DNA of 64,000 nucleotides from an uncultured Chlorobiaceae bacterium (GCA_903824295.1 CAIJWE010000088.1:1-64000), one strand, 5' to 3'; counted from the first letter of the stretch, positions 1-64,000 are shown. The notes: generated from the sequence alone by a model not told the origin. Program-made: numbers and translations.

Positions 1-85
1 ATAAAAATATCTTTATATCTTTGAGTAAGACAATTTCCAGAAATATACAAAATAATACTGTTTGATACTCAAAATATTACGAAAG

Positions 86-373
86 TCAAATTTTAAACAC
101 CAATGAATTCAAGGTGTACGGGCCAAATCGGGAATTGCTGATAATAAACAACATATAAAACATGAGTATTCCAACATGAAATGACAGATAGAACAGCGCT
201 TTCTTGATATGGGGGGGCTTTTCGGGAGAGTTTTGAGCAGTCGCTATCATTATCGAATTGTAAAAAGTAATACCTAATGTCTCAAGCCAATAGGAATAAA
301 TAAGCGCAAAGATGCTCCAATTGAAAAAGATCACTCCCAGTAAGGGGACGAAATTCATTGCCAGTTGAAGCAC
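86..373 (-). CDS. small membrane protein, DUF6498-like, probably truncated
   Basis: The 95-residue product is strongly hydrophobic, with about three membrane segments (residues about 5-25, 30-45 and 60-82). The opening, with VPLLGVIFFNWSIFALIYSYW, recalls the first helices of DUF6498-type membrane proteins, which by memory are about twice this length. The frame closes at a TGA at 86-88, so the protein is either a short variant or a 3'-truncated relic. Surrounding DNA is AT-rich with no clear operon partner. The family match is from memory only; function is unknown. Confidence 0.4.
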   Translation of the reverse strand: MLQLAMNFVPLLGVIFFNWSIFALIYSYWLETLGITFYNSIMIATAQNSPEKPPHIKKALFYLSFHVGILMFYMLFIISNSRFGPYTLNSLVFKI

Positions 374-704
374 TAAATTATTTTATTTCATCATGTTTTC
401 ATTATAAAACCGTCAGTCTGTTTGTGTGTCATTATTCGGGAAACTGTTTCGTCAGGCTATTAGCCAGTATGCTCAATATTGCCAGCTTTGCATTGCCGAA
501 ATATTGCGATAACAATCTGGAATCAAATTACCGGTCGTACTATTTCTGATAAACAGATCTGCCTGAAACTATGCAAGATCACCTAAACCATATCCACGCT
601 TGTTGAAGGTATGGTCATAAATTACAACAAATCATGGTACCTGTCGCTGACGAGGAAACCTGCATTCAATACGGCAAGCTCTTCGACGCAGATGCTGCCG
701 CCGT
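374..704. other. intergenic, nothing recognised
   Basis: AT-rich DNA between the membrane protein fragment and the 3' end of bshB1. A 63-codon open frame at 358-549 has no convincing composition. No tRNA, clear terminator or long repeat was seen. Confidence 0.5.
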
Positions 705-1457
705 TCACCTATTGGGCGTTCCGGGGAATGCCGTGCTGAACGAGCTGATGGCGAGTTTGGTGGAGAGTTTGAACCCTTCGCCATAGCGTGTGCCGATCTG
801 CTCCCCGAAATAGCGGGCGCGTGCTTCAAGGCCGGTCAGAAACTCAGGGCGCTTGATCAAGGTCTTTGCCTCTTCCGTTGTCCCTTCCTGGTAGAATTGT
901 GAAGCGAAGGCGAGCACCCCTTTTCGTGATGCTTCAAAGGTTTCCGAGATATCGACGATGATGTCGGGTTCAAGGTGTTTGAACTGGATATAGTAGAGCA
1001 GATGGGCGGGGCGGTGGGGCTTTTGCAGCGTGCCGTTAAGGGTGGTGGCGAGTTGCTGGAGACCGGCGTAGTAGCACGCTTCTGTAACAAGTTTTGAGGC
1101 TTTGACGTGATCCGGGTGGCGTTCGTCGGGGGAGTTGGCAAAAACGACATCTGGTCGGAACTCTCTTATGACCTTGATGATTTCGGCGAGGTTCTCTTCT
1201 GTTGGGAATAGTTTGGAGTCTCCGAGGTCAAGTGATCTCCGGCAATGGTATCCCATGAGGGCTGTGGCTTGTGCCGCTTCGGTTTTCCGCGTTTCAGGTG
1301 TGCCGATGGTTCCCATCTCCCCCCTTGTCAAGTCGCAGACCGCGACCGAGAATCCTTCGGAAATAATTTTCAGCAGCGTGGCTCCACAGGCCAGTTCCAC
1401 GTCATCGGGATGGGCGCCGAAGGCCAGCGCATAGACTTTTTCGGGTGATTGCTTCAA
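705..1457 (-). CDS. bshB1: bacillithiol biosynthesis deacetylase BshB1
   Basis: A 250-residue PIG-L/LmbE-type zinc deacetylase, predicted to remove the acetyl group from GlcNAc-malate in bacillithiol synthesis, a cytosolic step. The zinc-binding AHPDD motif lies at residues 15-19, and the second metal motif HPDH follows DERHPDHVKAS at about residue 113. TRGEMGTIGTPETR is typical of the BshB1 subgroup. Length matches the family. The gene is divergent from dut, with starts about 70 bp apart, so their promoters must share that gap. Chlorobi make N-methyl-bacillithiol, which fits. Other LmbE deacetylases, such as mycothiol or GlcNAc-PI types, are the alternative but less likely. Confidence 0.88.
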   Translation of the reverse strand: MKQSPEKVYALAFGAHPDDVELACGATLLKIISEGFSVAVCDLTRGEMGTIGTPETRKTEAAQATALMGYHCRRSLDLGDSKLFPTEENLAEIIKVIREFRPDVVFANSPDERHPDHVKASKLVTEACYYAGLQQLATTLNGTLQKPHRPAHLLYYIQFKHLEPDIIVDISETFEASRKGVLAFASQFYQEGTTEEAKTLIKRPEFLTGLEARARYFGEQIGTRYGEGFKLSTKLAISSFSTAFPGTPNR

Positions 1458-1526
1458 TTGCCTTGTGGTTAATCTGTTATATTGGTCGTCGCAATAAAAT
1501 TCCTCTCAACAAGCCATTTCTCGCCA

Positions 1527-1973
1527 ATGCTTAATGTAAAGATTGTTCGCCTTGACAAACAAGCCTCACTTCCTCTCTATGCAACAGCTCATGCAGCCGG
1601 AATGGATATTTCTGCCTGCATTGAAGCTCCCGTCACCATTGAGCCCTTTACAACAGCGTTGATTCCCTCCGGGTTTGCCCTTGAGTTGCCTGAGGGGTAT
1701 GAAGCCCAGCTTCGCCCTCGAAGCGGTCTGGCGTTGCGCTCTATGATTTCACTGCCCAACACACCAGCAACGATTGATGCCGATTACCGGGGAGAGGTGA
1801 AGGTGATTCTCATCAATTATGGCAAGGAGCCCTTCATTGTTCGTAACGGTGACCGCATTGCGCAGATGGTGGTTGCCAGGGTCGAACAGGTTTGTTTTGA
1901 AGAGGTCGAAGAGCTGGGCTCAACCGTGCGGGGTGAAGGGGGATTTGGCCATACCGGCACAGGTCGGGCATAA
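1527..1973 (+). CDS. dut: dUTP diphosphatase
   Basis: Hydrolyses dUTP to dUMP and pyrophosphate, keeping uracil out of DNA and feeding dTMP synthesis; it is a homotrimer. All five dUTPase motifs are visible in 148 residues: AGMDI (motif 1), PRSGLA (motif 2), the substrate-binding [11 protein letters not shown] (motif 3), RIAQMV (motif 4) and the C-terminal [10 protein letters not shown] (motif 5). I chose the ATG at 1527 because it gives the normal family length and begins [13 protein letters not shown] at 1482 would add 15 residues of unconserved leader. A long hairpin follows the stop. Confidence 0.95.
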
Positions 1974-1983
1974 AACAACGATC

Positions 1984-2032
1984 AGCATCAGCGAAGTATC
2001 CCTCGTAACTGAATGGATATTTCGCTGATGCT
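1984..2032. terminator. 18-bp-stem hairpin between convergent genes
   Basis: The arm at 1984-2001 (starts AGCATCAGCGAA) pairs with 2015-2032 (ends TTCGCTGATGCT), with 17 of 18 positions complementary and a 13-nt loop. It sits between the convergent dut and chlorosome genes, so it probably ends both transcripts. There is no T-run on either side. Confidence 0.55.
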
Positions 2033-2053
2033 TACCAATTACCAGAATCTGTC

Positions 2054-2650
2054 TCAGGGTTTTCCTGACTGAACTGGTGGAAGAGTTGGAGCAGGAGCAG
2101 AAGCAGAAGCCTTTACCGTCATGACGATCTCCTTGGGAGTATAGCGGATCTCCGTTACATCTTTTTTAGGACGGTTTTCTCTGCCTGTCGGCATGCCCGG
2201 TGCAGCAAAAACATTGTCCATCAACTGACCAAGTCCCGAACTGACATTGTCAAAGAGGTTCTGTACCTGGTTTGAACTGACGGTGTTATTAAGGGTTTCG
2301 ATCAGGCCATTCCATAATTTCCCAAGTCCCTGAAAGGAGTTCTGAATCTGGTCTGAATTGATGGTTGAAGTAACTCCATCAATCAGTTGTCCGGTTGCAG
2401 TGCTGACCGAGCTGATCATTCCCTGCACTGATTCAGAGTTGATGGTCGATGAAACCCCGTCAATCAACTGTCCGGTAGCGTTGCTGACCGAACTGATCAT
2501 CCCCTGCACCGATTCAATGGTTGAATCAATCAAGGAGCCCACACTTCCAATGAGGTGGGCAATATCGCCATTGCCTACAGTGACTTCCTGATCTTGCTGG
2601 GCGGTCGGTACGAGCGAACCGGCTGGTTTTTTGATCTCTTCTGTTGCCAT
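2054..2650 (-). CDS. probable chlorosome envelope protein (CsmC/CsmH-like)
   Basis: A 198-residue protein with no signal peptide. It is rich in Ser, Val, Gly, Gln and Asn, with amphipathic helical repeats of the form VQGMISSVSxATGQLIDGV. It starts MATEEIKKPAGS and has a basic, proline-containing tail after residue about 155. The composition and the series of VGSLIDSTI/VQNLFDNV segments resemble chlorosome envelope proteins of the CsmB/C/D/H type, which coat the bacteriochlorophyll antenna. Residues about 44-70 and 71-97 form a near-perfect tandem duplication. The assignment to CsmH or CsmC is from memory and not secure; a phasin-like or gas-vesicle-like coat protein is a weaker alternative. 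Monocistronic by position. Confidence 0.55.
   Translation of the reverse strand: MATEEIKKPAGSLVPTAQQDQEVTVGNGDIAHLIGSVGSLIDSTIESVQGMISSVSNATGQLIDGVSSTINSESVQGMISSVSTATGQLIDGVTSTINSDQIQNSFQGLGKLWNGLIETLNNTVSSNQVQNLFDNVSSGLGQLMDNVFAAPGMPTGRENRPKKDVTEIRYTPKEIVMTVKASASAPAPTLPPVQSGKP
2356..2516. repeat. tandem duplication of about 80 bp inside the chlorosome gene
   Basis: Two adjacent copies, about 2356-2437 and 2437-2516, encode the same block (SVQGMISSVS..ATGQLIDGV..STINS) with synonymous and a few conservative changes. This is an in-frame duplication that lengthens the helical repeat region. Confidence 0.75.
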
Positions 2651-2917
2651 AAGTATTAGGTGTATTAAGGGTAAGGAAATAATAAATAATTTCAGGAATA
2701 TAAGAACTTCCGAGAGTTTATTTTATTGATAAAATCGTTAAATCCTTTTTTTACAAAGATTCATGGCGACCTTTATGAGCGAAAAAAAGCAGCCTCAACG
2801 TTACCGTGACGTTACAATAAAAAAGAAAACACCACTACTCAGCAGAGTGATTCTGCATACTCCAATATAAGTAAAGAAAGCGGGAATGTAGTTTTTTTGA
2901 TGTGTGAAATGTTTTAC

Positions 2918-5302
2918 TTATTCCGTCATTGTCATCTCACTAAAAAATACCGTAATGCGATTTTTGCCATCGCTTTTTGATTTGTACATGGCATAATCGG
3001 CATGTCTCATCAATGTCAACTCATCCCGGCCATGATCAGGAAAAACGGCGATACCGATACTGCATGAAATAGTGATGGCATGGCCCTCAATATCGAAGAT
3101 CTCATTCATGGTATGCTGAATTTTTTCTGCTATGGCAACAGCATTCGATATTGCTGTAATTTGCGACAGTAAAACAACAAACTCATCGCCACCAATGCGG
3201 GCGATAGAGTCCCCGCTTCTCTGCAAGGTTCTGAGCGTGCGTGTTGCCACCTGCTGAAGCAACACATCACCAATGCCATGACCAAGCGTATCGTTAACGA
3301 TTTTGAACCTGTCCAGATCAAAGATCATCAACGCGCCCATTGTCTTGTGTCGTTGACTCTGGGCAAGAGCCTGGCTAAATCGGTCAGACAGAAGACGCCG
3401 ATTTGGCAGACCCGTCAAAGAGTCATGCATGGCCAGATTTTCAACAACATACTTCTGTGCCTGAAGTATTTTCTGTTCATCCTCGGCAATCTTTTTGGCG
3501 ACAATATCCCAGGTGAGATCTGCCATGATACTCACCCATTTGACATCATCCGCATCATACTCGCTGGACTTATTGCCAACCTCAATAATCGCCACAACCT
3601 TTTCATCACGCAAGATTGGAACAGCCATCTCACGACTCACTTCGGCATGTCCATCCGGCATTTCTTTGAAATTCTTGATGGATGCATGGTCATTATAGAT
3701 CACAGCTCTCTTTTCCAGTGCGGCATCGGCCAATATTCCGGCATTTTGAATGGTATAGCACTGATAATTGGCAACAGGCATATTCATCGTCTTCATGGTA
3801 TTGGTTGAACAGATCTGCGGAGAGATTGTTGTCTGATCTTCCGCAACAACGTGAATGAAGCCGATCGAGCTTTCCGTCAATCGCTCGGCTTCATCAACGG
3901 TTGTCTGCAGCAGTTTTGCTATCGAATGGGTTTCTGCCATCAGGATCAAAGAAAGGTGGAGAGCCGTGATCATTTCATAGTGTTTCCGCTCGGTGACATC
4001 ATGAATAATCGAATAGAGACAATCCTTGCCGGCAATCTCAACCTTGTTGCTGAACACATCCACATCACGAACTGAGCCGTTTGCCCTCCGGTGCCGGAAT
4101 AAAAAATGATTTTTCTCCGCTGATCTGGATTGTTGCATGGCGGCCATGACCTTTTCAGTGGGAAGTGTGTTGATATCCTGTATGTGCATCCGGCAGAGTG
4201 TTTCGATTGGCCAACCGTAAAACGTTGCTGCTGCCGGATTGGCATCAATAATGCAGCCATCATCGAAATCAATGATCAGCATCACGGTATGATGGTTCTG
4301 AAAGAGGTGGCGGTAACGTATTTCGCTTTGCAGCAGATTTTCATCAGCCAAACGGTGTGCCTCACGGTCTCGCAAGACCGTAATTCCATAAGCCAAATTG
4401 TCAGAAAGTGTTCTGAGCAATTCACTCTCCGTGGCATCAAAGGCGTCTGGATAGGCGGAATAAACGGTTATTGCGCCAAAAACCTTGTTGTCGGCTTTCA
4501 GGGGTAAGCCCAGAATGGAAGCATAGCCTCTCCGTATGGCATCCTTACGCCATGGCTCAAATTGCGGACTGGTCAAAACATCGAGCACGAATGATGCTTT
4601 GCCAGTACGGATTGCTGTTCCCGTAGGGCCGCGTCCACGATCAACATCAGCCCATGAGATCATCACCTTTTCCAGGTACCCCTCATCAAAACCTGCCTGG
4701 GCAACAGGTCGGACGTTTTTTGCCTTGTCCTGTTCCGCATAACCTACCCATGCCATCCGATAGCCGCCGATTTCAACGATGATATCGCAAACAGCACGCA
4801 ACAATTTCTCTTCACTACCCTCATGAACAATGCTCTCATCACATCGGCCTAACGCAAGGAGTGTGCGGTTCAACCTTTGCAGCTCATTCTCCAACCTCTT
4901 GCGCTCGGTGATATCGGTTCCGAGGCCAATGACGAAGGGCTTTTGGTCAATGATTACCCTTTTGCCCCTCAACAGATACCACAGAAATTCCGGGCCATCT
5001 CGCAGAATAACTCTCACCTCAATACAATCCTCAAGACCGTTGCTGATGATGCTCCCAATTGTTTCTTTGACCAGCAACCGGTCATCGGGATGAATACTTT
5101 CCAATGCGCAGGTAGCCATCATCTCATGTTCGGATTTAAACATGATTGAATCGCGCAGATAGTCGTTCCACATGACAAACTGCCCGCTGGCATCCAGCAA
5201 ATAGAACAAACCGGGAACAGCATCAATGATCTCTTTGACGAAATCATGATGATTTTCGGCATTGCTCCTATCCACCAGCGTCGGTTGAGCTGCGTCTGAC
5301 AT
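2918..5302 (-). CDS. diguanylate cyclase with PAS-GAF-PAS-GAF sensors
   Basis: A 794-residue cytosolic sensor that should make cyclic di-GMP. Domains in order: PAS (about 20-135, ending GLGTDITERKRLE), GAF (about 150-320), second PAS (about 325-440, ending IIHDVTERKHYE), second GAF (about 445-600), then GGDEF (about 625-785). The active-site GGDEF is intact at about residues 704-708. An RSGD inhibitory I-site lies exactly five residues before it, so product feedback is expected. No EAL or HD-GYP domain is present. No membrane segment is seen, so signals must be intracellular (redox, light or small ligands) and the ligands cannot be read from sequence. It stands alone between the chlorosome gene and an intergenic region. 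Confidence 0.9.
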   Translation of the reverse strand: MSDAAQPTLVDRSNAENHHDFVKEIIDAVPGLFYLLDASGQFVMWNDYLRDSIMFKSEHEMMATCALESIHPDDRLLVKETIGSIISNGLEDCIEVRVILRDGPEFLWYLLRGKRVIIDQKPFVIGLGTDITERKRLENELQRLNRTLLALGRCDESIVHEGSEEKLLRAVCDIIVEIGGYRMAWVGYAEQDKAKNVRPVAQAGFDEGYLEKVMISWADVDRGRGPTGTAIRTGKASFVLDVLTSPQFEPWRKDAIRRGYASILGLPLKADNKVFGAITVYSAYPDAFDATESELLRTLSDNLAYGITVLRDREAHRLADENLLQSEIRYRHLFQNHHTVMLIIDFDDGCIIDANPAAATFYGWPIETLCRMHIQDINTLPTEKVMAAMQQSRSAEKNHFLFRHRRANGSVRDVDVFSNKVEIAGKDCLYSIIHDVTERKHYEMITALHLSLILMAETHSIAKLLQTTVDEAERLTESSIGFIHVVAEDQTTISPQICSTNTMKTMNMPVANYQCYTIQNAGILADAALEKRAVIYNDHASIKNFKEMPDGHAEVSREMAVPILRDEKVVAIIEVGNKSSEYDADDVKWVSIMADLTWDIVAKKIAEDEQKILQAQKYVVENLAMHDSLTGLPNRRLLSDRFSQALAQSQRHKTMGALMIFDLDRFKIVNDTLGHGIGDVLLQQVATRTLRTLQRSGDSIARIGGDEFVVLLSQITAISNAVAIAEKIQHTMNEIFDIEGHAITISCSIGIAVFPDHGRDELTLMRHADYAMYKSKSDGKNRITVFFSEMTMTE

Positions 5303-5560
5303 TCTACTCTCCTGTTTTTGCGGTATGGTGTGTCAACTTTCGACTGCTACAGCCCCACTGCAAAACAGCTTTTTGCACGTTCACCCGAAATGTATGATTC
5401 AGCGTAATTTAATGAAAACTACAGCCATTGTAATTGTTTTTTTGTCAAGTATGCGAGCGGAGCGTCAAAAAAGGGGCAACCTCAGCAGTGCATTACTGCA
5501 CAGCCGTGAACCGAGCAAAGCAACATTTCCTGCAGACAGGAGCGAGAAGGGGACGGGATT

Positions 5561-5611
5561 CAAGCAATATTTTCGATGTACTATCGGATGATGGCCTCCT
5601 GACCAAATCCA
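5561..5611 (-). pseudogene. 3'-end relic of a TIGR04283-type glycosyltransferase
   Basis: Read on the minus strand, this stretch encodes GFGQEAIIR, an in-frame TAG, then YIENIA and a stop. The intact gene at 9268-9960 ends GFDQEAIIRYYRENIA and stop. The two DNA stretches match at 44 of 51 positions. Only the last 17 codons survive, and the extra stop shows it is dead. It lies as a direct repeat on the other side of the autotransporter gene. Confidence 0.75.
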
Positions 5612-5771
5612 GGCGGCCAAAAAGCGCTGGCAAAGGCAATTCTTTTTGATTATCACGATATTTTTCAGCGTTTTGTGATGCTGTGAAGAATAAAATTTTC
5701 TCCCCTGCATATTTAATTATATTCTGGCCATGGGTAACTGGTCGAAGGAGTGGGTGGATATATAAAAATAG

Positions 5772-5793
5772 AAACTATGATATAGTTTTTTTT
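5772..5793 (+). terminator. short AT-rich hairpin with T-run
   Basis: AAACTAT and ATAGTTT pair around a GAT loop and are followed by five further Ts. The stem is weak (one G-C pair). It could end a short upstream transcript or be chance in AT-rich DNA. Confidence 0.25.
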
Positions 5794-5987
5794 ATTGTAA
5801 GATCAGGTAATGTATAGTTGCGCTCAAAAGGAATGGGTACGGTGATTGCTTATTTCTGCGTTGAGTTATTTTTTAATTTTCGACTGTAGCAGTCATTACA
5901 TTAAAATGGATACTGCTCTGGTGGTGCGGTGGAATTGGTCTGGATATTTTGGTGGTTTTTGTCAATAACAAAAAAAGAGAGTTAATC

Positions 5988-8900
5988 ATGCAGATACGAC
6001 ATCTTGATTCACAAGTCTCGGATTGGGAAGAACCGTTTCAGCAAAAGGAAGGGGAGTGGCATAAACGGCGCAATTCGATAAGTTTGCTCTCGCTTTTGAC
6101 TGTGCTGTTTTATACCGGAATTTCTGATGTGGCGCAGGGAGGACCAACACCAACACCAGCACAAATACCATCACCGATTAGTGCTTTTGTTACTTGGAAT
6201 ACAGACAAGATTAATGATATTGATGCATCTATAACCAGCAGTGGAGCAGTAGTAAACAAGGCAACCTTTACCAATAATTCGCCGTCAGGAATCCTTACCA
6301 ATGCCGGAACACTGGGAAACCAATACATAATAAATAATGATGGCATTCTAACAAATAATAAAAGTGTAAACAATGGATATGGGGGGGCTACCGGAACGTT
6401 TGTAAATACCGGTACCCTGAATAATGGTGTTGCCGCAGATCTCGCTTTAGACGCTCCACTTGCATATTTTAGGAATGGATCTGATAAAACGTCGGGTACG
6501 GTTGGAGTTCTGACAAATACTCTGGAAGGCGAAATTTATAACTATGGAAATATCCAAAACGGATATTCCGGTGGCGCTAATACCATCACAAATAGTGGAA
6601 GCATAACTAATTATTTGAAAATCAGTAATGGTTATCTGGCAAGTGGTGTCGGAACGTTAACCAACAGCGGTACAATTTTGAACAGCGGATCGAAAGCCAT
6701 TTTATATAATGGATTTCAAGGTAATGGAACCCTTACCAATACCGGTACTATCACCAACGATATGGAAGGACGAATTTATAACGGTTTTGGTGGTGGAACG
6801 GGAACCCTGAATAATTACGGAACAATTAATAATGTAAGTGGTAACTTTGCTAATGGGTACAATCCTTCCGGAGACGTTAATACTGGATCCGGTACCATAA
6901 ACAATTATTTCGGCGCTTCTTTTTCCTATTCAGGACTTTTTTATAACGGCGTCAAAAATAACGGAACCGTCAATAACTGGGGCGCCTTTACCAATACCAG
7001 CACCGGAACTATATTTAATGGCAATGGTACAGGAGGTACCCATACTTTTACAATTTATAAGGTTGACGATGAAATTGGTGTGATTCATAACTACGGCAAC
7101 TTTTATAACGCTTATGGTGGTGATACCGGCACCGTCAATAATTCCGGTATCGTGAACAATTATGAAGGTGCGAAGTTTGTGAACGGTTTCCAGACAACCG
7201 GAACTCCGGTTGGATCAGGTACCATAAACAATTACGCAGGAGCTCAGATTAATAACTCAGGCATCTTTTATAATGGCGTTAACAGTACCGGTACAATTAC
7301 GAACAATGGTGGTATTGCGAATAACTTGAATGCTTATTTTTACAATGGTTATAAGGCAGGAGGAACCGGTATCCTGACAAATAACGGAACACTTGTAAAC
7401 AGCGGTGATTTCTCAAACGGTTATGACACAGGTACAGGTACTTTGACCAATAGCATTACTGGTACTTTCGATAATCATGGCACGCTGACGAACGGCATCG
7501 GAAGCACCGTAACCAACGCAGGCATCTTTAATAATGATGGTACCTTTACTAATGATGGTACTTTTGACAATAATAGCGGCGCATCTTTTAACAATACCGG
7601 GACGTTTGTAAACACCGGCACTTATGCAGATTTAAGCGCCAGTGGTTTTATAAACGAAGGAATTATTGAGGGAACCGGTACGATTAATGGTAATGTCACG
7701 AACAATAAAACCTTAGCTCCAGGTAATTCCATCGGAACAGTGACTATCGTTGGCAATTATGTCCATAACGCATCGGCTACCTATGAGGTTGAAATTGATG
7801 CATCCGGCAATTCTGACCTGACTCTGGTCAAAGATACCACACCGGCAAGTGGTGGCGGTCATGCCACTCTAAATGGTGGCACAGTAGAGGTTCAACCTCT
7901 CTCGCCAATCTCTGAGATGAGAAGATACACGATCCTTACGGCAGATAACGGAGTTACCGGCACCTTCGACAGCCCGACCACCGGTACGTTGTCGACCATG
8001 TTCCTACGCTCTTCTTTACTCTATGATTCCAATAATGTCTATCTCGATGTTACATCGAATTTCTACGATTATGCCAAAACCGAGAACCAGCATTCAGTTA
8101 CTTCTGTTCTCGACCATATCCCGGGCACGGCAACTGGTGATATGAAGGATGTCATGACATCCATCATTAACCAGCCTTCGGTAGATGCCGCACTGAATGC
8201 CATTGATCAGATCAGTGGCCACATTCATACAGCACTTCCCGGCGCAACGCTCTACTCTATCGACCAGAACTTCAAAGCTATTGAAAACGACCGGGAGTGG
8301 TTTGGCGAGAATGGTCAGCACAACATCAGGCACGGTTTCTGGGCAAGCGGGCTCAAAGGGGTCGGTAATCGTGATGGTGCCGATATCGCTTCACGGTATG
8401 AGTATAACCTCAGTGGCGGGCTTGCCGGTTATGGCCATCTGCTCAGCGATACATTAGTGTTTGGCGCATCGCTCGGCTACTCGACTATGGACGTTACCAT
8501 GAATGACCTCTCGGAAAAAGGTAATGTAAAGAGCTGGCAAGGATCGCTTTACGCCCTTTCAGAATCCTCTCCTCTGCATGTCGGATTTATTGCCTCATAC
8601 GGCCACCATCGTTTTGAAACGGAGCGGAACCTCTCATTCGGCGATATCAGCCGTCAGGCATCATCCCGCCATACCGGATATTCGCTCAGCGCATTACTTG
8701 AAGCAGGATACCGGGTGGATTTTGGAAACAAAGCCTATATCACCCCGACAGCATCCTTCCAGGCAATCCGCCTCAATCGTGACGCGTTCACTGAGCAGTC
8801 TGCTTCGTCACTGAATTTACTTGTGGCCGGAGAGCATACCACATCGTTTCCGGGAAGGCTCGGTTTTGTGATAGGAAAGAGCACCATGGATTCCAAAGGT

Positions 8901-9167
8901 GGACGATTCAATTCTGAAGTGTCGGCCTTTTTGCGCCATGAATTCGCGTCCAGCAACCAGTACTCGCATACGGCAGCCTTTGCCGGTGCACCTGACCAGA
9001 CTTTTGTCATCAAAGGTGATTCAGAGATGCGTAACAGTTGTGAATTGGGAATAAAATTCCTCTATGAGACATCGTCTCACTTCAGCATCTTTACTGCCTG
9101 CAATGCCAATCAGACAAAAAACCTTACTGAGCAGACCGCTTTGGCTGGCATCAGCTTCAAATGGTAA
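5988..9167 (+). CDS. autotransporter with Asn/Gly/Thr-rich repeat passenger
   Basis: A type Va secreted surface protein of 1059 residues. The N-terminus is an extended signal peptide: a charged stretch ending HKRRNS, then a hydrophobic core (residues about 27-45). Residues about 60-600 are a passenger of short, irregular repeats on the theme NNGTITN/GTLTNSG, which should form a right-handed beta-helix. A junction region (about 600-760) leads to a C-terminal autotransporter beta-barrel (about 780-1059) ending in the aromatic FKW needed for outer-membrane insertion. I chose the ATG at 5988 over an upstream TTG at 5949 because it follows an AAAGAGAG purine stretch and gives a normal leader. No protease triad was seen. 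An adhesin or surface layer role is inferred. A strong terminator follows. Confidence 0.85.
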   Translation: MQIRHLDSQVSDWEEPFQQKEGEWHKRRNSISLLSLLTVLFYTGISDVAQGGPTPTPAQIPSPISAFVTWNTDKINDIDASITSSGAVVNKATFTNNSPSGILTNAGTLGNQYIINNDGILTNNKSVNNGYGGATGTFVNTGTLNNGVAADLALDAPLAYFRNGSDKTSGTVGVLTNTLEGEIYNYGNIQNGYSGGANTITNSGSITNYLKISNGYLASGVGTLTNSGTILNSGSKAILYNGFQGNGTLTNTGTITNDMEGRIYNGFGGGTGTLNNYGTINNVSGNFANGYNPSGDVNTGSGTINNYFGASFSYSGLFYNGVKNNGTVNNWGAFTNTSTGTIFNGNGTGGTHTFTIYKVDDEIGVIHNYGNFYNAYGGDTGTVNNSGIVNNYEGAKFVNGFQTTGTPVGSGTINNYAGAQINNSGIFYNGVNSTGTITNNGGIANNLNAYFYNGYKAGGTGILTNNGTLVNSGDFSNGYDTGTGTLTNSITGTFDNHGTLTNGIGSTVTNAGIFNNDGTFTNDGTFDNNSGASFNNTGTFVNTGTYADLSASGFINEGIIEGTGTINGNVTNNKTLAPGNSIGTVTIVGNYVHNASATYEVEIDASGNSDLTLVKDTTPASGGGHATLNGGTVEVQPLSPISEMRRYTILTADNGVTGTFDSPTTGTLSTMFLRSSLLYDSNNVYLDVTSNFYDYAKTENQHSVTSVLDHIPGTATGDMKDVMTSIINQPSVDAALNAIDQISGHIHTALPGATLYSIDQNFKAIENDREWFGENGQHNIRHGFWASGLKGVGNRDGADIASRYEYNLSGGLAGYGHLLSDTLVFGASLGYSTMDVTMNDLSEKGNVKSWQGSLYALSESSPLHVGFIASYGHHRFETERNLSFGDISRQASSRHTGYSLSALLEAGYRVDFGNKAYITPTASFQAIRLNRDAFTEQSASSLNLLVAGEHTTSFPGRLGFVIGKSTMDSKGGRFNSEVSAFLRHEFASSNQYSHTAAFAGAPDQTFVIKGDSEMRNSCELGIKFLYETSSHFSIFTACNANQTKNLTEQTALAGISFKW

Positions 9168-9189
9168 GACTTCCGGGAGGAAGTAGTTC

Positions 9190-9229
9190 AGCGGCAGGGG
9201 CAGTCAAAAAGCCCTGCCGCTTTTTTTTC
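9190..9229 (+). terminator. rho-independent terminator of the autotransporter gene
   Basis: Perfect stem AGCGGCAGGG / CCCTGCCGCT (9190-9199 with 9212-9221), 12-nt loop, then eight or more Ts. Confidence 0.9.
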
Positions 9230-9267
9230 ATCAACGAGGGCTGTTCCTCAGCTTCGCCATCCTGCAT

Positions 9268-9960
9268 TCAGGCAATATTTTCTCTGTAGTATCGGATAAT
9301 TGCCTCCTGATCAAATCCAAGGGCATACATGAGGTGAATTGTTCCAAAACTCAGTTGGAGGGGGATGATGCCGTTTCGGTGATATTTCCGGGCCGATGTG
9401 GTAACCTCTGTTTCAAGAATATGGAACCGTTCAATCCGCTCAATGCGGGTTATGATGTCGTAATCTTCCATAATGAGTTTGCTTTCATCGAACCCGCCGA
9501 TGCTGTTAAAAAGCGTTTTGTCGATAAAAAGCGACTGATCTCCTCCGCGGCAGATCAGTAATGGAAACTGGGTAAACCATCCAAACAGGCTCATAAGCGG
9601 GTGATCATCATCAAAACTCATCCTGAAGCATCCTGCTTTTTTTCCGGTTGCTGCAGCCGAACGGATATCTTCGACAAAGGTTCCGGGTGGCAGGGAATCG
9701 GCGTGGAGAAAATAGAGAATCTCACCTCCTGCCAGGCGGGCACCGCAGTTCATCTGTGTGGCGCGTCCTTTTGCACTGTGGCAGACGGTAACCGGAAAGC
9801 TGGAGAGAATATCGGGTGTCTTGTCTGAACTGGCATCGCTGACAATGATCTCGATTCCCTCGGGATTTTCAGTAATGGCCAGGAGACGCTGAAGTGAGCG
9901 GGCAATGATGGCCTCTTCATTACAGGTCGGCATGATGATGCTTATGGTTGGTCGGGCCAT
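9268..9960 (-). CDS. family 2 glycosyltransferase, TIGR04283 (arsenosugar-type)
   Basis: A 230-residue GT-A fold glycosyltransferase. It begins with the nucleotide-sugar binding stretch ISIIMPTCNEEAII, followed by VSDASSDKTPDI; the metal-binding acidic motif is LHADSLPP at about residue 90. Size and motifs match TIGR04283, the family linked by gene neighbourhood to ArsS and arsenosugar synthesis. It is the last gene of an overlapping four-gene operon: its start overlaps the preceding TIGR04282 gene by 19 bp. The donor and acceptor sugars cannot be read from sequence. A stray copy of its last 17 codons lies at 5561-5611. Confidence 0.85.
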   Translation of the reverse strand: MARPTISIIMPTCNEEAIIARSLQRLLAITENPEGIEIIVSDASSDKTPDILSSFPVTVCHSAKGRATQMNCGARLAGGEILYFLHADSLPPGTFVEDIRSAAATGKKAGCFRMSFDDDHPLMSLFGWFTQFPLLICRGGDQSLFIDKTLFNSIGGFDESKLIMEDYDIITRIERIERFHILETEVTTSARKYHRNGIIPLQLSFGTIHLMYALGFDQEAIIRYYRENIA

Positions 9961-10550
9961 AATTTGCTTCTTTTCAGGTCGTCAAAGGTGTCAATATCCG
10001 AGAGTTCGGCAAGCAGTTTGTACGCTATGGCGCTACGCCGGAGTATGGTGGTGGTTTGGCTGAAAACTTCAGGAGTGCTCCACTGACGGTCAAGAAAAAG
10101 CTCAGGAAGAACCTGGTTCAGGCCGATAAGGTAAAACCCCCCATCGGTGGCAGGCCCGATTACCGCGTCAAATCGCTCAAGGGCAACGAATGCGTCACTG
10201 AGGATTTCGCAGCTCAGCTCGTAACAGTCCGTTCCGATAAGCACGATGTGGCGAAAGCCATCTTTAAATCCGGCATCTATGGCATGAAACATGCGCTCTC
10301 CCAAATCAGCTCCCATTTGGAGCCGAGGAGTGAAGCTGTCGGTAAGGAAGAGATCGGAAAGGGGGATAAAGCGGGAGTAATAGATCATCCGTTCGGCCTC
10401 AACTCCCTCTGTTACCCTGGCGGTATGGCCTCTGAGGGTTTCGTAGACCTCAAGGGCCCTCTCCTCTCCAATTGAACGGGCAAGGCGTGTTTTGACTTCT
10501 CCTTTCTCCGGATTTTTGGTGAAAATAATGAGGAGCCGATGCTCGTTCAC
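9942..10550 (-). CDS. TIGR04282/DUF2064 glycosyltransferase (arsenosugar-type)
   Basis: A 202-residue nucleotidyl/glycosyl transferase-like protein beginning LLIIFTKNPEKGEVKTRLA, the characteristic start of the DUF2064/TIGR04282 family. The downstream GTDCYELSCEILSDAF and GPATDGGFYLIGL are also diagnostic (the acidic GTD and DGGFYLIG motifs). I chose the GTG at 10550 because it overlaps the stop of arsS as GTGA, a classic coupling arrangement, and removes a 14-residue unconserved leader that would overlap arsS by 46 bp. It is coupled to the TIGR04283 gene downstream. Role in arsenosugar synthesis is inferred from family and neighbours. Confidence 0.85.
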   Translation of the reverse strand: MNEHRLLIIFTKNPEKGEVKTRLARSIGEERALEVYETLRGHTARVTEGVEAERMIYYSRFIPLSDLFLTDSFTPRLQMGADLGERMFHAIDAGFKDGFRHIVLIGTDCYELSCEILSDAFVALERFDAVIGPATDGGFYLIGLNQVLPELFLDRQWSTPEVFSQTTTILRRSAIAYKLLAELSDIDTFDDLKRSKLWPDQP

Positions 10551-11629
10551 AACAGAGAGCCCTGGCAGCTTGAACCCGCTCCCGCCGTACATCCGTAGCA
10601 GTGCTGGCCGAGCGTTATGCGGCGGTTCCGGAGTCCCTCTTGGTTGAACTCGCTGATATGCTGCGGTGCCGACTTCGCCAGAGGCAGATGGAGCATCTGA
10701 TTGAAATCACAGTCGTAGAGTGTGCCATCCCAACTGACGGAAAGGGTTTTTCTGCACATCAGGTTCTCCAGGGCGAGGGGATTGAAGTTTTCAGCAAGAA
10801 GTGTCATATAATCGCAATAGTGGCCGTTTTCAAGCAGGTCGCTGAGAAAACGGCTGATCGGCATATTGGTAATAGTATAGAGATTACTGAAGACAATCCC
10901 GTGCTCGTCGAGCAGTCGTTTTCGGTACTCTTGCTCCAGTTGCTGCTGCCCTCCCGGCAGAGACGGGCCCTCAGGGTTGAATACCAGATTGAGTTCAAGA
11001 TTACCTTCCTCCTTCCCATAACCAAGGCTGTTGAGCAGTTGCAGCGCCTTGATGGATCGCTCAAAAACTCCCGATCCTCGCACATGGTCAACATCTGCTT
11101 TTACGTAACAGGGAAGTGAAGCAATCAGCGTGACCTGCTGCTCTTTGAAAAATTCGGCGAGGTCGCAGTATTTTTCGTTTCCGGTCAAAAGAGTGAGGTT
11201 AGAGCGTACAAGGATTTCTGTGTCAGGTGCTTTAGCTCTTATGCTTTCAATGAACCAGCGGAGTTCCGGGTGCATTTCCGGCGCTCCACCGGTAATATCA
11301 ACGGTATTGATGCGACCTTTTGTGAGGGCCTGAATGCACTCCAGCATTGTTTCGTGGCTCATCATCTCTTTGCGTTCCGGTCCGGCATTGACATGACAGT
11401 GGCGACAGAGAAGATTGCAGGTGTATCCTATGTTGATTTGCAGAATATCGATACCTGTAGCAAAGAGGGGTGAGGCCTTACTCTCGTAAACTTTTTTGCT
11501 GAAGGGCAGGATGCCGCAGTTTGTCTCTTCAAGCATCTTTACCTGGGCCTCTGCGCCCAGGTGTTGCGGCAATTCTCTCTTTTGCATAGTTTTGAGCCGT
11601 TCAAATCTTGTTGCTGGTAATTCGTTCAA
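10547..11629 (-). CDS. arsS: radical SAM protein ArsS (arsenosugar biosynthesis)
   Basis: A 360-residue radical SAM enzyme. The cluster motif CNLLCRHCHVNAGP (CxxxCxxC) lies at about residues 72-79, followed by VDITGGAPEMHPE. The C-terminal DUF3641 region ends with a cysteine cluster (CYGCTAGAGSSCQG) expected to bind a second Fe-S cluster. This is the ArsS layout, an enzyme thought to attach the ribosyl/adenosyl moiety to dimethylarsinous acid. The ATG at 11629 overlaps the crtQ stop by four bases (ATGA), so translation is coupled. No arsM methyltransferase is seen in the window, so the substrate supply must come from elsewhere. Confidence 0.85.
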   Translation of the reverse strand: MNELPATRFERLKTMQKRELPQHLGAEAQVKMLEETNCGILPFSKKVYESKASPLFATGIDILQINIGYTCNLLCRHCHVNAGPERKEMMSHETMLECIQALTKGRINTVDITGGAPEMHPELRWFIESIRAKAPDTEILVRSNLTLLTGNEKYCDLAEFFKEQQVTLIASLPCYVKADVDHVRGSGVFERSIKALQLLNSLGYGKEEGNLELNLVFNPEGPSLPGGQQQLEQEYRKRLLDEHGIVFSNLYTITNMPISRFLSDLLENGHYCDYMTLLAENFNPLALENLMCRKTLSVSWDGTLYDCDFNQMLHLPLAKSAPQHISEFNQEGLRNRRITLGQHCYGCTAGAGSSCQGSLL

Positions 11630-12987
11630 TTGCCAAACTTGCTGAGGAGCTTTTCTGCAACCTGCTTGCCGCTCAGTGCAGCTCCCTCCATGGAGGCCAG
11701 ATAGTGCTGGTCGGTATAATCGCCTGCAAGAAAAAAGTTTTTGACAGGGCTGATCTGGTCAGGGCGGAATTTGTCGACATCCGGCACAGCCTTGTAAACC
11801 GACTGGGGAATTTTGACAATGGTTGATTTGAGCAGTGTTGCCTCGCGTGATTTCGGAAAACGATTGTGGATGTCTTTCATGACAAGCTCAGTAATCACCT
11901 CATTGGGCAGGTCCATCAGTTGGTGGGCAGGGGCAAGTACAAGACTCATGACGCTGCCGCCATTTGCTGTGCCGGTGCCATTCTGGAAGTCTTCAGGGCA
12001 GGTGATTGAGACATCGGCAAATGTTGCAAAAATTGTGCCCTGTGAAAACATGAGATTATCGGTATCGGTAATTTTCCGGTCAAACCAGAGTTGACAGTTT
12101 GCTACCGGACTGCCGACAAATTCGTGGAGGTTTCGGAAATACTTATGGGCGAGCCATTTTTGGGGTAGAATCTGTTTCAGGTTGTGGACAGGGAGGGCGG
12201 AAATATAGGCATCAGCCACAATTTTATGGCCATCCTGGAGCACAGCCTCCTGAATACTTTCGTCACTGTTGAGTTCAAAACCTTTCAGTTTTGCATCCAC
12301 AAAAATGCGCCCACCCTTGCTCTGGATATATTGACGCATCGGCTCAATCATAGAGTCGCCAGGATTTTTGCGGAAAAAGGCAAACTTTGTTGCGGTGTAA
12401 TTGGTGCCAAAATATTTGAAAATAGTAATCATTGGCCGGGCGCTGATGACATTGGGCTCAATGAAGTTCATGGCAAGCGCAATAGCTCGCCACAATTTCT
12501 GCAATGAGTGTTCCGAAGCACCCCTCAGCCGATGCCACTCCGAATAGGTTTTATGGTCCTGGCTGCGGAAATACTCCTCATTACCCATCAGAGCAGGGTA
12601 GAGCCCCTTGATCAGCGAGATTTTATCCCAGATCGTAAGAAAATTGGTCTGCAAGCAGCCAACGACCTCTCCCCAGGGACTGGGAAGGTTTGCTTTTGTG
12701 AATAGCGATTGTTTTCCATTCGGCTCAGCATAGATCAAGGAATGTTCCTTCCATTGATAATTTTCTGCGGCACCCACCTGATTGAGATATTTCTGAAGCT
12801 GCTGATAACCACCAAAAACAATATGAAGCCCTGATTCTATGGAGTCGCCTTCACTGTCTTTCCAGACGGAAACCTTTCCGCCAAGTATTTTGCGCTTTTC
12901 ATAAATCTCTACCCTATGCCCTTTATCTACCAACTCTATTGCTGCACTAAGGCCTGCAACTCCTGCGCCGAAAATTGCTATTTTCAT
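11626..12987 (-). CDS. crtQ: plant-type carotene desaturase (CrtQ/CrtP family)
   Basis: A 453-residue FAD-dependent desaturase. The N-terminal dinucleotide-binding motif is IAIFGAGVAGLSAAIEL, followed by the YEKRKILGGK substrate/FAD region and ESGLHIVFGGY; the C-terminal FAD motif ends FFLAGDYTDQHYLASMEGA. The central WKEHSLIYAEPN resembles phytoene desaturase CrtP, while ISARPMITIFKYF resembles zeta-carotene desaturase CrtQ, so the exact substrate is uncertain; CrtQ is preferred. Green sulfur bacteria use this CrtP/CrtQ/CrtH route instead of CrtI. It is the first gene of an operon leading into arsS and two glycosyltransferases. Confidence 0.8.
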   Translation of the reverse strand: MKIAIFGAGVAGLSAAIELVDKGHRVEIYEKRKILGGKVSVWKDSEGDSIESGLHIVFGGYQQLQKYLNQVGAAENYQWKEHSLIYAEPNGKQSLFTKANLPSPWGEVVGCLQTNFLTIWDKISLIKGLYPALMGNEEYFRSQDHKTYSEWHRLRGASEHSLQKLWRAIALAMNFIEPNVISARPMITIFKYFGTNYTATKFAFFRKNPGDSMIEPMRQYIQSKGGRIFVDAKLKGFELNSDESIQEAVLQDGHKIVADAYISALPVHNLKQILPQKWLAHKYFRNLHEFVGSPVANCQLWFDRKITDTDNLMFSQGTIFATFADVSITCPEDFQNGTGTANGGSVMSLVLAPAHQLMDLPNEVITELVMKDIHNRFPKSREATLLKSTIVKIPQSVYKAVPDVDKFRPDQISPVKNFFLAGDYTDQHYLASMEGAALSGKQVAEKLLSKFGN

Positions 12988-13453
12988 CTTTTATAAAAGT
13001 CCCAGTCGCTTTAGGTTATACCTCTATGGTTGGTTGTTCTATCCCCCAGAAAACGTCACACACTTTTTTGCTATGAAGCGTTGCCGTGTGATGATGGAGA
13101 GTTTCATTGTTGTTACATGGCCAAAACTTTTTGCTTCAGGCCAAGCACAAGATATTGAAATATTTTCTATTTATCAGACCATTAGATTTTCAGCCACATT
13201 CAGCCTATGAAGCATAGGAATGAGCTGGTTCTGTGCAATAATTCTGAAAAAGAACAGATAATTGGGGAGAAACGCCGTGCAGAAGAGAGGCCCGTAACCT
13301 TCTTTTTGAATCGGCAAAAACACGGCAAGGTTGTTGCTTGTCCTAAATTAGTTAAGAAATTTGCTGAAAAAGTTTCGAATAGTAAAGAGAATAGTTGTTT
13401 TTTTCTTATTATTATGTAATTTCTGTTAAATTTATTTAAACAAGAGTGATGTT
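12988..13453. other. intergenic region between divergent crtQ and lrp genes
   Basis: About 466 bp carrying the promoters of both flanking genes. A 70-codon open frame at 13207-13419 is lysine/arginine-rich and without family features; I do not call it. No hairpin with T-run stood out. Confidence 0.5.
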
Positions 13454-13978
13454 ATGTCCGGACATCTTGATCTGATCGACCTCAAACTAATTGAGTCTCT
13501 TGGGGAAAACGGCAGAGTTCGATTGAGTGAACTTGCTGAAGTCGTAGGCCTTTCAATACCCTCTGTCAGTGAGCGGCTTGACAAGCTGCAGAAGAGCGGT
13601 ATCATCAAAGGTTTTACCATGGAAGTTGATGAACGGCAGCTTGGGTTTGATATTCATGCGTTTGTCAGAGTCAGAATCGACTCATCAAAGCACTATAAAT
13701 CATTTATGGAGCATGTGATGAAAGAGGATGAGATCATGGAGTGTTTTTCCGTTACCGGAGAAGGGTCGCATATTTTAAAGGTGATGACCCACAATACGGC
13801 CTCTCTTGAGCAGTTTCTTTCGAGGATACAGAGCTGGCCAGGCGTTCTGGGTACCAATACAAGCTTTGTGCTGACCCAGTTGAAGAAAAATAAAAAGATC
13901 AGTGCCGACATTGTCCGCACCAATCTTCAGGATCGGCAGGTGCTGATAACGTTTGATGAAAAGAAGTCAAGAAAATAA
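13454..13978 (+). CDS. Lrp/AsnC family transcriptional regulator
   Basis: A 174-residue DNA-binding regulator. Residues about 5-55 form the winged helix-turn-helix (DLKLIESLGENGRVRLSELA, then SIPSVSERLDKLQKSGII). Residues about 65-145 form the RAM effector domain, with GEGSHILKV close to the canonical GxxDxxL turn. It lies 66 bp upstream of the type III glutamine synthetase in the same direction, which suggests it senses an amino acid and controls nitrogen assimilation, possibly glnN itself. That link is inference from position. The C-terminal 20 residues are a basic extension. Confidence 0.88.
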   Translation: MSGHLDLIDLKLIESLGENGRVRLSELAEVVGLSIPSVSERLDKLQKSGIIKGFTMEVDERQLGFDIHAFVRVRIDSSKHYKSFMEHVMKEDEIMECFSVTGEGSHILKVMTHNTASLEQFLSRIQSWPGVLGTNTSFVLTQLKKNKKISADIVRTNLQDRQVLITFDEKKSRK

Positions 13979-14031
13979 AGAGGGTTCAGGTTTTTATCAG
14001 AAGCAAGAAGGGTTATATCACGCAAATCAAC

Positions 14032-14047
14032 AAGGAGGTTCGTTTTG
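14032..14047 (+). promoter_or_regulatory. strong ribosome binding site deciding a TTG start
   Basis: AAGGAGG at 14032-14038 lies six bases before TTG at 14045. This near-perfect Shine-Dalgarno supports TTG as the glnN start. The next in-frame ATG is about 16 codons on, with no comparable site. Confidence 0.8.
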
Positions 14048-16189
14048 AACAGCGATAGTAAAATTCCAGTTTCCACCTATTTTGGTTCGATGACATTTGA
14101 CCAGAAGGCCATGCGTGCAAAACTTCCAAAAGAGGAGTTTACCGCATTGCAGGAGACCATCAAGGCAGGTAAAAAAATAACTGACGAAATTGCCGGCGTC
14201 GTGGCGCACGGTATGAAAGAGTGGGCCATGGAGAATGGCGCAACTCATTACACCCATTGGTTCCAGCCGATGACCGGTTCTACAGCCGAAAAACATGATG
14301 CGTTTTTATCGATAGATCGCGATGGCACTCCGATAGAGCGCTTTTCGGGTGAGCAACTGATTCAGGGTGAACCTGATGCATCAAGCTTTCCTTCAGGCGG
14401 TATGCGTACCACTTTCGAAGCACGTGGCTACACCGCATGGGATCCATCCAGCCCTGCCTTCCTGATGAAGGGAGGAAGAGATTTGACACTCTGTATTCCG
14501 ACAGTTTTCATCTCCTACCACGGCGAAGCGCTTGATTCCAAAACTCCGCTGTTGCGCTCCATGGAGGCTTTAAGCAAATCGTCCATGAGACTGCTTGAAA
14601 TTCTCGGCGTCACCGGTGTCTCACGGGTAAAAACATTTGCCGGTTGCGAACAGGAGTATTTCCTTGTCGACAAAAAATTCTACTCTGAGCGTCCTGACCT
14701 TGTCATGTGCGGACGTACCCTGCTGGGCGCCCTTCCACCAAAAGGCCAGCAACTTGAGGACCACTATTTCGGTTCGATTCCTGACCGTGTACTCGAATAC
14801 ATGCAGGATGTTGAGCATGAGCTCTATCTGCTCGGCATTCCAGCCAAGACCCGACACAATGAGGTTGCTCCTCACCAGTTTGAAATAGCCCCGATTTTTG
14901 AAGAGGCCAACATTGCTGTCGATCACAACCTGCTGGTCATGGAGGTGATGAGAAAGGTTGCCGACAAGAAAGGATTTGCCCTGCTGCTTGCCGAAAAGCC
15001 TTTTGCCGGAATCAACGGTTCAGGCAAGCACAACAACTGGTCTATCGGTACCGATACCGGCATCAATCTTCTCGATCCAGGTCACACTCCTGAAACCAAT
15101 GTCCACTTCCTTGTTTTCCTTGTCGCCGTTCTGAATGGTGTCTACAAGAGAGCCGATGTTCTGAGGATGTCTATCGCCAGCATGGGTAACGATCACCGCC
15201 TGGGCGCCAATGAGGCTCCTCCGGCTGTGGTAACCGTCTTCTTGGGTGAACTGCTCGAAAAGGTGCTTGATGCCATTGAGAGCGGCAAGGTTGACCTGAA
15301 AACGGAAAAACAGGTACTGAACCTCGGCCTTTCACAGGTACCGCTGGTCAACAAGGACTATACCGACCGTAACCGTACCTCGCCATTTGCCTTTACCGGC
15401 AACAAATTCGAGTTCCGTGCTGTCGGCTCTTCTCAGGCAGCTTCAGTACCGAACATGGTGCTCAACACCCTGATGGCCGAAGCGGTTGATGAAATTGCCG
15501 ATGCTATTGCAGCAAAAATCAAGGCAGGAAAAGAGCGGGATGTCGCAATTCTTGAAACCCTTCGCGAGCAGATCACCGCTACCAAGCCGATCCGTTACCA
15601 GGGCGATAACTACGCTGAAGCGCTTCAGCAGGCAGCCAGAGACAGAGGTCTGCCGAATCTGAAGAACACGCCGCAGGCACTCAGGGTACTGCTCAAGAAA
15701 GATGTGCAGGATATGTTTGTCAAGTATGGTGTGCTGACTGCAGAAGAGACCAATTCACGTCTGCACATTCGTCTCGAGCGCTATATCAAGGGTATTGATA
15801 TTGAGGCCCGCACCTTGCAGCTCATGCTGAAGACCTTTGTCATTCCTGATGTTTCCGAATACCAGGGCGATCTTGGCAACTCCTTCAACAACCTGCTCTC
15901 TGCAGCCGACGCCATTGGTCTTTCCGATCGTGCTCTCAGCAGCCAGGCAGGCAACCTTAAATTCCTGGCCGAAAATCTTTCGACCCTGATTGAGATGACT
16001 GCAGAGCTTGATGAAGCTGTCGAAAAAATTGAGTCATTTGCAACCGAGTTCGAAAAAGCCGATTACTGTGCAGACGAACTGCTTCCGTTCATGAGCGAGG
16101 TGCGTGTTGTTGCCGACTCTCTTGAGCAGATTGTTGACCGCAGTCGCTGGCAGCTTCCGACCTACTCGGAAATGCTCTTTCAGCACTGA
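14045..16189 (+). CDS. glnN: type III glutamine synthetase
   Basis: ATP-dependent amidation of glutamate; the main ammonia assimilation enzyme where GlnA is absent. The 714-residue length and the features of the GSIII class are present: FPSGGMRTTFEARGYTAWDP near the N-terminus, the metal-binding AGCEQEYFLVD, RHNEVAPHQFEIAP, GINGSGKHNNWSIGT and the NRTSPFAFTGNKFEFRAVGS core. GSIII forms double-stacked hexamers and is not adenylylated like GSI. Translation appears to start at TTG 14045 behind a strong Shine-Dalgarno. An Lrp/AsnC regulator precedes it and a good terminator follows. Confidence 0.96.
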   Translation: MNSDSKIPVSTYFGSMTFDQKAMRAKLPKEEFTALQETIKAGKKITDEIAGVVAHGMKEWAMENGATHYTHWFQPMTGSTAEKHDAFLSIDRDGTPIERFSGEQLIQGEPDASSFPSGGMRTTFEARGYTAWDPSSPAFLMKGGRDLTLCIPTVFISYHGEALDSKTPLLRSMEALSKSSMRLLEILGVTGVSRVKTFAGCEQEYFLVDKKFYSERPDLVMCGRTLLGALPPKGQQLEDHYFGSIPDRVLEYMQDVEHELYLLGIPAKTRHNEVAPHQFEIAPIFEEANIAVDHNLLVMEVMRKVADKKGFALLLAEKPFAGINGSGKHNNWSIGTDTGINLLDPGHTPETNVHFLVFLVAVLNGVYKRADVLRMSIASMGNDHRLGANEAPPAVVTVFLGELLEKVLDAIESGKVDLKTEKQVLNLGLSQVPLVNKDYTDRNRTSPFAFTGNKFEFRAVGSSQAASVPNMVLNTLMAEAVDEIADAIAAKIKAGKERDVAILETLREQITATKPIRYQGDNYAEALQQAARDRGLPNLKNTPQALRVLLKKDVQDMFVKYGVLTAEETNSRLHIRLERYIKGIDIEARTLQLMLKTFVIPDVSEYQGDLGNSFNNLLSAADAIGLSDRALSSQAGNLKFLAENLSTLIEMTAELDEAVEKIESFATEFEKADYCADELLPFMSEVRVVADSLEQIVDRSRWQLPTYSEMLFQH

Positions 16190-16211
16190 ACCACTCTCCA
16201 ATGAGTTGTAC

Positions 16212-16244
16212 AAAAAAAGGCTCGCTTCGGCGGGCCTTTTTTTT
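16212..16244 (+). terminator. rho-independent terminator of glnN
   Basis: AAAAGGCTCGC pairs with GCGGGCCTTTT (one G-T) around a TTCG-type tetraloop and runs into eight Ts. It separates glnN from the BREX locus. Confidence 0.9.
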
Positions 16245-16379
16245 GTGCACAAATCGTTTATGTGAGCGCAAGATATTTGTATATTAAGAGTTATTTGCGT
16301 TTTGCAGTGATCATTTTCTGTCCTTGCTGCATCGAATACCGTTTCTTGTAATCATCGCTCCAAGGGTGGTAATCTCTCC

Positions 16380-17021
16380 ATGAGACAAAACGAGTCAATG
16401 TCAGTGATGAAGAAAGAGAAGTACAGCATGGCTTTCACAACAGGCGGTCTTTTTTATCGCGAATCGGTAGCCTTGGCCTTGTTGTTTTTTGAGCCGAACG
16501 ACTGGGACGGTGTCAGAGACAAAGTCCTTTCCGAAAACCTGTTACAGTCAAGAACACTCAATACATCGAAGCGTCAATGCCGTGAAATTATCTCAAGATT
16601 GAAAACTCTTGATCAGAAGGAGCTCGATTTGCTGATTTCCGGAAGCACTCAGGAGCAGAAATATCTTCTGTGGCTCGCTGTTTGTCGCCACTACCGTTTT
16701 ATTGCCGAGTTTGCGGAAGAGGTTATTCGGGAACGATATATCGGCCTGAAGCATGACCTTCAATACGATGAGTTCGATTTCTTTTTCAATAAAAAGTCGG
16801 AGTGGCATCCTGAACTTGAAGAGATAAAGCCGACGACCAGAAACAAGCTGCGACAGGTCTTGTTCAGAATATTGCGTGAAGCCGAACTTCTGACAGTCAA
16901 AAATACCCTCAATGCTGCAATGTTGAGTCAACAGTTTCTTGCCGCCATACCTCGCCAGCGGCGAAAGGATGTTTTTCTCTTCCCGGTATTTGAATCCGAT
17001 CTAAAGTGGGTTGCACAATGA
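16380..17021 (+). CDS. brxA: BREX protein BrxA (DUF1819)
   Basis: A 213-residue all-alpha protein of the DUF1819/BrxA family, first gene of a type 1 BREX locus. Recognisable stretches are TTGGLFYRESVALALLF near the N-terminus, LNTSKRQCREIISRLKTL, and LLWLAVCRHYRFIAEFAEEV; the C-terminus holds the conserved IPRQRRKDVFLFPVFESDL. BrxA is a small DNA-binding protein of the BREX complex. The gene ends in an ATGA overlap with brxB. About 135 bp separates it from the glnN terminator, so the BREX promoter should lie there. Confidence 0.92.
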   Translation: MRQNESMSVMKKEKYSMAFTTGGLFYRESVALALLFFEPNDWDGVRDKVLSENLLQSRTLNTSKRQCREIISRLKTLDQKELDLLISGSTQEQKYLLWLAVCRHYRFIAEFAEEVIRERYIGLKHDLQYDEFDFFFNKKSEWHPELEEIKPTTRNKLRQVLFRILREAELLTVKNTLNAAMLSQQFLAAIPRQRRKDVFLFPVFESDLKWVAQ

Positions 17022-17629
17022 CTACTGATAGTGGAAAAAAGCCAATGAATGAGCGATTGCCGCATTTATTCAATGTCATCTCAGGTCATCGTTTTTTGGA
17101 AAAAAAAACGCTGAACGGGGAGATTCCATTTTACATCTGCGCATACTCCCCTGAAGAGGCGGTCGATATGGAGCGCCTTCAACGGCAGCTTCTTAACCGG
17201 CTTGAGCAGGCAGGTGTGAAGGTGTTGGATATTAACCTGTATGACCTCTCCATCGAGATACTCAAAAAGCGGGGAATCTGGGAGCAACTCCTTGATATGG
17301 AGAAATCCGTTTCCAAGGATCAGCTCAAAGAGTTGCTTCAGGGGGTATTGGATCCCGAAGCACATTTGGTACCGGCCATAGCCATAAAACTTGCTGCGAG
17401 TGAGTTTGATGTCCTCTTCCTTTCAGGTGTTGGAGCGGTGTTCCCCTATATCCGTTCGCATAACGTTTTGAATAATCTGCAGAGCACGGCAAAAGAGAAA
17501 CCAACAGTTATGTTTTTTCCGGGCACCTATGAACACTGCCAGGAATCAGGCGCTTCACTCGATCTTTTCGGGAAGTTACATGACGACAAATACTATCGGG
17601 CTTTTGACATCTCTCATTGCGAAGCATAA
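17018..17629 (+). CDS. brxB: BREX protein BrxB (DUF1788)
   Basis: A 203-residue DUF1788 protein, second gene of the type 1 BREX operon. Family features are RLPHLFNVISGHRFLEKKTL, the FYICAYSPEEAVDM segment and VLFLSGVGAVFPYIRSHNVL near residue 135. I chose ATG 17018 because it overlaps the brxA stop as ATGA; a GTG at 17006 is possible but leaves an odd four-residue leader. brxC follows after 15 bp. BrxB is required for BREX in studied systems, though its biochemical role is not settled. Confidence 0.92.
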   Translation: MTTDSGKKPMNERLPHLFNVISGHRFLEKKTLNGEIPFYICAYSPEEAVDMERLQRQLLNRLEQAGVKVLDINLYDLSIEILKKRGIWEQLLDMEKSVSKDQLKELLQGVLDPEAHLVPAIAIKLAASEFDVLFLSGVGAVFPYIRSHNVLNNLQSTAKEKPTVMFFPGTYEHCQESGASLDLFGKLHDDKYYRAFDISHCEA

Positions 17630-17644
17630 ACCAAAAATAACAGG

Positions 17645-20600
17645 ATGATTCTTAAGAGCATTTTCAAAAAGCCGGTTGAACGCCCGATTGAAGGGGTCAT
17701 CAAAGCGGATGATGAAGCAAGCCTTCGGCTTGAAATCGAAGAGTATGTCCTGACCGGTGAGCTTGAAAAACGTCTGAAGTTATTTCTTGATGCCTACATC
17801 AATTATGAAGGGGCCAATGGAGTTTGGATCTCAGGCTTCTTTGGTTCAGGCAAATCGCATTTGCTGAAGATACTTGCCATGCTTCTTGAAAATCGTGAGA
17901 TAGATGGTGTGCAAACACTCGATCTCTTTCTCTCTAAAAATATTGATGACGAGATTTTTCGAGCCGATCTCAAGCGTGCGGTCGCCATTCCCTCCAAAAG
18001 CATTCTCTTTAATATCGACCAGAAAGCTGATGTTATCAGCAAATCCCAGTTCGATGCTCTGCTTGCTGTCTTTGTCAAGGTTTTCGATGAAATGTGCGGC
18101 TACTATGGAAAGCAGGGGCATATTGCCCAGTTTGAACGAGAGCTCGACAGCCGGGGCCTCTATGAAAAGTTCACAATAGCCTACCACTCTCATACCGGAA
18201 AAGAGTGGCAACAGGGGCGTGAGCAAGCACTGCTCGAATCGCAGAATATTGCTAAAGCATACGCCGAAGCTACCGGAGAGTCAGATGCTGTTGCTATCGG
18301 TATTCTCGATAAATACAGAAGTCAGTACCGGGTTTCAATTGAGGATTTCGCTGATCAGGTCAACGCCTATATCAACAAGCAATCACCCGCCTTCCGGCTG
18401 AACTTCTTTGTAGATGAGGTGGGGCAATATATCGCCGAAAATGTTAAGCTGATGACCAACCTCCAAACTATTGCCGAAAGTCTTGCCACCAAAAGTCGAG
18501 GTCGAGCCTGGATCATTGTTACCTCCCAGAACGACATGAGCACGGTACTTGGTGAAATGAACCGTCAGCAGAGTAATGATTTCTCGAAAATCATGGGGCG
18601 CTTTGCAACAAAAATGCCATTGACCAGCACCGATGTAGCTGTGGTCATTCAGAGACGGCTTTTGGCCAAAACAGAAGAGGGTACAGAACTCGTTTCTGAC
18701 CTCTACCACAAGGAGTCAAATAACTTCGGAACGCTTTTCAGTTTCACCGATGGAACTCGCGATTACAAGAACTATAAGGATAGGGAGGAGTTTATTCAAA
18801 GCTATCCCTTTGTTCCCTATCAATTTGAACTCTTTCAGTCGGCTATTGAGAACCTTTCACGTCACAATGCCTTTGAAGGCAAACACAGTTCGGTCGGTGA
18901 GCGTTCGATGCTTGGGGTCTTCCAGCAGGTTGCCATGCAGATCAGCGGTTATGAAATTGGTCAACTGGCCTCTTTTGACCTGATGTTTGAAGGTATTCAA
19001 ACGGCATTAAAGGCTCAGACGCAAAAAGCTGTTCTCGCAGCAGAGCGGCAACTGGGCAATGACTTCGCCTTAAAAGTGCTGAAAGCCCTTTTCCTTGTTA
19101 AATATGTCAAGGAGTTCAAGCCGTCACTTCGAAATATGTGCGTTCTGATGTTCGATGGCTTCAGTCAGGAGTTGCCCCAATTGCGCAAGCATGTTGAAGA
19201 GGCGCTGAACTATCTGGAACAGCAGACCTACATCAAGCGGAATGGTGAACTCTACGAGTACCTCACCGACGAGGAAAAAGATATTGAAAAGGAGATCAAG
19301 AACACGGAGGTTGAATCCACGGAAGTTGCCTCAGAGCTGGAAAAGATCGTGTTCGATCATGTCATCAAGCAGAGGAAGATCCGCTACAATAACAACGGGC
19401 CGGATTATCCCTATTCCAGAAAACTTGATGATCGTCTGCATGGCCGTGAATACGAGCTGACCATTCATGTTGTCACCCCATTCCACGAAAACGCCGAGAA
19501 TGAGACGATCCTGAAGATGCAGAGTATGGGGCGTGATGAACTTCTGGTGTTGATGCCTCCTGATGATCGACTCATGCGGGATATCATCCTGTACAAACAG
19601 ACCGAAAAGTATATCCGCCAGAACATCACAACGGCCCAGCAAGAGGCTGTTACCCGCATACTGACCAACAAAGGCGATCAGAACCGGGATCGATACAGGG
19701 AGTTGCAGTTGCGACTGCAAACCCTCCTTGGACGGGCCAAACTTTTTGTGGGTGGCAGTGAGATTGAAATTGGCGGCGAAGATCCTCAAAGCAGGATCAT
19801 TCGGGGCTTTCATCAACTGATCATACAGGCATATCCCAACCTCCGCATGTTGCGCGGCATTACCTATTCTGAAAACGATATTGCGGGTTGTCTCCGGCAA
19901 ACTCAGGAGGCATTGTTTGGAACCGATCTTGCTTCATTGGCGGAATCAGAGCAGGAGGTGCTTGCCTTCATCCAGAGCAATAACCGGAGTGGCGTTCGCA
20001 CAACACTGAAGCTCCTGCTTGAACGATTTGAGCGAAAACCAAATGGCTGGTACTATGCCGCCGTACTCTGCACCCTTGCCAAACTATGTGCACGAGGAAA
20101 GGTTGAAGCCCGTTCAGAAAGCAATACCCTTGAAGATGACGAACTCGAAAAAGCTTTGCGCAATACGCACGGCCATGGCAATGTTATTCTGGTGCCACAG
20201 GCTGATTTTACCCCATCGCAGGTTCGCAACCTGAAAGAGTTTTATGAAGAGTTTTTTGACGCTTCTCCAGTTGCCAGTGAAGCCAGGGCTCTCAGCAGGG
20301 AAACCGGTGAAGCTCTTCAGAAATCAATGCTTGAACTGGCTCCATTTGCAGCACAAACTACGCTCTACCCGTTCCTGAATACGTTGCATCCGGTGCTTGA
20401 AAAGCTGAAATCGGTAAGCGGAAAACCCTATACATGGTACCTCACTGATTTCCTCAAAGAGGTTGACCCATTGCTTGACCTGAAGGAACAGGTTATCGAC
20501 CCCATCCGCAAGTTCATGAGTGGTCCGCAAAAAACCATTTTTGATGCTGCCCGCAAAATGGTTCAGGATCAGGAATCGAATTTTGCCTACATCCAGGGAG

Positions 20601-21184
20601 CTGAATCAGCGCTACTCTCCGAAGCATTGCTGGATCCGGAAAGCTACAAGGGGAACCACATGCAGCAGGTGAAAACTCTGGTGGATAGCCTGCAGGAAAA
20701 GGTTGGGGCGCAAATTGAAGCCGAAATATCCAGTGCAAAGGCAACATCCCAGGCACTTAAGGATCGCCTTTGCAGTATGGCTGAATTCAGTGCGCTTTTA
20801 CCTGAGCAACAGGCCGAGATCACTCAGTCATTCAACGAATTTACTCAAAAAGTAGAGCGTCAACAGCTTATTGCAATGATTCGCGATATGCAGCGGCGCT
20901 TTGAGGAAACAGAGTACCAGCAAATCTTGTCCCGATTGACGGTCCTGTCGCAGCCAAAACCGCAACGCTCAAATCCGGCACAGACAACGGAAACAGAAAA
21001 GCACCGGACAAGTGTCTATCCTCCTATAGCGGAGCCAAAAGTAGAGTATATCCCCGGACGATCAATCAAAGTCTCCTTTAAGAAAGCATGGCTGGCCGAT
21101 GAGTCGGATGTTGACAGTTATCTTGCATCAATGCGGGAAGCATTGCTGTCAGAGATTCGCAGCGGGAAAAGAATTCAAATTTAG
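17645..21184 (+). CDS. brxC: BREX ATPase BrxC
   Basis: A large 1179-residue AAA+ P-loop protein (DUF499/DUF6079-type, BrxC/PglY). The Walker A motif GFFGSGKSH lies at residues 64-72, and the acidic strand LNFFVDEVGQYI at about residue 250 fits Walker B. A sensor-like WIIVTSQNDM follows. The C-terminal half is mostly helical and rich in Glu, Gln and Lys, as in the family. It should form the ATP-driven core that links PglX and PglZ to DNA. Third gene of the operon; a 91-bp gap then leads into an inserted ATPase/TOPRIM pair, instead of directly to pglX as in the simple layout. Confidence 0.93.
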   Translation: MILKSIFKKPVERPIEGVIKADDEASLRLEIEEYVLTGELEKRLKLFLDAYINYEGANGVWISGFFGSGKSHLLKILAMLLENREIDGVQTLDLFLSKNIDDEIFRADLKRAVAIPSKSILFNIDQKADVISKSQFDALLAVFVKVFDEMCGYYGKQGHIAQFERELDSRGLYEKFTIAYHSHTGKEWQQGREQALLESQNIAKAYAEATGESDAVAIGILDKYRSQYRVSIEDFADQVNAYINKQSPAFRLNFFVDEVGQYIAENVKLMTNLQTIAESLATKSRGRAWIIVTSQNDMSTVLGEMNRQQSNDFSKIMGRFATKMPLTSTDVAVVIQRRLLAKTEEGTELVSDLYHKESNNFGTLFSFTDGTRDYKNYKDREEFIQSYPFVPYQFELFQSAIENLSRHNAFEGKHSSVGERSMLGVFQQVAMQISGYEIGQLASFDLMFEGIQTALKAQTQKAVLAAERQLGNDFALKVLKALFLVKYVKEFKPSLRNMCVLMFDGFSQELPQLRKHVEEALNYLEQQTYIKRNGELYEYLTDEEKDIEKEIKNTEVESTEVASELEKIVFDHVIKQRKIRYNNNGPDYPYSRKLDDRLHGREYELTIHVVTPFHENAENETILKMQSMGRDELLVLMPPDDRLMRDIILYKQTEKYIRQNITTAQQEAVTRILTNKGDQNRDRYRELQLRLQTLLGRAKLFVGGSEIEIGGEDPQSRIIRGFHQLIIQAYPNLRMLRGITYSENDIAGCLRQTQEALFGTDLASLAESEQEVLAFIQSNNRSGVRTTLKLLLERFERKPNGWYYAAVLCTLAKLCARGKVEARSESNTLEDDELEKALRNTHGHGNVILVPQADFTPSQVRNLKEFYEEFFDASPVASEARALSRETGEALQKSMLELAPFAAQTTLYPFLNTLHPVLEKLKSVSGKPYTWYLTDFLKEVDPLLDLKEQVIDPIRKFMSGPQKTIFDAARKMVQDQESNFAYIQGAESALLSEALLDPESYKGNHMQQVKTLVDSLQEKVGAQIEAEISSAKATSQALKDRLCSMAEFSALLPEQQAEITQSFNEFTQKVERQQLIAMIRDMQRRFEETEYQQILSRLTVLSQPKPQRSNPAQTTETEKHRTSVYPPIAEPKVEYIPGRSIKVSFKKAWLADESDVDSYLASMREALLSEIRSGKRIQI

Positions 21185-21275
21185 AAACAGTTTCGGCTTG
21201 AAAAATTACAGGTTATTCCTCTATCTTTGTGAAAACGCTTTAAAATTTACCTAACGCATTGAATTCAGAGATGAA

Positions 21276-22406
21276 ATGATAAAACGTTTATATGTTCACA
21301 ATTTTCGGACATTGCTCAATTTCAGTATTGAGTTCGAAAAAATGAATCTCCTTATGGGGAGTAATGGCGTTGGCAAGAGCACAATTTTTGATGTGCTTTA
21401 TCGGTTGAAATTATTTCTTTCTGGTGAGAATTTTCGATTACAGGATATATTTTCTTATGAAGATTTCCCAAAATGGGAAAAAAAATCAAATCACAAACAA
21501 GTTTTTGAAGTAAGAATAGAGGATGAATTAGCTGGTGCTTTTGAATATAAACTGACTATTGAACATCTTGCCAAAGAACGAAAAAATCGTATTGGCTTGG
21601 AAGAGCTCATGCATGAGGGGAAACCATTATACCGGTATAATTCAGCAAATGGTGGTCATGCTCAATTATATCAGGATGATTATTCACAAGGGCCTGATTG
21701 CCTTTTTGACTGGAGCCGTTCAGGAATAAGTGTACTGGAGGAGAGGCCTTATAATACCAAACTTGTAAAATTTCGGGAACTTTTTAAATCGCTTTTTGTA
21801 CTTAAAATTAATTTACCAGCCATTTCGTCTGATGCGCCATTTGAAGAAGAGATGCCAAAGCAGGATTTGCAGAATTTTGCCTCATGGTATCGATATTTAT
21901 CACAGGCAAATCAAAGCCGGATTTTTGAACTTACGGTTCGATTGCGCCAGATTTTGCCAGGTTTTGATTCCATGAATTTGCAGCCTGCCGGAGAGTCAAA
22001 GCTTCTGAATGTGCATTTTATCAATGAAGGTGGTGATGTTGATTCGTATCGTTTTACTCAACTTTCCGACGGGCAGAAAACACTGATCATTCTGTATACA
22101 TTGCTCTATTGTTTGCCAAAGAGAGATGTCATACTCTGCATTGATGAACCTGAAAATTATCTCGCACTTCCTGAAGTACAATTCTGGCTTGATGCACTCG
22201 ATGAACAAGTTCAGGATGGTTACAAACAGGCAGTATTGATTTCACATCATCCCCGACTCATTAATCTGTTAGCGGCCAATGCTGGGCAATGGCTCTATAG
22301 AGAGGGGGCAAGCACTCCCACACGAATCAAGCAAATTTCATTTGACCAGCAAGATGGTTTACCGGTGAGCAAATTGATAGAGATGGGGTGGATAGTCGAT
22401 GAGTAA
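21276..22406 (+). CDS. AAA15/ABC-type ATPase of an inserted cassette (cassette 1)
   Basis: A 376-residue SMC/OLD-like ATPase. Walker A GSNGVGKS lies at residues 28-35 after the family opening IKRLYVHNFRTLLNF. A QLSDGQKT signature precedes Walker B VILCIDEPEN (about residues 284-293), and an H-loop SHHPRL follows. Such proteins act as ATP-dependent switches for toxic nucleases in defence pairs. It is coupled by an eight-base overlap to a TOPRIM-like gene. The gene looks more AT-rich than brxC, which hints at separate origin. It is not a core BREX gene. Specific system unknown; related to AbiL/RloA-type ATPases by layout only. Confidence 0.82.
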   Translation: MIKRLYVHNFRTLLNFSIEFEKMNLLMGSNGVGKSTIFDVLYRLKLFLSGENFRLQDIFSYEDFPKWEKKSNHKQVFEVRIEDELAGAFEYKLTIEHLAKERKNRIGLEELMHEGKPLYRYNSANGGHAQLYQDDYSQGPDCLFDWSRSGISVLEERPYNTKLVKFRELFKSLFVLKINLPAISSDAPFEEEMPKQDLQNFASWYRYLSQANQSRIFELTVRLRQILPGFDSMNLQPAGESKLLNVHFINEGGDVDSYRFTQLSDGQKTLIILYTLLYCLPKRDVILCIDEPENYLALPEVQFWLDALDEQVQDGYKQAVLISHHPRLINLLAANAGQWLYREGASTPTRIKQISFDQQDGLPVSKLIEMGWIVDE

Positions 22407-22938
22407 TAAAGCCAGAAGTCAACTTATGATCCTGTGCGAGGATAAAGCACAGCTTGATTTTATCAAGGGATACTGCAAAGAGGCGGGGTGGGATAACAGG
22501 GCGATTATATCCCAGGACTTGTGTCCCGCAGGAAGCCAGTCTGCTGAACAGTGGGTTCGAGAACGATTTGAGAGGACATTGAGGACATTTCGCGGAAAAT
22601 ATGGTCAAGGGAGGTCTGTTATACTACTGGTTATGATTGATGGTGACAAGTTTTCTGTGTCAGAACGCAAAAAGCAGTTACAGCAAAATGTTCAATGTAC
22701 TGCTCAGGAACCCGTTGCTCTTTTTGTTCCAAAACGAAATATCCAGAGCTGGATGGCATTTTTGGACGGGGATTTTGAAAATGAAGAAAAAGACTATAAA
22801 CAAAAATATCAGAGACAGTCGCCCAACAGCAAATATGGAAGAAATCTCCGAAAATTTTGTTTGTCATCATCACCGGAAAAACTTCCTTCATCTCTCGAAG
22901 ATGCATGCAAAGAGTGGGAGAAGATTGAACGGGTGTAG
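22399..22938 (+). CDS. TOPRIM-like putative effector (cassette 1)
   Basis: A 179-residue protein I do not recognise by name. It opens with a strand and acidic residue typical of TOPRIM/OLD nucleases (LMILCEDKAQ, E14), and has a DGD triad at residues 81-83 after a hydrophobic strand (VILLVMIDGD), the DxD motif of TOPRIM. The rest is basic. The eight-base overlap with the ATPase gene argues for one functional unit, probably ATPase-controlled nucleic acid cleavage; RloB- and DUF4276-like proteins are the nearest concept. Nuclease activity is inferred from two motifs only. Confidence 0.6.
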   Translation: MSNKARSQLMILCEDKAQLDFIKGYCKEAGWDNRAIISQDLCPAGSQSAEQWVRERFERTLRTFRGKYGQGRSVILLVMIDGDKFSVSERKKQLQQNVQCTAQEPVALFVPKRNIQSWMAFLDGDFENEEKDYKQKYQRQSPNSKYGRNLRKFCLSSSPEKLPSSLEDACKEWEKIERV

Positions 22939-23147
22939 TATCGACGATTTGGTGTTAAAAGGAAAACCCCTGTTTATAACGGTTTTTATGCGCCAAGCTC
23001 AAACTTATGCGCCTGGCGTATAAAATCAGCTCATAAAGAAATGAGCCGGCTCATAAAGCGCTCATTCATGCTCATACCGAAACATCCGGAACCGTTTTAT
23101 TTCGTTGACGTTAATCCGTTGTCATCTGTGTTTTAATAGGTTTGTAA
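22939..23147. other. junction region with palindromes
   Basis: This gap holds GCTCAT and ATGAGC around six bases (23029-23046), followed by two further GCTCAT-type copies, and a TATGCGCCA / TGGCGTATA pair. In one frame it reads as about 40 codons ending HPEPFYFVDVNPLSSVF and stop at 23134-23136, which may be the tail of a lost gene. It separates cassette 1 from the pglX relic. Confidence 0.45.
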
Positions 23148-23282
23148 ATGGAAACAGCTAAACTCAAAAAATTCGCACAGTTTGCCCGCCGTAGCTTGAT
23201 TGAGCAGGTCTCTGCCAAACTCAATATGGTGCTGGCCGAGGGCAGTGCCGCCCGGCGTGAACAACCGAAGGCATTTGTTTAA
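23148..23282 (+). pseudogene. 5' relic of a second pglX
   Basis: It starts METAKLKKFAQFARRSLIEQ and matches the opening of the intact PglX at 25279 (MDTAKLKKFAQFARRNLIKP) over about 40 residues; the DNA around codons 4-13 is nearly identical. The frame then hits TAA at 23280-23282. It is a truncated duplicate of the pglX start, left upstream of the ATPase/PD-(D/E)XK cassette, and marks a recombination event at pglX. Confidence 0.9.
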
Positions 23283-23300
23283 TACTGCGGACAGGCGAGT

Positions 23301-23372
23301 GAGCAAGTCAGTGAGCAAGTCAGTGAGCAAGTCAGTGAGCAAGTCAGTGAGCAAGTCAGTGAGTAAGTTAGT
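23301..23372 (+). repeat. 12-bp tandem repeat, six units
   Basis: GAGCAAGTCAGT occurs five times without change and once as GAGTAAGTTAGT. In the frame of the pglX relic, beyond its stop, it encodes repeated VSEQ and ends in a TAA. Poly-(VSEQ) linkers are known to me from Schlafen/AlbA_2-type ATP-binding regulators, so this may be the linker of a lost gene. Confidence 0.9.
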
Positions 23373-23688
23373 GGGCAGGTTTTATGTATGTTGCGATTCT
23401 GTGAGGGAGAACCACAAAGCAGATTTGAATGGCTCGAGGCGGCAGGTTGCAGAAGTATCCCCGGTTGAGCGTAAAAGGTCGGGCGTTGGTGGAGGGGGGA
23501 GTGAATAGTGGCCCGTGGTTAGTGATTATGATACGGTTGGGAATTTATCGGCTTTTACTGAGATGATTTAATTTGGCAACAGGCTGTTGCCACATTGGAA
23601 AGCTGTTCTGCTCAATGTCGCTTAAATGTTGACATAAAGCGCGAGAAACATTTATAAGTGAAATTTAAAAAGTGACCAGGATTCAACT
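23373..23688. other. degenerate region between repeat and cassette 2
   Basis: About 316 bp with no gene I can support. It ends with AT-rich DNA before the ATG at 23689, which probably holds the promoter or leader of cassette 2. The nearby frame at 23200-23508 is repeat-driven and not called. Confidence 0.45.
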
Positions 23689-24750
23689 ATGATCGAGCAT
23701 CTTGATCTGAAAAACTTCGCAGCCTTCAATAGCCTAAGAATTGATTTTTCGCCCAAGATCAATGTGATCATTGGCGAGAACAGCACAGGAAAAACTCATT
23801 TGCTCAAGGCTGCTTATGGCCTGTGCGCCGGGGCACCACTTTATAATAAAAAGCCGGATACCAGTGACGATGAACTGGAGGCAGCTTTGACAACCAAGCT
23901 CCTCCGACTATTTATGCCGCTGGACGACAAGCTTGGCAAGATGCATCATCAGGGAGCAAGCGAACAAGCCTCCTTGTCGGCAAGGTTTTCTCAACATCAG
24001 AAAATTGCCGTTACCTTTTTCAAAAACTCCAAAGCACTGGCGGTTCAGAATCGGGTTAACTATCGACAATATAAGGATGAGGCGGTTTTTATACCGACAA
24101 AAGAAGTTCTCTCTTTTATGAAGGGATTCAACAGCTTGTATGAAAAATACGAACTTTCTTTTGATCAAACCTATCAGGATATTTGCTTTTTGCTGGATCT
24201 TCCTGCCGTTCGTAAAGAGACCTTGCATGAAAAATCCGATTGGGCAATGAAAGAGATCAAGGGCATCTGCGGCGGTAGTTTCGTTTTCTATGGTGGCGGC
24301 AAGGTTACTTTTAAAACCGAGAATGCAGAATACTCCGCCAACTCTATGGCTGAAGGTTTCCGCAAGGCCGGTATGCTCTCGCGCCTGTTGGAAACTGGTG
24401 CAATCAAGCCAGGTGTTAGTGGCCCTCTGTTCTGGGATGAGCCAGAGACTAATCTGAATCCCAAGCTGATGAAACTGCTTGTGCAGATCATGCTGGAGCT
24501 ATCTCGTAATGGTCAGCAAATAATTATGGCTACCCATGACTATACACTGCTCAAGTGGCTTGATCTACTCATGGATAAGGGCAAGGATGATCACGTCCGC
24601 TTTCATACGCTCTATCGCGATGAAAACGACGTTGTAACAGTTGACACTGTAGAAGATTATCGGTCAATTACACCAAATGCTATTGCCGATACCTTCAACG
24701 ACCTGACCAAACAGCAAGTTAACAAGACCATGGGAGGGTTGGGTAAGTGA
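23689..24750 (+). CDS. AAA/ABC-type ATPase of cassette 2
   Basis: A 353-residue ATPase with the AAA15/AAA21 layout. It opens IEHLDLKNFAAFNSLRIDF; Walker A GENSTGKT is at residues 29-36, Walker B GPLFWDEPETNLNP at about 243-256, and the switch strand IIMATHDYTLLKW follows. It overlaps the next gene by four bases (GTGA at 24747), so both are translated together. ATPases of this type with a coupled nuclease are common in abortive defence pairs. It shares no long stretch with the cassette 1 or 3 ATPases, so the three cassettes are not recent copies of one another. Not part of the standard BREX set. Confidence 0.82.
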   Translation: MIEHLDLKNFAAFNSLRIDFSPKINVIIGENSTGKTHLLKAAYGLCAGAPLYNKKPDTSDDELEAALTTKLLRLFMPLDDKLGKMHHQGASEQASLSARFSQHQKIAVTFFKNSKALAVQNRVNYRQYKDEAVFIPTKEVLSFMKGFNSLYEKYELSFDQTYQDICFLLDLPAVRKETLHEKSDWAMKEIKGICGGSFVFYGGGKVTFKTENAEYSANSMAEGFRKAGMLSRLLETGAIKPGVSGPLFWDEPETNLNPKLMKLLVQIMLELSRNGQQIIMATHDYTLLKWLDLLMDKGKDDHVRFHTLYRDENDVVTVDTVEDYRSITPNAIADTFNDLTKQQVNKTMGGLGK

Positions 24751-25274
24751 AGTTAAGAGAGCGCGATTTAGAAATTGAATTTACTGATGCTATTGATGGC
24801 TTGGTTTTCGATCAAATGAAACCAAAACAACCAAACTTTCATGGTGTTAGCGAAATGCATCGAGTTGATTTTGTGGTCGAGTTTGATGAAGCAATCATTT
24901 TTGTTGAAATCAAAGACCCCTGTAATCCGAATGCTCAGGCAAGAGGACTGAAGAAGTTTAAAAAGGAACTCAATGACGGCACTCTCAGCTCCACTTTTGC
25001 TTCCAAGTTTATAGACAGTTTTTTCTACCGTTGGGCTGAAGATAAGTTATCAAAGAGCGTGCATTATCTTTGCCTGGTAACACTGGATGCAGAATTATTG
25101 CCAAATTTCTCTGATGAGATAGCCAAGAAAATTCCTTCTGTAAACAAAACTTCGAATCGCTGGCAAAGGCATCCTGTCGGGACTTGCCAGGTATTCAACA
25201 TTGAAACCTGGAACGAAAACTTCCCGAAGTGGCCAGTCTCTCGCTTGGTCCTCATAGCAGTTAAAGACGCATAA
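24747..25274 (+). CDS. PD-(D/E)XK nuclease-like effector (cassette 2)
   Basis: A 175-residue protein with a restriction-endonuclease-like core: D41 in RVDFVVEFDEAI and the E-x-K pair at E54/K56 in IIFVEIKDP match the PD-(D/E)XK active site. It begins at GTG 24747, overlapping the ATPase stop. The middle contains KKFKKELNDGTLSSTFASKF, plausibly DNA-contacting. It ends five bases before the intact pglX start, so it may be translated from the same message as pglX. I infer an ATPase-gated DNase; a BREX-linked restriction partner is possible. Confidence 0.7.
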   Translation: MKLRERDLEIEFTDAIDGLVFDQMKPKQPNFHGVSEMHRVDFVVEFDEAIIFVEIKDPCNPNAQARGLKKFKKELNDGTLSSTFASKFIDSFFYRWAEDKLSKSVHYLCLVTLDAELLPNFSDEIAKKIPSVNKTSNRWQRHPVGTCQVFNIETWNENFPKWPVSRLVLIAVKDA

Positions 25275-25278
25275 AGAT

Positions 25279-28200
25279 ATGGATACCGCAAAACTCAAAA
25301 AATTCGCACAGTTTGCTCGGCGCAATCTGATCAAGCCGATTTCTGGTAAGTTGGAACTGGTGCTAACCGATAACAGCGCAGCTCAACGGGAGAGTGCGGA
25401 AGCGATCATAAAGCTCAAGGAAGTAATCAAGAGCAACGGTGCGGAGCAGGTCATTGAGCGAGTTGCCTACACCTGGTTCAACCGCTTTTGTGCGTTGCGC
25501 TTTATGGATGTAAACCGTTTTAATCAAATTGGCAATAGTCGTTTTAGCGTAGTTTCGCCCGCCGAAGGTCAGTTTCAGCCCGAGATTTTAGCTGAAGCCA
25601 AGAGTGGCCATATCGAAGAGGAGATGGTTAGCGATAAAATCCAGCAGCAAATTTTTGCTCTGCTCGATGGCAAAGTACCAAGCCGCGATCCGCAGGGTGA
25701 GGCTTATCGTCAGTTAGTGGTCGCAGCTTGTAATTACTGGCACAGAGCCATGCCATTTTTGTTTGAACGTATTGATGACTACACTGAATTGCTGATGCCT
25801 GAAGACCTTCTCTCCGGCAATTCAATTCTTGCCTACATCCGTGAGGCAATGACGCCAGATGCCTGCAAGAATGTAGAGGTGATTGGATGGTTCTATCAGT
25901 TCTATATCTCTGAAAAGAAGGATGAGGTTTTCGAAGGGCTGAAAAAGAACAAGAAGATCACGCCCGAGAATATCCCCGCTGCAACCCAGCTCTTCACACC
26001 CCACTGGATTGTGCGCTACCTGGTAGAGAACTCACTTGGTCGTCTCTGGATGCTCAACCGTCCCAAGTCGAAGTTGATTGAGCGGATGGTGTACTACATC
26101 AAGCCTGATCAGCCGGAATCTGATTTTCTCCATATCACCAAACCGGAAGAGATCAAGATCTGCGATCCGGCATGCGGATCAGGCCATATGCTGACTTATG
26201 CTTTCGATATTCTCTATGCTATCTATGAGGAAGAGGGGTATGAGCCTTCAGAAATCCCGGAAAAGATCCTGACACATAACCTCTACGGTATCGAGATTGA
26301 CGAACGAGCTGGGGAACTGGCCGCATTTGCTTTGACGATGAAGGCCCGTGCCCAGCAACGCAGATTCTTTAGCAAGCCAATACAGCCAAATATCTGTGTA
26401 CTGCAGAATATTCAGTTCGATAATGTCGAGCTGAAAAACTATATGGATTTCATCGGACGTGACCTCTTCACCGCACCGCTGCAGGCCACCCTCAAACAGT
26501 TTGAAGAGGCCGATAATTTTGGTTCACTGATTCGTCCAGAAGTGACTGATGTGGCTGCCATGGTGAGGATACTGGAAGCAAAAAACGTCTCAGGGCAACT
26601 GTTTCTCAGTTCAACCCATCAGAAGGTTTTGCTAGCCCTGCAGCAGGTTGATTATCTCAGTCCGAAATATCATGTAGTGATTGCCAATCCGCCGTATATG
26701 GGTAGTGGTGGCATGAATGGACGGCTAAAAACTTGGGTAAAAGACAATTATTCAAACGGAAAATCCGACCTTTTTGCATCGTTCATCGAGAGAAACCTCG
26801 ATCTTGTGAAACCAAGTGGAGCGGTCGCAATGATAACGATGCAAAGTTGGATGTTCCTCTTTTCATTTGAATCACTTCGAACAAGGATTATTGGCCAGAA
26901 TACAATTCTATCAATGGTTCATCTCGGTGCACGAGCATTCAATAGTATTGGTGGGGAAGTTGTTTCGACAACCAGTTTTATTATTGAAAATTCCAATCAC
27001 CATGACTACAAGGGTAGTTATTTAAATTTGACAGAAGGAAATTCTGAAAAGGAGAAAGAAGATGCATTTCACCAAGCTATACAGAACCCTAATTGTGGTT
27101 GGCTATATTATGCTTCATCGGATGATTTTAGGATAATCCGAAGCAATCCAATTGCATATTGGGCAAGTCAGAATCTACGTGATGCCTTCTCAAAATTTTC
27201 GAGTTTTTCAAAGTACTCAGACACTCGAATTGGCCTTATTACAGGCGATAATGATTACTACATAAGGTATTGGCAGGAAGTATCAATAGATCGGGTTGGG
27301 TTAAATTATTCAAGGATTGAAGCCAAGCGCTCTGGCAAAAAGTGGTTTCCACAATCAAAGGGAGGTGACTTTCGCCGTTGGTACGGCAATCATCATACGT
27401 TGGTGAACTGGGAAAATGATGGCAAAGAACTGCAAACCCGACTCCATGAATTAGGTATAAGAACACTCGCCCATAACTTTAACCTCGATAAAATCTTTTT
27501 GCCTGGTATTACTTGGACCAAGATATCTTCCGGGATATTTGGTGCTCGTTTGCAGCCAACTGGGTTTCTTTTTAATGACGCTTCAGCAAATGCTTTTCCA
27601 GCATCCGATGAGCAGCAGTATCAATTATTGGCATTTTTGTGTTCAAAGTTGCCTGTTGAATTTTTGAAGGTAATGAATCCAACGCTAAATTTCTTGCCGG
27701 GAAATGTTGCATCCCTACCGATTTCACCAACAGTAATTACAAATAGTTATATTAATCGCAACGCAATTGAGCTGGTGGTTTGTGCGAAAAGAGACTGGGA
27801 TTCTTATGAAACATCTTGGGACTTCATCAATCCACCGTTGCTGCAATCCGAATATCGGAACTCAACACTGAACGCCACCTACCAGAACCTTCGTGCTCGC
27901 TGGCGAAAGATGACATTGGAGATGCAGCGGCTTGAAGAGGAGAACAACCGCATCTTAATCGACGCCTACGGTTTGCAGGATGAGCTGACTCCCGAAGTGC
28001 CGCTCAATGAAATCACTCTGACCTGCAACACGCATTACCGTTACAGCAATAACAAGAACGCGGAAGAGCTTGAAGCGTTGCTACTTGCTGACACCATGAA
28101 GGAATTTATCTCCTACGCTGTGGGTTGCATGTTTGGCCGGTATAGTCTGGAGGCCCCAGGTTTGATACTTGCAAATCAGGGGGAAGGGCTTGAGGACTAT

Positions 28201-28890
28201 TATCGAATTGTTAGTAGTAATCAGTTATCAGTTATCAGTAATCAGGAAGAAGAAGAGTTTGTTACTGACGGCTGTCAACTGACGGCTGACAGCTTCCCGC
28301 CCGATGCAGACAACGTCATTCCCATTCTCGACGGCGACTGGTTTTCCGACGACATTACCGAGCGGTTCCGCAAGTTCCTGCGTGTCACCTTTGGTGAGGA
28401 GCATTATGAGGAGAATCTGAAGTTTATCGAGGTGGCGCTTGGCAAGGATATCCGCAAGTATTTCCTTAAGGATTTTTATAACGATCATCTGCGCCGGTAC
28501 AAAAAACGCCCGATTTACTGGCTTTTCAGCAGCCCGAAAGGCAGCTTCAATGCGCTCATCTACATGCACCGCTACCGCCCCGATACAGCGAGTGTGGTGC
28601 TCAACGGCTATCTGCGCGAGTTTCGCACCAAGTTGCTTTCCCGTAAAAGCCAACTCGAAGCGGTCAGCATCAGCGCCAGCGCTTCAGCGGGCGAAAAAAC
28701 CAAAGCACTGAAAGAGATCGAAAGCCTCAGGAAAATGATTGAAGAGCTTGAGAGCTATGAGCGCGACGTGCTCTACCCGCTTGCGACCCAGCAGATTGCC
28801 ATCGACCTTGACGACGGTGTAAAAGTGAACTACCAGAAATTCGGCCCGGCTCTCAAAAAGATCCCCGGCCTTGATGCAAAAGAGGAGTGA
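25279..28890 (+). CDS. pglX: BREX-1 adenine-specific DNA methyltransferase PglX
   Basis: A 1203-residue N6-adenine methyltransferase that marks self DNA for the BREX system. SAM-binding motif I is CDPACGSGHMLTYAFD at about residues 294-309; the catalytic NPPY lies in VVIANPPYMGSG at about residue 470. The N-terminal helical region and the C-terminal target recognition and spacer regions match the PglX length of about 1200. Residues about 976-1008 include a repeat-derived segment (SNQLSVISNQ.., CQLTADS..) inserted in frame. The start is five bases after the cassette 2 nuclease and a dead copy of its opening lies at 23148. It overlaps no downstream gene with the start I chose for the next ATPase. 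Confidence 0.94.
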   Translation: MDTAKLKKFAQFARRNLIKPISGKLELVLTDNSAAQRESAEAIIKLKEVIKSNGAEQVIERVAYTWFNRFCALRFMDVNRFNQIGNSRFSVVSPAEGQFQPEILAEAKSGHIEEEMVSDKIQQQIFALLDGKVPSRDPQGEAYRQLVVAACNYWHRAMPFLFERIDDYTELLMPEDLLSGNSILAYIREAMTPDACKNVEVIGWFYQFYISEKKDEVFEGLKKNKKITPENIPAATQLFTPHWIVRYLVENSLGRLWMLNRPKSKLIERMVYYIKPDQPESDFLHITKPEEIKICDPACGSGHMLTYAFDILYAIYEEEGYEPSEIPEKILTHNLYGIEIDERAGELAAFALTMKARAQQRRFFSKPIQPNICVLQNIQFDNVELKNYMDFIGRDLFTAPLQATLKQFEEADNFGSLIRPEVTDVAAMVRILEAKNVSGQLFLSSTHQKVLLALQQVDYLSPKYHVVIANPPYMGSGGMNGRLKTWVKDNYSNGKSDLFASFIERNLDLVKPSGAVAMITMQSWMFLFSFESLRTRIIGQNTILSMVHLGARAFNSIGGEVVSTTSFIIENSNHHDYKGSYLNLTEGNSEKEKEDAFHQAIQNPNCGWLYYASSDDFRIIRSNPIAYWASQNLRDAFSKFSSFSKYSDTRIGLITGDNDYYIRYWQEVSIDRVGLNYSRIEAKRSGKKWFPQSKGGDFRRWYGNHHTLVNWENDGKELQTRLHELGIRTLAHNFNLDKIFLPGITWTKISSGIFGARLQPTGFLFNDASANAFPASDEQQYQLLAFLCSKLPVEFLKVMNPTLNFLPGNVASLPISPTVITNSYINRNAIELVVCAKRDWDSYETSWDFINPPLLQSEYRNSTLNATYQNLRARWRKMTLEMQRLEEENNRILIDAYGLQDELTPEVPLNEITLTCNTHYRYSNNKNAEELEALLLADTMKEFISYAVGCMFGRYSLEAPGLILANQGEGLEDYYRIVSSNQLSVISNQEEEEFVTDGCQLTADSFPPDADNVIPILDGDWFSDDITERFRKFLRVTFGEEHYEENLKFIEVALGKDIRKYFLKDFYNDHLRRYKKRPIYWLFSSPKGSFNALIYMHRYRPDTASVVLNGYLREFRTKLLSRKSQLEAVSISASASAGEKTKALKEIESLRKMIEELESYERDVLYPLATQQIAIDLDDGVKVNYQKFGPALKKIPGLDAKEE
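28214..28293 (+). repeat. CAGT(T)AATC-type short repeat inserted in frame in pglX
   Basis: A run of AGTAATCAGTTATCAGTTATCAGTAATC followed by GACGGCTG..ACTGACGGCTGACAGC lies within pglX and keeps the frame open. The same motif flanks the four-helix-bundle gene at 33266 and 33678, so it is a dispersed short repeat. Confidence 0.75.
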
Positions 28891-28897
28891 AGTTCAG

Positions 28898-30052
28898 ATG
28901 AAAACGATAGAACACAATACCAACAACAACGGAACTCGTATGAAGCTGACATTAATTGACCTGAAAGGGTTCAAGGCTATAGATGCTCATTTTGGACAAA
29001 AAATACCGTTGGGAGATGTGACCATATTGCTGGGGGCCAACGGTTCCGGAAAAAGCAATGTGGTCTCATTTTTCAAGATGTTGAACTTCCTTACGACCGG
29101 CGCACTGCAGAATTATGTAGGAAAGCAAGGGGTTGGTCAGCTTTTGTTTTATGGCCCAAAAGTGACTGAGTCTATTTCTTTTATACTTCACTTTTCGTCT
29201 GAGAAGGCTACTGATACCTATGAGGTCAAACTGTCGTATGGGTTGCCTGATCGTCTGTTTATCAGCGGTGAAAAGGTAACATTCCGGAAAAATGGAAGGG
29301 AAAAACCTCAAGAGTACTATCTGGAAAGCGGCGGAGCTGAATCTGGATTAAGTAAGGATGAACGGCAGACAAGCAAGGTTGTTTATAGTCTTCTCTCTGG
29401 GATTCGTGCCTATCATTTTCATGACACTTCCGATACGGCACCCATTAAAGATCGTCGTTATGTGGACGATGCAAAATATCTTCGCCACGATGGCGGAAAC
29501 CTGGCTGCTTTTCTGAAAATGCTGAAGGAGCATGACGAGTACGCGCGATACTACGATCGGATTGTTCGACATATTCAGCGTGTTATGCCACAGTTCGGGG
29601 ATTTTTCTTTGGAGACCTTACCTGGAAATGACATGTATGTTCGTCTTAATTGGACGGATGTCTATGGCAGTGAATATCTTTTTGGGCCGGATCAAATTTC
29701 GGATGGGTCACTCCGTTTCATGGCTTTGACAACGCTATTATTGCAACCTCCGGCACTGTTGCCGAAGTTCATTATACTTGATGAACCGGAGCTTGGTTTA
29801 CATCCCGCTGCGATAGCGGAGTTGGCAGGGATGATTCATACGGTAGCGCAAAAAACCCAGATTCTTGTGGCTACGCAATCAACCCGTTTTGTGGATGAGT
29901 TCAATTCTGATGATCTGGTTATCGTTGATCGTGACGAGACAAATCGTTGTTCAGTTTTCAAAAAGTTGGATGCCGAGCAGCTTCAGGATTGGTTGAAAAA
30001 CTACAGTTTGTCAGAGTTGTGGGAGAAAAATGTGCTGGGAGGTCAGCCATGA
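28898..30052 (+). CDS. AAA/ABC-type ATPase of cassette 3
   Basis: A 384-residue ATPase of the AAA21/RecF-like kind. It contains LTLIDLKGFKAIDAHFG, Walker A GANGSGKS at residues 46-53, a SDGSLRFMAL signature, Walker B FIILDEPELGLHP at about residue 294, and the strand ILVATQSTRFVDEF. I chose ATG 28898, eight bases after the pglX stop and about ten bases after AGAGGAG; an ATG at 28940 would also fit the conserved start, and 28871 would overlap pglX. It is coupled to a DUF4276 gene by an ATGA overlap. This ATPase-DUF4276 pairing recurs in bacterial genomes and is a suspected defence unit. Confidence 0.85.
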   Translation: MKTIEHNTNNNGTRMKLTLIDLKGFKAIDAHFGQKIPLGDVTILLGANGSGKSNVVSFFKMLNFLTTGALQNYVGKQGVGQLLFYGPKVTESISFILHFSSEKATDTYEVKLSYGLPDRLFISGEKVTFRKNGREKPQEYYLESGGAESGLSKDERQTSKVVYSLLSGIRAYHFHDTSDTAPIKDRRYVDDAKYLRHDGGNLAAFLKMLKEHDEYARYYDRIVRHIQRVMPQFGDFSLETLPGNDMYVRLNWTDVYGSEYLFGPDQISDGSLRFMALTTLLLQPPALLPKFIILDEPELGLHPAAIAELAGMIHTVAQKTQILVATQSTRFVDEFNSDDLVIVDRDETNRCSVFKKLDAEQLQDWLKNYSLSELWEKNVLGGQP

Positions 30053-30729
30053 TTCGCCTGCATGTAACTGCTGAAGGCCAGACTGAACAGGCTTTTGTGA
30101 AAAAGGTGTTAGCTCCACACTTGGCCAAGTCAACTGTTTTTGCTGATGCTCGTTGTGTGCTGACGAGCAAAGACAAGCGGACAGCAAAAGAGTATCGCGG
30201 TGGATTACTGCACTATCAGAAAGCAAAAAACGATATTCTGACATGGCTGAAGGAAGATGGCAATCCAGAATGTCGTTTCACCACCATGTTTGATCTGTAT
30301 GCTTTGCCCGATGACTTTCCTGGCTATCAGGAGGCGTTAAGGCAAGCCGATCCTTACAAGCGTTGTGAAATACTGGAGGAAGCTCTCTACCAAAATATCG
30401 GAGACCATCGATTTATCCCCTACATTCAGCTTCATGAGTTTGAAGCACTCATTCTTGCTGACCCGCAAAAGTTAGACTGGGAATACATGGAGCATGATAA
30501 TCCTATCAAGAATCTGTTACAAATGGTTGGCGCACAGAATCCGGAATTAATCAATGACGGGTGGGAGACAGCGCCATCAAAACGGATTATCAAAGAAATT
30601 CCGGAATATGATAAAGTCAGTTCAGGTGTGTTGGTGACTGCGAAAATCGGACTTCCTGTTTTGCGGAGGAGATGCCGCCATTTTCACGAATGGGTGAGTC
30701 GTATTGAGAAGCTGGGAGAAACAACGTGA
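30049..30729 (+). CDS. DUF4276 protein, TOPRIM-like putative effector (cassette 3)
   Basis: A 226-residue DUF4276 protein. Its opening IRLHVTAEGQTEQAFVKKVLAPHL is the family signature (E9). FTTMFDLYALPDDFPG supplies a conserved acidic strand (D82), and YIQLHEFEALILADP near residues 126-139 is the other hallmark. The fold is considered close to TOPRIM/OLD nucleases. The start at 30049 overlaps the ATPase stop (ATGA) and the stop overlaps the pglZ start (GTGA), so the cassette is knitted into the BREX message on its pglZ side. Nuclease function is inferred. Confidence 0.85.
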   Translation: MIRLHVTAEGQTEQAFVKKVLAPHLAKSTVFADARCVLTSKDKRTAKEYRGGLLHYQKAKNDILTWLKEDGNPECRFTTMFDLYALPDDFPGYQEALRQADPYKRCEILEEALYQNIGDHRFIPYIQLHEFEALILADPQKLDWEYMEHDNPIKNLLQMVGAQNPELINDGWETAPSKRIIKEIPEYDKVSSGVLVTAKIGLPVLRRRCRHFHEWVSRIEKLGETT

Positions 30730-33260
30730 ACAATCGCATCGCCCAGGCGCTGAACCGGCTCTTTGAGTGTCACCGTATTGTCTTCTGGAATGATACGAAG
30801 CATGAGTTGCGTGAGGAATTCGACTCATTGCAGCTTGAGGGTGTTGAAAAAGTTGAGCTTGTTAACAATGAGTTTGGAGTGAAGTATCACATTCTGCGAG
30901 AACAGCCGGAACAGAAATTCCTGCTCTATCGTGAAGGGCCACAACCAGCAATGCTCGATAACTGGCTCCTCGATGTAGAGCTTGCTCATGGGGAGTTCCG
31001 TGCTGATCAGTCGAGTATCTGGCTCTCAGAGTTGGAGCTTGGCAGTGATTTTCGGGATGTGGTGAAGGATCATGCTGAATTCTACAAGTCTGCGAAGAGG
31101 ATTGAGAACCTCAAGAAATTGCTCAAGTCGGATGATACGCCCGGACTGATCAGGCTGAAAATGCTTGCGGTTTGTGCCGGTTCCGCCCCTCAGCTCGATA
31201 TGGTGGTGGAGCACCTGCTCGACGAGTTGGCTGGGAGCACTTCGAATGAAAAACAGTTGGGGCTGGAATTGCAGGATGGTGACAAGTTCCGGTTGATTGA
31301 GCGCTGTCGGTTGGATGGCTATTTCTGGGAACTGATGAAACGGAGCTACGGCTATGAAGCATCTGAACCCGGTATAAAGGATTTCGTTATTGAACTGTTC
31401 AAGTTCTGCTTTTCCGTCGGAACCGATGGGCAGGGTAAGCTTTCCGGTGATGCGCTGGTGTTTTTGAAGCGCTGGAAAGACAGCCGTCAATTTGAGCGCT
31501 GCTTTGAAGCTCTTTCTGATGAGTGTGCCGGGATTCTGCGTCTTGCAGAGAAACTGGAGGGGCTTGATTTTCGTCAACTGATTGAACTCGATTATTTCCG
31601 GTTGATTGACCGAAAAATTATCAGTGATCTGGTTCGGGCTCTTGTTTCGCAGACGGTGTTCAGCCATGAGTTAACGCAATGGATCCGCCTGCGACGCCAA
31701 GGCCACTGGTTCAAAGAGTTCCGCCATTTCTATGAGGCTGTTGAGTATGCTGCGCTTTTCATGCATGCAATCGAAGAGGCAAAACTGGAGATGAACTCCA
31801 TGGCTGACGGCGTGCAGCAGTACAGCCGCTTTTGGTTTCGGCTCGATCAGTTCTACCGCAAATTCACCCACCACGCCAGCATCTCCGCCCAGGCCTCGCT
31901 GATGGCGGAATTGAGCGAAAAAGTGGAAAATCTTTACTCTAACAACTATCTCCTGAAGCTGAACGACCGGTGGCAGTCGTTTGTTGACAAAACCGATTCA
32001 TGGGAGGCTTCTCCTGTTCCCTTACAGAAGAGTGTTTTCGAGCGGTTTGTACAGCCATTTCTCTCGAAGAAAAATAAAGTCTGTGTCATTATTTCTGATG
32101 CGTTACGCTACGAACTCGGTGATGAATTGCTCACGATTATTCGGCAGGAAGACCGGTATGACGCACAGTTGGAACCGGTGCTCGCAATGCTGCCGAGCTA
32201 TACACAGCTCTGTATGGCCTCGCTTTTGCCGAACAGAGCGCTGGAGCTTGCCGATAACGATACGGGGACGGTAATGGTGGATGGCCTCAGCTCGCAGGGT
32301 ACGGCCAATCGCTCGAAAATTCTCAGCCAGTCAGCTTTATGGCGGGGTACCGCAGTCAAGGCGGATGAGGTGATGGCACTTAAGGGTGATGAGTGCCGGG
32401 CATTGCTACGCGATCATGATGTGGTCTATGTCTACCATAATCGCATTGACCTTACTGGTGACAAGCGCGAATCGGAAGAACGGGTGTTCGAAGCTGTTGA
32501 AGAGAGTTTGCAGGATCTTGTCAAGCTGATCAAGAAACTCACCGGAGCCAATGCCAATAACTTGCTGGTCACTTCTGATCATGGATTTATCTACCAGAAT
32601 CGAGCTCTTGACGAGAGCGATTTTTCAGCAGAGGAGGCAGAGGGTGAGCGGATTCTTTTCCGTGATCGGCGATTTGTGCTTGGGAAGGGATTAAAAGAGG
32701 CTTCTGGTCTCCGGAAGTTCAATTCCTCACAGCTTGGATTGACGGGAAATATGGAGGTGCAGATTCCGAAATCAATCAATCGCTTGCGTCTCAAGGGTTC
32801 TGGCAGCCGTTATGTGCATGGAGGGGCATCGTTGCAGGAGGTGGTGGTTCCCCTTATCAGGATCAATAAAAAGCGGCAGAGCGACATTACGGTTGTTGAC
32901 GTGGATATTATTCGTGGCACCAGCTCGGTTATTACATCCGGTCAGCTCGCCGTCGTACTCTATCAGTCGCAGCCGGTTACCGAAAAGGTTCAGACAAGGA
33001 CTCTTGTTGCCGGGATGTATACTCTTGCTGGAGATCTGATTTCCGATTTCCACACTTTTGTTTTTGATATTAGCTCGGATAATTCACGAGATCGTGAGCG
33101 GCAGGTGCGTTTTCTGTTGACCAGCAAAGCTGATGAGGTGAACGGTCAGGAGGTTATTTTGAGGCTGGATGAGAAATATCCTGGTACCTCCCACTACAGC
33201 GAGTACAAGTCGATCCGCTATCTTATGCGGCGGTCATTTACCAGCGATTTTGATTTCTAA
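30726..33260 (+). CDS. pglZ: BREX-1 alkaline-phosphatase-like protein PglZ
   Basis: An 844-residue PglZ (type A). The N-terminal MNNRIAQALNRLFECHRIVFW region is conserved in BREX-1 PglZ. The phosphatase core holds the metal-binding VCVIISDALRYELGDEL at about residue 452 and the second metal site TSDHGFIYQN at about residue 617. The C-terminal VHGGASLQEVVVPLI is also typical. PglZ is a core BREX subunit, thought to act as a phosphodiesterase or phosphatase. It starts at a GTG overlapping the DUF4276 stop. A repeat array follows its stop. Confidence 0.93.
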   Translation: MNNRIAQALNRLFECHRIVFWNDTKHELREEFDSLQLEGVEKVELVNNEFGVKYHILREQPEQKFLLYREGPQPAMLDNWLLDVELAHGEFRADQSSIWLSELELGSDFRDVVKDHAEFYKSAKRIENLKKLLKSDDTPGLIRLKMLAVCAGSAPQLDMVVEHLLDELAGSTSNEKQLGLELQDGDKFRLIERCRLDGYFWELMKRSYGYEASEPGIKDFVIELFKFCFSVGTDGQGKLSGDALVFLKRWKDSRQFERCFEALSDECAGILRLAEKLEGLDFRQLIELDYFRLIDRKIISDLVRALVSQTVFSHELTQWIRLRRQGHWFKEFRHFYEAVEYAALFMHAIEEAKLEMNSMADGVQQYSRFWFRLDQFYRKFTHHASISAQASLMAELSEKVENLYSNNYLLKLNDRWQSFVDKTDSWEASPVPLQKSVFERFVQPFLSKKNKVCVIISDALRYELGDELLTIIRQEDRYDAQLEPVLAMLPSYTQLCMASLLPNRALELADNDTGTVMVDGLSSQGTANRSKILSQSALWRGTAVKADEVMALKGDECRALLRDHDVVYVYHNRIDLTGDKRESEERVFEAVEESLQDLVKLIKKLTGANANNLLVTSDHGFIYQNRALDESDFSAEEAEGERILFRDRRFVLGKGLKEASGLRKFNSSQLGLTGNMEVQIPKSINRLRLKGSGSRYVHGGASLQEVVVPLIRINKKRQSDITVVDVDIIRGTSSVITSGQLAVVLYQSQPVTEKVQTRTLVAGMYTLAGDLISDFHTFVFDISSDNSRDRERQVRFLLTSKADEVNGQEVILRLDEKYPGTSHYSEYKSIRYLMRRSFTSDFDF

Positions 33261-33265
33261 GTTGT

Positions 33266-33307
33266 CAGTAATCAGTAATCAGTAATCAGTAATCAGTAAT
33301 CAGTTGT
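33266..33307 (+). repeat. 7-bp tandem repeat CAGTAAT
   Basis: Five exact CAGTAAT units (33266-33300) and a CAGTTGT variant lie between pglZ and the four-helix-bundle gene. The inverse complement occurs at 33678-33702 on the far side of that gene. Confidence 0.9.
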
Positions 33308-33322
33308 CAGTGGGAGGGGGTT

Positions 33323-33682
33323 ATGAGGTTTGAGGATTTGGAAGTTTGGAAGCGGTCGGCGAGGCTTTCGGCTGAGCTGTATAAGTCGTTTGCTGATTGT
33401 AAGGATTTTGGTTTTAGAGATCAGATAACTCGTTCGGGATTATCTATTCCGAGCAACATTGCTGAGGGCTTGGAGAGAAGTTCAAAAAAAGAGTTCATCA
33501 GGTTTTTGCAATATTCCAAGGGATCATGCGGTGAGCTGAGAACGCAAATTTATATCGGTATAGACATTGGCTATATCAAGAAATCTCAAGGCAATACGTG
33601 GGTGAACGAAACCAGAGAAATCTCCGCCATGCTGGTTGGCCTCATCAACTCAATAGAAAAACAACTGAAAACTGACCACTGA
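33323..33682 (+). CDS. four-helix-bundle protein (S23/TIGR02436 family)
   Basis: A 119-residue helical protein of the S23 family, first seen in 23S rRNA intervening sequences and related to the Avd protein of diversity-generating retroelements. Diagnostic segments are FEDLEVWKRSARLSAELYKSF, DQITRSGLSIPSNIAEGLERSS and EFIRFLQYSKGSCGELRTQ. It is not a BREX core gene. It is bracketed by inverted copies of the CAGTAAT repeat, one overlapping its stop codon, which suggests arrival as a small unit. Function unknown; probably a scaffold or nucleic-acid-binding oligomer. Confidence 0.88.
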   Translation: MRFEDLEVWKRSARLSAELYKSFADCKDFGFRDQITRSGLSIPSNIAEGLERSSKKEFIRFLQYSKGSCGELRTQIYIGIDIGYIKKSQGNTWVNETREISAMLVGLINSIEKQLKTDH

Positions 33683-33702
33683 TTACTGACAACTGATTAC
33701 TG
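33678..33702 (-). repeat. inverted copy of the CAGTAAT repeat
   Basis: ACTGATTACTG occurs twice (33678-33688 and 33692-33702), the reverse complement of the array at 33266. It overlaps the end of the four-helix-bundle gene and ends eight bases before brxL. Confidence 0.85.
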
Positions 33703-33709
33703 AAAACAG

Positions 33710-35764
33710 ATGACTCTTTTCGACCAGAAAATAAACACCCATTTCTCCGGGCTTGTTGTTCGCAAGGATCTTGTCAAGACCGTCAAAGGCAATGCCATTG
33801 TTCCAACGTATGTTCTTGAGTACCTGCTGGGTCAATACTGTGCGACAAGCGATGAGGCTTCGATTCAAACCGGCATCGAGACTGTTAAGGAGATTCTGCG
33901 TAAACACTATGTGCATCGCAATGAAGCAGGATTGGTTCGATCCAATATCAAGGAGAAGGGAAGATATAAGGTTATCGACAAAATCAGTGTGGCGCTGAAT
34001 GACAAAAGCGATGCCTACGAGGCTGAGTTTTCGAATCTTGGAATCAGGAAGGTTCTGGTTGATTCCGGCACGATCAAGAGCCATCCAAAATTACTGGTTG
34101 GGGGAGTATGGTGCATTGCAGATATTGAGTATGAGTTCAAGGAAGAGAAGAACGCTGTGCCGTGGATCCTTTCGACACTGAAACCGATTCAGTTGTCCCG
34201 TTTCAATTTTGAAGGTTATGTTGAAGCTCGCAAGCAATTCTCCACTGACGAGTGGATTGATCTGCTGATCCAGAGCATCGGATTCAATCCTGAAATGTTC
34301 GGAAAACGCAGCAAACTGACTCAGCTCGTCAGGCTGATCCCCTACTGTGAACGCAACTACAATCTGATTGAACTTGGCCCCAAGGGGACAGGGAAGTCTC
34401 ATATCTATTCGGAATTTTCTCCGCACGGTATTCTTATTTCCGGGGGTGAGGTGACGGTACCCAAGCTTTTTGTGAGCAACGCTTCGGGTAAAATTGGTTT
34501 GGTCGGCTATTGGGATGTGGTGGCCTTTGATGAATTTGCCGGTAAACAGAAACGGGTGGATAAGTCGCTGGTGGACATCATGAAAAACTACATGGCCAAT
34601 AAGTCTTTCTCCCGTGGTGTTGAAACCCTCGGAGCAGAAGCATCCATGGTCTTTGTTGGCAACACGCAGCATACCGTGCCCTACATGCTCAAGCACTCGG
34701 ATCTGTTTGATGAGTTGCCGGAAAAGTTTTATGACTCGGCATTTCTCGACCGCATCCATTTCTATGCACCAGGGTGGGAAGTGGATATTATTCGAGGAGA
34801 GATGTTCTCCAACGGTTATGGATTTGTCGTCGATTACCTTGCGGAAATACTCCGCTCAATGCGCAACCACGACTATTCAGATCGTTATCAGGAGCACTTT
34901 TCACTTTCTTCCGATCTATCAACCCGTGACCGGGATGGCGTTAACAAAACTTTTTCCGGTCTCATGAAGATCTTGTTCCCTCAAGGAGGAGCTTCAAAAG
35001 ATGAGATTGAAGAGCTGCTTAAATTTTCTATCGAAGGGCGAAAAAGGGTTAAAGACCAATTGATGCGGATCGATTCGACCTACCCAAAGGTTCATTTTGC
35101 TTATACGGATACTACCGGTCAATCAAGAACAGTTAAAACGCTCGAAGAGGAGGCATATCCTCATTTCTATAACAAAATGACTGATGTGGGTGATGGAAAG
35201 CTGCCTCAGGTTGAAAGCCGAGAGCTGGATTTCACAGAGGTTTCTCGAGCTGTTGTTGCTTCAGTTGCCACCCTTACCGTTAAAGAAGAGCATCTTACCT
35301 TTCAGGAGAACCAGCGTGGAGTCTCTTATGACTCGCTTTTTGGCTCATACCTGAGCGGAGCCAGCCGGATTGTTCTTACTGACCCCTACATTCGCCTTTT
35401 TTATCAGGTGCGAAATCTTATGGAGTTTCTTGAAACGGTTGTGAAGCACAAGCCGATGGAGGAGGAGGTTGCCGTTCATGTAATCACCACGGAAGACGAT
35501 TTCAAGGGAGATCAACAGAAAGAATATTTCGAAAAGATAGAGGAGTCCTGTATCGCTGCAGGAATTGCTTTTACCTGGGAGTTTGATGGAACAGGCACCA
35601 TTCACGCCCGACATATCGAGACGGACAACGGATGGAAAATCCTGCTTGATCGTGGACTGGATATTTTTCAGCACTATGAGATGAATGATACGTTTACCTT
35701 CAACAATCGCCTTCAGCAGTTCAGGCCCTGCAAGGCCTTTGAGGTGACGTTTGTTAAAAAGTAA
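33710..35764 (+). CDS. brxL: BREX Lon-like ATPase BrxL
   Basis: A 684-residue AAA+ protein, last gene of the type 1 BREX operon. Walker A ELGPKGTGKSH is at residues 221-231 and Walker B VVAFDEFAG at about 277. MVFVGNTQHTVPYM and SAFLDRIHFYAPGW are typical BrxL segments. The C-terminal 200 residues form the region once compared with Lon protease. BrxL forms DNA-bound hexamer/dodecamer barrels in studied systems and is needed for phage restriction. It is much longer than the second BrxL at 52147. A terminator follows. Confidence 0.93.
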   Translation: MTLFDQKINTHFSGLVVRKDLVKTVKGNAIVPTYVLEYLLGQYCATSDEASIQTGIETVKEILRKHYVHRNEAGLVRSNIKEKGRYKVIDKISVALNDKSDAYEAEFSNLGIRKVLVDSGTIKSHPKLLVGGVWCIADIEYEFKEEKNAVPWILSTLKPIQLSRFNFEGYVEARKQFSTDEWIDLLIQSIGFNPEMFGKRSKLTQLVRLIPYCERNYNLIELGPKGTGKSHIYSEFSPHGILISGGEVTVPKLFVSNASGKIGLVGYWDVVAFDEFAGKQKRVDKSLVDIMKNYMANKSFSRGVETLGAEASMVFVGNTQHTVPYMLKHSDLFDELPEKFYDSAFLDRIHFYAPGWEVDIIRGEMFSNGYGFVVDYLAEILRSMRNHDYSDRYQEHFSLSSDLSTRDRDGVNKTFSGLMKILFPQGGASKDEIEELLKFSIEGRKRVKDQLMRIDSTYPKVHFAYTDTTGQSRTVKTLEEEAYPHFYNKMTDVGDGKLPQVESRELDFTEVSRAVVASVATLTVKEEHLTFQENQRGVSYDSLFGSYLSGASRIVLTDPYIRLFYQVRNLMEFLETVVKHKPMEEEVAVHVITTEDDFKGDQQKEYFEKIEESCIAAGIAFTWEFDGTGTIHARHIETDNGWKILLDRGLDIFQHYEMNDTFTFNNRLQQFRPCKAFEVTFVKK

Positions 35765-35846
35765 AATAGCCCCGGTGCAATAGGGCTGGGATGTGACCCG
35801 GTTGAACTCCGCTGAGCTTCCGGGTTATCTCCATCACAGGAAAATT

Positions 35847-35884
35847 AAGCTGGCTATAAATCGAAATTCTGCCGGCTTTTTTTT
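35847..35884 (+). terminator. rho-independent terminator of the type 1 BREX operon
   Basis: AAGCTGGC pairs with GCCGGCTT (one G-T) and runs into a T-run of about eight. It marks the operon end. Confidence 0.75.
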
Positions 35885-35931
35885 ATCTTGCTTCGATTTT
35901 TTTGTTTTTAAAAAGTAACCCCTACACCGCC

Positions 35932-36438
35932 ATGCCAGAGGTTTTTCACTATCCCGCGAGCTATCCCGCCCTGTGGCTTGATTACTATTTCCTTGCAACC
36001 TGGGTGCTCGGTATGCTTTTTCTCGGTCTGGTGTGGGCCTTTTTTTACCGGTTTGGAAAATTTACCTATGGCGTCGATCTTGGCTGTTTCTGGAAGACCG
36101 CTCTGCTCGTTCTGCTTACCACTGTTTCGCTTGGCGGGCCGATGTACTACAACACCCGTTTTGCGGGTGAGCATGGCCAGGATGGTGATTCCATAAAAAT
36201 TGCCGGCGACCAGTTGCTCTATCTGGACCGCAAGGGGAACGAAAAAAAATTGCCGCTTGCGGCTGTTACGGCCATTTACCAGGAGAGCATTACCTACAAT
36301 CCGCCGCCGAAAATCTTTATTGTTGCCGCCAAACCTCCTCTCCGGGACTCGCTTTTTGTAACAACCAATCTTCTGGACTATCGGCGTTTTCTCTCCGATC
36401 TGTCGAAAAGAACCGGTATTGAAGCCAGGCTCCGCTGA
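35932..36438 (+). CDS. conserved membrane protein, function unknown
   Basis: A 168-residue protein with two membrane helices (residues about 18-42 and 56-75) followed by a soluble C-terminal domain with a beta-rich pattern (QLLYLDRKGNEKKLPLAAVTAI). I do not recognise a named family. I chose ATG 35932 over the upstream TTG at 35902 because it removes an unconserved leader. The stop is 19 bp before coaX, so the two are likely co-transcribed. The layout suggests a membrane-anchored PH-like or regulatory domain, but this is only an impression. Confidence 0.7.
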   Translation: MPEVFHYPASYPALWLDYYFLATWVLGMLFLGLVWAFFYRFGKFTYGVDLGCFWKTALLVLLTTVSLGGPMYYNTRFAGEHGQDGDSIKIAGDQLLYLDRKGNEKKLPLAAVTAIYQESITYNPPPKIFIVAAKPPLRDSLFVTTNLLDYRRFLSDLSKRTGIEARLR

Positions 36439-36457
36439 TTTTTATTCAGGATATTTG

Positions 36458-37279
36458 ATGATGCTTTTTTCCGGCCAGCAACCGCCTGCCTTCGCACTGA
36501 CCCTTGTTGTTGAAACAGGGAATACAACCGCTTCGATTGCGCTCTTCAGGGGTAACGAGTGCCTTGACGTGCACAAGGTACCCTCTTCAGTCATGAGCAG
36601 CAGGGAGGGGATCTCGGCACAGCTCCTGCCGGTTATCATGCATTATCCAGCGCTTCGTGATGCGGTGCTCTGCAGTGTCGTGCCTTCACTGGATGACGCC
36701 ATCTGTACCTTTCTTCGTTCTCATTTGCCGGGCGAGGTTGTCAAGGTCACCTCCTCCATGCAGCTTCCCTTCACGCTCCACTACGATTCACCGGAGAGCT
36801 TCGGTGCCGATCGCATTGCTCTTTGCGCCCTCGGTTGCCAGCTCTATGCAAGAGAGGCTGTTATTGCCTTCGATATTGGTACCGCCATCACGGTTGACGT
36901 GCTTGGTTCCGGCCAGGACTATCTTGGCGGCCTCATCATGCCAGGCCTTGACCTTATGGCAAAGGCGCTGCATGAACATACCGCACGGCTGCCACTTGTT
37001 GATATAGATCGACCGGAAACCATTGTTGGTCACTCGACGGTTGAGTGCATCCGGAACGGTATCGCTCTTGGTTGCGCTTCGAGTATTGACGGGCTTCTTG
37101 TAAAAATTCAACGCTGGCTTCGCGAGGCGCATGGTGAGGAGAGCATCAGGGTGATTGCTGCGGGCGGAAATGCACCGCTTGTTTCGGCCATGCTCGACGC
37201 CTCTGTCGTGGTCGAAGAGCATGCGGTGCTCAGGGGTAGCCGTTATCTTTTTGCGCTCAATGCGCCCGCTTCCCGCTGA
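36458..37279 (+). CDS. coaX: type III pantothenate kinase
   Basis: A 273-residue ASKHA-fold kinase for the first step of coenzyme A synthesis. Features: the N-terminal phosphate loop LVVETGNTTAS, the pantothenate-binding SPESFGADRIALCALG, the catalytic AVIAFDIGTAITVDVL at about residue 140, and GGLIMPGLDLM. The usual first-loop aspartate (DxGNT) is replaced here by glutamate (E19). Other motifs are intact, so it is probably active. Start is ATG 36458 or 36461; two adjacent ATGs cannot be separated. Its 3' end overlaps the convergent aroB by 23 bp. Confidence 0.9.
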   Translation: MMLFSGQQPPAFALTLVVETGNTTASIALFRGNECLDVHKVPSSVMSSREGISAQLLPVIMHYPALRDAVLCSVVPSLDDAICTFLRSHLPGEVVKVTSSMQLPFTLHYDSPESFGADRIALCALGCQLYAREAVIAFDIGTAITVDVLGSGQDYLGGLIMPGLDLMAKALHEHTARLPLVDIDRPETIVGHSTVECIRNGIALGCASSIDGLLVKIQRWLREAHGEESIRVIAAGGNAPLVSAMLDASVVVEEHAVLRGSRYLFALNAPASR

Positions 37280-38354
37280 AGAATCTCCGCCCGTCGTCGA
37301 TCGATTTCAGTACAAGGCTCTCCTCAACACTACCCTCCAGCAGGAATGCCTCACCCAGCTTTTTCAACAGTACAAAACGGAGTTTTTTATCCAGTTTTTT
37401 CTTGTCGGAGAGCATCGCCTCAAGGAGCTGCGCACTGTCGATATCGAGAAACCTCCGCTTCACCAGCCCTTTTGGAAAACGGAACTTCTGCAGCAGAGCC
37501 AGTCCGCGTTCAAGTGAGGGTTGGTCAAGATAGCCGAGATTGTGTGATAAGAAGAGGGCGCAGACCATGCCGATGGTGACCGCTTCGCCGTGCCGCAGGT
37601 AACGGTACTCGGCAAGCTTCTCAAGTCCATGAGCAAAGGTGTGACCGAAATTGAGGGTGGCGCGAAGTCCACTGGTCTCCCTGAAATCCTTTTCGACGAC
37701 ATCAGCTTTGGTGTATGCGCTTTTTTTGATCGCTTCGGTTAAAAAGGGCTCCTGCAAGTTCATGATATCGCTGAAGTGGAGGTCAAGAAAGGTAAAAAAT
37801 GGCTCGTCGGCGATAAAGCCATATTTGACCACTTCCGCCATTCCTGCATAAATCTCACGCTTTGGAAGGGTTGTCAGGTATGCAGGGTCAATCAGTATCA
37901 GCGAGGCCTCATGGAAAAATCCGATCAGGTTTTTGCCGAGCGGGTGGTTAATGGCCACTTTGCCGCCAATGGAGCTGTCGGTCATAGCCAGCAGGGTGGT
38001 GGGGAGCTGAATCACGGGTATGCCCCGGAAGTAGCTCGCTGCGATAAATCCGCCAAGATCACCCACAACGCCGCCGCCCACGGCAAGCAGGTTCCAGCTC
38101 CGGTCAACATCAGCCTCAATCATGCTGCCGTAGAGGCGGTAGGCTGCGCTGAAGCTTTTGGAGGCTTCCCGTGCCGGCACAACCAGCTCTTTATACTGAA
38201 AACCTTCATCATGCAGCTTCTGGAGAATCGACTCTCCGTAAAGCTTGCGGGTATGTTCATCAAAAAGCACCACGGTTTTTTTTGCAAGAGCGTGGGTTTT
38301 AAACAATGAACCCAATCCGGCAAGAACCGGTGTTCCAACAATTATTGTACTCAC
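37257..38354 (-). CDS. aroB: 3-dehydroquinate synthase
   Basis: A 365-residue NAD- and metal-dependent enzyme, second step of the shikimate pathway. Family features: VVLFDEHTRKLYG, the NAD-binding LAVGGGVVGDLGGFIAASYF, QLPTTLLAMTDSSIGGKVAINHPLGKN, and the metal-binding EVVKYG and NFGHTFAHGLE with RHGEAVTIGM. It lies 10 bp downstream of aroK on the same strand, so the two form an aromatic amino acid operon. It ends inside the convergent coaX. Confidence 0.95.
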   Translation of the reverse strand: MSTIIVGTPVLAGLGSLFKTHALAKKTVVLFDEHTRKLYGESILQKLHDEGFQYKELVVPAREASKSFSAAYRLYGSMIEADVDRSWNLLAVGGGVVGDLGGFIAASYFRGIPVIQLPTTLLAMTDSSIGGKVAINHPLGKNLIGFFHEASLILIDPAYLTTLPKREIYAGMAEVVKYGFIADEPFFTFLDLHFSDIMNLQEPFLTEAIKKSAYTKADVVEKDFRETSGLRATLNFGHTFAHGLEKLAEYRYLRHGEAVTIGMVCALFLSHNLGYLDQPSLERGLALLQKFRFPKGLVKRRFLDIDSAQLLEAMLSDKKKLDKKLRFVLLKKLGEAFLLEGSVEESLVLKSIDDGRRFFSGKRAH

Positions 38355-38364
38355 AGCTTCTTAT

Positions 38365-38943
38365 TTATTGTTGATTCCCGATAGTTGCCGAGGTATTCCG
38401 CACATACCGTTCAATTTTGCGGGTAAGCTCCTCGACGGTTGATCCGATCCGTTTCACGTCAGTATCGACGGTGATATCGGCATTACTATAGCGCGGTTCC
38501 CGTTTGGCAAGGATGGTGGTAATTTTCTCTTCAATCTCTTCACGTGAAAGTTTTCGTCCGTTCACCCCCCTCAGTAAAGGGCGATCTGTCTTGTTGCAGA
38601 GCCGGCGGGCAAGGGTTTTGGATGGTGATTTCAGGTAGACCATCGTGCCGGATTTTTGTATGAGTTCGTATGACTGGTCGTTTTCCAGCACACCTCCACC
38701 GAGGGAGACAACCAGCCGGCTCTGTTTGACAAGTTCTATCAGGGAACGCAGTTCAAGAGCCCGAAAATACTCCTCACCGTGCTCTGTAAAAATCCGTGTA
38801 ATGCTCTTTCCGGCTTCTTTTTCAATACGCTGGTCAAGGTCCACAAACTCATAACCGAGCGAGTTTGCAAGCAGCGGGCCTATGGTCGATTTACCCGATC
38901 CGCTGAAACCGGTTAAAAAAATGAGGGTGTGTTCTTTATTCAC
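38365..38943 (-). CDS. aroK: shikimate kinase
   Basis: A 192-residue P-loop kinase phosphorylating shikimate. Walker A GFSGSGKST is at residues 12-20. The shikimate-binding DLDQRIEKEAGKSI and FRALELRSL follow, then the GGG segment VVSLGGGVLEND, and the lid with CNKTDRPLL. First gene of the aroK-aroB operon. Length is slightly above the usual 170 because of a C-terminal extension. Confidence 0.95.
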   Translation of the reverse strand: MNKEHTLIFLTGFSGSGKSTIGPLLANSLGYEFVDLDQRIEKEAGKSITRIFTEHGEEYFRALELRSLIELVKQSRLVVSLGGGVLENDQSYELIQKSGTMVYLKSPSKTLARRLCNKTDRPLLRGVNGRKLSREEIEEKITTILAKREPRYSNADITVDTDVKRIGSTVEELTRKIERYVRNTSATIGNQQ

Positions 38944-39139
38944 GACGAAATGTTCAAAATCTCTCTGTTTTACCTGCGGCCTGTTACCAATTGTGCGAAG
39001 TTTTACGAAAATAAAAAAAATCTGTCACCTCCTCTCCTAAAAAGTCAGGATTGGGTCGTTATGCCCATTTTTCCTGTGCACGAGGCCATCATAATCTGTC
39101 TCAGGCCAAGCCAGGCCAGGCATCAGAGGGTTTGTTCTC

Positions 39140-39207
39140 TTCAGCACGGAGGCTGAACAACGTTTCCCAAATTGCCCTCATTCCTGTTCGAATGGGGGCA
39201 ATTTTTT
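39140..39207 (+). terminator. two-hairpin structure ending in an intrinsic terminator
   Basis: TTCAGC/GCTGAA around ACGGAG (39140-39157) is followed by AAATTGCCCTCATT / AATGGGGGCAATTT (39169-39182 with 39191-39204, one wobble) and six Ts. No coding gene on this strand lies upstream, so it may end a small RNA starting after 38944, or be an attenuator for the porin. Confidence 0.6.
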
Positions 39208-39209
39208 GC

Positions 39210-39238
39210 TACCATATTAACGGTATTTATACGGTATA
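39210..39238 (+). promoter_or_regulatory. TACC-N8-GGTA palindrome shared with the sulfite reductase promoter
   Basis: TACCATATTAACGGTATTTA at 39210-39229, followed by a second half-site ACGGTAT (39231-39237). The copy at 41475-41494 differs at a single base. Likely a repressor or activator operator for sulfur genes. Confidence 0.6.
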
Positions 39239-39503
39239 TGCTTGCATTTTATGATGATATGGAGCTTTATTGACCACTGTAAATCAAACAACACTTACCA
39301 TGAACTATCAGTTACGATCACAGAAGAACGCTACCGGCAGCCATCCATATCGCTGTTGTTGCTGTATAAGCGTGGAGATGCGGAAGAACCGATTGACGAC
39401 AGAGCACCCTGCCTGTTCAGGGTTGATTATTTCGAAGCCGGCTTTTTCTTTTACAGGATCTTTTTATTTCATCAAGCAAATTTAACAAACGGGAGAATTA
39501 ATA

Positions 39504-40574
39504 ATGAAGAGGATATTATCACTTGCAGCAATGTTTGCTGTTTTGTCATACACATCTTCAGCGTCGGCTGAGCTGAAGATTGGTGGTGAAGCGTCTGTTC
39601 GTTTTAGGGACGATTTCGGGCACACGAATGAGTCTGGCAAGAAACCTTCCACGGAAGACCAGTATTTTCAGTACCGCGTTCGCCTGAAACCTTCGGCTGA
39701 TCTCGGTGATGGCTACTTCTTCAAGGCGTTGATACAGGATGAAACTGTTGCCGGCAGTTGGCAGACTGTTGCCGACAACAATACTGAAAATTTCAGTCTT
39801 AATGTTTCGCAATTTTACTTTGGTCACAACAGTGAAAACAGTCATTGGTCGCTTGGTCGTCTTCCTCTCGGAAGCTTTGACAACCCGATTCTTGATCTGA
39901 CACTGTACGCTATTCCTGGCAAAGGTCCTCAAGGCAAAAAATTGTATGCGGTGGACACTCCGATATCAACCAATCATTTTGACCGTCTTTTCGGCTTCAA
40001 CTATGGCGTCAAGCTTGGTAACGGTGAGCTGAACGCGCTTCTCGTTAACTTTGACAACATTTCTACTACCACTGCAGACAGAGGGCTTTTAAACGACGGC
40101 TATGGTTTTACAGCGTCATACAAGACGACGATTGGAGATGTCACCATTGCGCCGCAGGTTTATGTTACCTTGACCCACTTGGGTGACGATCGTTCACCGT
40201 ACAGTTTTGGTGCACAGGCATTCATTCCTGCTGGCAAGTCAAAGGTCACACTCAGTGGATTTTATACCGCCGACAGGAACACCTATAATGGAAACAGTTA
40301 TGACTATAGCGGTTACATTTTCAGACTCAAGGGTGAGTCCGGCCCGGTGCTTGCCTGGATCGACTACAACAAGACCACGGATGATCAGGGGAACAAAGAT
40401 TACAACAACACCTTTGTCTGGGCGCAGTATAAAGTCAATGTGCATGAATCGGCAACGGGAACCTTCAGTTTGACGCCGACCATCAGGTATCGTGCAAGCA
40501 GAGAGAATAACGCTTCCGGTTTCATCGATAACGATCTGTTCCGTACAGAGCTCTATGCAACGGTAACGTTCTGA
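39504..40574 (+). CDS. outer-membrane porin
   Basis: A 356-residue beta-barrel protein with a clear signal peptide (KRILSLAAMFAVLSYTSSASA, cleaved after about residue 22). The mature part consists of alternating amphipathic strands, with NFSLNVSQFYFGHNS, YGVKLGNGELNALLV and a terminal strand TELYATVTF ending in the required phenylalanine. An ATG at 39504 follows GGGAG. Porins of this kind admit small anions and sugars; its place beside sulfate assimilation genes and the shared palindrome suggest sulfate or sulfur-compound uptake, which is inference. Confidence 0.8.
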   Translation: MKRILSLAAMFAVLSYTSSASAELKIGGEASVRFRDDFGHTNESGKKPSTEDQYFQYRVRLKPSADLGDGYFFKALIQDETVAGSWQTVADNNTENFSLNVSQFYFGHNSENSHWSLGRLPLGSFDNPILDLTLYAIPGKGPQGKKLYAVDTPISTNHFDRLFGFNYGVKLGNGELNALLVNFDNISTTTADRGLLNDGYGFTASYKTTIGDVTIAPQVYVTLTHLGDDRSPYSFGAQAFIPAGKSKVTLSGFYTADRNTYNGNSYDYSGYIFRLKGESGPVLAWIDYNKTTDDQGNKDYNNTFVWAQYKVNVHESATGTFSLTPTIRYRASRENNASGFIDNDLFRTELYATVTF

Positions 40575-40589
40575 TAATTTTTACTCCGT

Positions 40590-40675
40590 CATCCGGGCAC
40601 CTGCAGTAGCGTCTTACGGGGACTGGGGGTGAGTGTGTGCATCTTGATTCTTCAGTGTTGCCCGGATGTATTTTT
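40590..40675 (+). terminator. possible long hairpin terminator after the porin
   Basis: CATCCGGGCA (40590-40599) pairs with TGCCCGGATG (40659-40668), followed by TATTTTT. The loop is about 59 nt, so this is less certain. The arms resemble those of the hairpin at 40865-40922. Confidence 0.45.
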
Positions 40676-40681
40676 ACGTAA

Positions 40682-40755
40682 GGCGATGTGGGTGAGTGGT
40701 CTAAGCCAAGGGTCTGCAAAACTCTTTATCACAAGTTCGAATCTTGTCATCGCCT
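40682..40755 (+). tRNA. tRNA-Cys (GCA)
   Basis: A 74-nt cloverleaf. The acceptor GGCGATG pairs with CATCGCC, with discriminator T73 as expected for tRNA-Cys. The D arm is GGT/GCC with G18G19. The anticodon stem is AGGGT/ACTCT with anticodon GCA in loop CTGCAAA. The variable loop has 5 nt, and the T arm is ACAAG/CTTGT with TTCGAAT. CCA is not encoded. It lies directly upstream of the cysteine/sulfate assimilation genes. Confidence 0.95.
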
Positions 40756-40864
40756 CTGGTTATCGAGTTGTTTTTTTAATGATTTTAATTATTTAAATGG
40801 TTATTAATGGAACAATTGTAGAACAAGAAGTTTGATTTTCTGCGATTTTGATTCTCCTCGCGCT

Positions 40865-40930
40865 CATCCGGGTGACGAAAGAAACGTGTGGTCGGGTACA
40901 TTGTTCTTTCGTCATCCGGATGTTTTTTTT
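40865..40930 (+). terminator. 19-bp-stem terminator downstream of tRNA-Cys
   Basis: CATCCGGGTGACGAAAGAA (40865-40883) pairs with TTCTTTCGTCATCCGGATG (40904-40922) at 18 of 19 positions and runs into eight Ts. It probably ends the tRNA transcript. Confidence 0.85.
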
Positions 40931-41081
40931 GGTTGTTCTTTATCAAATACCCATACCTTTTCTGTCAGCATCCAGTAACTTCGCTCGGCGTAGCCCCTCT
41001 CCCTGCTCCCAAGTTGGCAGCTCATGTCAGCTTTGCTTCTAAGCGAGAGGGAAGTACCAAAATTTTGAATATTCTACTGAT

Positions 41082-41353
41082 ATGGAAACCATTATTACCA
41101 TTCATATCGAAAAGCTGCCAGAGGGGGTTTATCTGGCAACTTCCGATACCTTGCAGGGCCTTGTAGCACAGGGGAGAACGATCAATCGTAGGATTATAAT
41201 GGGCAGGCTGCCGGAAGCCATGAACTCTGGTTTAATCCGGCCAGGAAGGTTTTTACTACCATTCCGAATCATCCGGGAGATATGCCAGAGGGAACATTGA
41301 GAGCCATCTTGAAACAGGCACAGGTCACAGTTGATGATTTTCTTCAAGCATAA
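41082..41353 (+). pseudogene. hicBA toxin-antitoxin relic
   Basis: Residues from 41082 read METIITIHIEKLPEGVYLAT..LQGLVAQGRT, the N-terminal half of a HicB antitoxin. From 41213, in another frame, the DNA reads GSHELWFNP..FTTIPNHPGDMPEGTLRAILKQ..VDDFLQA and stop at 41351, the C-terminal half of a HicA mRNA interferase including its catalytic His. Between them, MGRLP (41199) looks like the HicA start. The HicB end and HicA middle are deleted, so neither protein can work. Confidence 0.85.
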
Positions 41354-41434
41354 GTTTTCGTTCTGAAAGTAAGATCATAGAATGGCGTGATGCTGTTCAT
41401 GGTTCATTCTCAGCATAAATCAGCTTTTTGTTGG

Positions 41435-41452
41435 GCCGAGCTGGAGCTCGGC
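41435..41452. repeat. GC-rich perfect palindrome
   Basis: GCCGAGCTGGAGCTCGGC, an 8-bp stem with a 2-nt loop, followed by GCTCCCGGGGGACC. It lies between the hicBA relic and the sulfite reductase promoter and looks like a dispersed palindromic element. Confidence 0.7.
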
Positions 41453-41474
41453 GCTCCCGGGGGACCCTCCACTC

Positions 41475-41495
41475 TACCATATTTACGGTATTTAT
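41475..41495 (+). promoter_or_regulatory. TACC-N8-GGTA palindrome upstream of the sulfite reductase
   Basis: TACCATATTTACGGTATTTA, nearly identical to the copy before the porin (39210). Downstream DNA is also alike: TGCTTG then GCTTTATT about 30 bases later in both places. Likely operator or activator site of the sulfur assimilation operon. Confidence 0.6.
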
Positions 41496-41620
41496 CAGTA
41501 GCCTGCTTGGAGATGTGACGCTTATTGCGCTTTATTAACAATCGTTAATTTAGTCTGTGCCCTCCTTTTTGCAGGCAACGGGTATGGTGAATGGAGTAAC
41601 ATCCCCAAATTTTTAAGAGC

Positions 41621-42511
41621 ATGGCGGAACGTGAACTTGTTTTGACGGCCGTGACTGGCCCTGGAGTGTTGCGCCAAAAGCAGCACGATTATTATCTCTT
41701 GCGCATCAAAGCGGTTGCTGGCGATTTGAGTGCCGTGCAACTTGCCAGTATTGCTGAAGTTGCTGAACTTTATGGACGGGGAGTGGTTCATCTCTCCACC
41801 CGTCAGGGGGTTGAGATTCATCATGTGCATCATGATAATCTGGAGAGTGCTCAACTTGCCCTGAGTCAGGCGGGAGTTGAAATGGGTGCTTCCGGCCCAC
41901 GGGTACGGGTCATTGTTGCGTGTCCGGGAGAGGCGACCTGTAAGTGGGGAGTCATGGATACCAAGAAGATTGCAACAGAGCTTGATCGTCGCTTTTTTTA
42001 TAAGGAGGCTCCTTCAAAATTCAAGATGGCGGTAACGGGTTGCGCCAATAACTGTACCAAGGCGAACGAAAATGATATTGGTGTCAGGGGTGCCATAGAG
42101 CCTGACTGGGTTGCCTCGTCCTGCTGTGATTGCCGGCTCTGTCTTTCGCTCTGTCCTGCAAAAGCAATTGTGCGTGACGAGACGGGCTCCAACGGTACAC
42201 GGGAGTACCATTACGGGGTTGACAGGGAGAGTTGCATCAACTGTACGGCGTGCACCCAGCATTGCCCCGGAGAGGCGTGGGTTGTTGGCAGGCAGGGCTA
42301 TACACTCTTTATCGGCGGCACCATGGGCAAGACTCCCCGTTTTGCTACGGTGCTGAAGAAGCTGGTTGAGAGCGAAGAGGAGCTGTATGACTTGATCGAG
42401 AAAACCTTGATCTGTTACCGCACGCATGGCCGGAAAAAAGAGCGGTTTGGCCATACGATTGACCGTATCGGCATCGAAAAGGTGAGAGAGGAGATTCTTG
42501 GCGGCGAGTAA
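41621..42511 (+). CDS. siroheme sulfite reductase with ferredoxin domain (small, assimilatory type)
   Basis: A 296-residue single-subunit siroheme/Fe-S reductase, predicted to reduce sulfite to sulfide. An N-terminal ferredoxin-like half domain has VHLSTRQGVEIHHV. The siroheme-[4Fe-4S] motif is split as ACPGEATCKWG and VTGCANNCTKA. Two further 4Fe-4S motifs follow: CCDCRLCLSLCPAKAI and CINCTACTQHCPGEAW. The size and order match small DsrA-like or Asr-type enzymes, not the large CysI. It opens the operon containing cysH, cysD and cysN, so an assimilatory role is most likely. The preceding DNA carries the shared palindrome. Confidence 0.82.
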   Translation: MAERELVLTAVTGPGVLRQKQHDYYLLRIKAVAGDLSAVQLASIAEVAELYGRGVVHLSTRQGVEIHHVHHDNLESAQLALSQAGVEMGASGPRVRVIVACPGEATCKWGVMDTKKIATELDRRFFYKEAPSKFKMAVTGCANNCTKANENDIGVRGAIEPDWVASSCCDCRLCLSLCPAKAIVRDETGSNGTREYHYGVDRESCINCTACTQHCPGEAWVVGRQGYTLFIGGTMGKTPRFATVLKKLVESEEELYDLIEKTLICYRTHGRKKERFGHTIDRIGIEKVREEILGGE

Positions 42512-42652
42512 GCGGGGAGGCGTTATAGTAAAAAAGCGATGCGGGGAAGACCGCAGCCTTTCCCCCGACCAGGTCGGCATTACCCGCGCCCAGCCCCATC
42601 GCGGTTCCAATGTAGAAACAATACATGAAAGAAATATCATAAAAAACGAGCT

Positions 42653-43372
42653 ATGAGCAGGGAAGTTGTTGAACAATTGAAGAGTGAACTCTCGGGCAAA
42701 ACGCCGCAGGAGATTCTGCGCTGGGCTGCCGCATATTTCGCGTCAGGAGAGTGCGCTCTGGCGTCAAGTTTTGGTGCAGAGGATCAGGTTATTACCGACA
42801 TGCTGGAGAAGGAGCAACTCCAAATACCAATTTTTACCCTCGATACAGGGCGCCTTCCGCAGGAGAGCTATGATCTCATTGATGCCACGCGAAAGCGCTA
42901 CGGCATTGAAATTGAGGTGCTTGTGCCCGAAAGGGTCACGCTTGAAGCAATGCTGACGCGTTACGGGCCAAACCTCTTTTATGAGAGTGTTGAGCTGCGG
43001 CGGGAGTGCTGCCGCATCCGAAAGGTTGAGCCGCTTGCCGGGAAGCTTTCGACCCTCAAGGGGTGGATCTGCGGCCTGCGGCGGGAGCAGTCGGTGACCA
43101 GAACAGGAGTGGAGCTGGTGGAGTGGGATGGCTCATTTGGACTCATTAAAATCAATCCTCTGGCCGATATGACCGACGCTGAGCTCTGGGACTATATCCG
43201 CCAGCACGAGGTGCCTTGCAACGTCCTTCATTCGCAGGGCTACCCGAGCATTGGCTGTGCTCCCTGTACGAGGGCCATCAAGCCGGGAGAAGATATCCGG
43301 GCTGGCCGCTGGTGGTGGGAAATGCCGGAACACAAAGAGTGCGGACTGCATCGTGAACAACAACCTTCTTGA
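42653..43372 (+). CDS. cysH: adenylyl-sulfate reductase (APS-type CysH)
   Basis: A 239-residue reductase turning APS into sulfite and AMP. The PP-loop-like SSFGAEDQV is at residue 38. The four cluster cysteines are C119/C120 (RRECCRIRK) and C202/C205 (GCAPC), which mark the [4Fe-4S]-containing APS reductase type. The catalytic cysteine is C230 in KECGLH near the C-terminus. Thus the pathway should not need PAPS. It overlaps the TTG of the cysD frame, and cysD follows within 15 bp. Confidence 0.93.
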
Positions 43373-43383
43373 CAACAGCGTGT

Positions 43384-44262
43384 ATGGATCATCTTGACAA
43401 ACTTGAGGCACAAAGCGTTTACATTCTTCGCGAAGCCTATCGTGAATTTAAAAGCCTCTGTATGCTCTGGTCGATTGGCAAAGACAGCACCGTCATGCTC
43501 TGGCTTGCGCGGAAGGCCTTTTTCGGCCACGTACCCATTCCCTTGGTGCATATCGACACGCACTACAAGATTCCTGAAATGATTGCCTATCGCGACCGGT
43601 TTGCCCTTGAGTGGAACCTGAATATGATCTATGGTGAAAACAGTGAGGCGCTTGCAGAAAAACAGACCTTTCCTGATGGCAATACCGATCGTCTTACCTG
43701 CTGCAAATACCTTAAAAGTGAAGCGCTGAAACATACGCTCTCTGGTGAGTGGCCTCGCTACAGGATGAATCATGACGAACGGCGCTATGTGGTTGATGAG
43801 GGACGGGAACCCTATACCGGAGTGATTGTCGGCGTCAGGGCTGACGAAGAGGGGAGCCGTTCAAAGGAACGCTATTTTTCACCCCGCGACAAAGACAACG
43901 TCTGGGATGTCGGCGATCAGCCTCCCGAGTTCTGGAACCAGTTCAAAACCGATTTTGCTCCCGGTACCCATGTACGCATCCATCCGCTGCTCGACTGGAC
44001 CGAGCAGAACATCTGGGAATATATCGAGCGCGAAAAGATACCGGTGGTCTCCCTCTATTTCAATCAGGGCGAGGGTACGCGCTATCGTTCTCTTGGCTGT
44101 TATCCCTGTACCAATCCGGTACTCTCGGATGCACAAACGGTGCCAGAGATCATTGATGAGCTGAAGAGCGGCAAGTTTTCAAACATTGCTGAACGCTCAG
44201 GGCGCGCCCAGGACAGTGAAGATGGCGGGCTGGAGACGCTTCGGCGCGACGGGTATATGTAA
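43384..44262 (+). CDS. cysD: sulfate adenylyltransferase subunit CysD
   Basis: A 292-residue PP-loop ATP sulfurylase subunit making APS from sulfate and ATP with CysN. The PP-loop is [13 protein letters not shown] near residue 29. Also visible are [39 protein letters not shown] and the C-terminal GCYPCTNPV and [13 protein letters not shown] chose ATG 43384 because [17 protein letters not shown] matches the family start. The TTG at 43369 would overlap the cysH stop as TTGA and is a weaker option. Confidence 0.95.
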
Positions 44263-44298
44263 TTGACCGTTGACAATTGATAGTGGACAATTGACAAT
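44262..44298 (+). repeat. short TTGACAATTGA-type repeats between cysD and cysN
   Basis: GTTGACAATTGATAGTGG is followed by ACAATTGACAATGG. The two GACAATTGA-like units resemble dispersed short repeats of the CAGTAAT class seen elsewhere in the window but have a different core. Confidence 0.5.
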
Positions 44299-44330
44299 GG
44301 CGGGTGACTCAATCTTTTTTTTGTAGAGCT

Positions 44331-46130
44331 ATGAATGGACGAGCGCAGATGAATATTGTTATTGTCGGTCATGTAGATCATGGTAAAAGTACCGTGATTG
44401 GCCGACTTCTGGCCGATACAGGTTCCCTTCCGCAGGGAAAACTTGAAGCGGTCAGAGAGAGTTGCCGGAGGAATGCAAAGCCTTTTGAGTATGCCCTTTT
44501 GCTCGATGCCCTCAAGGATGAGCAGGCGCAGGGGATTACCATAGATATGGCCCGCTGCTTTTTCAACACGGCGGCGCGTGATTATATCATCATTGATGCT
44601 CCCGGTCATATCGAGTTTTTGAAAAACATGATTACCGGTGCATCGAGGGCGGAGTCGGCCCTTCTTGTTATTGATGCCGACGAGGGTATCAAGGAGAACT
44701 CAAAGCGGCATGGCCAGATGGTTGCGATGCTTGGCGTCAAGCAGGTGACGGTGCTGGCCAATAAAATGGATCTGGTCGGCTTCAGTGAGGCTGTTTTTGA
44801 AAAACTGAAGGCCGATTACACGGCGTTTCTTGAGGCTATTAACGTGACGCCGGTCAGTTTTATTCCCATCAGTGCCCGTGAGGGCGACAACATCGCCTCT
44901 CATTCCGAGCGGATGGAGTGGTACACGGGAGCGACGGTTCTGGAGCAGCTCGACCAGTTCGTCAGCGAGAAGGAGTCGCATGAAAAGCCCTTCCGTTTTC
45001 CGGTTCAGGATATCTACAAGTTTACCCGCAGCAATGACGATCGGCGCATTGTTGCCGGAACGGTTGCTGCTGGAAGAGTGCAGGTAGGAGATGAGGTGCT
45101 TTTTCTCCCGTCAAACAAAAAATCGGTTGTCCAGTCGATCGAGTCGTTTAATACTGAACCGAAAAATGGTGCATCAGCCGGGGAGGCGACCGGCTTTACC
45201 CTTGCCACGCAGATCTATGTGCGGCCTGGTGAGCTTATGGTTAAACCCGGTGAATCCCAGCCGCAGGTGGGCAGCCGCTTCAGGGTCAATATCTTCTGGG
45301 TTGGCCGGGCGCCGATGATCCGCAACAAATCCTACAAGCTCAAGATTGGTTCGGCAAGGGCAACGGTCAAGCTGGCGGAGATATGCAGCACCCTCGACGC
45401 CTCCGATTTGACCAGCAGCCAAAGCAAACAGCAGATCGATTGCCGCGACGTTGCTGAGTGCATTCTTGAAACCAGCCGTCCGATCGCCTTCGACACCACC
45501 GCTGTGAGCGAGGCTACCGGAAGGTTTGTGATTGTTGATAATTTTGAAATTGCCGGTGGCGGTGTTGTGGTCGAAAATCTTTCAGTTGGAGAGACTCTCC
45601 TGCAGCAGCACATCCGGGATCGTGAGAGCAACTGGGAAGCAGGGCTGGTTCGCACCGAGCAGAGGGCGATAGCCAATCGCCACAGGGCCAAGTTTATCGT
45701 TTTTACCGGATCGAAGGGTACCGGCAAACGGGCTGTGGCCAAAGCGCTTGAGCAGGGACTCTTTCAAAATGGCATGAACGCTTACTACCTCGGTGTGGCT
45801 AATATTGATCGCGGACTTGATGCCGACCTTGGCTCTCATTCCGACAGTGCAGGGGAGCGGCTGCGGAGAATTGGCGAACTTGCCCGTATTCTCACCGATG
45901 CCGGGCTTATTTTTATCACCACCATTGATGATGCGGACGATTACGATATCGAGACCTTGAAGTTGCTCAACGAGCCCAACGACATTCTTGTGGTGAACAG
46001 GGGAGAGAGCAGCTTTTCCCGCTACCAGCCCGACCTTCAGTTGGTCGATGGAAAAGCTGTAGCCGATGCGGTGACTTTGGTTGCGGCCTTCCTTAAGGCA
46101 AAGGAGATTATTATCGACTATCAGATATGA
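44331..46130 (+). CDS. cysN: sulfate adenylyltransferase subunit CysN fused to an APS-kinase-like domain
   Basis: A 599-residue protein. Residues 1-430 are the EF-Tu-like GTPase of ATP sulfurylase: GHVDHGKST at 13-21, the switch region with [20 protein letters not shown] and NKMD. Residues about 455-599 follow the layout of CysC (APS kinase), but the P-loop reads GSKGTGKRA, with Arg in place of the Ser/Thr that binds magnesium; kinase motifs further on are weak. Because CysH here is APS-type, PAPS is not needed, so this domain may be a vestige or a regulator. I chose ATG 44331; GTG 44304 and ATG 44349 are options. Confidence 0.9.
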
Positions 46131-46156
46131 CGGCTCAGGGCATAACCGTTTCTTTC

Positions 46157-46179
46157 GCCTCCCGCATAATCGGGGAGGC
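46157..46179. terminator. hairpin between convergent cysN and cysA
   Basis: GCCTCCC pairs with GGGGAGGC around an eight-base loop. There is no T-run; it may still block read-through between the convergent operons. Confidence 0.4.
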
Positions 46180-46196
46180 TACTCTGTTCACTCCCT

Positions 46197-47270
46197 TCAG
46201 ATCTCATAATCGCCGGTAAAGACGCGGACACGGTTCAGGGAGACAAAGACTTTTTCACCTTTGGCAAGCTGAAGGTTCACGTAGAGCTCCCTTGGTATTT
46301 CGGCATCAATCGGATGTTCAAACCCCTCGCACGCAAGGTTCAGGCCAATTTGTCCGCCCATGATGCGCACCTCCTGAATGGTCCCGGCAAGGTCGGTTTC
46401 AGCGCTGCGGATTCTGCTGATACCGATTTCGTGAGGTCGCACAAAGGCCTGGCTGGCTCTCTCTTCGCTATGTTTCAGTTCATCCGGAGCATCGACATGA
46501 TGGGTTCCGAGGCTCACCTTGCCGTTTTTGATGCGCCCGTGGAAGACGTTAACATTGCCAAGAAAGTTGTAGACAAAGGCGTTCACCGGGTGATCGTAGA
46601 CCTCCTGGGGTGTTCCCTGCTGCTCGATTCGCCCCTTGTTGATGACCACAATCCGGTCGGCCAGTTCAAGCGCCTCCTCCTGGTCGTGGGTGACAAAGAT
46701 ACTGGTGACATGGATTTCATCATGCAGCCTTCTGAGCCAGCGGCGCAGCTCCTGGCGCACCTTGGCATCGAGGGCCGAAAAGGGCTCGTCGAGCAGCAGC
46801 ACCTTGGGATTGACGGCCAATGCCCTTGCAAGGGCGACTCGCTGGCGCTGCCCACCCGAAAGCTGTGACGGATAGCGTTTAATGGCCCAATCCATCTGCA
46901 CCAGCTTCAGCAGGTGTTCCACCCGATCCTGAATGGCACTGCGGGAGGGGCGTTCACGCATCGGAAGCACTTTGAGGCCGAAGGCGACATTTTCAAAAAC
47001 CGTCAGACGGCGGAACAGGGCATAGTGTTGAAAAACAAAACCGACATTTTTTTTCCGGGTCGGCAGGTTGGTGGTGTCCTTTTGTTCGAGAATGATTTTT
47101 CCTGAATCGGGCAGTTCCAGACCGGCAATGATCCGCAAGAGGGTGGTTTTACCGCATCCTGAAGGCCCAAGCAGTGCAACAAGCTCCCCCGAAGCGACGT
47201 TAAGAGTGATGTTGTCGAGCGCCGTGTAGCCAGTAAATGTTTTGGTAATATTTTGAAGTTCGATACCCAT
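46197..47270 (-). CDS. cysA: sulfate/thiosulfate ABC transporter ATPase CysA
   Basis: A 357-residue importer ATPase. Walker [10 protein letters not shown] is near residue 34, Q-loop FQHYALF follows, the signature [15 protein letters not shown] comes before Walker [13 protein letters not shown], and H-loop VTHDQEEAL. The C-terminal TOBE domain (residues about 235-350) is present. [13 protein letters not shown] start and sulfate transporter neighbours make CysA clear. Last gene of sbp-cysT-cysW-cysA. It is eight bases from cysW. Confidence 0.95.
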
Positions 47271-47278
47271 GGCGGTTC

Positions 47279-48145
47279 TTAATGGTGAAAGCTGTTTTTC
47301 TGAAATTGTTTTTCAAGAGTCACTTTGACCCCTACGGTGAGGAGGGCCAGAAAGACAAGGATTGAGGCAACGGCAAATGATGCGGCAAAATTGTATTCGC
47401 TGTAGAGAATTTCCACATGCAACGGGATGGTGTTTGTCTGGCCCCGAATATGGCCGGAAACAACCGAGACCGCTCCGAACTCTCCAATGGAGCGGGCGCT
47501 ACAGAGAATCATGCCATAGAGCAGCCCCCAGCGAATATTGGGCAGGGTGATTTTGCCAAAAATCTGCCACCCCCTTGCGCCCAGTGTCAGGGCCGCCTCC
47601 TCCTCATCGCGTCCCTGCGCCTCCATCAGCGGAATCAGCTCCCGCGCAACAAAGGGAAAGGTGACAAAGAGGGTTGCAATAACAATGCCCGGGGTTGAAA
47701 AAATAATTTTAATACCCTGCTCTCCGAGCCAGGAGCCAAAAGGGGTGCGACTGCCGACAAGCAAGACAAAAATGAGACCGGCAATAACCGGGGAGACCGC
47801 AAACGGCAGATCCAGCAAGGTCTTGAGCGTTGCTTTTCCCTTGAAATTGAATTTGGTAATGGCCCATGCAGCCGTGACGCCAAAAAAGGCGTTCAGTGGC
47901 ACAACAATGGCGACAGTTGTCAGCGTCAGTTTTACCGCCTCAATTGCGTAAGGCTCGCGGACTGATTCGAGGTAGTACTCCCATCCTTTCGAGAATGCCT
48001 GGGCAAAGACCAGCCCAAGCGGCAGAAAGATAAAGCCGATAAAAAAGAGGAGTGTCAGGCCGATCAGCACTATTTGCACTGGCAGGGGGTCAGAGATCCT
48101 TTTTTTTACGACAGGAGCGCTTTCCGGTGGTTGTGGTTTCAGCAT
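47279..48145 (-). CDS. cysW: sulfate ABC transporter permease CysW
   Basis: A 288-residue inner-membrane permease with six membrane helices and the EAA loop [21 protein letters not shown] that docks on CysA. Segments [17 protein letters not shown] and [16 protein letters not shown] are characteristic. Co-transcribed with cysT (eight bases upstream) and cysA. Confidence 0.95.
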
Positions 48146-48152
48146 AATATAC

Positions 48153-48986
48153 TTATCGGTATTCTTTTTGTTGCCACTCCTGCACTGCGTTCAGCAGCAG
48201 AAGCATGGAAAAGGAGATAAGGAGAAGCACCAGCGCTACAGCCGAAGCTCCGGCGTAGTCAAACTGGTCGAGTTTTGCCATGATCATCAGCGGAGCAATC
48301 TCGGTTTTCATCGGTAGATTGCCGGCAATGAAAATCACGGAGCCATATTCTCCGATACCACGCGCAAAGGCAAGAGTTGAGCCGGTGAGCAGGGCAGGAA
48401 AGAGATGAGGAAGCAGGATTTTTCGGAAGGTCTGCCAGCGGGTTGCGCCGAGGCACTGCGCCGCCTCCTCAATCTCCTGCTCCACCTCTTCGAGAACAGG
48501 CTGAATGGTGCGCACCACAAAGGGAAAACCGATAAAAATCAGCGCCACCACAATTCCTGTCGGCGTGTTGATAATTTCAATATTCCACTTTGTCAGGGTT
48601 TCACCGAGCCAGCCAACAGGGGAGTAGAGGGTCGCAAAACAGATACCGGCAACAGCGGTCGGTAAAGCAAAGGGGAGATCGACAAGGGCGTCAAGAAACT
48701 GTTTACCGGGAAATTGGTAGCGTACCAGCACCCATGCCGTGAGGAGCCCGACACCCCCATCAAAAAGGGCGGCAAAGAGTGCGGTAGAAAAACTCAGTCG
48801 GTAGGATGCAAGGACACGGGGAGCCGTTACGGCATGGATGAAGGGCTCCCACCCCATGGGAATGGTATTGAAGAAGATCATGCTCAGCGGAACAATCACG
48901 ATGGCCGAGAGGTAGAATACCGTGTAGCCCATCGACAGACCGAACCCTGGCAGAATGTTGCGTCTTTTTCTCTGAAAAAATTCCAT
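48153..48986 (-). CDS. cysT: sulfate ABC transporter permease CysT (CysU)
   Basis: A 277-residue inner-membrane permease, partner of CysW. The EAA loop reads AAQCLGATRWQTFRKILLPHL, and DLPFALPTAVAGICFATLYSPVGW and FARGIGEYGSVIFIAGNLP are CysT signatures. About 110 bp and a hairpin separate it from the upstream sbp gene, so its expression may be lower than that of the binding protein. Confidence 0.95.
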   Translation of the reverse strand: MEFFQRKRRNILPGFGLSMGYTVFYLSAIVIVPLSMIFFNTIPMGWEPFIHAVTAPRVLASYRLSFSTALFAALFDGGVGLLTAWVLVRYQFPGKQFLDALVDLPFALPTAVAGICFATLYSPVGWLGETLTKWNIEIINTPTGIVVALIFIGFPFVVRTIQPVLEEVEQEIEEAAQCLGATRWQTFRKILLPHLFPALLTGSTLAFARGIGEYGSVIFIAGNLPMKTEIAPLMIMAKLDQFDYAGASAVALVLLLISFSMLLLLNAVQEWQQKEYR

Positions 48987-49014
48987 TGAGTTTGTTGTTA
49001 ATGCTTTTTACAGC

Positions 49015-49049
49015 AAAAAACGGGAGTGAACCCTGTCGTTCCCGTTTTT
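49015..49049. terminator. hairpin between sbp and cysT
   Basis: AAAACGGGA pairs with TCCCGTTTTT around about 13 bases. On the minus strand the stem runs into six Ts, so it can act as a partial terminator after sbp and reduce cysTWA expression, a common device for binding-protein operons. Confidence 0.75.
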
Positions 49050-49098
49050 CATTATGGCAAGCTGCTTTGCCCGGTTACACCGTTACGAATCCAACTTT

Positions 49099-50115
49099 TC
49101 AGGGAAGATATATCTGATCGAACACTCCGCCATCATTAAAATGAGTTTTCTGGGCGGTACGCCAGTTTCCAAACACTTCGTTCAGGGTAAAGAGCTTTAT
49201 TTTCGGAAAATTTGCCGCATATTTTTTCAGCGACGCAGCATTGCGGGGGCGATAGGAGTTCCGGGCAATGATATCCTGCGCCTGCGGAGTATAGAGGAAG
49301 TTCAGATAAGCCTCAGCAAGCTTGCGGGTACCGTGTTTTGTGACGTTTTTATCGACGATCGCAACAGGTGGTTCTGCCAGAATGCTTATGGCTGGTGAAA
49401 CAATTTCAAACTTATCCTTTCCGAACTCCTTGAGAATTAGATGCGCTTCATTTTCCCATGCCAGAAGGACGTCACCAAGGCCGCGCTGTGCGAAGGTCAT
49501 TGTTGATCCACGGGCACCGGTGTCAAGCACCGGGACATTTTTGTATAATGCCTTCACAAAATTTTTAGCCTGCACTGCTGATCCGCTCTGTTTCTGTTTA
49601 TAGCCCCATGCAGCCAGGTAGTTCCAGCGGGCGCCGCCTGACGTCTTTGGATTCGGAGTGATGACTGAAACGCCGGGCTTTACAATGTCGTCCCATGTTG
49701 TAATGTGTTTTGGATTACCTTTACGTACCACGAATACGATGGTTGAGGTATAGGGTGTGCTGTTGTTGGGCAACCGTGTTTGCCAGTTGGCAGGCAGGAG
49801 TTTGCTGTCGGAGATGGCGTCGATATCGTAGGCAAGGGCCAGCGTTACAACATCAGCTTCCAGACCATCAATGATCGCCCGGGCCTGCTTTCCCGAGCCA
49901 CCGTGTGACTGGTCGATTCTCAGTGTCTGGCCGGTTTGTTTTTGCCAGTGCTGAATAAAAGCGGCGTTTTCGCTCTGATAGAGTTCCCGTGTCGGGTCAT
50001 ACGAGACATTCAGCAGTGTCGCTGTACCAGCGGCCTCAGCAATGGTTCCCGGCAGTCCGGAGGCAGCAATCAATGATGCCGTAATCGTGATTTTTTTTAT
50101 CCATCCAAGATTCAT
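49099..50115 (-). CDS. sbp: periplasmic sulfate-binding protein Sbp
   Basis: A 338-residue secreted binding protein. A signal peptide with [22 protein letters not shown] precedes the mature start at about residue 29. Family features are [40 protein letters not shown] and WETNEAHLI-like segments such as [17 protein letters not shown], and the sulfate-contacting [14 protein letters not shown]. It heads the sbp-cysT-cysW-cysA operon. A leader with an intrinsic terminator lies 54 bases before its start. Confidence 0.95.
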
Positions 50116-50859
50116 GTGTTTCTCCTTTATGTTGATTTTTTTGATGGTTGTTATGTAAAAAATTGCAATAAAAAAGCCGGTACCCTCTTGGTTCAGGAAC
50201 CGGCCATGGCAAAAATGCTCTCTGGTGTTACCGGTGACACTGATGTATCCTCATGTGAACGAGAATGTTCATACGACAACAACAGGTGCCGCAGCAGATC
50301 GTATTATTTTCCCTTAGCGTGTGCATATTTTCTCCGTTTGGTTCAGGACTGTTAATAAAGCGGAATGTTTTTGATGATTCCAAGCATCTACCATAAAGAT
50401 GCCGTAAAGAGGGTATGGCGGGAGGTGAGGAGTGAGGAGGCTGGTATATTGAAGCCATGCGTTAATCGCCTTGATTTTGTCAAGCAGGAGCGAATCGGGA
50501 GTGGAGAATCTTTTTTTTAGCCCTCTAACGGTTTGTCTACGATTCTTACGATCTTCCCTATTATCCAAGACTTTTTTGACCGTAGTGCAGAGTGATAATA
50601 GCGGCAATGCGTTCAAGTGCTGGACTTTTTGCAGATGTGGATTCAGGTGCTCAACGGGTTTTGCGTGATTTGGAGTTAGCGCCATATATGGCTATAATTT
50701 AAAAAAATTGCGCTTTAGTCTGATCCTTCAAATTATTTAGACATTCCTCTCGTTGGTATTTTTTTTGGTATTGGTATCATTATAGGTGAAGCGCTTGTGT
50801 AGGGTTCAGTAAATTTGATACAAATGCGCGGGTTTTAGAAATAGCAATACGAGGTGTAC
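50116..50859. other. long intergenic leader region between sbp and the SatD gene
   Basis: About 740 bp. Next to sbp are three palindromes on the minus-strand leader: GCCGGT..ACCGGC (50176-50204), GTGTTACCGGTGACAC (50224-50239, two wobbles) and TGAACGAGAATGTTCA (50256-50271). TTGGTTCAGGA occurs twice (50188-50198 and 50338-50348). The frame at 50314-50685 has no family features and is not called. No other gene seen. Confidence 0.5.
50169..50204 (-). terminator. leader terminator upstream of sbp
   Basis: On the minus strand GCCGGTT pairs with GTACCGGC (outer GCCGGT/ACCGGC stem plus an inner CCT/AGG), then six Ts and ATTGC. It stands 54 bases before the sbp ATG on the same strand, as an attenuator or riboswitch platform would. 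Confidence 0.65.
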
Positions 50860-51498
50860 ATGCCCAACTATTATGTGTTCATGGCTGATGTTATCGCGAG
50901 TCGAAGCAGAGAGCCCCAAGAACTCATGGAAGAATTTGAGAACCTTGTAAGCACCGCCAATACGCTCTTCTCTGAGGGAATCCTGTCGCCGTTGACAATC
51001 ACGCTTGGCGACGAGTTCCAGGGAGTCGTGAGCACCTTGCTTGATGCTGTGAGGGTTCTGGTTTGGTTGGAGGAGGCTCGGTTGAAAGGCGTTTTTGGCT
51101 CTCAACTTCGATATGTTATCCACTACGGCGAGATTACTACTCCGTTAAACCCTCAACTCGCTTATGGTATGCTCGGGCCTGGGCTTGCTGATGCTCGCGA
51201 GGAACTTGCGGATAAACGCCGGAGACGGTCTCGCTTCCGTATTGAACTTCCGGATCGTCGTTTGGCTTTGCAATTGAGTCAACTTCTCGACGTCATGTTT
51301 GCGCTGACTCGCGAATGGAAGTGCGAAGACGCCAGTTTGTTGTTCGACATGATGTTGCATCAAAACAACGAAGCCGTTGCTGTGGCGCACGGCAAAAACC
51401 GCAGTCAGGTCTGGAAACGACGCAGGAATTTGTATGTTGACGAGTATGTGTCGTTGAAAACTGTCGTGTTAGAGTTATCTGAAGAGGGGCCATGTTGA
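50860..51498 (+). CDS. SatD-like protein with cyclase-like palm and HTH
   Basis: A 212-residue protein of the SatD family by overall pattern. Residues 1-110 look like a nucleotide-polymerase/cyclase palm: D10 in YVFMADVIASR and a GDEF tetrad at 50-53 (ITLGDEFQGVV), then RYVIHYGEI and AYGMLGPGLADAREEL as in cyclases. Residues about 168-200 form a helix-turn-helix (EAVAVAHGKNRSQVWKRRRN). I chose ATG 50860 with GAGG five bases upstream. It overlaps the next gene by seven bases. Nucleotide synthesis is my inference; SatD function is not established. Confidence 0.7.
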   Translation: MPNYYVFMADVIASRSREPQELMEEFENLVSTANTLFSEGILSPLTITLGDEFQGVVSTLLDAVRVLVWLEEARLKGVFGSQLRYVIHYGEITTPLNPQLAYGMLGPGLADAREELADKRRRRSRFRIELPDRRLALQLSQLLDVMFALTREWKCEDASLLFDMMLHQNNEAVAVAHGKNRSQVWKRRRNLYVDEYVSLKTVVLELSEEGPC

Positions 51499-51830
51499 AA
51501 TACCTATGGATGGCCATAGCCCTGGTGCTCGGTGAGCTGGTTGCGGGGCTTACGTTTCATTTTTTGAAGCAGTATCTTGGTTCCGAACAGAGTGGGCACC
51601 CAAATTGGGAGTCGGTTTTGAAGGGAATACTTGAACGCACGACTCTTCTCGTGGGGCTGTTGGCGGGTTTTCCGCATGTCTTGACAGCCTATGGCGCTCT
51701 GAAGATCAGCACCCGATTGAGTGAGGATCAAAAAAACCGTATATCGAACACGTACTTTCTTACCGGCAATCTACTCTCTATCCTATTCGCGATGGTTTAT
51801 GCGTTGATCATCACCATGTTGGCCAAGTAG
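51492..51830 (+). CDS. small membrane partner of SatD
   Basis: A 112-residue protein with about three membrane helices (residues 3-24, 42-65 and 88-110). It overlaps the SatD gene by seven bases, so both are expressed together. SatD genes are often followed by a small membrane protein (DUF3307-type, from memory). If SatD makes a nucleotide signal, this could be the membrane effector or receptor; that is inference. Confidence 0.65.
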   Translation: MLKYLWMAIALVLGELVAGLTFHFLKQYLGSEQSGHPNWESVLKGILERTTLLVGLLAGFPHVLTAYGALKISTRLSEDQKNRISNTYFLTGNLLSILFAMVYALIITMLAK

Positions 51831-51902
51831 TTTGTCGGATGTCGAACAAACGAACAAAGCGGTGATCTTTTGCAGCACCTCTGGTTCACTCAAGCAAAGT
51901 GA

Positions 51903-52155
51903 ATCTATTGTATACTGGTCATTACGCTCAAGAGCATGTTGACCCAGTTTCAAAAGGAGTTCTGGAGCCGCTTCTCTATACCATTAGTCCGGCTCGACTC
52001 TCTTGGCCTGCAACGGGTTCGCAATACTATCCCCCGCAACCACAATCCGTTCAACTACTACGATCGCACCATCATCTCGATTGATACGCTCAAAAACAAT
52101 CTGGAGTACCGGAACTATCTTGAAAATGCATGGTGGGACATCATCATCATTGATC
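51903..52155 (+). pseudogene. truncated SNF2-family helicase fragment
   Basis: The frame from 51903 reads VITLKSMLTQFQKEFWSRF..LVRLDS..LQRVRN..NPFNYYDRTIISIDTLKNN..YRNYLENAWWDIIIID, the region of SNF2/DEAD-type ATPases from motif Ia up to the first D of the DEAH box (52152-52154). There the similarity stops and the sequence becomes the 3' end of the minus-strand brxL. A stop (51900-51902) lies before it. Both ends of the helicase are missing. Confidence 0.75.
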
Positions 52156-53604
52156 TACCTCGCGTAACGTGTATGCGGCTATGTTCTTCCCTCCGTATTC
52201 GAGCGGGTCTATCTTTTGCAACTGCTGCCGGATCACCGTGCGCATCTGCACGGCAGGACGCAGACAGTATCGCTTGAACTCCCCCTGGTCGATTCCGTCT
52301 GACTCTGTGACGTGTGGAAACAGCAGTTTAAGATAGGCCGTACACAACCGCAAAACCGCTTCTGTGTCGCGGGTGTCCGCTCCGGGAGGATAGTCCACCA
52401 ATTGTTCTACTACATGCCGATAAATTAGTGTTTCTGCAGGCTGGCGCAGCAGATGCATGATTTCGGAAAAATACTCAGTGTTAAGTGCCCAACCGTTTAT
52501 TTTCAGGTTCTCACTCATGCGCGGGATATCGCGACCCCGGATAAAACCGTGGAACCGGTCTAGTAATGCTGACTCGTGGAACACTTCCGGTAGCCTCTGG
52601 AACATATCTCTGGTTTCGTCCATCTCTGTTTGTGGTATGTTCCCCAGAAGGATCACACCGGCTCCGCCAACGATACGGTTCTTGCCGACCGTGATCTCTC
52701 CACTTTCCATGTAGGCTTTCAGTCCACCCTGCATCTCGCTCGGGTCGTGGAAGTTGATTGACTGGATTTCGTCAAGCGCTACAAAGTCGTTTGAGGCGAT
52801 TAGACCGGGGCTCTTTCCATTGATATCACCGAACATCTTTGCCCGCGTCAGCGTTCCACCGCTGACTAGCCAGCCGTATTTCCCTACCTGCCCGAACATA
52901 TACGATTTGCCTGTTCCCTTGGGAGCCAACTCCACCAAATTCAGGCGCGGCTCGATGAAAGGCAGCAGGCGCGTCAACACAGTGTGTTTTTGTACCCAGT
53001 CTTCGTATCCTTCAGGGTTGTAATCTATCGCTCCCAACACAACGTCGATCCACTCTTCGGCAGTAAACTGACTGCGAGCTTCTCTATAGGCATCCAGATC
53101 AATCGTGTACGGACAAAAATTCTTGTATTCTAGGAGCGTAAAACAACCTCGCGGGTTTTCGTTGTCCGGACTCCGATACCCAAGTTGTACTAGTCCCCAG
53201 CCACCAGCAGTTTTTATAACATCAGTTTTAATTCGGTCCCATATATAATCCTCAATCAATGTTTCCGCATGCTTCAAACCCAATTCCGGAATTGCAAATG
53301 TGTATTCATCAGATCTTACGCTGAATTGGATTTCAATTTTAGCTAGGAATTTTTTCGTACAACCCTCACTTCGTGCAGTGTCCTTCAATTCCAGTAAATT
53401 CTCTCGACGCGGAATAATTTCGTAAATGTATTTTCGCAAAGCCTCAGCATCGTGGATTTTTCCGTCCGCTTCCGCCTTACGCTTCAGAATCCAGTCACGC
53501 AAGAACGATGGTATCGATGCCGCCTTGAAAATTGCCACGATATTCGGTGCCTTGAATACCGTTGTGCTTGGAAATGCTTCGCGTAACTTTTGAGTGTTGA
53601 CCAT
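52147..53604 (-). CDS. brxL: short BrxL-like AAA+ ATPase of the type 4-like BREX operon
   Basis: A 485-residue protein matching the central part of BrxL: Walker A LAPKGTGKSYMFG at residues 226-238, Walker B FVALDEIQS at about 275, GVILLGNIPQTEMDE and SALLDRFHGFIRGRDIP. The N-terminal half shares FxYxEARSQFTAEEWIDVVLGAIDYNPEG style residues with the type 1 BrxL. It lacks the C-terminal 200 residues present in the 684-residue type 1 protein. Its stop codon (52147-52149) lies inside the helicase relic, so the last residues may be junction-derived. Last gene of the operon. Confidence 0.85.
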   Translation of the reverse strand: MVNTQKLREAFPSTTVFKAPNIVAIFKAASIPSFLRDWILKRKAEADGKIHDAEALRKYIYEIIPRRENLLELKDTARSEGCTKKFLAKIEIQFSVRSDEYTFAIPELGLKHAETLIEDYIWDRIKTDVIKTAGGWGLVQLGYRSPDNENPRGCFTLLEYKNFCPYTIDLDAYREARSQFTAEEWIDVVLGAIDYNPEGYEDWVQKHTVLTRLLPFIEPRLNLVELAPKGTGKSYMFGQVGKYGWLVSGGTLTRAKMFGDINGKSPGLIASNDFVALDEIQSINFHDPSEMQGGLKAYMESGEITVGKNRIVGGAGVILLGNIPQTEMDETRDMFQRLPEVFHESALLDRFHGFIRGRDIPRMSENLKINGWALNTEYFSEIMHLLRQPAETLIYRHVVEQLVDYPPGADTRDTEAVLRLCTAYLKLLFPHVTESDGIDQGEFKRYCLRPAVQMRTVIRQQLQKIDPLEYGGKNIAAYTLREVDQ

Positions 53605-53625
53605 GATTGACTCACCTTGTTAAAA

Positions 53626-55746
53626 CTACAAATCAAAATCGTCTTTCTCTACAATCTGTGCCCGCTTGCCACCTGCCTTAGCCATTGGTACAAATTGCCC
53701 GGTTCGCGAAAAAATTACTACCGGTACTAATCGCTCCTCCAGCGTTGCTCCTCCGTGTAACTCAAAGCCCTGTCCGCCACCTCCCTTGGGCAACCGGTCA
53801 TATCCCCGCATCACCCAATGCCTTCCGTCCAATGTTTCTTCAAGTTCCGGCGGACATACTCCTTGCGTCGGTCGCTCGCGGTAGCGCCAATCGGCAACAT
53901 CTCCTCCATCTTCGCAAACAAGCGTCTGAGCAAGCCTTGGCTCAGACTGCCATGCCAGCGCTGCAAGCCGCGAACTTCCATGGTCTGCTGTCACAAGCAC
54001 GCGTTCAAACTGTGACAGCCCATCCCACACACGAGGAAAAACCTCGCTGCCGATCACATCCAACGCGGCAGCCAGATTCTCCTCTGCCTGCCTCACTTCG
54101 TGCATCTCTACTCCGTTGTGAGCAATGTTGTCGAAGCGCTTGATATCTGGCAATCGCCGAGTGGTATCTGGCCAATGGATTTTGTTGAATTTAGTTGACG
54201 TAGGCAAATGCCCCTCACCGACTTCCAATGAATCTACGCACAGATTCTGCTCCCGAGCCAGCGCGATTAACATTGGTAGCCACTCAGCACCCATAGCATC
54301 AACTACAAGCAACGCACATTTATTGTCAGATGCATATCGTTGCACTATTGCATCTCGCGATTGTATTGAGTTCGGAGTCGTCACATTTTTAGCTTTTGTA
54401 TAAAAATCCGGTGTTACGAAGCCAGCCATTTTCAATTCACGGTATTCTGTGAAATATTCGTCCAGAGCTATGTCGTCGAAAACGAAATCCGCATTTAAAT
54501 ACATTGACGCCTCTGGATACACTTTTTTTATGGCATTAGATACAATCCCGTCTACTGAGCAGCGCCGCAATAATTCCGCCAGCTCCATGTCCGTACCGCA
54601 ATTAAGCCATGGCGCGACTCGCGACGTTGATTCTCCCGTGCAACGTGCAATGAACTGCCGAATGTCCACGCCGGACATTTTTACCCTTGCGTACCGTATA
54701 GCATCCCTGCGTTCGCTAGCATAAAATATAGATTCATCTAGCCATTCCACCGCGCCCGTTACGTATGCGGAGCGGAAGTTGCCGACAAGCACCCCTTCTT
54801 GTCTTGCGATACACTCAAGATAACTTCCTTTGGATGCAACGTGTTTTACAAGCCACAGTACCGCTTCGCGTTCCGCTTCCTTGCGTCCATCAAAAACATG
54901 CAATACTTGTTTTTCTACTGCACCTTCAGGAAATAACAGAGTTTTCAGCGTTTTGAGCATTTCCGTCAGTGTCTTCGCCGCACCATCTTTACCCTGCGCA
55001 CACATCCACCGCAAGGCATCGTCGGATAATTCTGCATCTTCCACACCGTAAAATACGCGAGCAAAATCCCGCAGACACACCACCTGAACCACCTCAGCGC
55101 TTAGCCCCGCCAATTCCCGTCCTTCTGAGGCTACAACAATCCGCCGGAAAGAACTATCGTTTGGGTGCTCCTCTGTATATCGCAAATACTTCTGGAATGT
55201 GTCACACGCTTCTGGAATTAAGGATGCCAAATCGTCTCCGACCAGCATCACTTCTGTACGCCCTACCTCGAACGGATGAAGCACGTCCTTTTCGGTATCA
55301 ATTTCAATCAGTTGCTTTCCCTGGCGGTAGCGAGGATTGGTGAAAATATCCTTGAGTATCAATCCTGTGCCATCATCGCTTTGCAAAAAGCAAACAGCTT
55401 CTCTTCCAGATGTTTCGTCCATCCATTCGCGTAAAGCTATAATTGTAGCTCGTTTATTCTCCTCCGTTAATAACGAAAGATAGCCGGGCATTCCCAGCAA
55501 TACAAACGCGTTACCGTTTGTCGCCTGAGCAGTCATGGCATTGCGAACGCGCTCGAAAACTTCGTCGGGCATGGGGAGCCACGCGCATTCCGTCACCAGT
55601 TCGCTCAAGCGTAACTCAATGTCACCGCGTTCTTGACAGAACCGGCGCAACATCGTCCAGTTTTCTCTCGTTGGTATAGTTACAGCTCGTATCTTCTCCT
55701 CCGCGAGCGGATTCCTGATGTATTCGCAATACTCGATGAGTTTCAT
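53626..55746 (-). CDS. pglZ: PglZ-like phosphatase of the type 4-like BREX operon
   Basis: A 706-residue PglZ-domain protein. The metal-binding ALLVVDAMGAEWLPML is at about residue 480 and the second metal site VLVTADHGSSRLAALAW at about 600. The C-terminal ELHGGATLEERLVPVVIF corresponds to VHGGASLQEVVVPLI in the type 1 PglZ. I chose ATG 55746, four bases after the brxC stop and preceded by GGAG; the frame upstream overlaps brxC by 41 bases. The N-terminal region differs from that of the type 1 protein. Core subunit of all BREX types. Confidence 0.88.
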   Translation of the reverse strand: MKLIEYCEYIRNPLAEEKIRAVTIPTRENWTMLRRFCQERGDIELRLSELVTECAWLPMPDEVFERVRNAMTAQATNGNAFVLLGMPGYLSLLTEENKRATIIALREWMDETSGREAVCFLQSDDGTGLILKDIFTNPRYRQGKQLIEIDTEKDVLHPFEVGRTEVMLVGDDLASLIPEACDTFQKYLRYTEEHPNDSSFRRIVVASEGRELAGLSAEVVQVVCLRDFARVFYGVEDAELSDDALRWMCAQGKDGAAKTLTEMLKTLKTLLFPEGAVEKQVLHVFDGRKEAEREAVLWLVKHVASKGSYLECIARQEGVLVGNFRSAYVTGAVEWLDESIFYASERRDAIRYARVKMSGVDIRQFIARCTGESTSRVAPWLNCGTDMELAELLRRCSVDGIVSNAIKKVYPEASMYLNADFVFDDIALDEYFTEYRELKMAGFVTPDFYTKAKNVTTPNSIQSRDAIVQRYASDNKCALLVVDAMGAEWLPMLIALAREQNLCVDSLEVGEGHLPTSTKFNKIHWPDTTRRLPDIKRFDNIAHNGVEMHEVRQAEENLAAALDVIGSEVFPRVWDGLSQFERVLVTADHGSSRLAALAWQSEPRLAQTLVCEDGGDVADWRYRERPTQGVCPPELEETLDGRHWVMRGYDRLPKGGGGQGFELHGGATLEERLVPVVIFSRTGQFVPMAKAGGKRAQIVEKDDFDL

Positions 55747-55750
55747 AGTT

Positions 55751-58700
55751 TTACTCCATAACTGAGAGTCCGACGTCTGGAATTTGATCAATCATCTTCA
55801 GGAGCAGTATCTTTGCCTCGGCATCAAGAAGCATATTCACCTTTTCTGCAGCCTGCTTCCGTACATGATTGTCATATCCCTGCTTGACGAAAGCTTCGAC
55901 CGCTTCGCGAAGCCCTCCGTCCGTCAGCCATCGGTCTGGTGCATCACCCAATTTTATACACAACCAACTGCTCAGTTCTCCTACACTGAACCCTATCTTT
56001 TTATAACGCATGGGCAATACCAGTTTGAGAAATTTTTCTCCCGCCGTTGCCACGTCTACGAATATACCCTCGTTTTTCAGTTTGTCATGTACTGACTGTA
56101 AACGTTCTGCCGATACACCTTCCGGTTTCGCGACTGCATCGATGATACCCTTGGCATCGTCCACTGCCAAAATGCATGTTGAGGGCAGTGTGTGTTTGCG
56201 ACTCCATTCGTCAGGCGACTCCGTTCCTGTGTGTTCACTCCACTGCGCCGCAACCTGCTTGGAAACCAACGCTCGATTATATTCCTCAATCTTGACGCGC
56301 CCCAGTGTTTTAAAACTCTGTTCATCAGCTTTCGCTGAATCCGGAGGAAAAGCATTGTAAAGCTCGCGACCTTCAGCGATTGCCATAGGCCAGATTTCTC
56401 CGAAAATTTCTCGTATTGCACCCAGTTGTAGCGCTTGAGCTATGTCGAAGAACACCTTTCGGATAACTCCTATTTGTTGTTCAAGAATCTCTTCAAAAGC
56501 TTTTACGTCATCGCCGGTCAACGGCTGTCTGCTGAGCAAATCAAAGAAACGCTGCAATGCCGGATGTTTCTTCGCCCAGAACACTGTCGGAACCTTGTTC
56601 TCGCCCAGCACCGCATTGCTCAAGCGGTGCAACGCGTCACCGAAGCTCATGTATCCCGATGAGCCAGCCATCACGCGAATATGCTCTGCACACAGCGTCT
56701 GCCGGTAAATCTCTTCCAGTATGGACTCTGCATCACCGCGTTTCCACAGCCAGCCGCTCGTTGCTGCAAACCGGTTTTTGACAGCCCTGCAATAGAATTG
56801 CGCGGAACCGCCCATGCGCTCAGACACCGCCTTCAAATCCGGCTTGGCTCTATCAACATACCGCTGGAATGCCTCCTCAAACACCACCGGCGTCATATAC
56901 TTGGCCATCGCCTCCGCCAGTCCCTGCGTCGCCAGAAGAATCTCGCCGATCTCCTTCAACTTATTGCCGCGAGTTTCGGTGTCTCCTTTGGAGCTGATAC
57001 TGTTCGCCGCGCACAGCGCGTCAATGACTTTGCCCATCGCCTCCGAGTTTGGGTCGGCTTGCGAACGAATATGTTCCGGCAGCACCCATAGGGGAACTCC
57101 TTGTGAAATATCTTCCAGTCGAGTCGCAACCGCGTTCAACGCCGCTTCCACCGTTCCATCCACAAGCTGACTAATCCCGAAAATCTTGCTACTTTGTTTT
57201 ATGAAAGCCTGTTCCTCTTTCGATAGGCGACAGATCAGTTTCTCGTTTTTGATGGTGTTGGTACCATCGTCTTTCACGGTAGCCTCAATGATTTCCGCCA
57301 ACGTAGCTTCGTCCAGCGCTTTGCTTATCACGCTATCCGTCCATTGCAGTTTACGTTGTCCGGTCAACCATGTTTTTAAAACGAAGCCCAGAACAAAGGC
57401 CGAATGCGCCACCCCCAGCAGTCCGTAAGGTGGGCGCTGAAGGTCGATGTAGAGTTTGCGTATGGAGCAGGGATTGCCCGCGCCCACCGTGTTGTCTTGC
57501 CATGCCTTACACTTTTCCTGCAAATGCGTTAGCGGATGGTTATGATTCGCATCGAACCATGTTTCTTCGCCGGTGATGCCATTTTTCTGCCATGTCGCCA
57601 CCACGGTCTTCCATGCTCCAGATTTTGAGAACTTGTCAAACTCCATGCCCGCCTGCGCCCAGCTCTGCAAGTGGGTCAGTTGGCCAAACGCACTGATGTT
57701 GCCACCGCCAAGATCGTCCGTATATGCCGTGAACATTTGTTTTGCATAGCCGGTAAGCCAGTCCTTTTTTAATTGCCCCCACGTTACTTCCTCAGCGAAC
57801 GGCTCCCCATTTACATTGGGTTTGTACACTATGAGTTTGGCAGCACTCATCACATTGGAATGCCATTCAGCCTTGGCATTATTCATCTGCGTCTCGAACA
57901 CCTTCTTGCCCACGCTGTCGCCCAATGTGTGGCGGGCCTGGTAATCCGTGAACTTTTCCCATGCTTTCGCGTTGTTGCGGCAGAAACTGACATCCGGCAG
58001 TGTCACAAACAGCATACGGTGGTCTTTGAACTGTTTAGCCAACTCTTTTGCCTTATCGGGAACGCGCAATTGCTCCTGCTCGTCTCTCGCCAGAATGAAC
58101 TGCACAAGCACTCTATTTCCACTGTTACCAAAAGACTCACGTTTTTGGATGCTTGAAGGCGAAAGACCATTCACGCCAGCCGCCCGCACATCAAAACGCC
58201 CTCCGTAGTTGACTCCTTTCAACTGTTTAACCAGTTCAGTCTCGGTTTCTTTCAGCACGAGGTCACCAAACTTGCCATCCAACGCTGCTTTTTTCTCTTC
58301 AATCTCTTTTGTGTCCGAACGGTCACGGAAACGTTCGCAACGCCCGTTCACAATCGAGAAACAATGCTTCTGCTCCAGATTGCGTAGGACTGCATCGATG
58401 CCCAGCAAAGCCCCGTCTCCCTCGAAACTGCGTTGGATATTTTCCACTGCCACGCTCAATAGTGGATGCCCCGTTCCCTGCAACTGTTCGATCAAGCCAA
58501 ACAGCAGCACAGCCTTGAATACGCGCTGCTCGTCCGGCTGCAAATCCTGTTCGCGTCGAGCATATTCGCCTCGTGCTACCTGTACTTCTTGCCTTGCCCC
58601 CAGATCGTCCCGTTCTACAAAATACCGCCACAGATGATCTACCGTCAGAAACTGATGACCGGGAACATCCAATCCGCCTTTTTCAATGAAGGTTTTGAAT

Positions 58701-59902
58701 TCCTCACCGTTCAAGAACCCGAACATGCTCCGTTGGTTTGATCTGATCGCCACTGACAGATGTTTCAGCAGAAACGCCGCCATCGGGTGCAGAGGCAGGA
58801 TACCCTTGAAATCCGCAGCATCAATACCTGCTTTGTTGACAATCATGTAGTTTTCAGCCACGCCGTTCACACTGTGCCATAATGCATCGCGCTCTTGCTT
58901 CCACTCCGTTGCCCTCTCTGGATTTTCAACGAAGGCGTCTGCAGCAAGTTTCAACGCGGTCTCGTTGGGTAGGTCAAGTCGCTTGAACGTAAACCGGTCG
59001 TTCGCCTTCTTCGCGCTCTCGGCCCCTGCCGCTAAATACGACGTAATATCCGTGTGAGTAACCGGAACGAAATAGAACCGTCCCTGCTGTGCGGCTTCCG
59101 CCAACTGTTCCAGCGTCTTCAATTCAGATCGGTTGTGATCAATGAATGACGAGAATTCGTCCCAAATATAGACCAGCTTGGAAAGTCCGTTCGCATTCAG
59201 CGATGCATCCACCCAAGTCAGGAACTCTTCCGCGCTCATACCCAGATAGATGTGACGTGCTTCAAGCACCCGCATCACGTCGCTAACCAGCCCTGCCTCC
59301 AGATTCGTATCCCGGAGTTTCTTTTCCAGTGAATCTGCTGTGTTGATACCCGCGTTCAGGTGCGAGAGCCGCGTCTGCATTTCTTCACGCTTTGCGAAGA
59401 AATGTGGTTCGTCCTGCCGAATGCGCTCAATGACTTCATCCAGCTTGCCTTTCAGCGGAATCGTGTGTCCGCCAGCCTCCAGTGTCTTTGATATGCCACG
59501 CTGCAAGCGCATTAAAAACTGGTTCTTCGCATCAACGCCGTCGGCGTTCACATCATAGACGATGAGGATTTTTTCACCGCTCTGTTCCAGCAAACGCTTT
59601 TTCACAGGATCAGGGATCTGTGCCTTGCGCAAATCCAGCCATTTCAGTATGCGCGCCTTGTCGTCAGTGAACAGTTTTTGCAGAACCAGCGACGCGTGGC
59701 TCTTGCCCGTGCCATACGCTCCAGTAATCCAGAGCGTTTTGTTTCCTCCCTCTAAACATTTGAGAAGTTCCCGCAAAATCTCCACGAACGAATCGTGCGG
59801 ATAGAACCCAAGCCATGTCCCTGGCGTTTTGTTAATGTCCGCCAAAGTCATGCACGGCGCATAATCCGGTCTGATCCCGAAATAGTCCTTGTAGAAAGTC
59901 AT
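55751..59902 (-). CDS. brxC: BrxC-like giant ATPase of the type 4-like BREX operon
   Basis: A 1383-residue P-loop ATPase. Walker A ITGAYGTGKSHASL is at residues 59-72, closely resembling GFFGSGKSH of the type 1 BrxC; the acidic strand KLVYIWDEFSSFIDHN is at about residue 245, followed by the sensor FYFVPVTHTDI. The rest is helical and shows no known catalytic domain. It is about 200 residues longer than the type 1 BrxC and the two are only distantly alike. Expected to be the ATP-driven core of the complex. Between brxP (40-base gap) and pglZ (four-base gap). Confidence 0.88.
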   Translation of the reverse strand: MTFYKDYFGIRPDYAPCMTLADINKTPGTWLGFYPHDSFVEILRELLKCLEGGNKTLWITGAYGTGKSHASLVLQKLFTDDKARILKWLDLRKAQIPDPVKKRLLEQSGEKILIVYDVNADGVDAKNQFLMRLQRGISKTLEAGGHTIPLKGKLDEVIERIRQDEPHFFAKREEMQTRLSHLNAGINTADSLEKKLRDTNLEAGLVSDVMRVLEARHIYLGMSAEEFLTWVDASLNANGLSKLVYIWDEFSSFIDHNRSELKTLEQLAEAAQQGRFYFVPVTHTDITSYLAAGAESAKKANDRFTFKRLDLPNETALKLAADAFVENPERATEWKQERDALWHSVNGVAENYMIVNKAGIDAADFKGILPLHPMAAFLLKHLSVAIRSNQRSMFGFLNGEEFKTFIEKGGLDVPGHQFLTVDHLWRYFVERDDLGARQEVQVARGEYARREQDLQPDEQRVFKAVLLFGLIEQLQGTGHPLLSVAVENIQRSFEGDGALLGIDAVLRNLEQKHCFSIVNGRCERFRDRSDTKEIEEKKAALDGKFGDLVLKETETELVKQLKGVNYGGRFDVRAAGVNGLSPSSIQKRESFGNSGNRVLVQFILARDEQEQLRVPDKAKELAKQFKDHRMLFVTLPDVSFCRNNAKAWEKFTDYQARHTLGDSVGKKVFETQMNNAKAEWHSNVMSAAKLIVYKPNVNGEPFAEEVTWGQLKKDWLTGYAKQMFTAYTDDLGGGNISAFGQLTHLQSWAQAGMEFDKFSKSGAWKTVVATWQKNGITGEETWFDANHNHPLTHLQEKCKAWQDNTVGAGNPCSIRKLYIDLQRPPYGLLGVAHSAFVLGFVLKTWLTGQRKLQWTDSVISKALDEATLAEIIEATVKDDGTNTIKNEKLICRLSKEEQAFIKQSSKIFGISQLVDGTVEAALNAVATRLEDISQGVPLWVLPEHIRSQADPNSEAMGKVIDALCAANSISSKGDTETRGNKLKEIGEILLATQGLAEAMAKYMTPVVFEEAFQRYVDRAKPDLKAVSERMGGSAQFYCRAVKNRFAATSGWLWKRGDAESILEEIYRQTLCAEHIRVMAGSSGYMSFGDALHRLSNAVLGENKVPTVFWAKKHPALQRFFDLLSRQPLTGDDVKAFEEILEQQIGVIRKVFFDIAQALQLGAIREIFGEIWPMAIAEGRELYNAFPPDSAKADEQSFKTLGRVKIEEYNRALVSKQVAAQWSEHTGTESPDEWSRKHTLPSTCILAVDDAKGIIDAVAKPEGVSAERLQSVHDKLKNEGIFVDVATAGEKFLKLVLPMRYKKIGFSVGELSSWLCIKLGDAPDRWLTDGGLREAVEAFVKQGYDNHVRKQAAEKVNMLLDAEAKILLLKMIDQIPDVGLSVME

Positions 59903-59942
59903 TTTTTAAACCCACCTTTAGAATCTGCAGTCTATTTGCGTT

Positions 59943-62303
59943 TTAACGCTTTTCCAAAATCAGAGCCACCACATCGTCCAGCCTTTTCGTTTCCGGGAAC
60001 ACCCGCACTTCATCCAGCCCCAGCGTGAAGCTGCACGTGATCAGGTCTGGGTGTAATGCTGATAGCCCCATACATTGTTTTTTGAATTCGTCCGGAGAGA
60101 TACCAAATACAATCAGGGGCGACAAAACTTCTCCATCGAACTTTGTGGCCATCATCTGTCGTACCGTGAATACCCCACAACAAGACTTCTCCGCCATCAC
60201 ATAAAGCCCATAAAGAACTATCAGCGGATCTACTGAACGCGAACGTCTGGTGAGCTTTTCAACGGACCTACCCTTCATTTCGGTTTCAATCAACGCCATG
60301 TCTCCTTCGCTAAGCGGAGACGCCTTAACAAGTTGGCAAAGCGATTGCAACGCACCGTTCCTCACCGATGCCGAACCAACGGATTGAGATAGCTTTTCAT
60401 CGAGTAGTTTCGTCGGATATCCTGCGTCAAGATCCGTATTGCAAACATACCATTTCACAAGCGGTGAAGTGTTTGCCAGACGGAACCATAGCAACTGCCA
60501 AAGCAGCAAATCACTGAAACCGAGTTTCTTACCAACTTCTAAAAGCAATGTTGTGGTTATAGCAGTTGAATCTCCAATTAATCCCGCTTCACGGAACCAT
60601 GTCACGGCAGATGGAACCATTCTGTTCCCTAACATAGCGGTCTTACGGAAATTTGCGTCCTCGTTCGCCAGAACTTGAATCCATTCTGGTTTCAGACCAA
60701 ATTTCATGTATTTGTTGATACCACTGATGTTCATAGTTTTTGCTCCTGCATATCGTTTTGAGTAATACCGCCAACAACCCTCGCCAGGGGCATAACACCT
60801 CATGCAATGGATGCACGCAGCTTCATCAATAAAGATTTTTACCTTGCCGTTACAGCTATCTTTCTCCAAGTGCAATGCGCCTGTAGGGCATTCCGCCTCG
60901 CAAACGTTGCATCCTATGCAGGCAATAGTCTTATGAACAGCGTATACCAGCCACTTGGAAATGGACTTATCAGCTTTTCCGCTTATCCAGACACATTGCA
61001 GCAAACATCTATCACCGTCTTTGCGAAATGACAAATCAGCGCCTTCAATGTTTCCAATAGCCTTGAGCCATTCCTTTAAATCTTCTTCTGCTTCAACAGG
61101 GTATTCACAAATCACACGATCACTTTTGCGGTCTACACCAGGAGCAATAATGATTTCTTTCAGGGATACGCCACTTTTTCGCGCATACCAGCCTCCTTCA
61201 TAAACGAACGCATCTGCGTCTTCCTCAGAAGTAAACTCGCGGTCAATCGAATGACGCACCATAGCAGCAAAAGGCGCGACCTCTTCGGTGTAATTCATTC
61301 GGATCAGATCATTCTGCCGGTGTGTTGACATCGGACACAACAGGCATCCGACACGAGGTAACCCTTTTCGGTACGCTTCGTTCAAAATCAGATTATGCTC
61401 AAAAATATAAAGCCACAACTCATGGGCTGACCACGCCAAAATTGGCATGGCATTCACCTGCGACTTGCTTTTCAAACCATCTCCAATATCTTCGTATTCA
61501 GAACGTCGTTGACTCTCTTCGCCACGAACGCCGACAAATACCAGTGTTTTGATTGAGCTTTTGCCGAGCCGTCCCTTTAGAGCTAAAATCGCAGGAGTGC
61601 TCTTGAAGACGGAACAGCACCAACGCAACGCTTGTGATGGTGGACCGAAGAGTTGCCAGTTTTCTAATGCGGAGGTTTTGGCGGTAACCTTCAAAAACGG
61701 TCGGCCTTCGTAACGACTTTGAATTTCTTCCCATACGCTGTAGGTATCCGGCAGTTCCATATCTGTATCACTGAAAATAACCGGTATGTCCAAAGGTAGA
61801 ACCTTGTGGCAAAGGTCGAGCAAAACCACAGAGTCTTTGCCGCCGCTGAAACCGATATAGACAGCCTCGCATTTTTCTGCGTAGGCATCGTACATCTCCT
61901 TTATGCGCTTAAGTGTATCTGCCACCAGTGCGGCCATAATGGCACGGTTTTCGCGCACCAATAACCCAACATCAACTGGAGAAAGCTTCAATTTTCTTCG
62001 TGACTTCGCTTCTTCGTGTGAATATTCGTGTTCGCACAGTACACCTTTCCATTCGATGTTGAGCGGCTCACCGTATTGTTTCTTCTGGAGTCTTGCGATT
62101 TCTTCGCCTCGATACAGATACATGTTCTGTTTTGCCCAGAGGAGCGGGCGCCGCTCTGCTGAATCGAATGCCAACCTTGTATCTAACCCTGTGAGCGTCA
62201 GTTCCTCTGCGAAGACCGGGCGGATTTCGCTTGCCACAAACCTTCCAGTCTGCGTTGTCAGGCGGTACCCGCGAGTATGCGGGTCCCACTCGTAGTTATA
62301 CAT
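59943..62303 (-). CDS. brxP: BrxP: PAPS-reductase-like PP-loop protein with 4Fe-4S and DUF4007
   Basis: A 786-residue multidomain protein that marks type 4 BREX. Residues 1-110 form an N-terminal module. The ATP-pyrophosphatase core has SGGKDS at 153-158, IFSDTDMELPD at 176-186, a CC pair at 229-230 and C320/C323 (GCLLC), the same CC..CxxC layout as the [4Fe-4S] APS reductase in this window. Residues 462-510 are two ferredoxin-type clusters (CIGCNVCEAECPTGAL and CIHCMRC..C). The rest, from NISGINKYMKFGL (525) on, matches DUF4007, which accompanies DndC. The enzyme may put sulfur on DNA or sense it; the substrate is unknown. It overlaps the upstream gene by eight bases. Confidence 0.88.
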   Translation of the reverse strand: MYNYEWDPHTRGYRLTTQTGRFVASEIRPVFAEELTLTGLDTRLAFDSAERRPLLWAKQNMYLYRGEEIARLQKKQYGEPLNIEWKGVLCEHEYSHEEAKSRRKLKLSPVDVGLLVRENRAIMAALVADTLKRIKEMYDAYAEKCEAVYIGFSGGKDSVVLLDLCHKVLPLDIPVIFSDTDMELPDTYSVWEEIQSRYEGRPFLKVTAKTSALENWQLFGPPSQALRWCCSVFKSTPAILALKGRLGKSSIKTLVFVGVRGEESQRRSEYEDIGDGLKSKSQVNAMPILAWSAHELWLYIFEHNLILNEAYRKGLPRVGCLLCPMSTHRQNDLIRMNYTEEVAPFAAMVRHSIDREFTSEEDADAFVYEGGWYARKSGVSLKEIIIAPGVDRKSDRVICEYPVEAEEDLKEWLKAIGNIEGADLSFRKDGDRCLLQCVWISGKADKSISKWLVYAVHKTIACIGCNVCEAECPTGALHLEKDSCNGKVKIFIDEAACIHCMRCYAPGEGCWRYYSKRYAGAKTMNISGINKYMKFGLKPEWIQVLANEDANFRKTAMLGNRMVPSAVTWFREAGLIGDSTAITTTLLLEVGKKLGFSDLLLWQLLWFRLANTSPLVKWYVCNTDLDAGYPTKLLDEKLSQSVGSASVRNGALQSLCQLVKASPLSEGDMALIETEMKGRSVEKLTRRSRSVDPLIVLYGLYVMAEKSCCGVFTVRQMMATKFDGEVLSPLIVFGISPDEFKKQCMGLSALHPDLITCSFTLGLDEVRVFPETKRLDDVVALILEKR

Positions 62304-63699
62304 TCGAGCAGACCTCCGGCGCGATGCCGTTCCGTAAGCAAACTTTGAAATATAAGCGGTAGTTTGAAATCATGTTTTTCATTGTAGAAATAGCATATCT
62401 CGGTACAGAAGCAATCTGTTCCAGCCGTTCTCCTTGTTCAATGAGTCGTACCCATTCTGCGACATGAGGATTTGTACCATCTCTTCTAAACGCACGCCAA
62501 GTAGCTGCCGTGATAGTCCGCCCATCTAATCCGATAATTCCGCCTTCCGCCTCTTGTATTTTTGTTTCTTGATATTCGTACTTGTTGTCCTCTTGTTTGA
62601 GTCGCAAACGTCGATCCCATAATATTTCGCCCTCATAGCTAAAATGGCGAAAACCATTTCCTGAAGACACGCCTAACAAGTGATTTGCCAATGCCGAAAT
62701 CGCCCAAGCATTTCCGTCATATTCCACTTGATTGAGGTCATCCTGCACAATACAAGAAATATGACGATCCTTTATGAAAACTAGTTCAGCGCCAACCGGC
62801 ACGCCAAGGTTCCTGAAGCGAGTATTCGAACTTCGCACACGTCTGCCCAGCACAGATAAGGTTTTTGCGTTTACATGGGTTATCTTATTATTTGAAAAGA
62901 CATTGTTATAGCCTTGGTAGTGTTGCGCGCAAATGCGTATGAAAGTGTCGTCATTCAGTAGTGCGTACTCCTCGCGTAAATGAATTTGGTAGAACAAATT
63001 CAAAGCGAACCCAAGTTTTGAAACAGTTACATTCTCATCCAGCGCAACCATTGTATCTATAATGACTGTTAGTTTATCTGAGAAATCTTCCGGTAGCATA
63101 ATCGACCCTGTGCTGCGCCAACAGCGTACTCCACCGACTTCCGCCTCATGGACTTCCGGTAAGAAGAGCAACTGAATCACCCTCAATGCATCAGCGGTTA
63201 GGTGCGGCATAGCCTGCTCAATTTCATTAAAAAGCAACGTACCATCCGACTTTTCAAGCCATTCCGCAATCGTTTCAGAGATTGCCTCCAGATTATGATC
63301 TATATTGGACGGGGTCAGGGAACAGAGATAGCCTCCCTTGCTCCACACCTCGACTTTAAAACCCAAATGCTTTAGAAATATTGCGCAATCTCCCGTTGTG
63401 GCAATATGGTGGAAAACCCCGTAAAAACCTTTAAAAAGCCGTTCGACTGAAAAGCAACCGTATTCATTTAGCCACTCCTTTGCCTGCTTTTCGAACTCCA
63501 ACTGGGTCTCTTCGTCTGAAATCATTTCGTCGGAAAACCATAGTCCATTTTCCAATTGGAACATCGCTGCTTGCAGGTCTTCGATTTGCCAATCTTCAAA
63601 CGGGACTTTCTGCCGCAACAGCCGCACTGCCATCGGATCAAATGATACGCCATTTGGGCATTCTCGCTCTAATGCTGTCATAAATTCAGCACTCGTCAT
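62296..63699 (-). CDS. uncharacterised first gene of the type 4-like BREX operon, RAMA/DUF4357-like domain
   Basis: A 467-residue protein I do not recognise as a whole. In the numbering of the 471-codon frame, residues about 303-348 (LGVPVGAELVFIKDRHISC, then VEYDGNAWAISALANHLLG) have the pattern of RAMA/DUF4357 domains, proposed readers of modified DNA in restriction systems. Residues 430-455 look like a helix-turn-helix (RLEQIASVPRYAISTMKNMI). The N-terminal 300 residues are mixed alpha/beta without a motif known to me. I chose ATG 63699, preceded by GGAGAG, over ATG 63711. It overlaps brxP by eight bases and probably leads the message. Modification reading is inferred. Confidence 0.75.
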   Translation of the reverse strand: MTSAEFMTALERECPNGVSFDPMAVRLLRQKVPFEDWQIEDLQAAMFQLENGLWFSDEMISDEETQLEFEKQAKEWLNEYGCFSVERLFKGFYGVFHHIATTGDCAIFLKHLGFKVEVWSKGGYLCSLTPSNIDHNLEAISETIAEWLEKSDGTLLFNEIEQAMPHLTADALRVIQLLFLPEVHEAEVGGVRCWRSTGSIMLPEDFSDKLTVIIDTMVALDENVTVSKLGFALNLFYQIHLREEYALLNDDTFIRICAQHYQGYNNVFSNNKITHVNAKTLSVLGRRVRSSNTRFRNLGVPVGAELVFIKDRHISCIVQDDLNQVEYDGNAWAISALANHLLGVSSGNGFRHFSYEGEILWDRRLRLKQEDNKYEYQETKIQEAEGGIIGLDGRTITAATWRAFRRDGTNPHVAEWVRLIEQGERLEQIASVPRYAISTMKNMISNYRLYFKVCLRNGIAPEVCSNV

Positions 63700-64000
63700 G
63701 CAACTCTCCATTCACAGGTCAGCCAGCAGTACACTATACCATGCAAGTCGATAAAGCTATCCTTTCGATTCCGAAACATAGAAAATAACTCAAAAAGTCC
63801 CCGTGCATGGTGATTTTGGGATGATGACACAAAACCGGATAGAAATATAGTAGAGCCAGGCTCCGGTTAAGGTATGATTTGATTATGCAAACTTCAAGAG
63901 CGCTTATCTCTCAATGGGCATCAATATATGGATCTGCTGTTTAGACCCCGGCTTTTTAAGCTGAAAATGTAGTCTATTTTGTTGATATAGCATGAAGAAT
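63700..64000. other. upstream region of the type 4-like BREX operon
   Basis: About 300 bp to the window edge. The minus-strand promoter of the operon should lie here. AT-rich with no gene, terminator or tRNA recognised. Confidence 0.5.

What the first reader, a model, noticed from the sequence alone, without database searches (positions are those of the whole stretch)
52147..63699. Type 4-like BREX operon led by a gene with a RAMA/DUF4357-like domain
Seen: five minus-strand genes with tiny gaps or overlaps, in the order unknown-467-aa, BrxP, BrxC, PglZ, BrxL, and no DNA methyltransferase. Known: type 4 BREX was defined by the PAPS-reductase-type BrxP replacing PglX, and is little studied. Inference: the first gene, with a domain resembling proposed modified-base readers plus an HTH, could read the mark that BrxP makes or senses and so supply self/non-self discrimination or control of the operon. 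I do not recall this gene being described as a core member.
Basis: partly seen in the sequence, partly recalled or inferred. Interest (0 to 1): 0.85.

Follow-up and report, generated by a model that had tools for sequence, protein, structure and literature searches.

The report
Unrecognised leader gene of type-4 BREX
A green sulfur bacterium carries a sulfur-based antiviral operon (type-4 BREX) that starts with an undescribed DNA-binding gene, and relatives of that gene sit at the head of nearly every such operon examined, so the system probably has a core part that current descriptions leave out.

Summary
A complete type-4 BREX operon (leader-brxP-brxC-pglZ-brxL, minus strand, overlaps of at most 8 nt and gaps of at most 40 nt) lies at 52147-63699. 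The leader matches nothing in Pfam or NCBIfam. Residues 286-376 adopt a RAMA fold: the top four PDB matches are the two known RAMA structures, CcrM and MPND. DUF4357 is not supported. RAMA is not the conserved part, however: among the leaders examined it occurs only in the three Chlorobium-group loci. What recurs is an N-terminal array of tandem winged helices (residues 1-275). Homologous winged-helix leaders, usually 650-1400 aa with varying extra modules (RNA-polymerase alpha-CTD, sigma-70 region 4, a new 'KPV' domain), sit at the head of brxP in 24 of 29 type-4 loci from Chlorobiota, Lentisphaerae, Planctomycetes, Chloroflexota and Firmicutes. Three more are weak matches; two loci lack it. 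Related Ssp loci lack it (0 of 5). The accessible literature on type-4 BREX does not describe this gene. My best reading is a DNA-binding sensor/scaffold subunit, comparable to the C-terminal half of PglW; an operon regulator is the main rival. Reading of the phosphorothioate mark is untested.

The parts
62296..63699 (-). leader gene (467 aa from ATG 63699; 471 aa from ATG 63711); first gene of the type-4 BREX operon
   Evidence: ORF; no Pfam/NCBIfam family; homologous leaders at other brxP loci
62887..63699 (-). tandem winged-helix core of the leader (residues about 5-275 of 471), the conserved part
   Evidence: AF2 mean pLDDT about 80 over this part; Foldseek top matches are tandem-WH arrays such as UFL1/DDRGK1, ESCRT-II, SelB; profile match to clostridial leaders over 273 columns
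62584..62856 (-). RAMA-fold domain (residues 286-376)
   Evidence: PDC-S57 C-terminal domain family; 2 of 15 family members hit Pfam RAMA, best 5e-6; AF2 pLDDT 86; top Foldseek hits CcrM 6PBD (prob 1.00, TMq 0.67) and MPND 7YDW
62296..62571 (-). C-terminal extension (residues 381-471) with an HTH-like stretch; not conserved
   Evidence: both congeneric relatives have a TAG at codon 381 followed by stops and frameshifts; substitutions 19/14/19 by codon position against 31/28/72 in the rest of the gene
59943..62303 (-). brxP (PAPS-reductase domain + 4Fe-4S ferredoxin-type region + C-terminal DUF4007-like part)
   Evidence: PADLOC BrxP 3e-286 over 1-784; Pfam PAPS_reduct 2.8e-30; Fer4; cysteines invariant across 9 BrxP
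55751..59902 (-). brxC
   Evidence: PADLOC BrxC E=0 over full length; weaker SspC matches
53626..55746 (-). pglZ, type-4 form (start taken at the internal ATG)
   Evidence: PADLOC PglZ E=0; NCBIfam BREX_PglZ_4 149 bits, cut-off 140
52147..53604 (-). brxL, short form
   Evidence: Pfam BrxL_ATPase 6e-109 and BrxL_N; TIGR02688

Best explanation
The first gene is the local version of a conserved, undescribed leader component of type-4 (phosphorothioate) BREX. Shown: its conserved core is a tandem winged-helix array; homologous arrays are encoded at the head of brxP in nearly all type-4 loci examined; the modules fused to the array change between lineages (RAMA fold here, alpha-CTD plus sigma-70 region 4 or a 'KPV' domain elsewhere). 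Inferred: the protein is a DNA-binding sensor/scaffold subunit made together with BrxP. Its winged helices place the BrxP/BrxC/PglZ machinery on DNA, and the swappable modules test the state of that DNA or of a phage-modified host target. It would play the part that the C-terminal half of PglW (alpha-CTD followed by three winged helices) is proposed to play in type-2 BREX. In this Chlorobium-group copy the tester is a RAMA-fold domain, which by analogy with CcrM and MPND contacts the DNA backbone, where a phosphorothioate would lie, or senses adenine methylation.
For: Operon position and coupling: the leader overlaps or nearly touches brxP (overlap or gap of 26 nt or less in about half of the loci). 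Homology: phmmer P0001 against the Lentisphaerae leader 7e-22; the clostridial-only core HMM hits that same leader at 7e-11; hhalign of the Chlorobium-type core against the clostridial core Prob 96, E 5e-9 over 273 columns; the C1-only HMM hits non-seed C2 leaders at 1e-20 to 1e-32. Census: 24 strong + 3 weak of 29. In a Clostridia sample of 343 genomes, leader core in 20 genomes and type-4 BREX in 8, overlap 6, in all six at the head of brxP; P=6e-6 without the centre genome. Specificity: 0 of 5 Ssp-type loci carry it. Fold. PglW parallel: PglW-profile matches to the alpha-CTD part of leaders and the published PglW anatomy (PMC12839542).
Against: No biochemical evidence. Two type-4 loci lack a leader (L014 Methanosphaera, L082), so it is not strictly required, or it can be replaced or encoded elsewhere. 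The C1-type sub-family also occurs without BREX: standalone, beside PDC-M33, beside Dnd-Pbe. First position in an operon plus winged helices equally fits a regulator. BrxP already carries a BrxA-like DNA-binding part (DUF4007) according to PMC12839542.
Confidence: 0.5

Rival explanations
1. The leader is a transcriptional regulator of the operon, like BrxR in type-1 BREX, binding the promoter through its winged helices and timing expression; the RAMA, alpha-CTD and sigma-4 modules modulate RNA polymerase or sense infection.
For: First gene of the operon; winged helices; alpha-CTD and sigma-70 region-4 domains belong to transcription; a 5' region of about 100 nt is well conserved in the three Chlorobium-group loci; regulators at the head of BREX operons are known (BrxR, cited in PMC12839542).
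Against: Very large and multi-domain (up to 1387 aa); no WYL domain; present ahead of brxP in about five phyla with very different modules; stop/start overlap with brxP suggests production in step with a subunit. No operator was identified.
Confidence: 0.3
2. The leader is a decoy or guard: its alpha-CTD, sigma-70 region 4 and RAMA modules imitate host targets that phages attack or modify, and tampering with them triggers BrxC/PglZ.
For: The appended modules imitate RNA-polymerase parts in several clostridial-type leaders; they are exchanged between lineages while the winged-helix core stays; MzaA of the MZA defence system has a similar sigma region-4 piece. That phage T4 proteins target these very parts of RNA polymerase is recalled knowledge, not tested here.
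Against: The window copy has no RNA-polymerase mimic; no direct evidence of triggering.
Confidence: 0.08
3. The gene is a defence-island passenger with no role in BREX.
For: Two type-4 loci lack it; one sub-family also lives outside BREX.
Against: Same place and strand, usually with tight spacing, in 24-27 of 29 loci across phyla; P=6e-6 for co-occurrence in Clostridia; absent from sister Ssp loci; third-position bias in the first 380 codons shows purifying selection.
Confidence: 0.05

Closest known systems
Type-4 BREX (brxPCZL, DNA phosphorothioation)
   Same: Operon has BrxP, BrxC, PglZ and BrxL in the canonical order, no methyltransferase
   Different: Published component lists (PMC12839542, PMC11931770) have no leader; here and in most other loci the operon starts with one. 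This copy has no adjacent cysteine desulfurase or zinc-finger gene
PglW of type-2 BREX (C-terminal half)
   Same: RNA-polymerase alpha-CTD-like domain followed by several winged helices; PglW profiles match the alpha-CTD part of some leaders
   Different: No NERD nuclease, no kinase domains, no iSTAND found in the leader; the window copy has RAMA and no alpha-CTD
RAMA domain proteins (CcrM, MPND)
   Same: Predicted fold of residues 286-376; top PDB matches
   Different: Sequence too far for a direct Pfam RAMA match; fused to winged helices, not to a methyltransferase or MPN domain
PADLOC PDC-S57 (T5orf172/GIY-YIG + C-terminal RAMA-like domain)
   Same: Same C-terminal domain, 36-37% identical to phage-encoded copies
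   Different: The leader lacks the GIY-YIG nuclease part
MzaA (MZA system sigma-like protein)
   Same: Sigma-70 region-4 piece matches in clostridial-type leaders
   Different: Match limited to that HTH; I saw no MZA genes at these loci

Membership tests
Type-4 BREX | BrxP (PAPS-reductase type) in place of PglX | tested here: met
   PADLOC BrxP 3e-286 full length
Type-4 BREX | BrxC, type-4 PglZ and BrxL in the same operon | tested here: met
Type-4 BREX | DUF4007 (BrxA-like) part, often fused to BrxP | tested here: inconclusive
   Full-length PADLOC BrxP profile covered, but Pfam DUF4007 only E=0.23 at 662-773
Type-4 BREX | cysteine desulfurase (present in 56% of type-4 taxa in PMC12839542) | tested here: not met
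   No hit among window ORFs; present in the Lentisphaerae locus L036. Not a required feature
Type-4 BREX | DNA phosphorothioation and phage restriction | not testable with these tools
   needs LC-MS/PT-seq and phage assays
RAMA domain | RAMA fold | tested here: met
   AF2 pLDDT 86, Foldseek top 4 = CcrM 6PBD x2, MPND 7YDW x2; E 5e-3 to 0.26, prob 0.85-1.00
RAMA domain | match to Pfam PF18755 | tested here: inconclusive
   Window domain itself: no; 2 of 15 relatives yes, best 5e-6
RAMA domain | binds modified DNA | not testable with these tools
   needs binding assays with 6mA, phosphorothioate and plain DNA
DUF4357 | profile similarity to PF14267 | tested here: not met
   hhalign Prob 6%, E 0.006 for one comparison; no Pfam hit
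PglW | NERD nuclease and kinase domains | tested here: not met
   No such Pfam hits in the leaders scanned
BrxR (WYL regulator) | WYL domain | tested here: not met
   No Pfam hit
Leader family defined here | tandem winged-helix core at the head of brxP | tested here: met

The most novel reading that the evidence does not exclude
Type-4 BREX has a near-universal sensing subunit built on one winged-helix scaffold with exchangeable bait or reader modules (RAMA, RNA-polymerase alpha-CTD, sigma-70 region 4, KPV). Type-4 BREX would then recognise invaders through attack on imitated host targets or through the DNA backbone state, not only through an unmarked sequence site.
Probability: 0.12. Interest if true: 0.85.

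Novelty: new variant of a known kind. Interest (0 to 1): 0.64.

Why it matters
How phosphorothioate-based BREX tells self from non-self, and which proteins carry the specificity, is open. A leader gene in about nine of ten type-4 loci, missing from the published component lists I could read, means that experiments with only brxPCZL may lack a subunit. Its exchangeable modules point to what may be sensed. The RAMA-bearing form makes the question directly testable: does a RAMA-fold domain read a backbone phosphorothioate or 6mA?

Tried and rejected
DUF4357 assignment: rejected by profile comparison. C-terminal HTH as a conserved part: rejected. RAMA as the conserved essence of the leader: rejected. 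RAMA there to read the neighbouring type-1 PglX mark: weakened, because both relatives keep RAMA but no PglX was found in either, one of them an 80%-complete genome. No relatives of the leader in IMG/VR by direct search or in plasmids by tblastn. PDB sequence searches of the core and of the RAMA-like domain gave nothing. AF2 of the whole protein left residues 274-471 mostly at low confidence; the RAMA domain was modelled separately with phage-encoded relatives. A phylum-wide search (395 genomes) found brxP of this type only in the three Chlorobium-group genomes, so a Bacteroides-type type-4 BREX was not sampled. Yuan et al. on type-4 BREX was not held; whether it mentions a leader is unknown, and the supplements of PMC12839542 could not be read.

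Full report
Observation. The minus strand of 52147-63711 holds five tightly packed genes. Four are, by PADLOC and NCBIfam profiles, BrxP, BrxC, type-4 PglZ and BrxL. The first has no Pfam or NCBIfam family. PglZ most likely starts at the ATG at 55746. The only profile matching the first gene is PADLOC candidate PDC-S57, over residues 240-374 (1e-20). The organism belongs to a Chlorobium-like genus: the two congeneric genomes with the same operon are titled uncultured Chlorobiaceae.

RAMA-like domain. PDC-S57 proteins are T5orf172/GIY-YIG nucleases with a C-terminal domain. Residues 286-376 of the leader align with that domain, and phage-encoded copies are up to 37% identical. Two of 15 domain sequences hit Pfam RAMA, best 5e-6; the window copy does not hit it directly. 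An AF2 model of the domain with 15 sequences has pLDDT 86 and pTM 0.73. Its four best PDB matches are CcrM 6PBD (prob 1.00, TM 0.67 on the query) and MPND 7YDW, the only two RAMA structures that came up. Comparison with DUF4357 sequences gave Prob 6%, so DUF4357 is not supported. In the RAMA-DNA structures the domain touches the backbone without base contacts, and 6mA did not change MPND binding (PMC9963953). Whether such a domain senses phosphorothioate is open.

The conserved part is elsewhere. AF2 of the whole leader gives confident tandem winged helices for residues 1-273, and Foldseek returns winged-helix arrays (UFL1/DDRGK1, ESCRT-II, SelB). The 91-residue C-terminal extension with the HTH-like stretch is open only in the window. 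Both relatives have a TAG at codon 381 and downstream stops and frameshifts, and substitutions there lack the third-position excess seen in the first 380 codons.

Census. A genome-wide search with a BrxP alignment gave 19 loci. Except where the contig ends (L038), each has a co-directional ORF of 380-1387 aa at the head of brxP; in L045 and L050 a 231-243 aa gene stands between. The Lentisphaerae leader (978 aa) matches the window leader at 7e-22 and the Planctomycetes leader at 2e-9. Most clostridial and Flexilinea leaders fall into two clusters. C1 mostly has alpha-CTD and/or sigma-70 region-4 domains (Pfam) before the core. C2 has, in most members, an N-terminal helical module or a 'KPV' domain before it. 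A C1-only HMM finds C2 leaders at 1e-20 to 1e-32, and a C2-only HMM finds C1 leaders at 1e-23 to 1e-36 and the Planctomycetes leader at 2e-14. The window-type core aligns with the joint clostridial core over 273 columns, Prob 96, E 5e-9, and the clostridial core HMM hits the Lentisphaerae leader at 7e-11. Hits of the C1, C2 and core HMMs to their own seed loci are circular and are not counted as evidence; the cross-cluster hits and the next sample are not circular.

Independent sample. In 343 Clostridia genomes BrxP at 1e-170 or better occurs in 8. Six of these have the leader core at the head of brxP (G402 with one 243-aa gene between, G542, G544, G609, G611, G709). One (L083) has a 262-aa gene with the KPV domain only (4e-16), and one (L082) has none. 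The leader core occurs in 20 of the 343. Without the centre genome the overlap is 5 of 7 against 19 of 342, P=6e-6. Ssp-type loci (SspD/SspC, no PglZ or BrxL) have no leader. Overall: 24 strong (window, L034-L037, L039-L045, L048-L052, L076, L078-L081, L083, L084), 3 weak (L046, L047, L208) and 2 without (L014, L082).

Specificity. In 14 of the 20 Clostridia genomes the core protein is present without BrxP. In those where I read the neighbourhood the C1 profile is the better match or close to it, and the gene is standalone, beside PDC-M33ABC, or beside Dnd-Pbe. KPV-bearing leaders were seen only at type-4 BREX loci, in a collection biased to such loci. So the core family is wider than BREX, but its placement ahead of brxP is far from chance.

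How it most likely works. Shown: operon membership, winged-helix core, RAMA fold, recurrence, module exchange. Inferred: it binds DNA and brings a sensor to the BrxP/BrxC/PglZ machinery. The nearest published parallel is PglW of type-2 BREX, whose C-terminal half is an alpha-CTD-like domain and three winged helices and is proposed to be a sensory hub (PMC12839542); PglW profiles match the alpha-CTD part of some leaders. The main rival is a BrxR-like operon regulator; a decoy/guard role is possible for the RNA-polymerase-like modules.

Known or new. Type-4 BREX as a phosphorothioate system (brxPCZL) is established in the literature cited by PMC11931770. The 2026 survey (PMC12839542) lists BrxC, PAPS reductase, DUF4007, PglZ, BrxL, a cysteine desulfurase and a zinc-finger protein for 457 taxa, with no leader in its main text. 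I could not read its supplements or Yuan et al., so priority is not certain. I class the finding as a new variant of a known kind: a known system with an undescribed, near-universal component.

Noticed in passing
window 16380-35764 (+): A complete type-1 BREX (BrxA, BrxB, BrxC, PglX, PglZ, BrxL) lies in the same window, with two OLD-ATPase-type pairs (PADLOC HEC-02A/B at 23689-25274 and HEC-01A/B at 28871-30729) inserted between its genes; so two BREX types sit in one island. PglX was not found in the two relatives.
   Followed up: partly
window 42653-50115: Sulfate-assimilation genes (CysH-like, CysD-like and CysN-like ORFs, then an ORF set resembling a sulfate/ABC transporter) lie next to the sulfur-using type-4 BREX; not seen next to the operon in the relative L034, so probably coincidence.
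   Followed up: no
L120, L112, L114, L121, L122: C1-type leader-core proteins stand beside a Dnd-Pbe phosphorothioate system (L120) and beside the PADLOC candidate PDC-M33ABC (scanned in L122; same gene types in L112, L114, L121), as if one sensor family serves several defence systems.
   Followed up: partly
L075 (G407:C31:4001-19589): A second type-4-like locus with leader, BrxC, PglZ, BrxL and cysteine desulfurase but no brxP; the same genome has another type-4 operon (L050).
   Followed up: no
L208 (IMGVR_UViG_2585427596_000001): A type-4 BREX operon with a 673-aa leader-position ORF on a contig classed as viral (prophage-like genes upstream).
   Followed up: partly
L136, L138 and other IMG/VR loci L128-L139: Phage contigs encode T5orf172/GIY-YIG proteins with the same RAMA-fold domain as the leader, up to 37% identical to it.
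   Followed up: partly
L045:9277-10008 and L050:4331-5026: A 231-243 aa gene with a helical N-terminal module and CxxC-type motifs (HNH-like) sits between leader and brxP in two clostridial loci; no Pfam hit.
   Followed up: no
window 23200-23508: Low-complexity repeat ORF (SVSK units) inside the type-1 BREX island.
   Followed up: no
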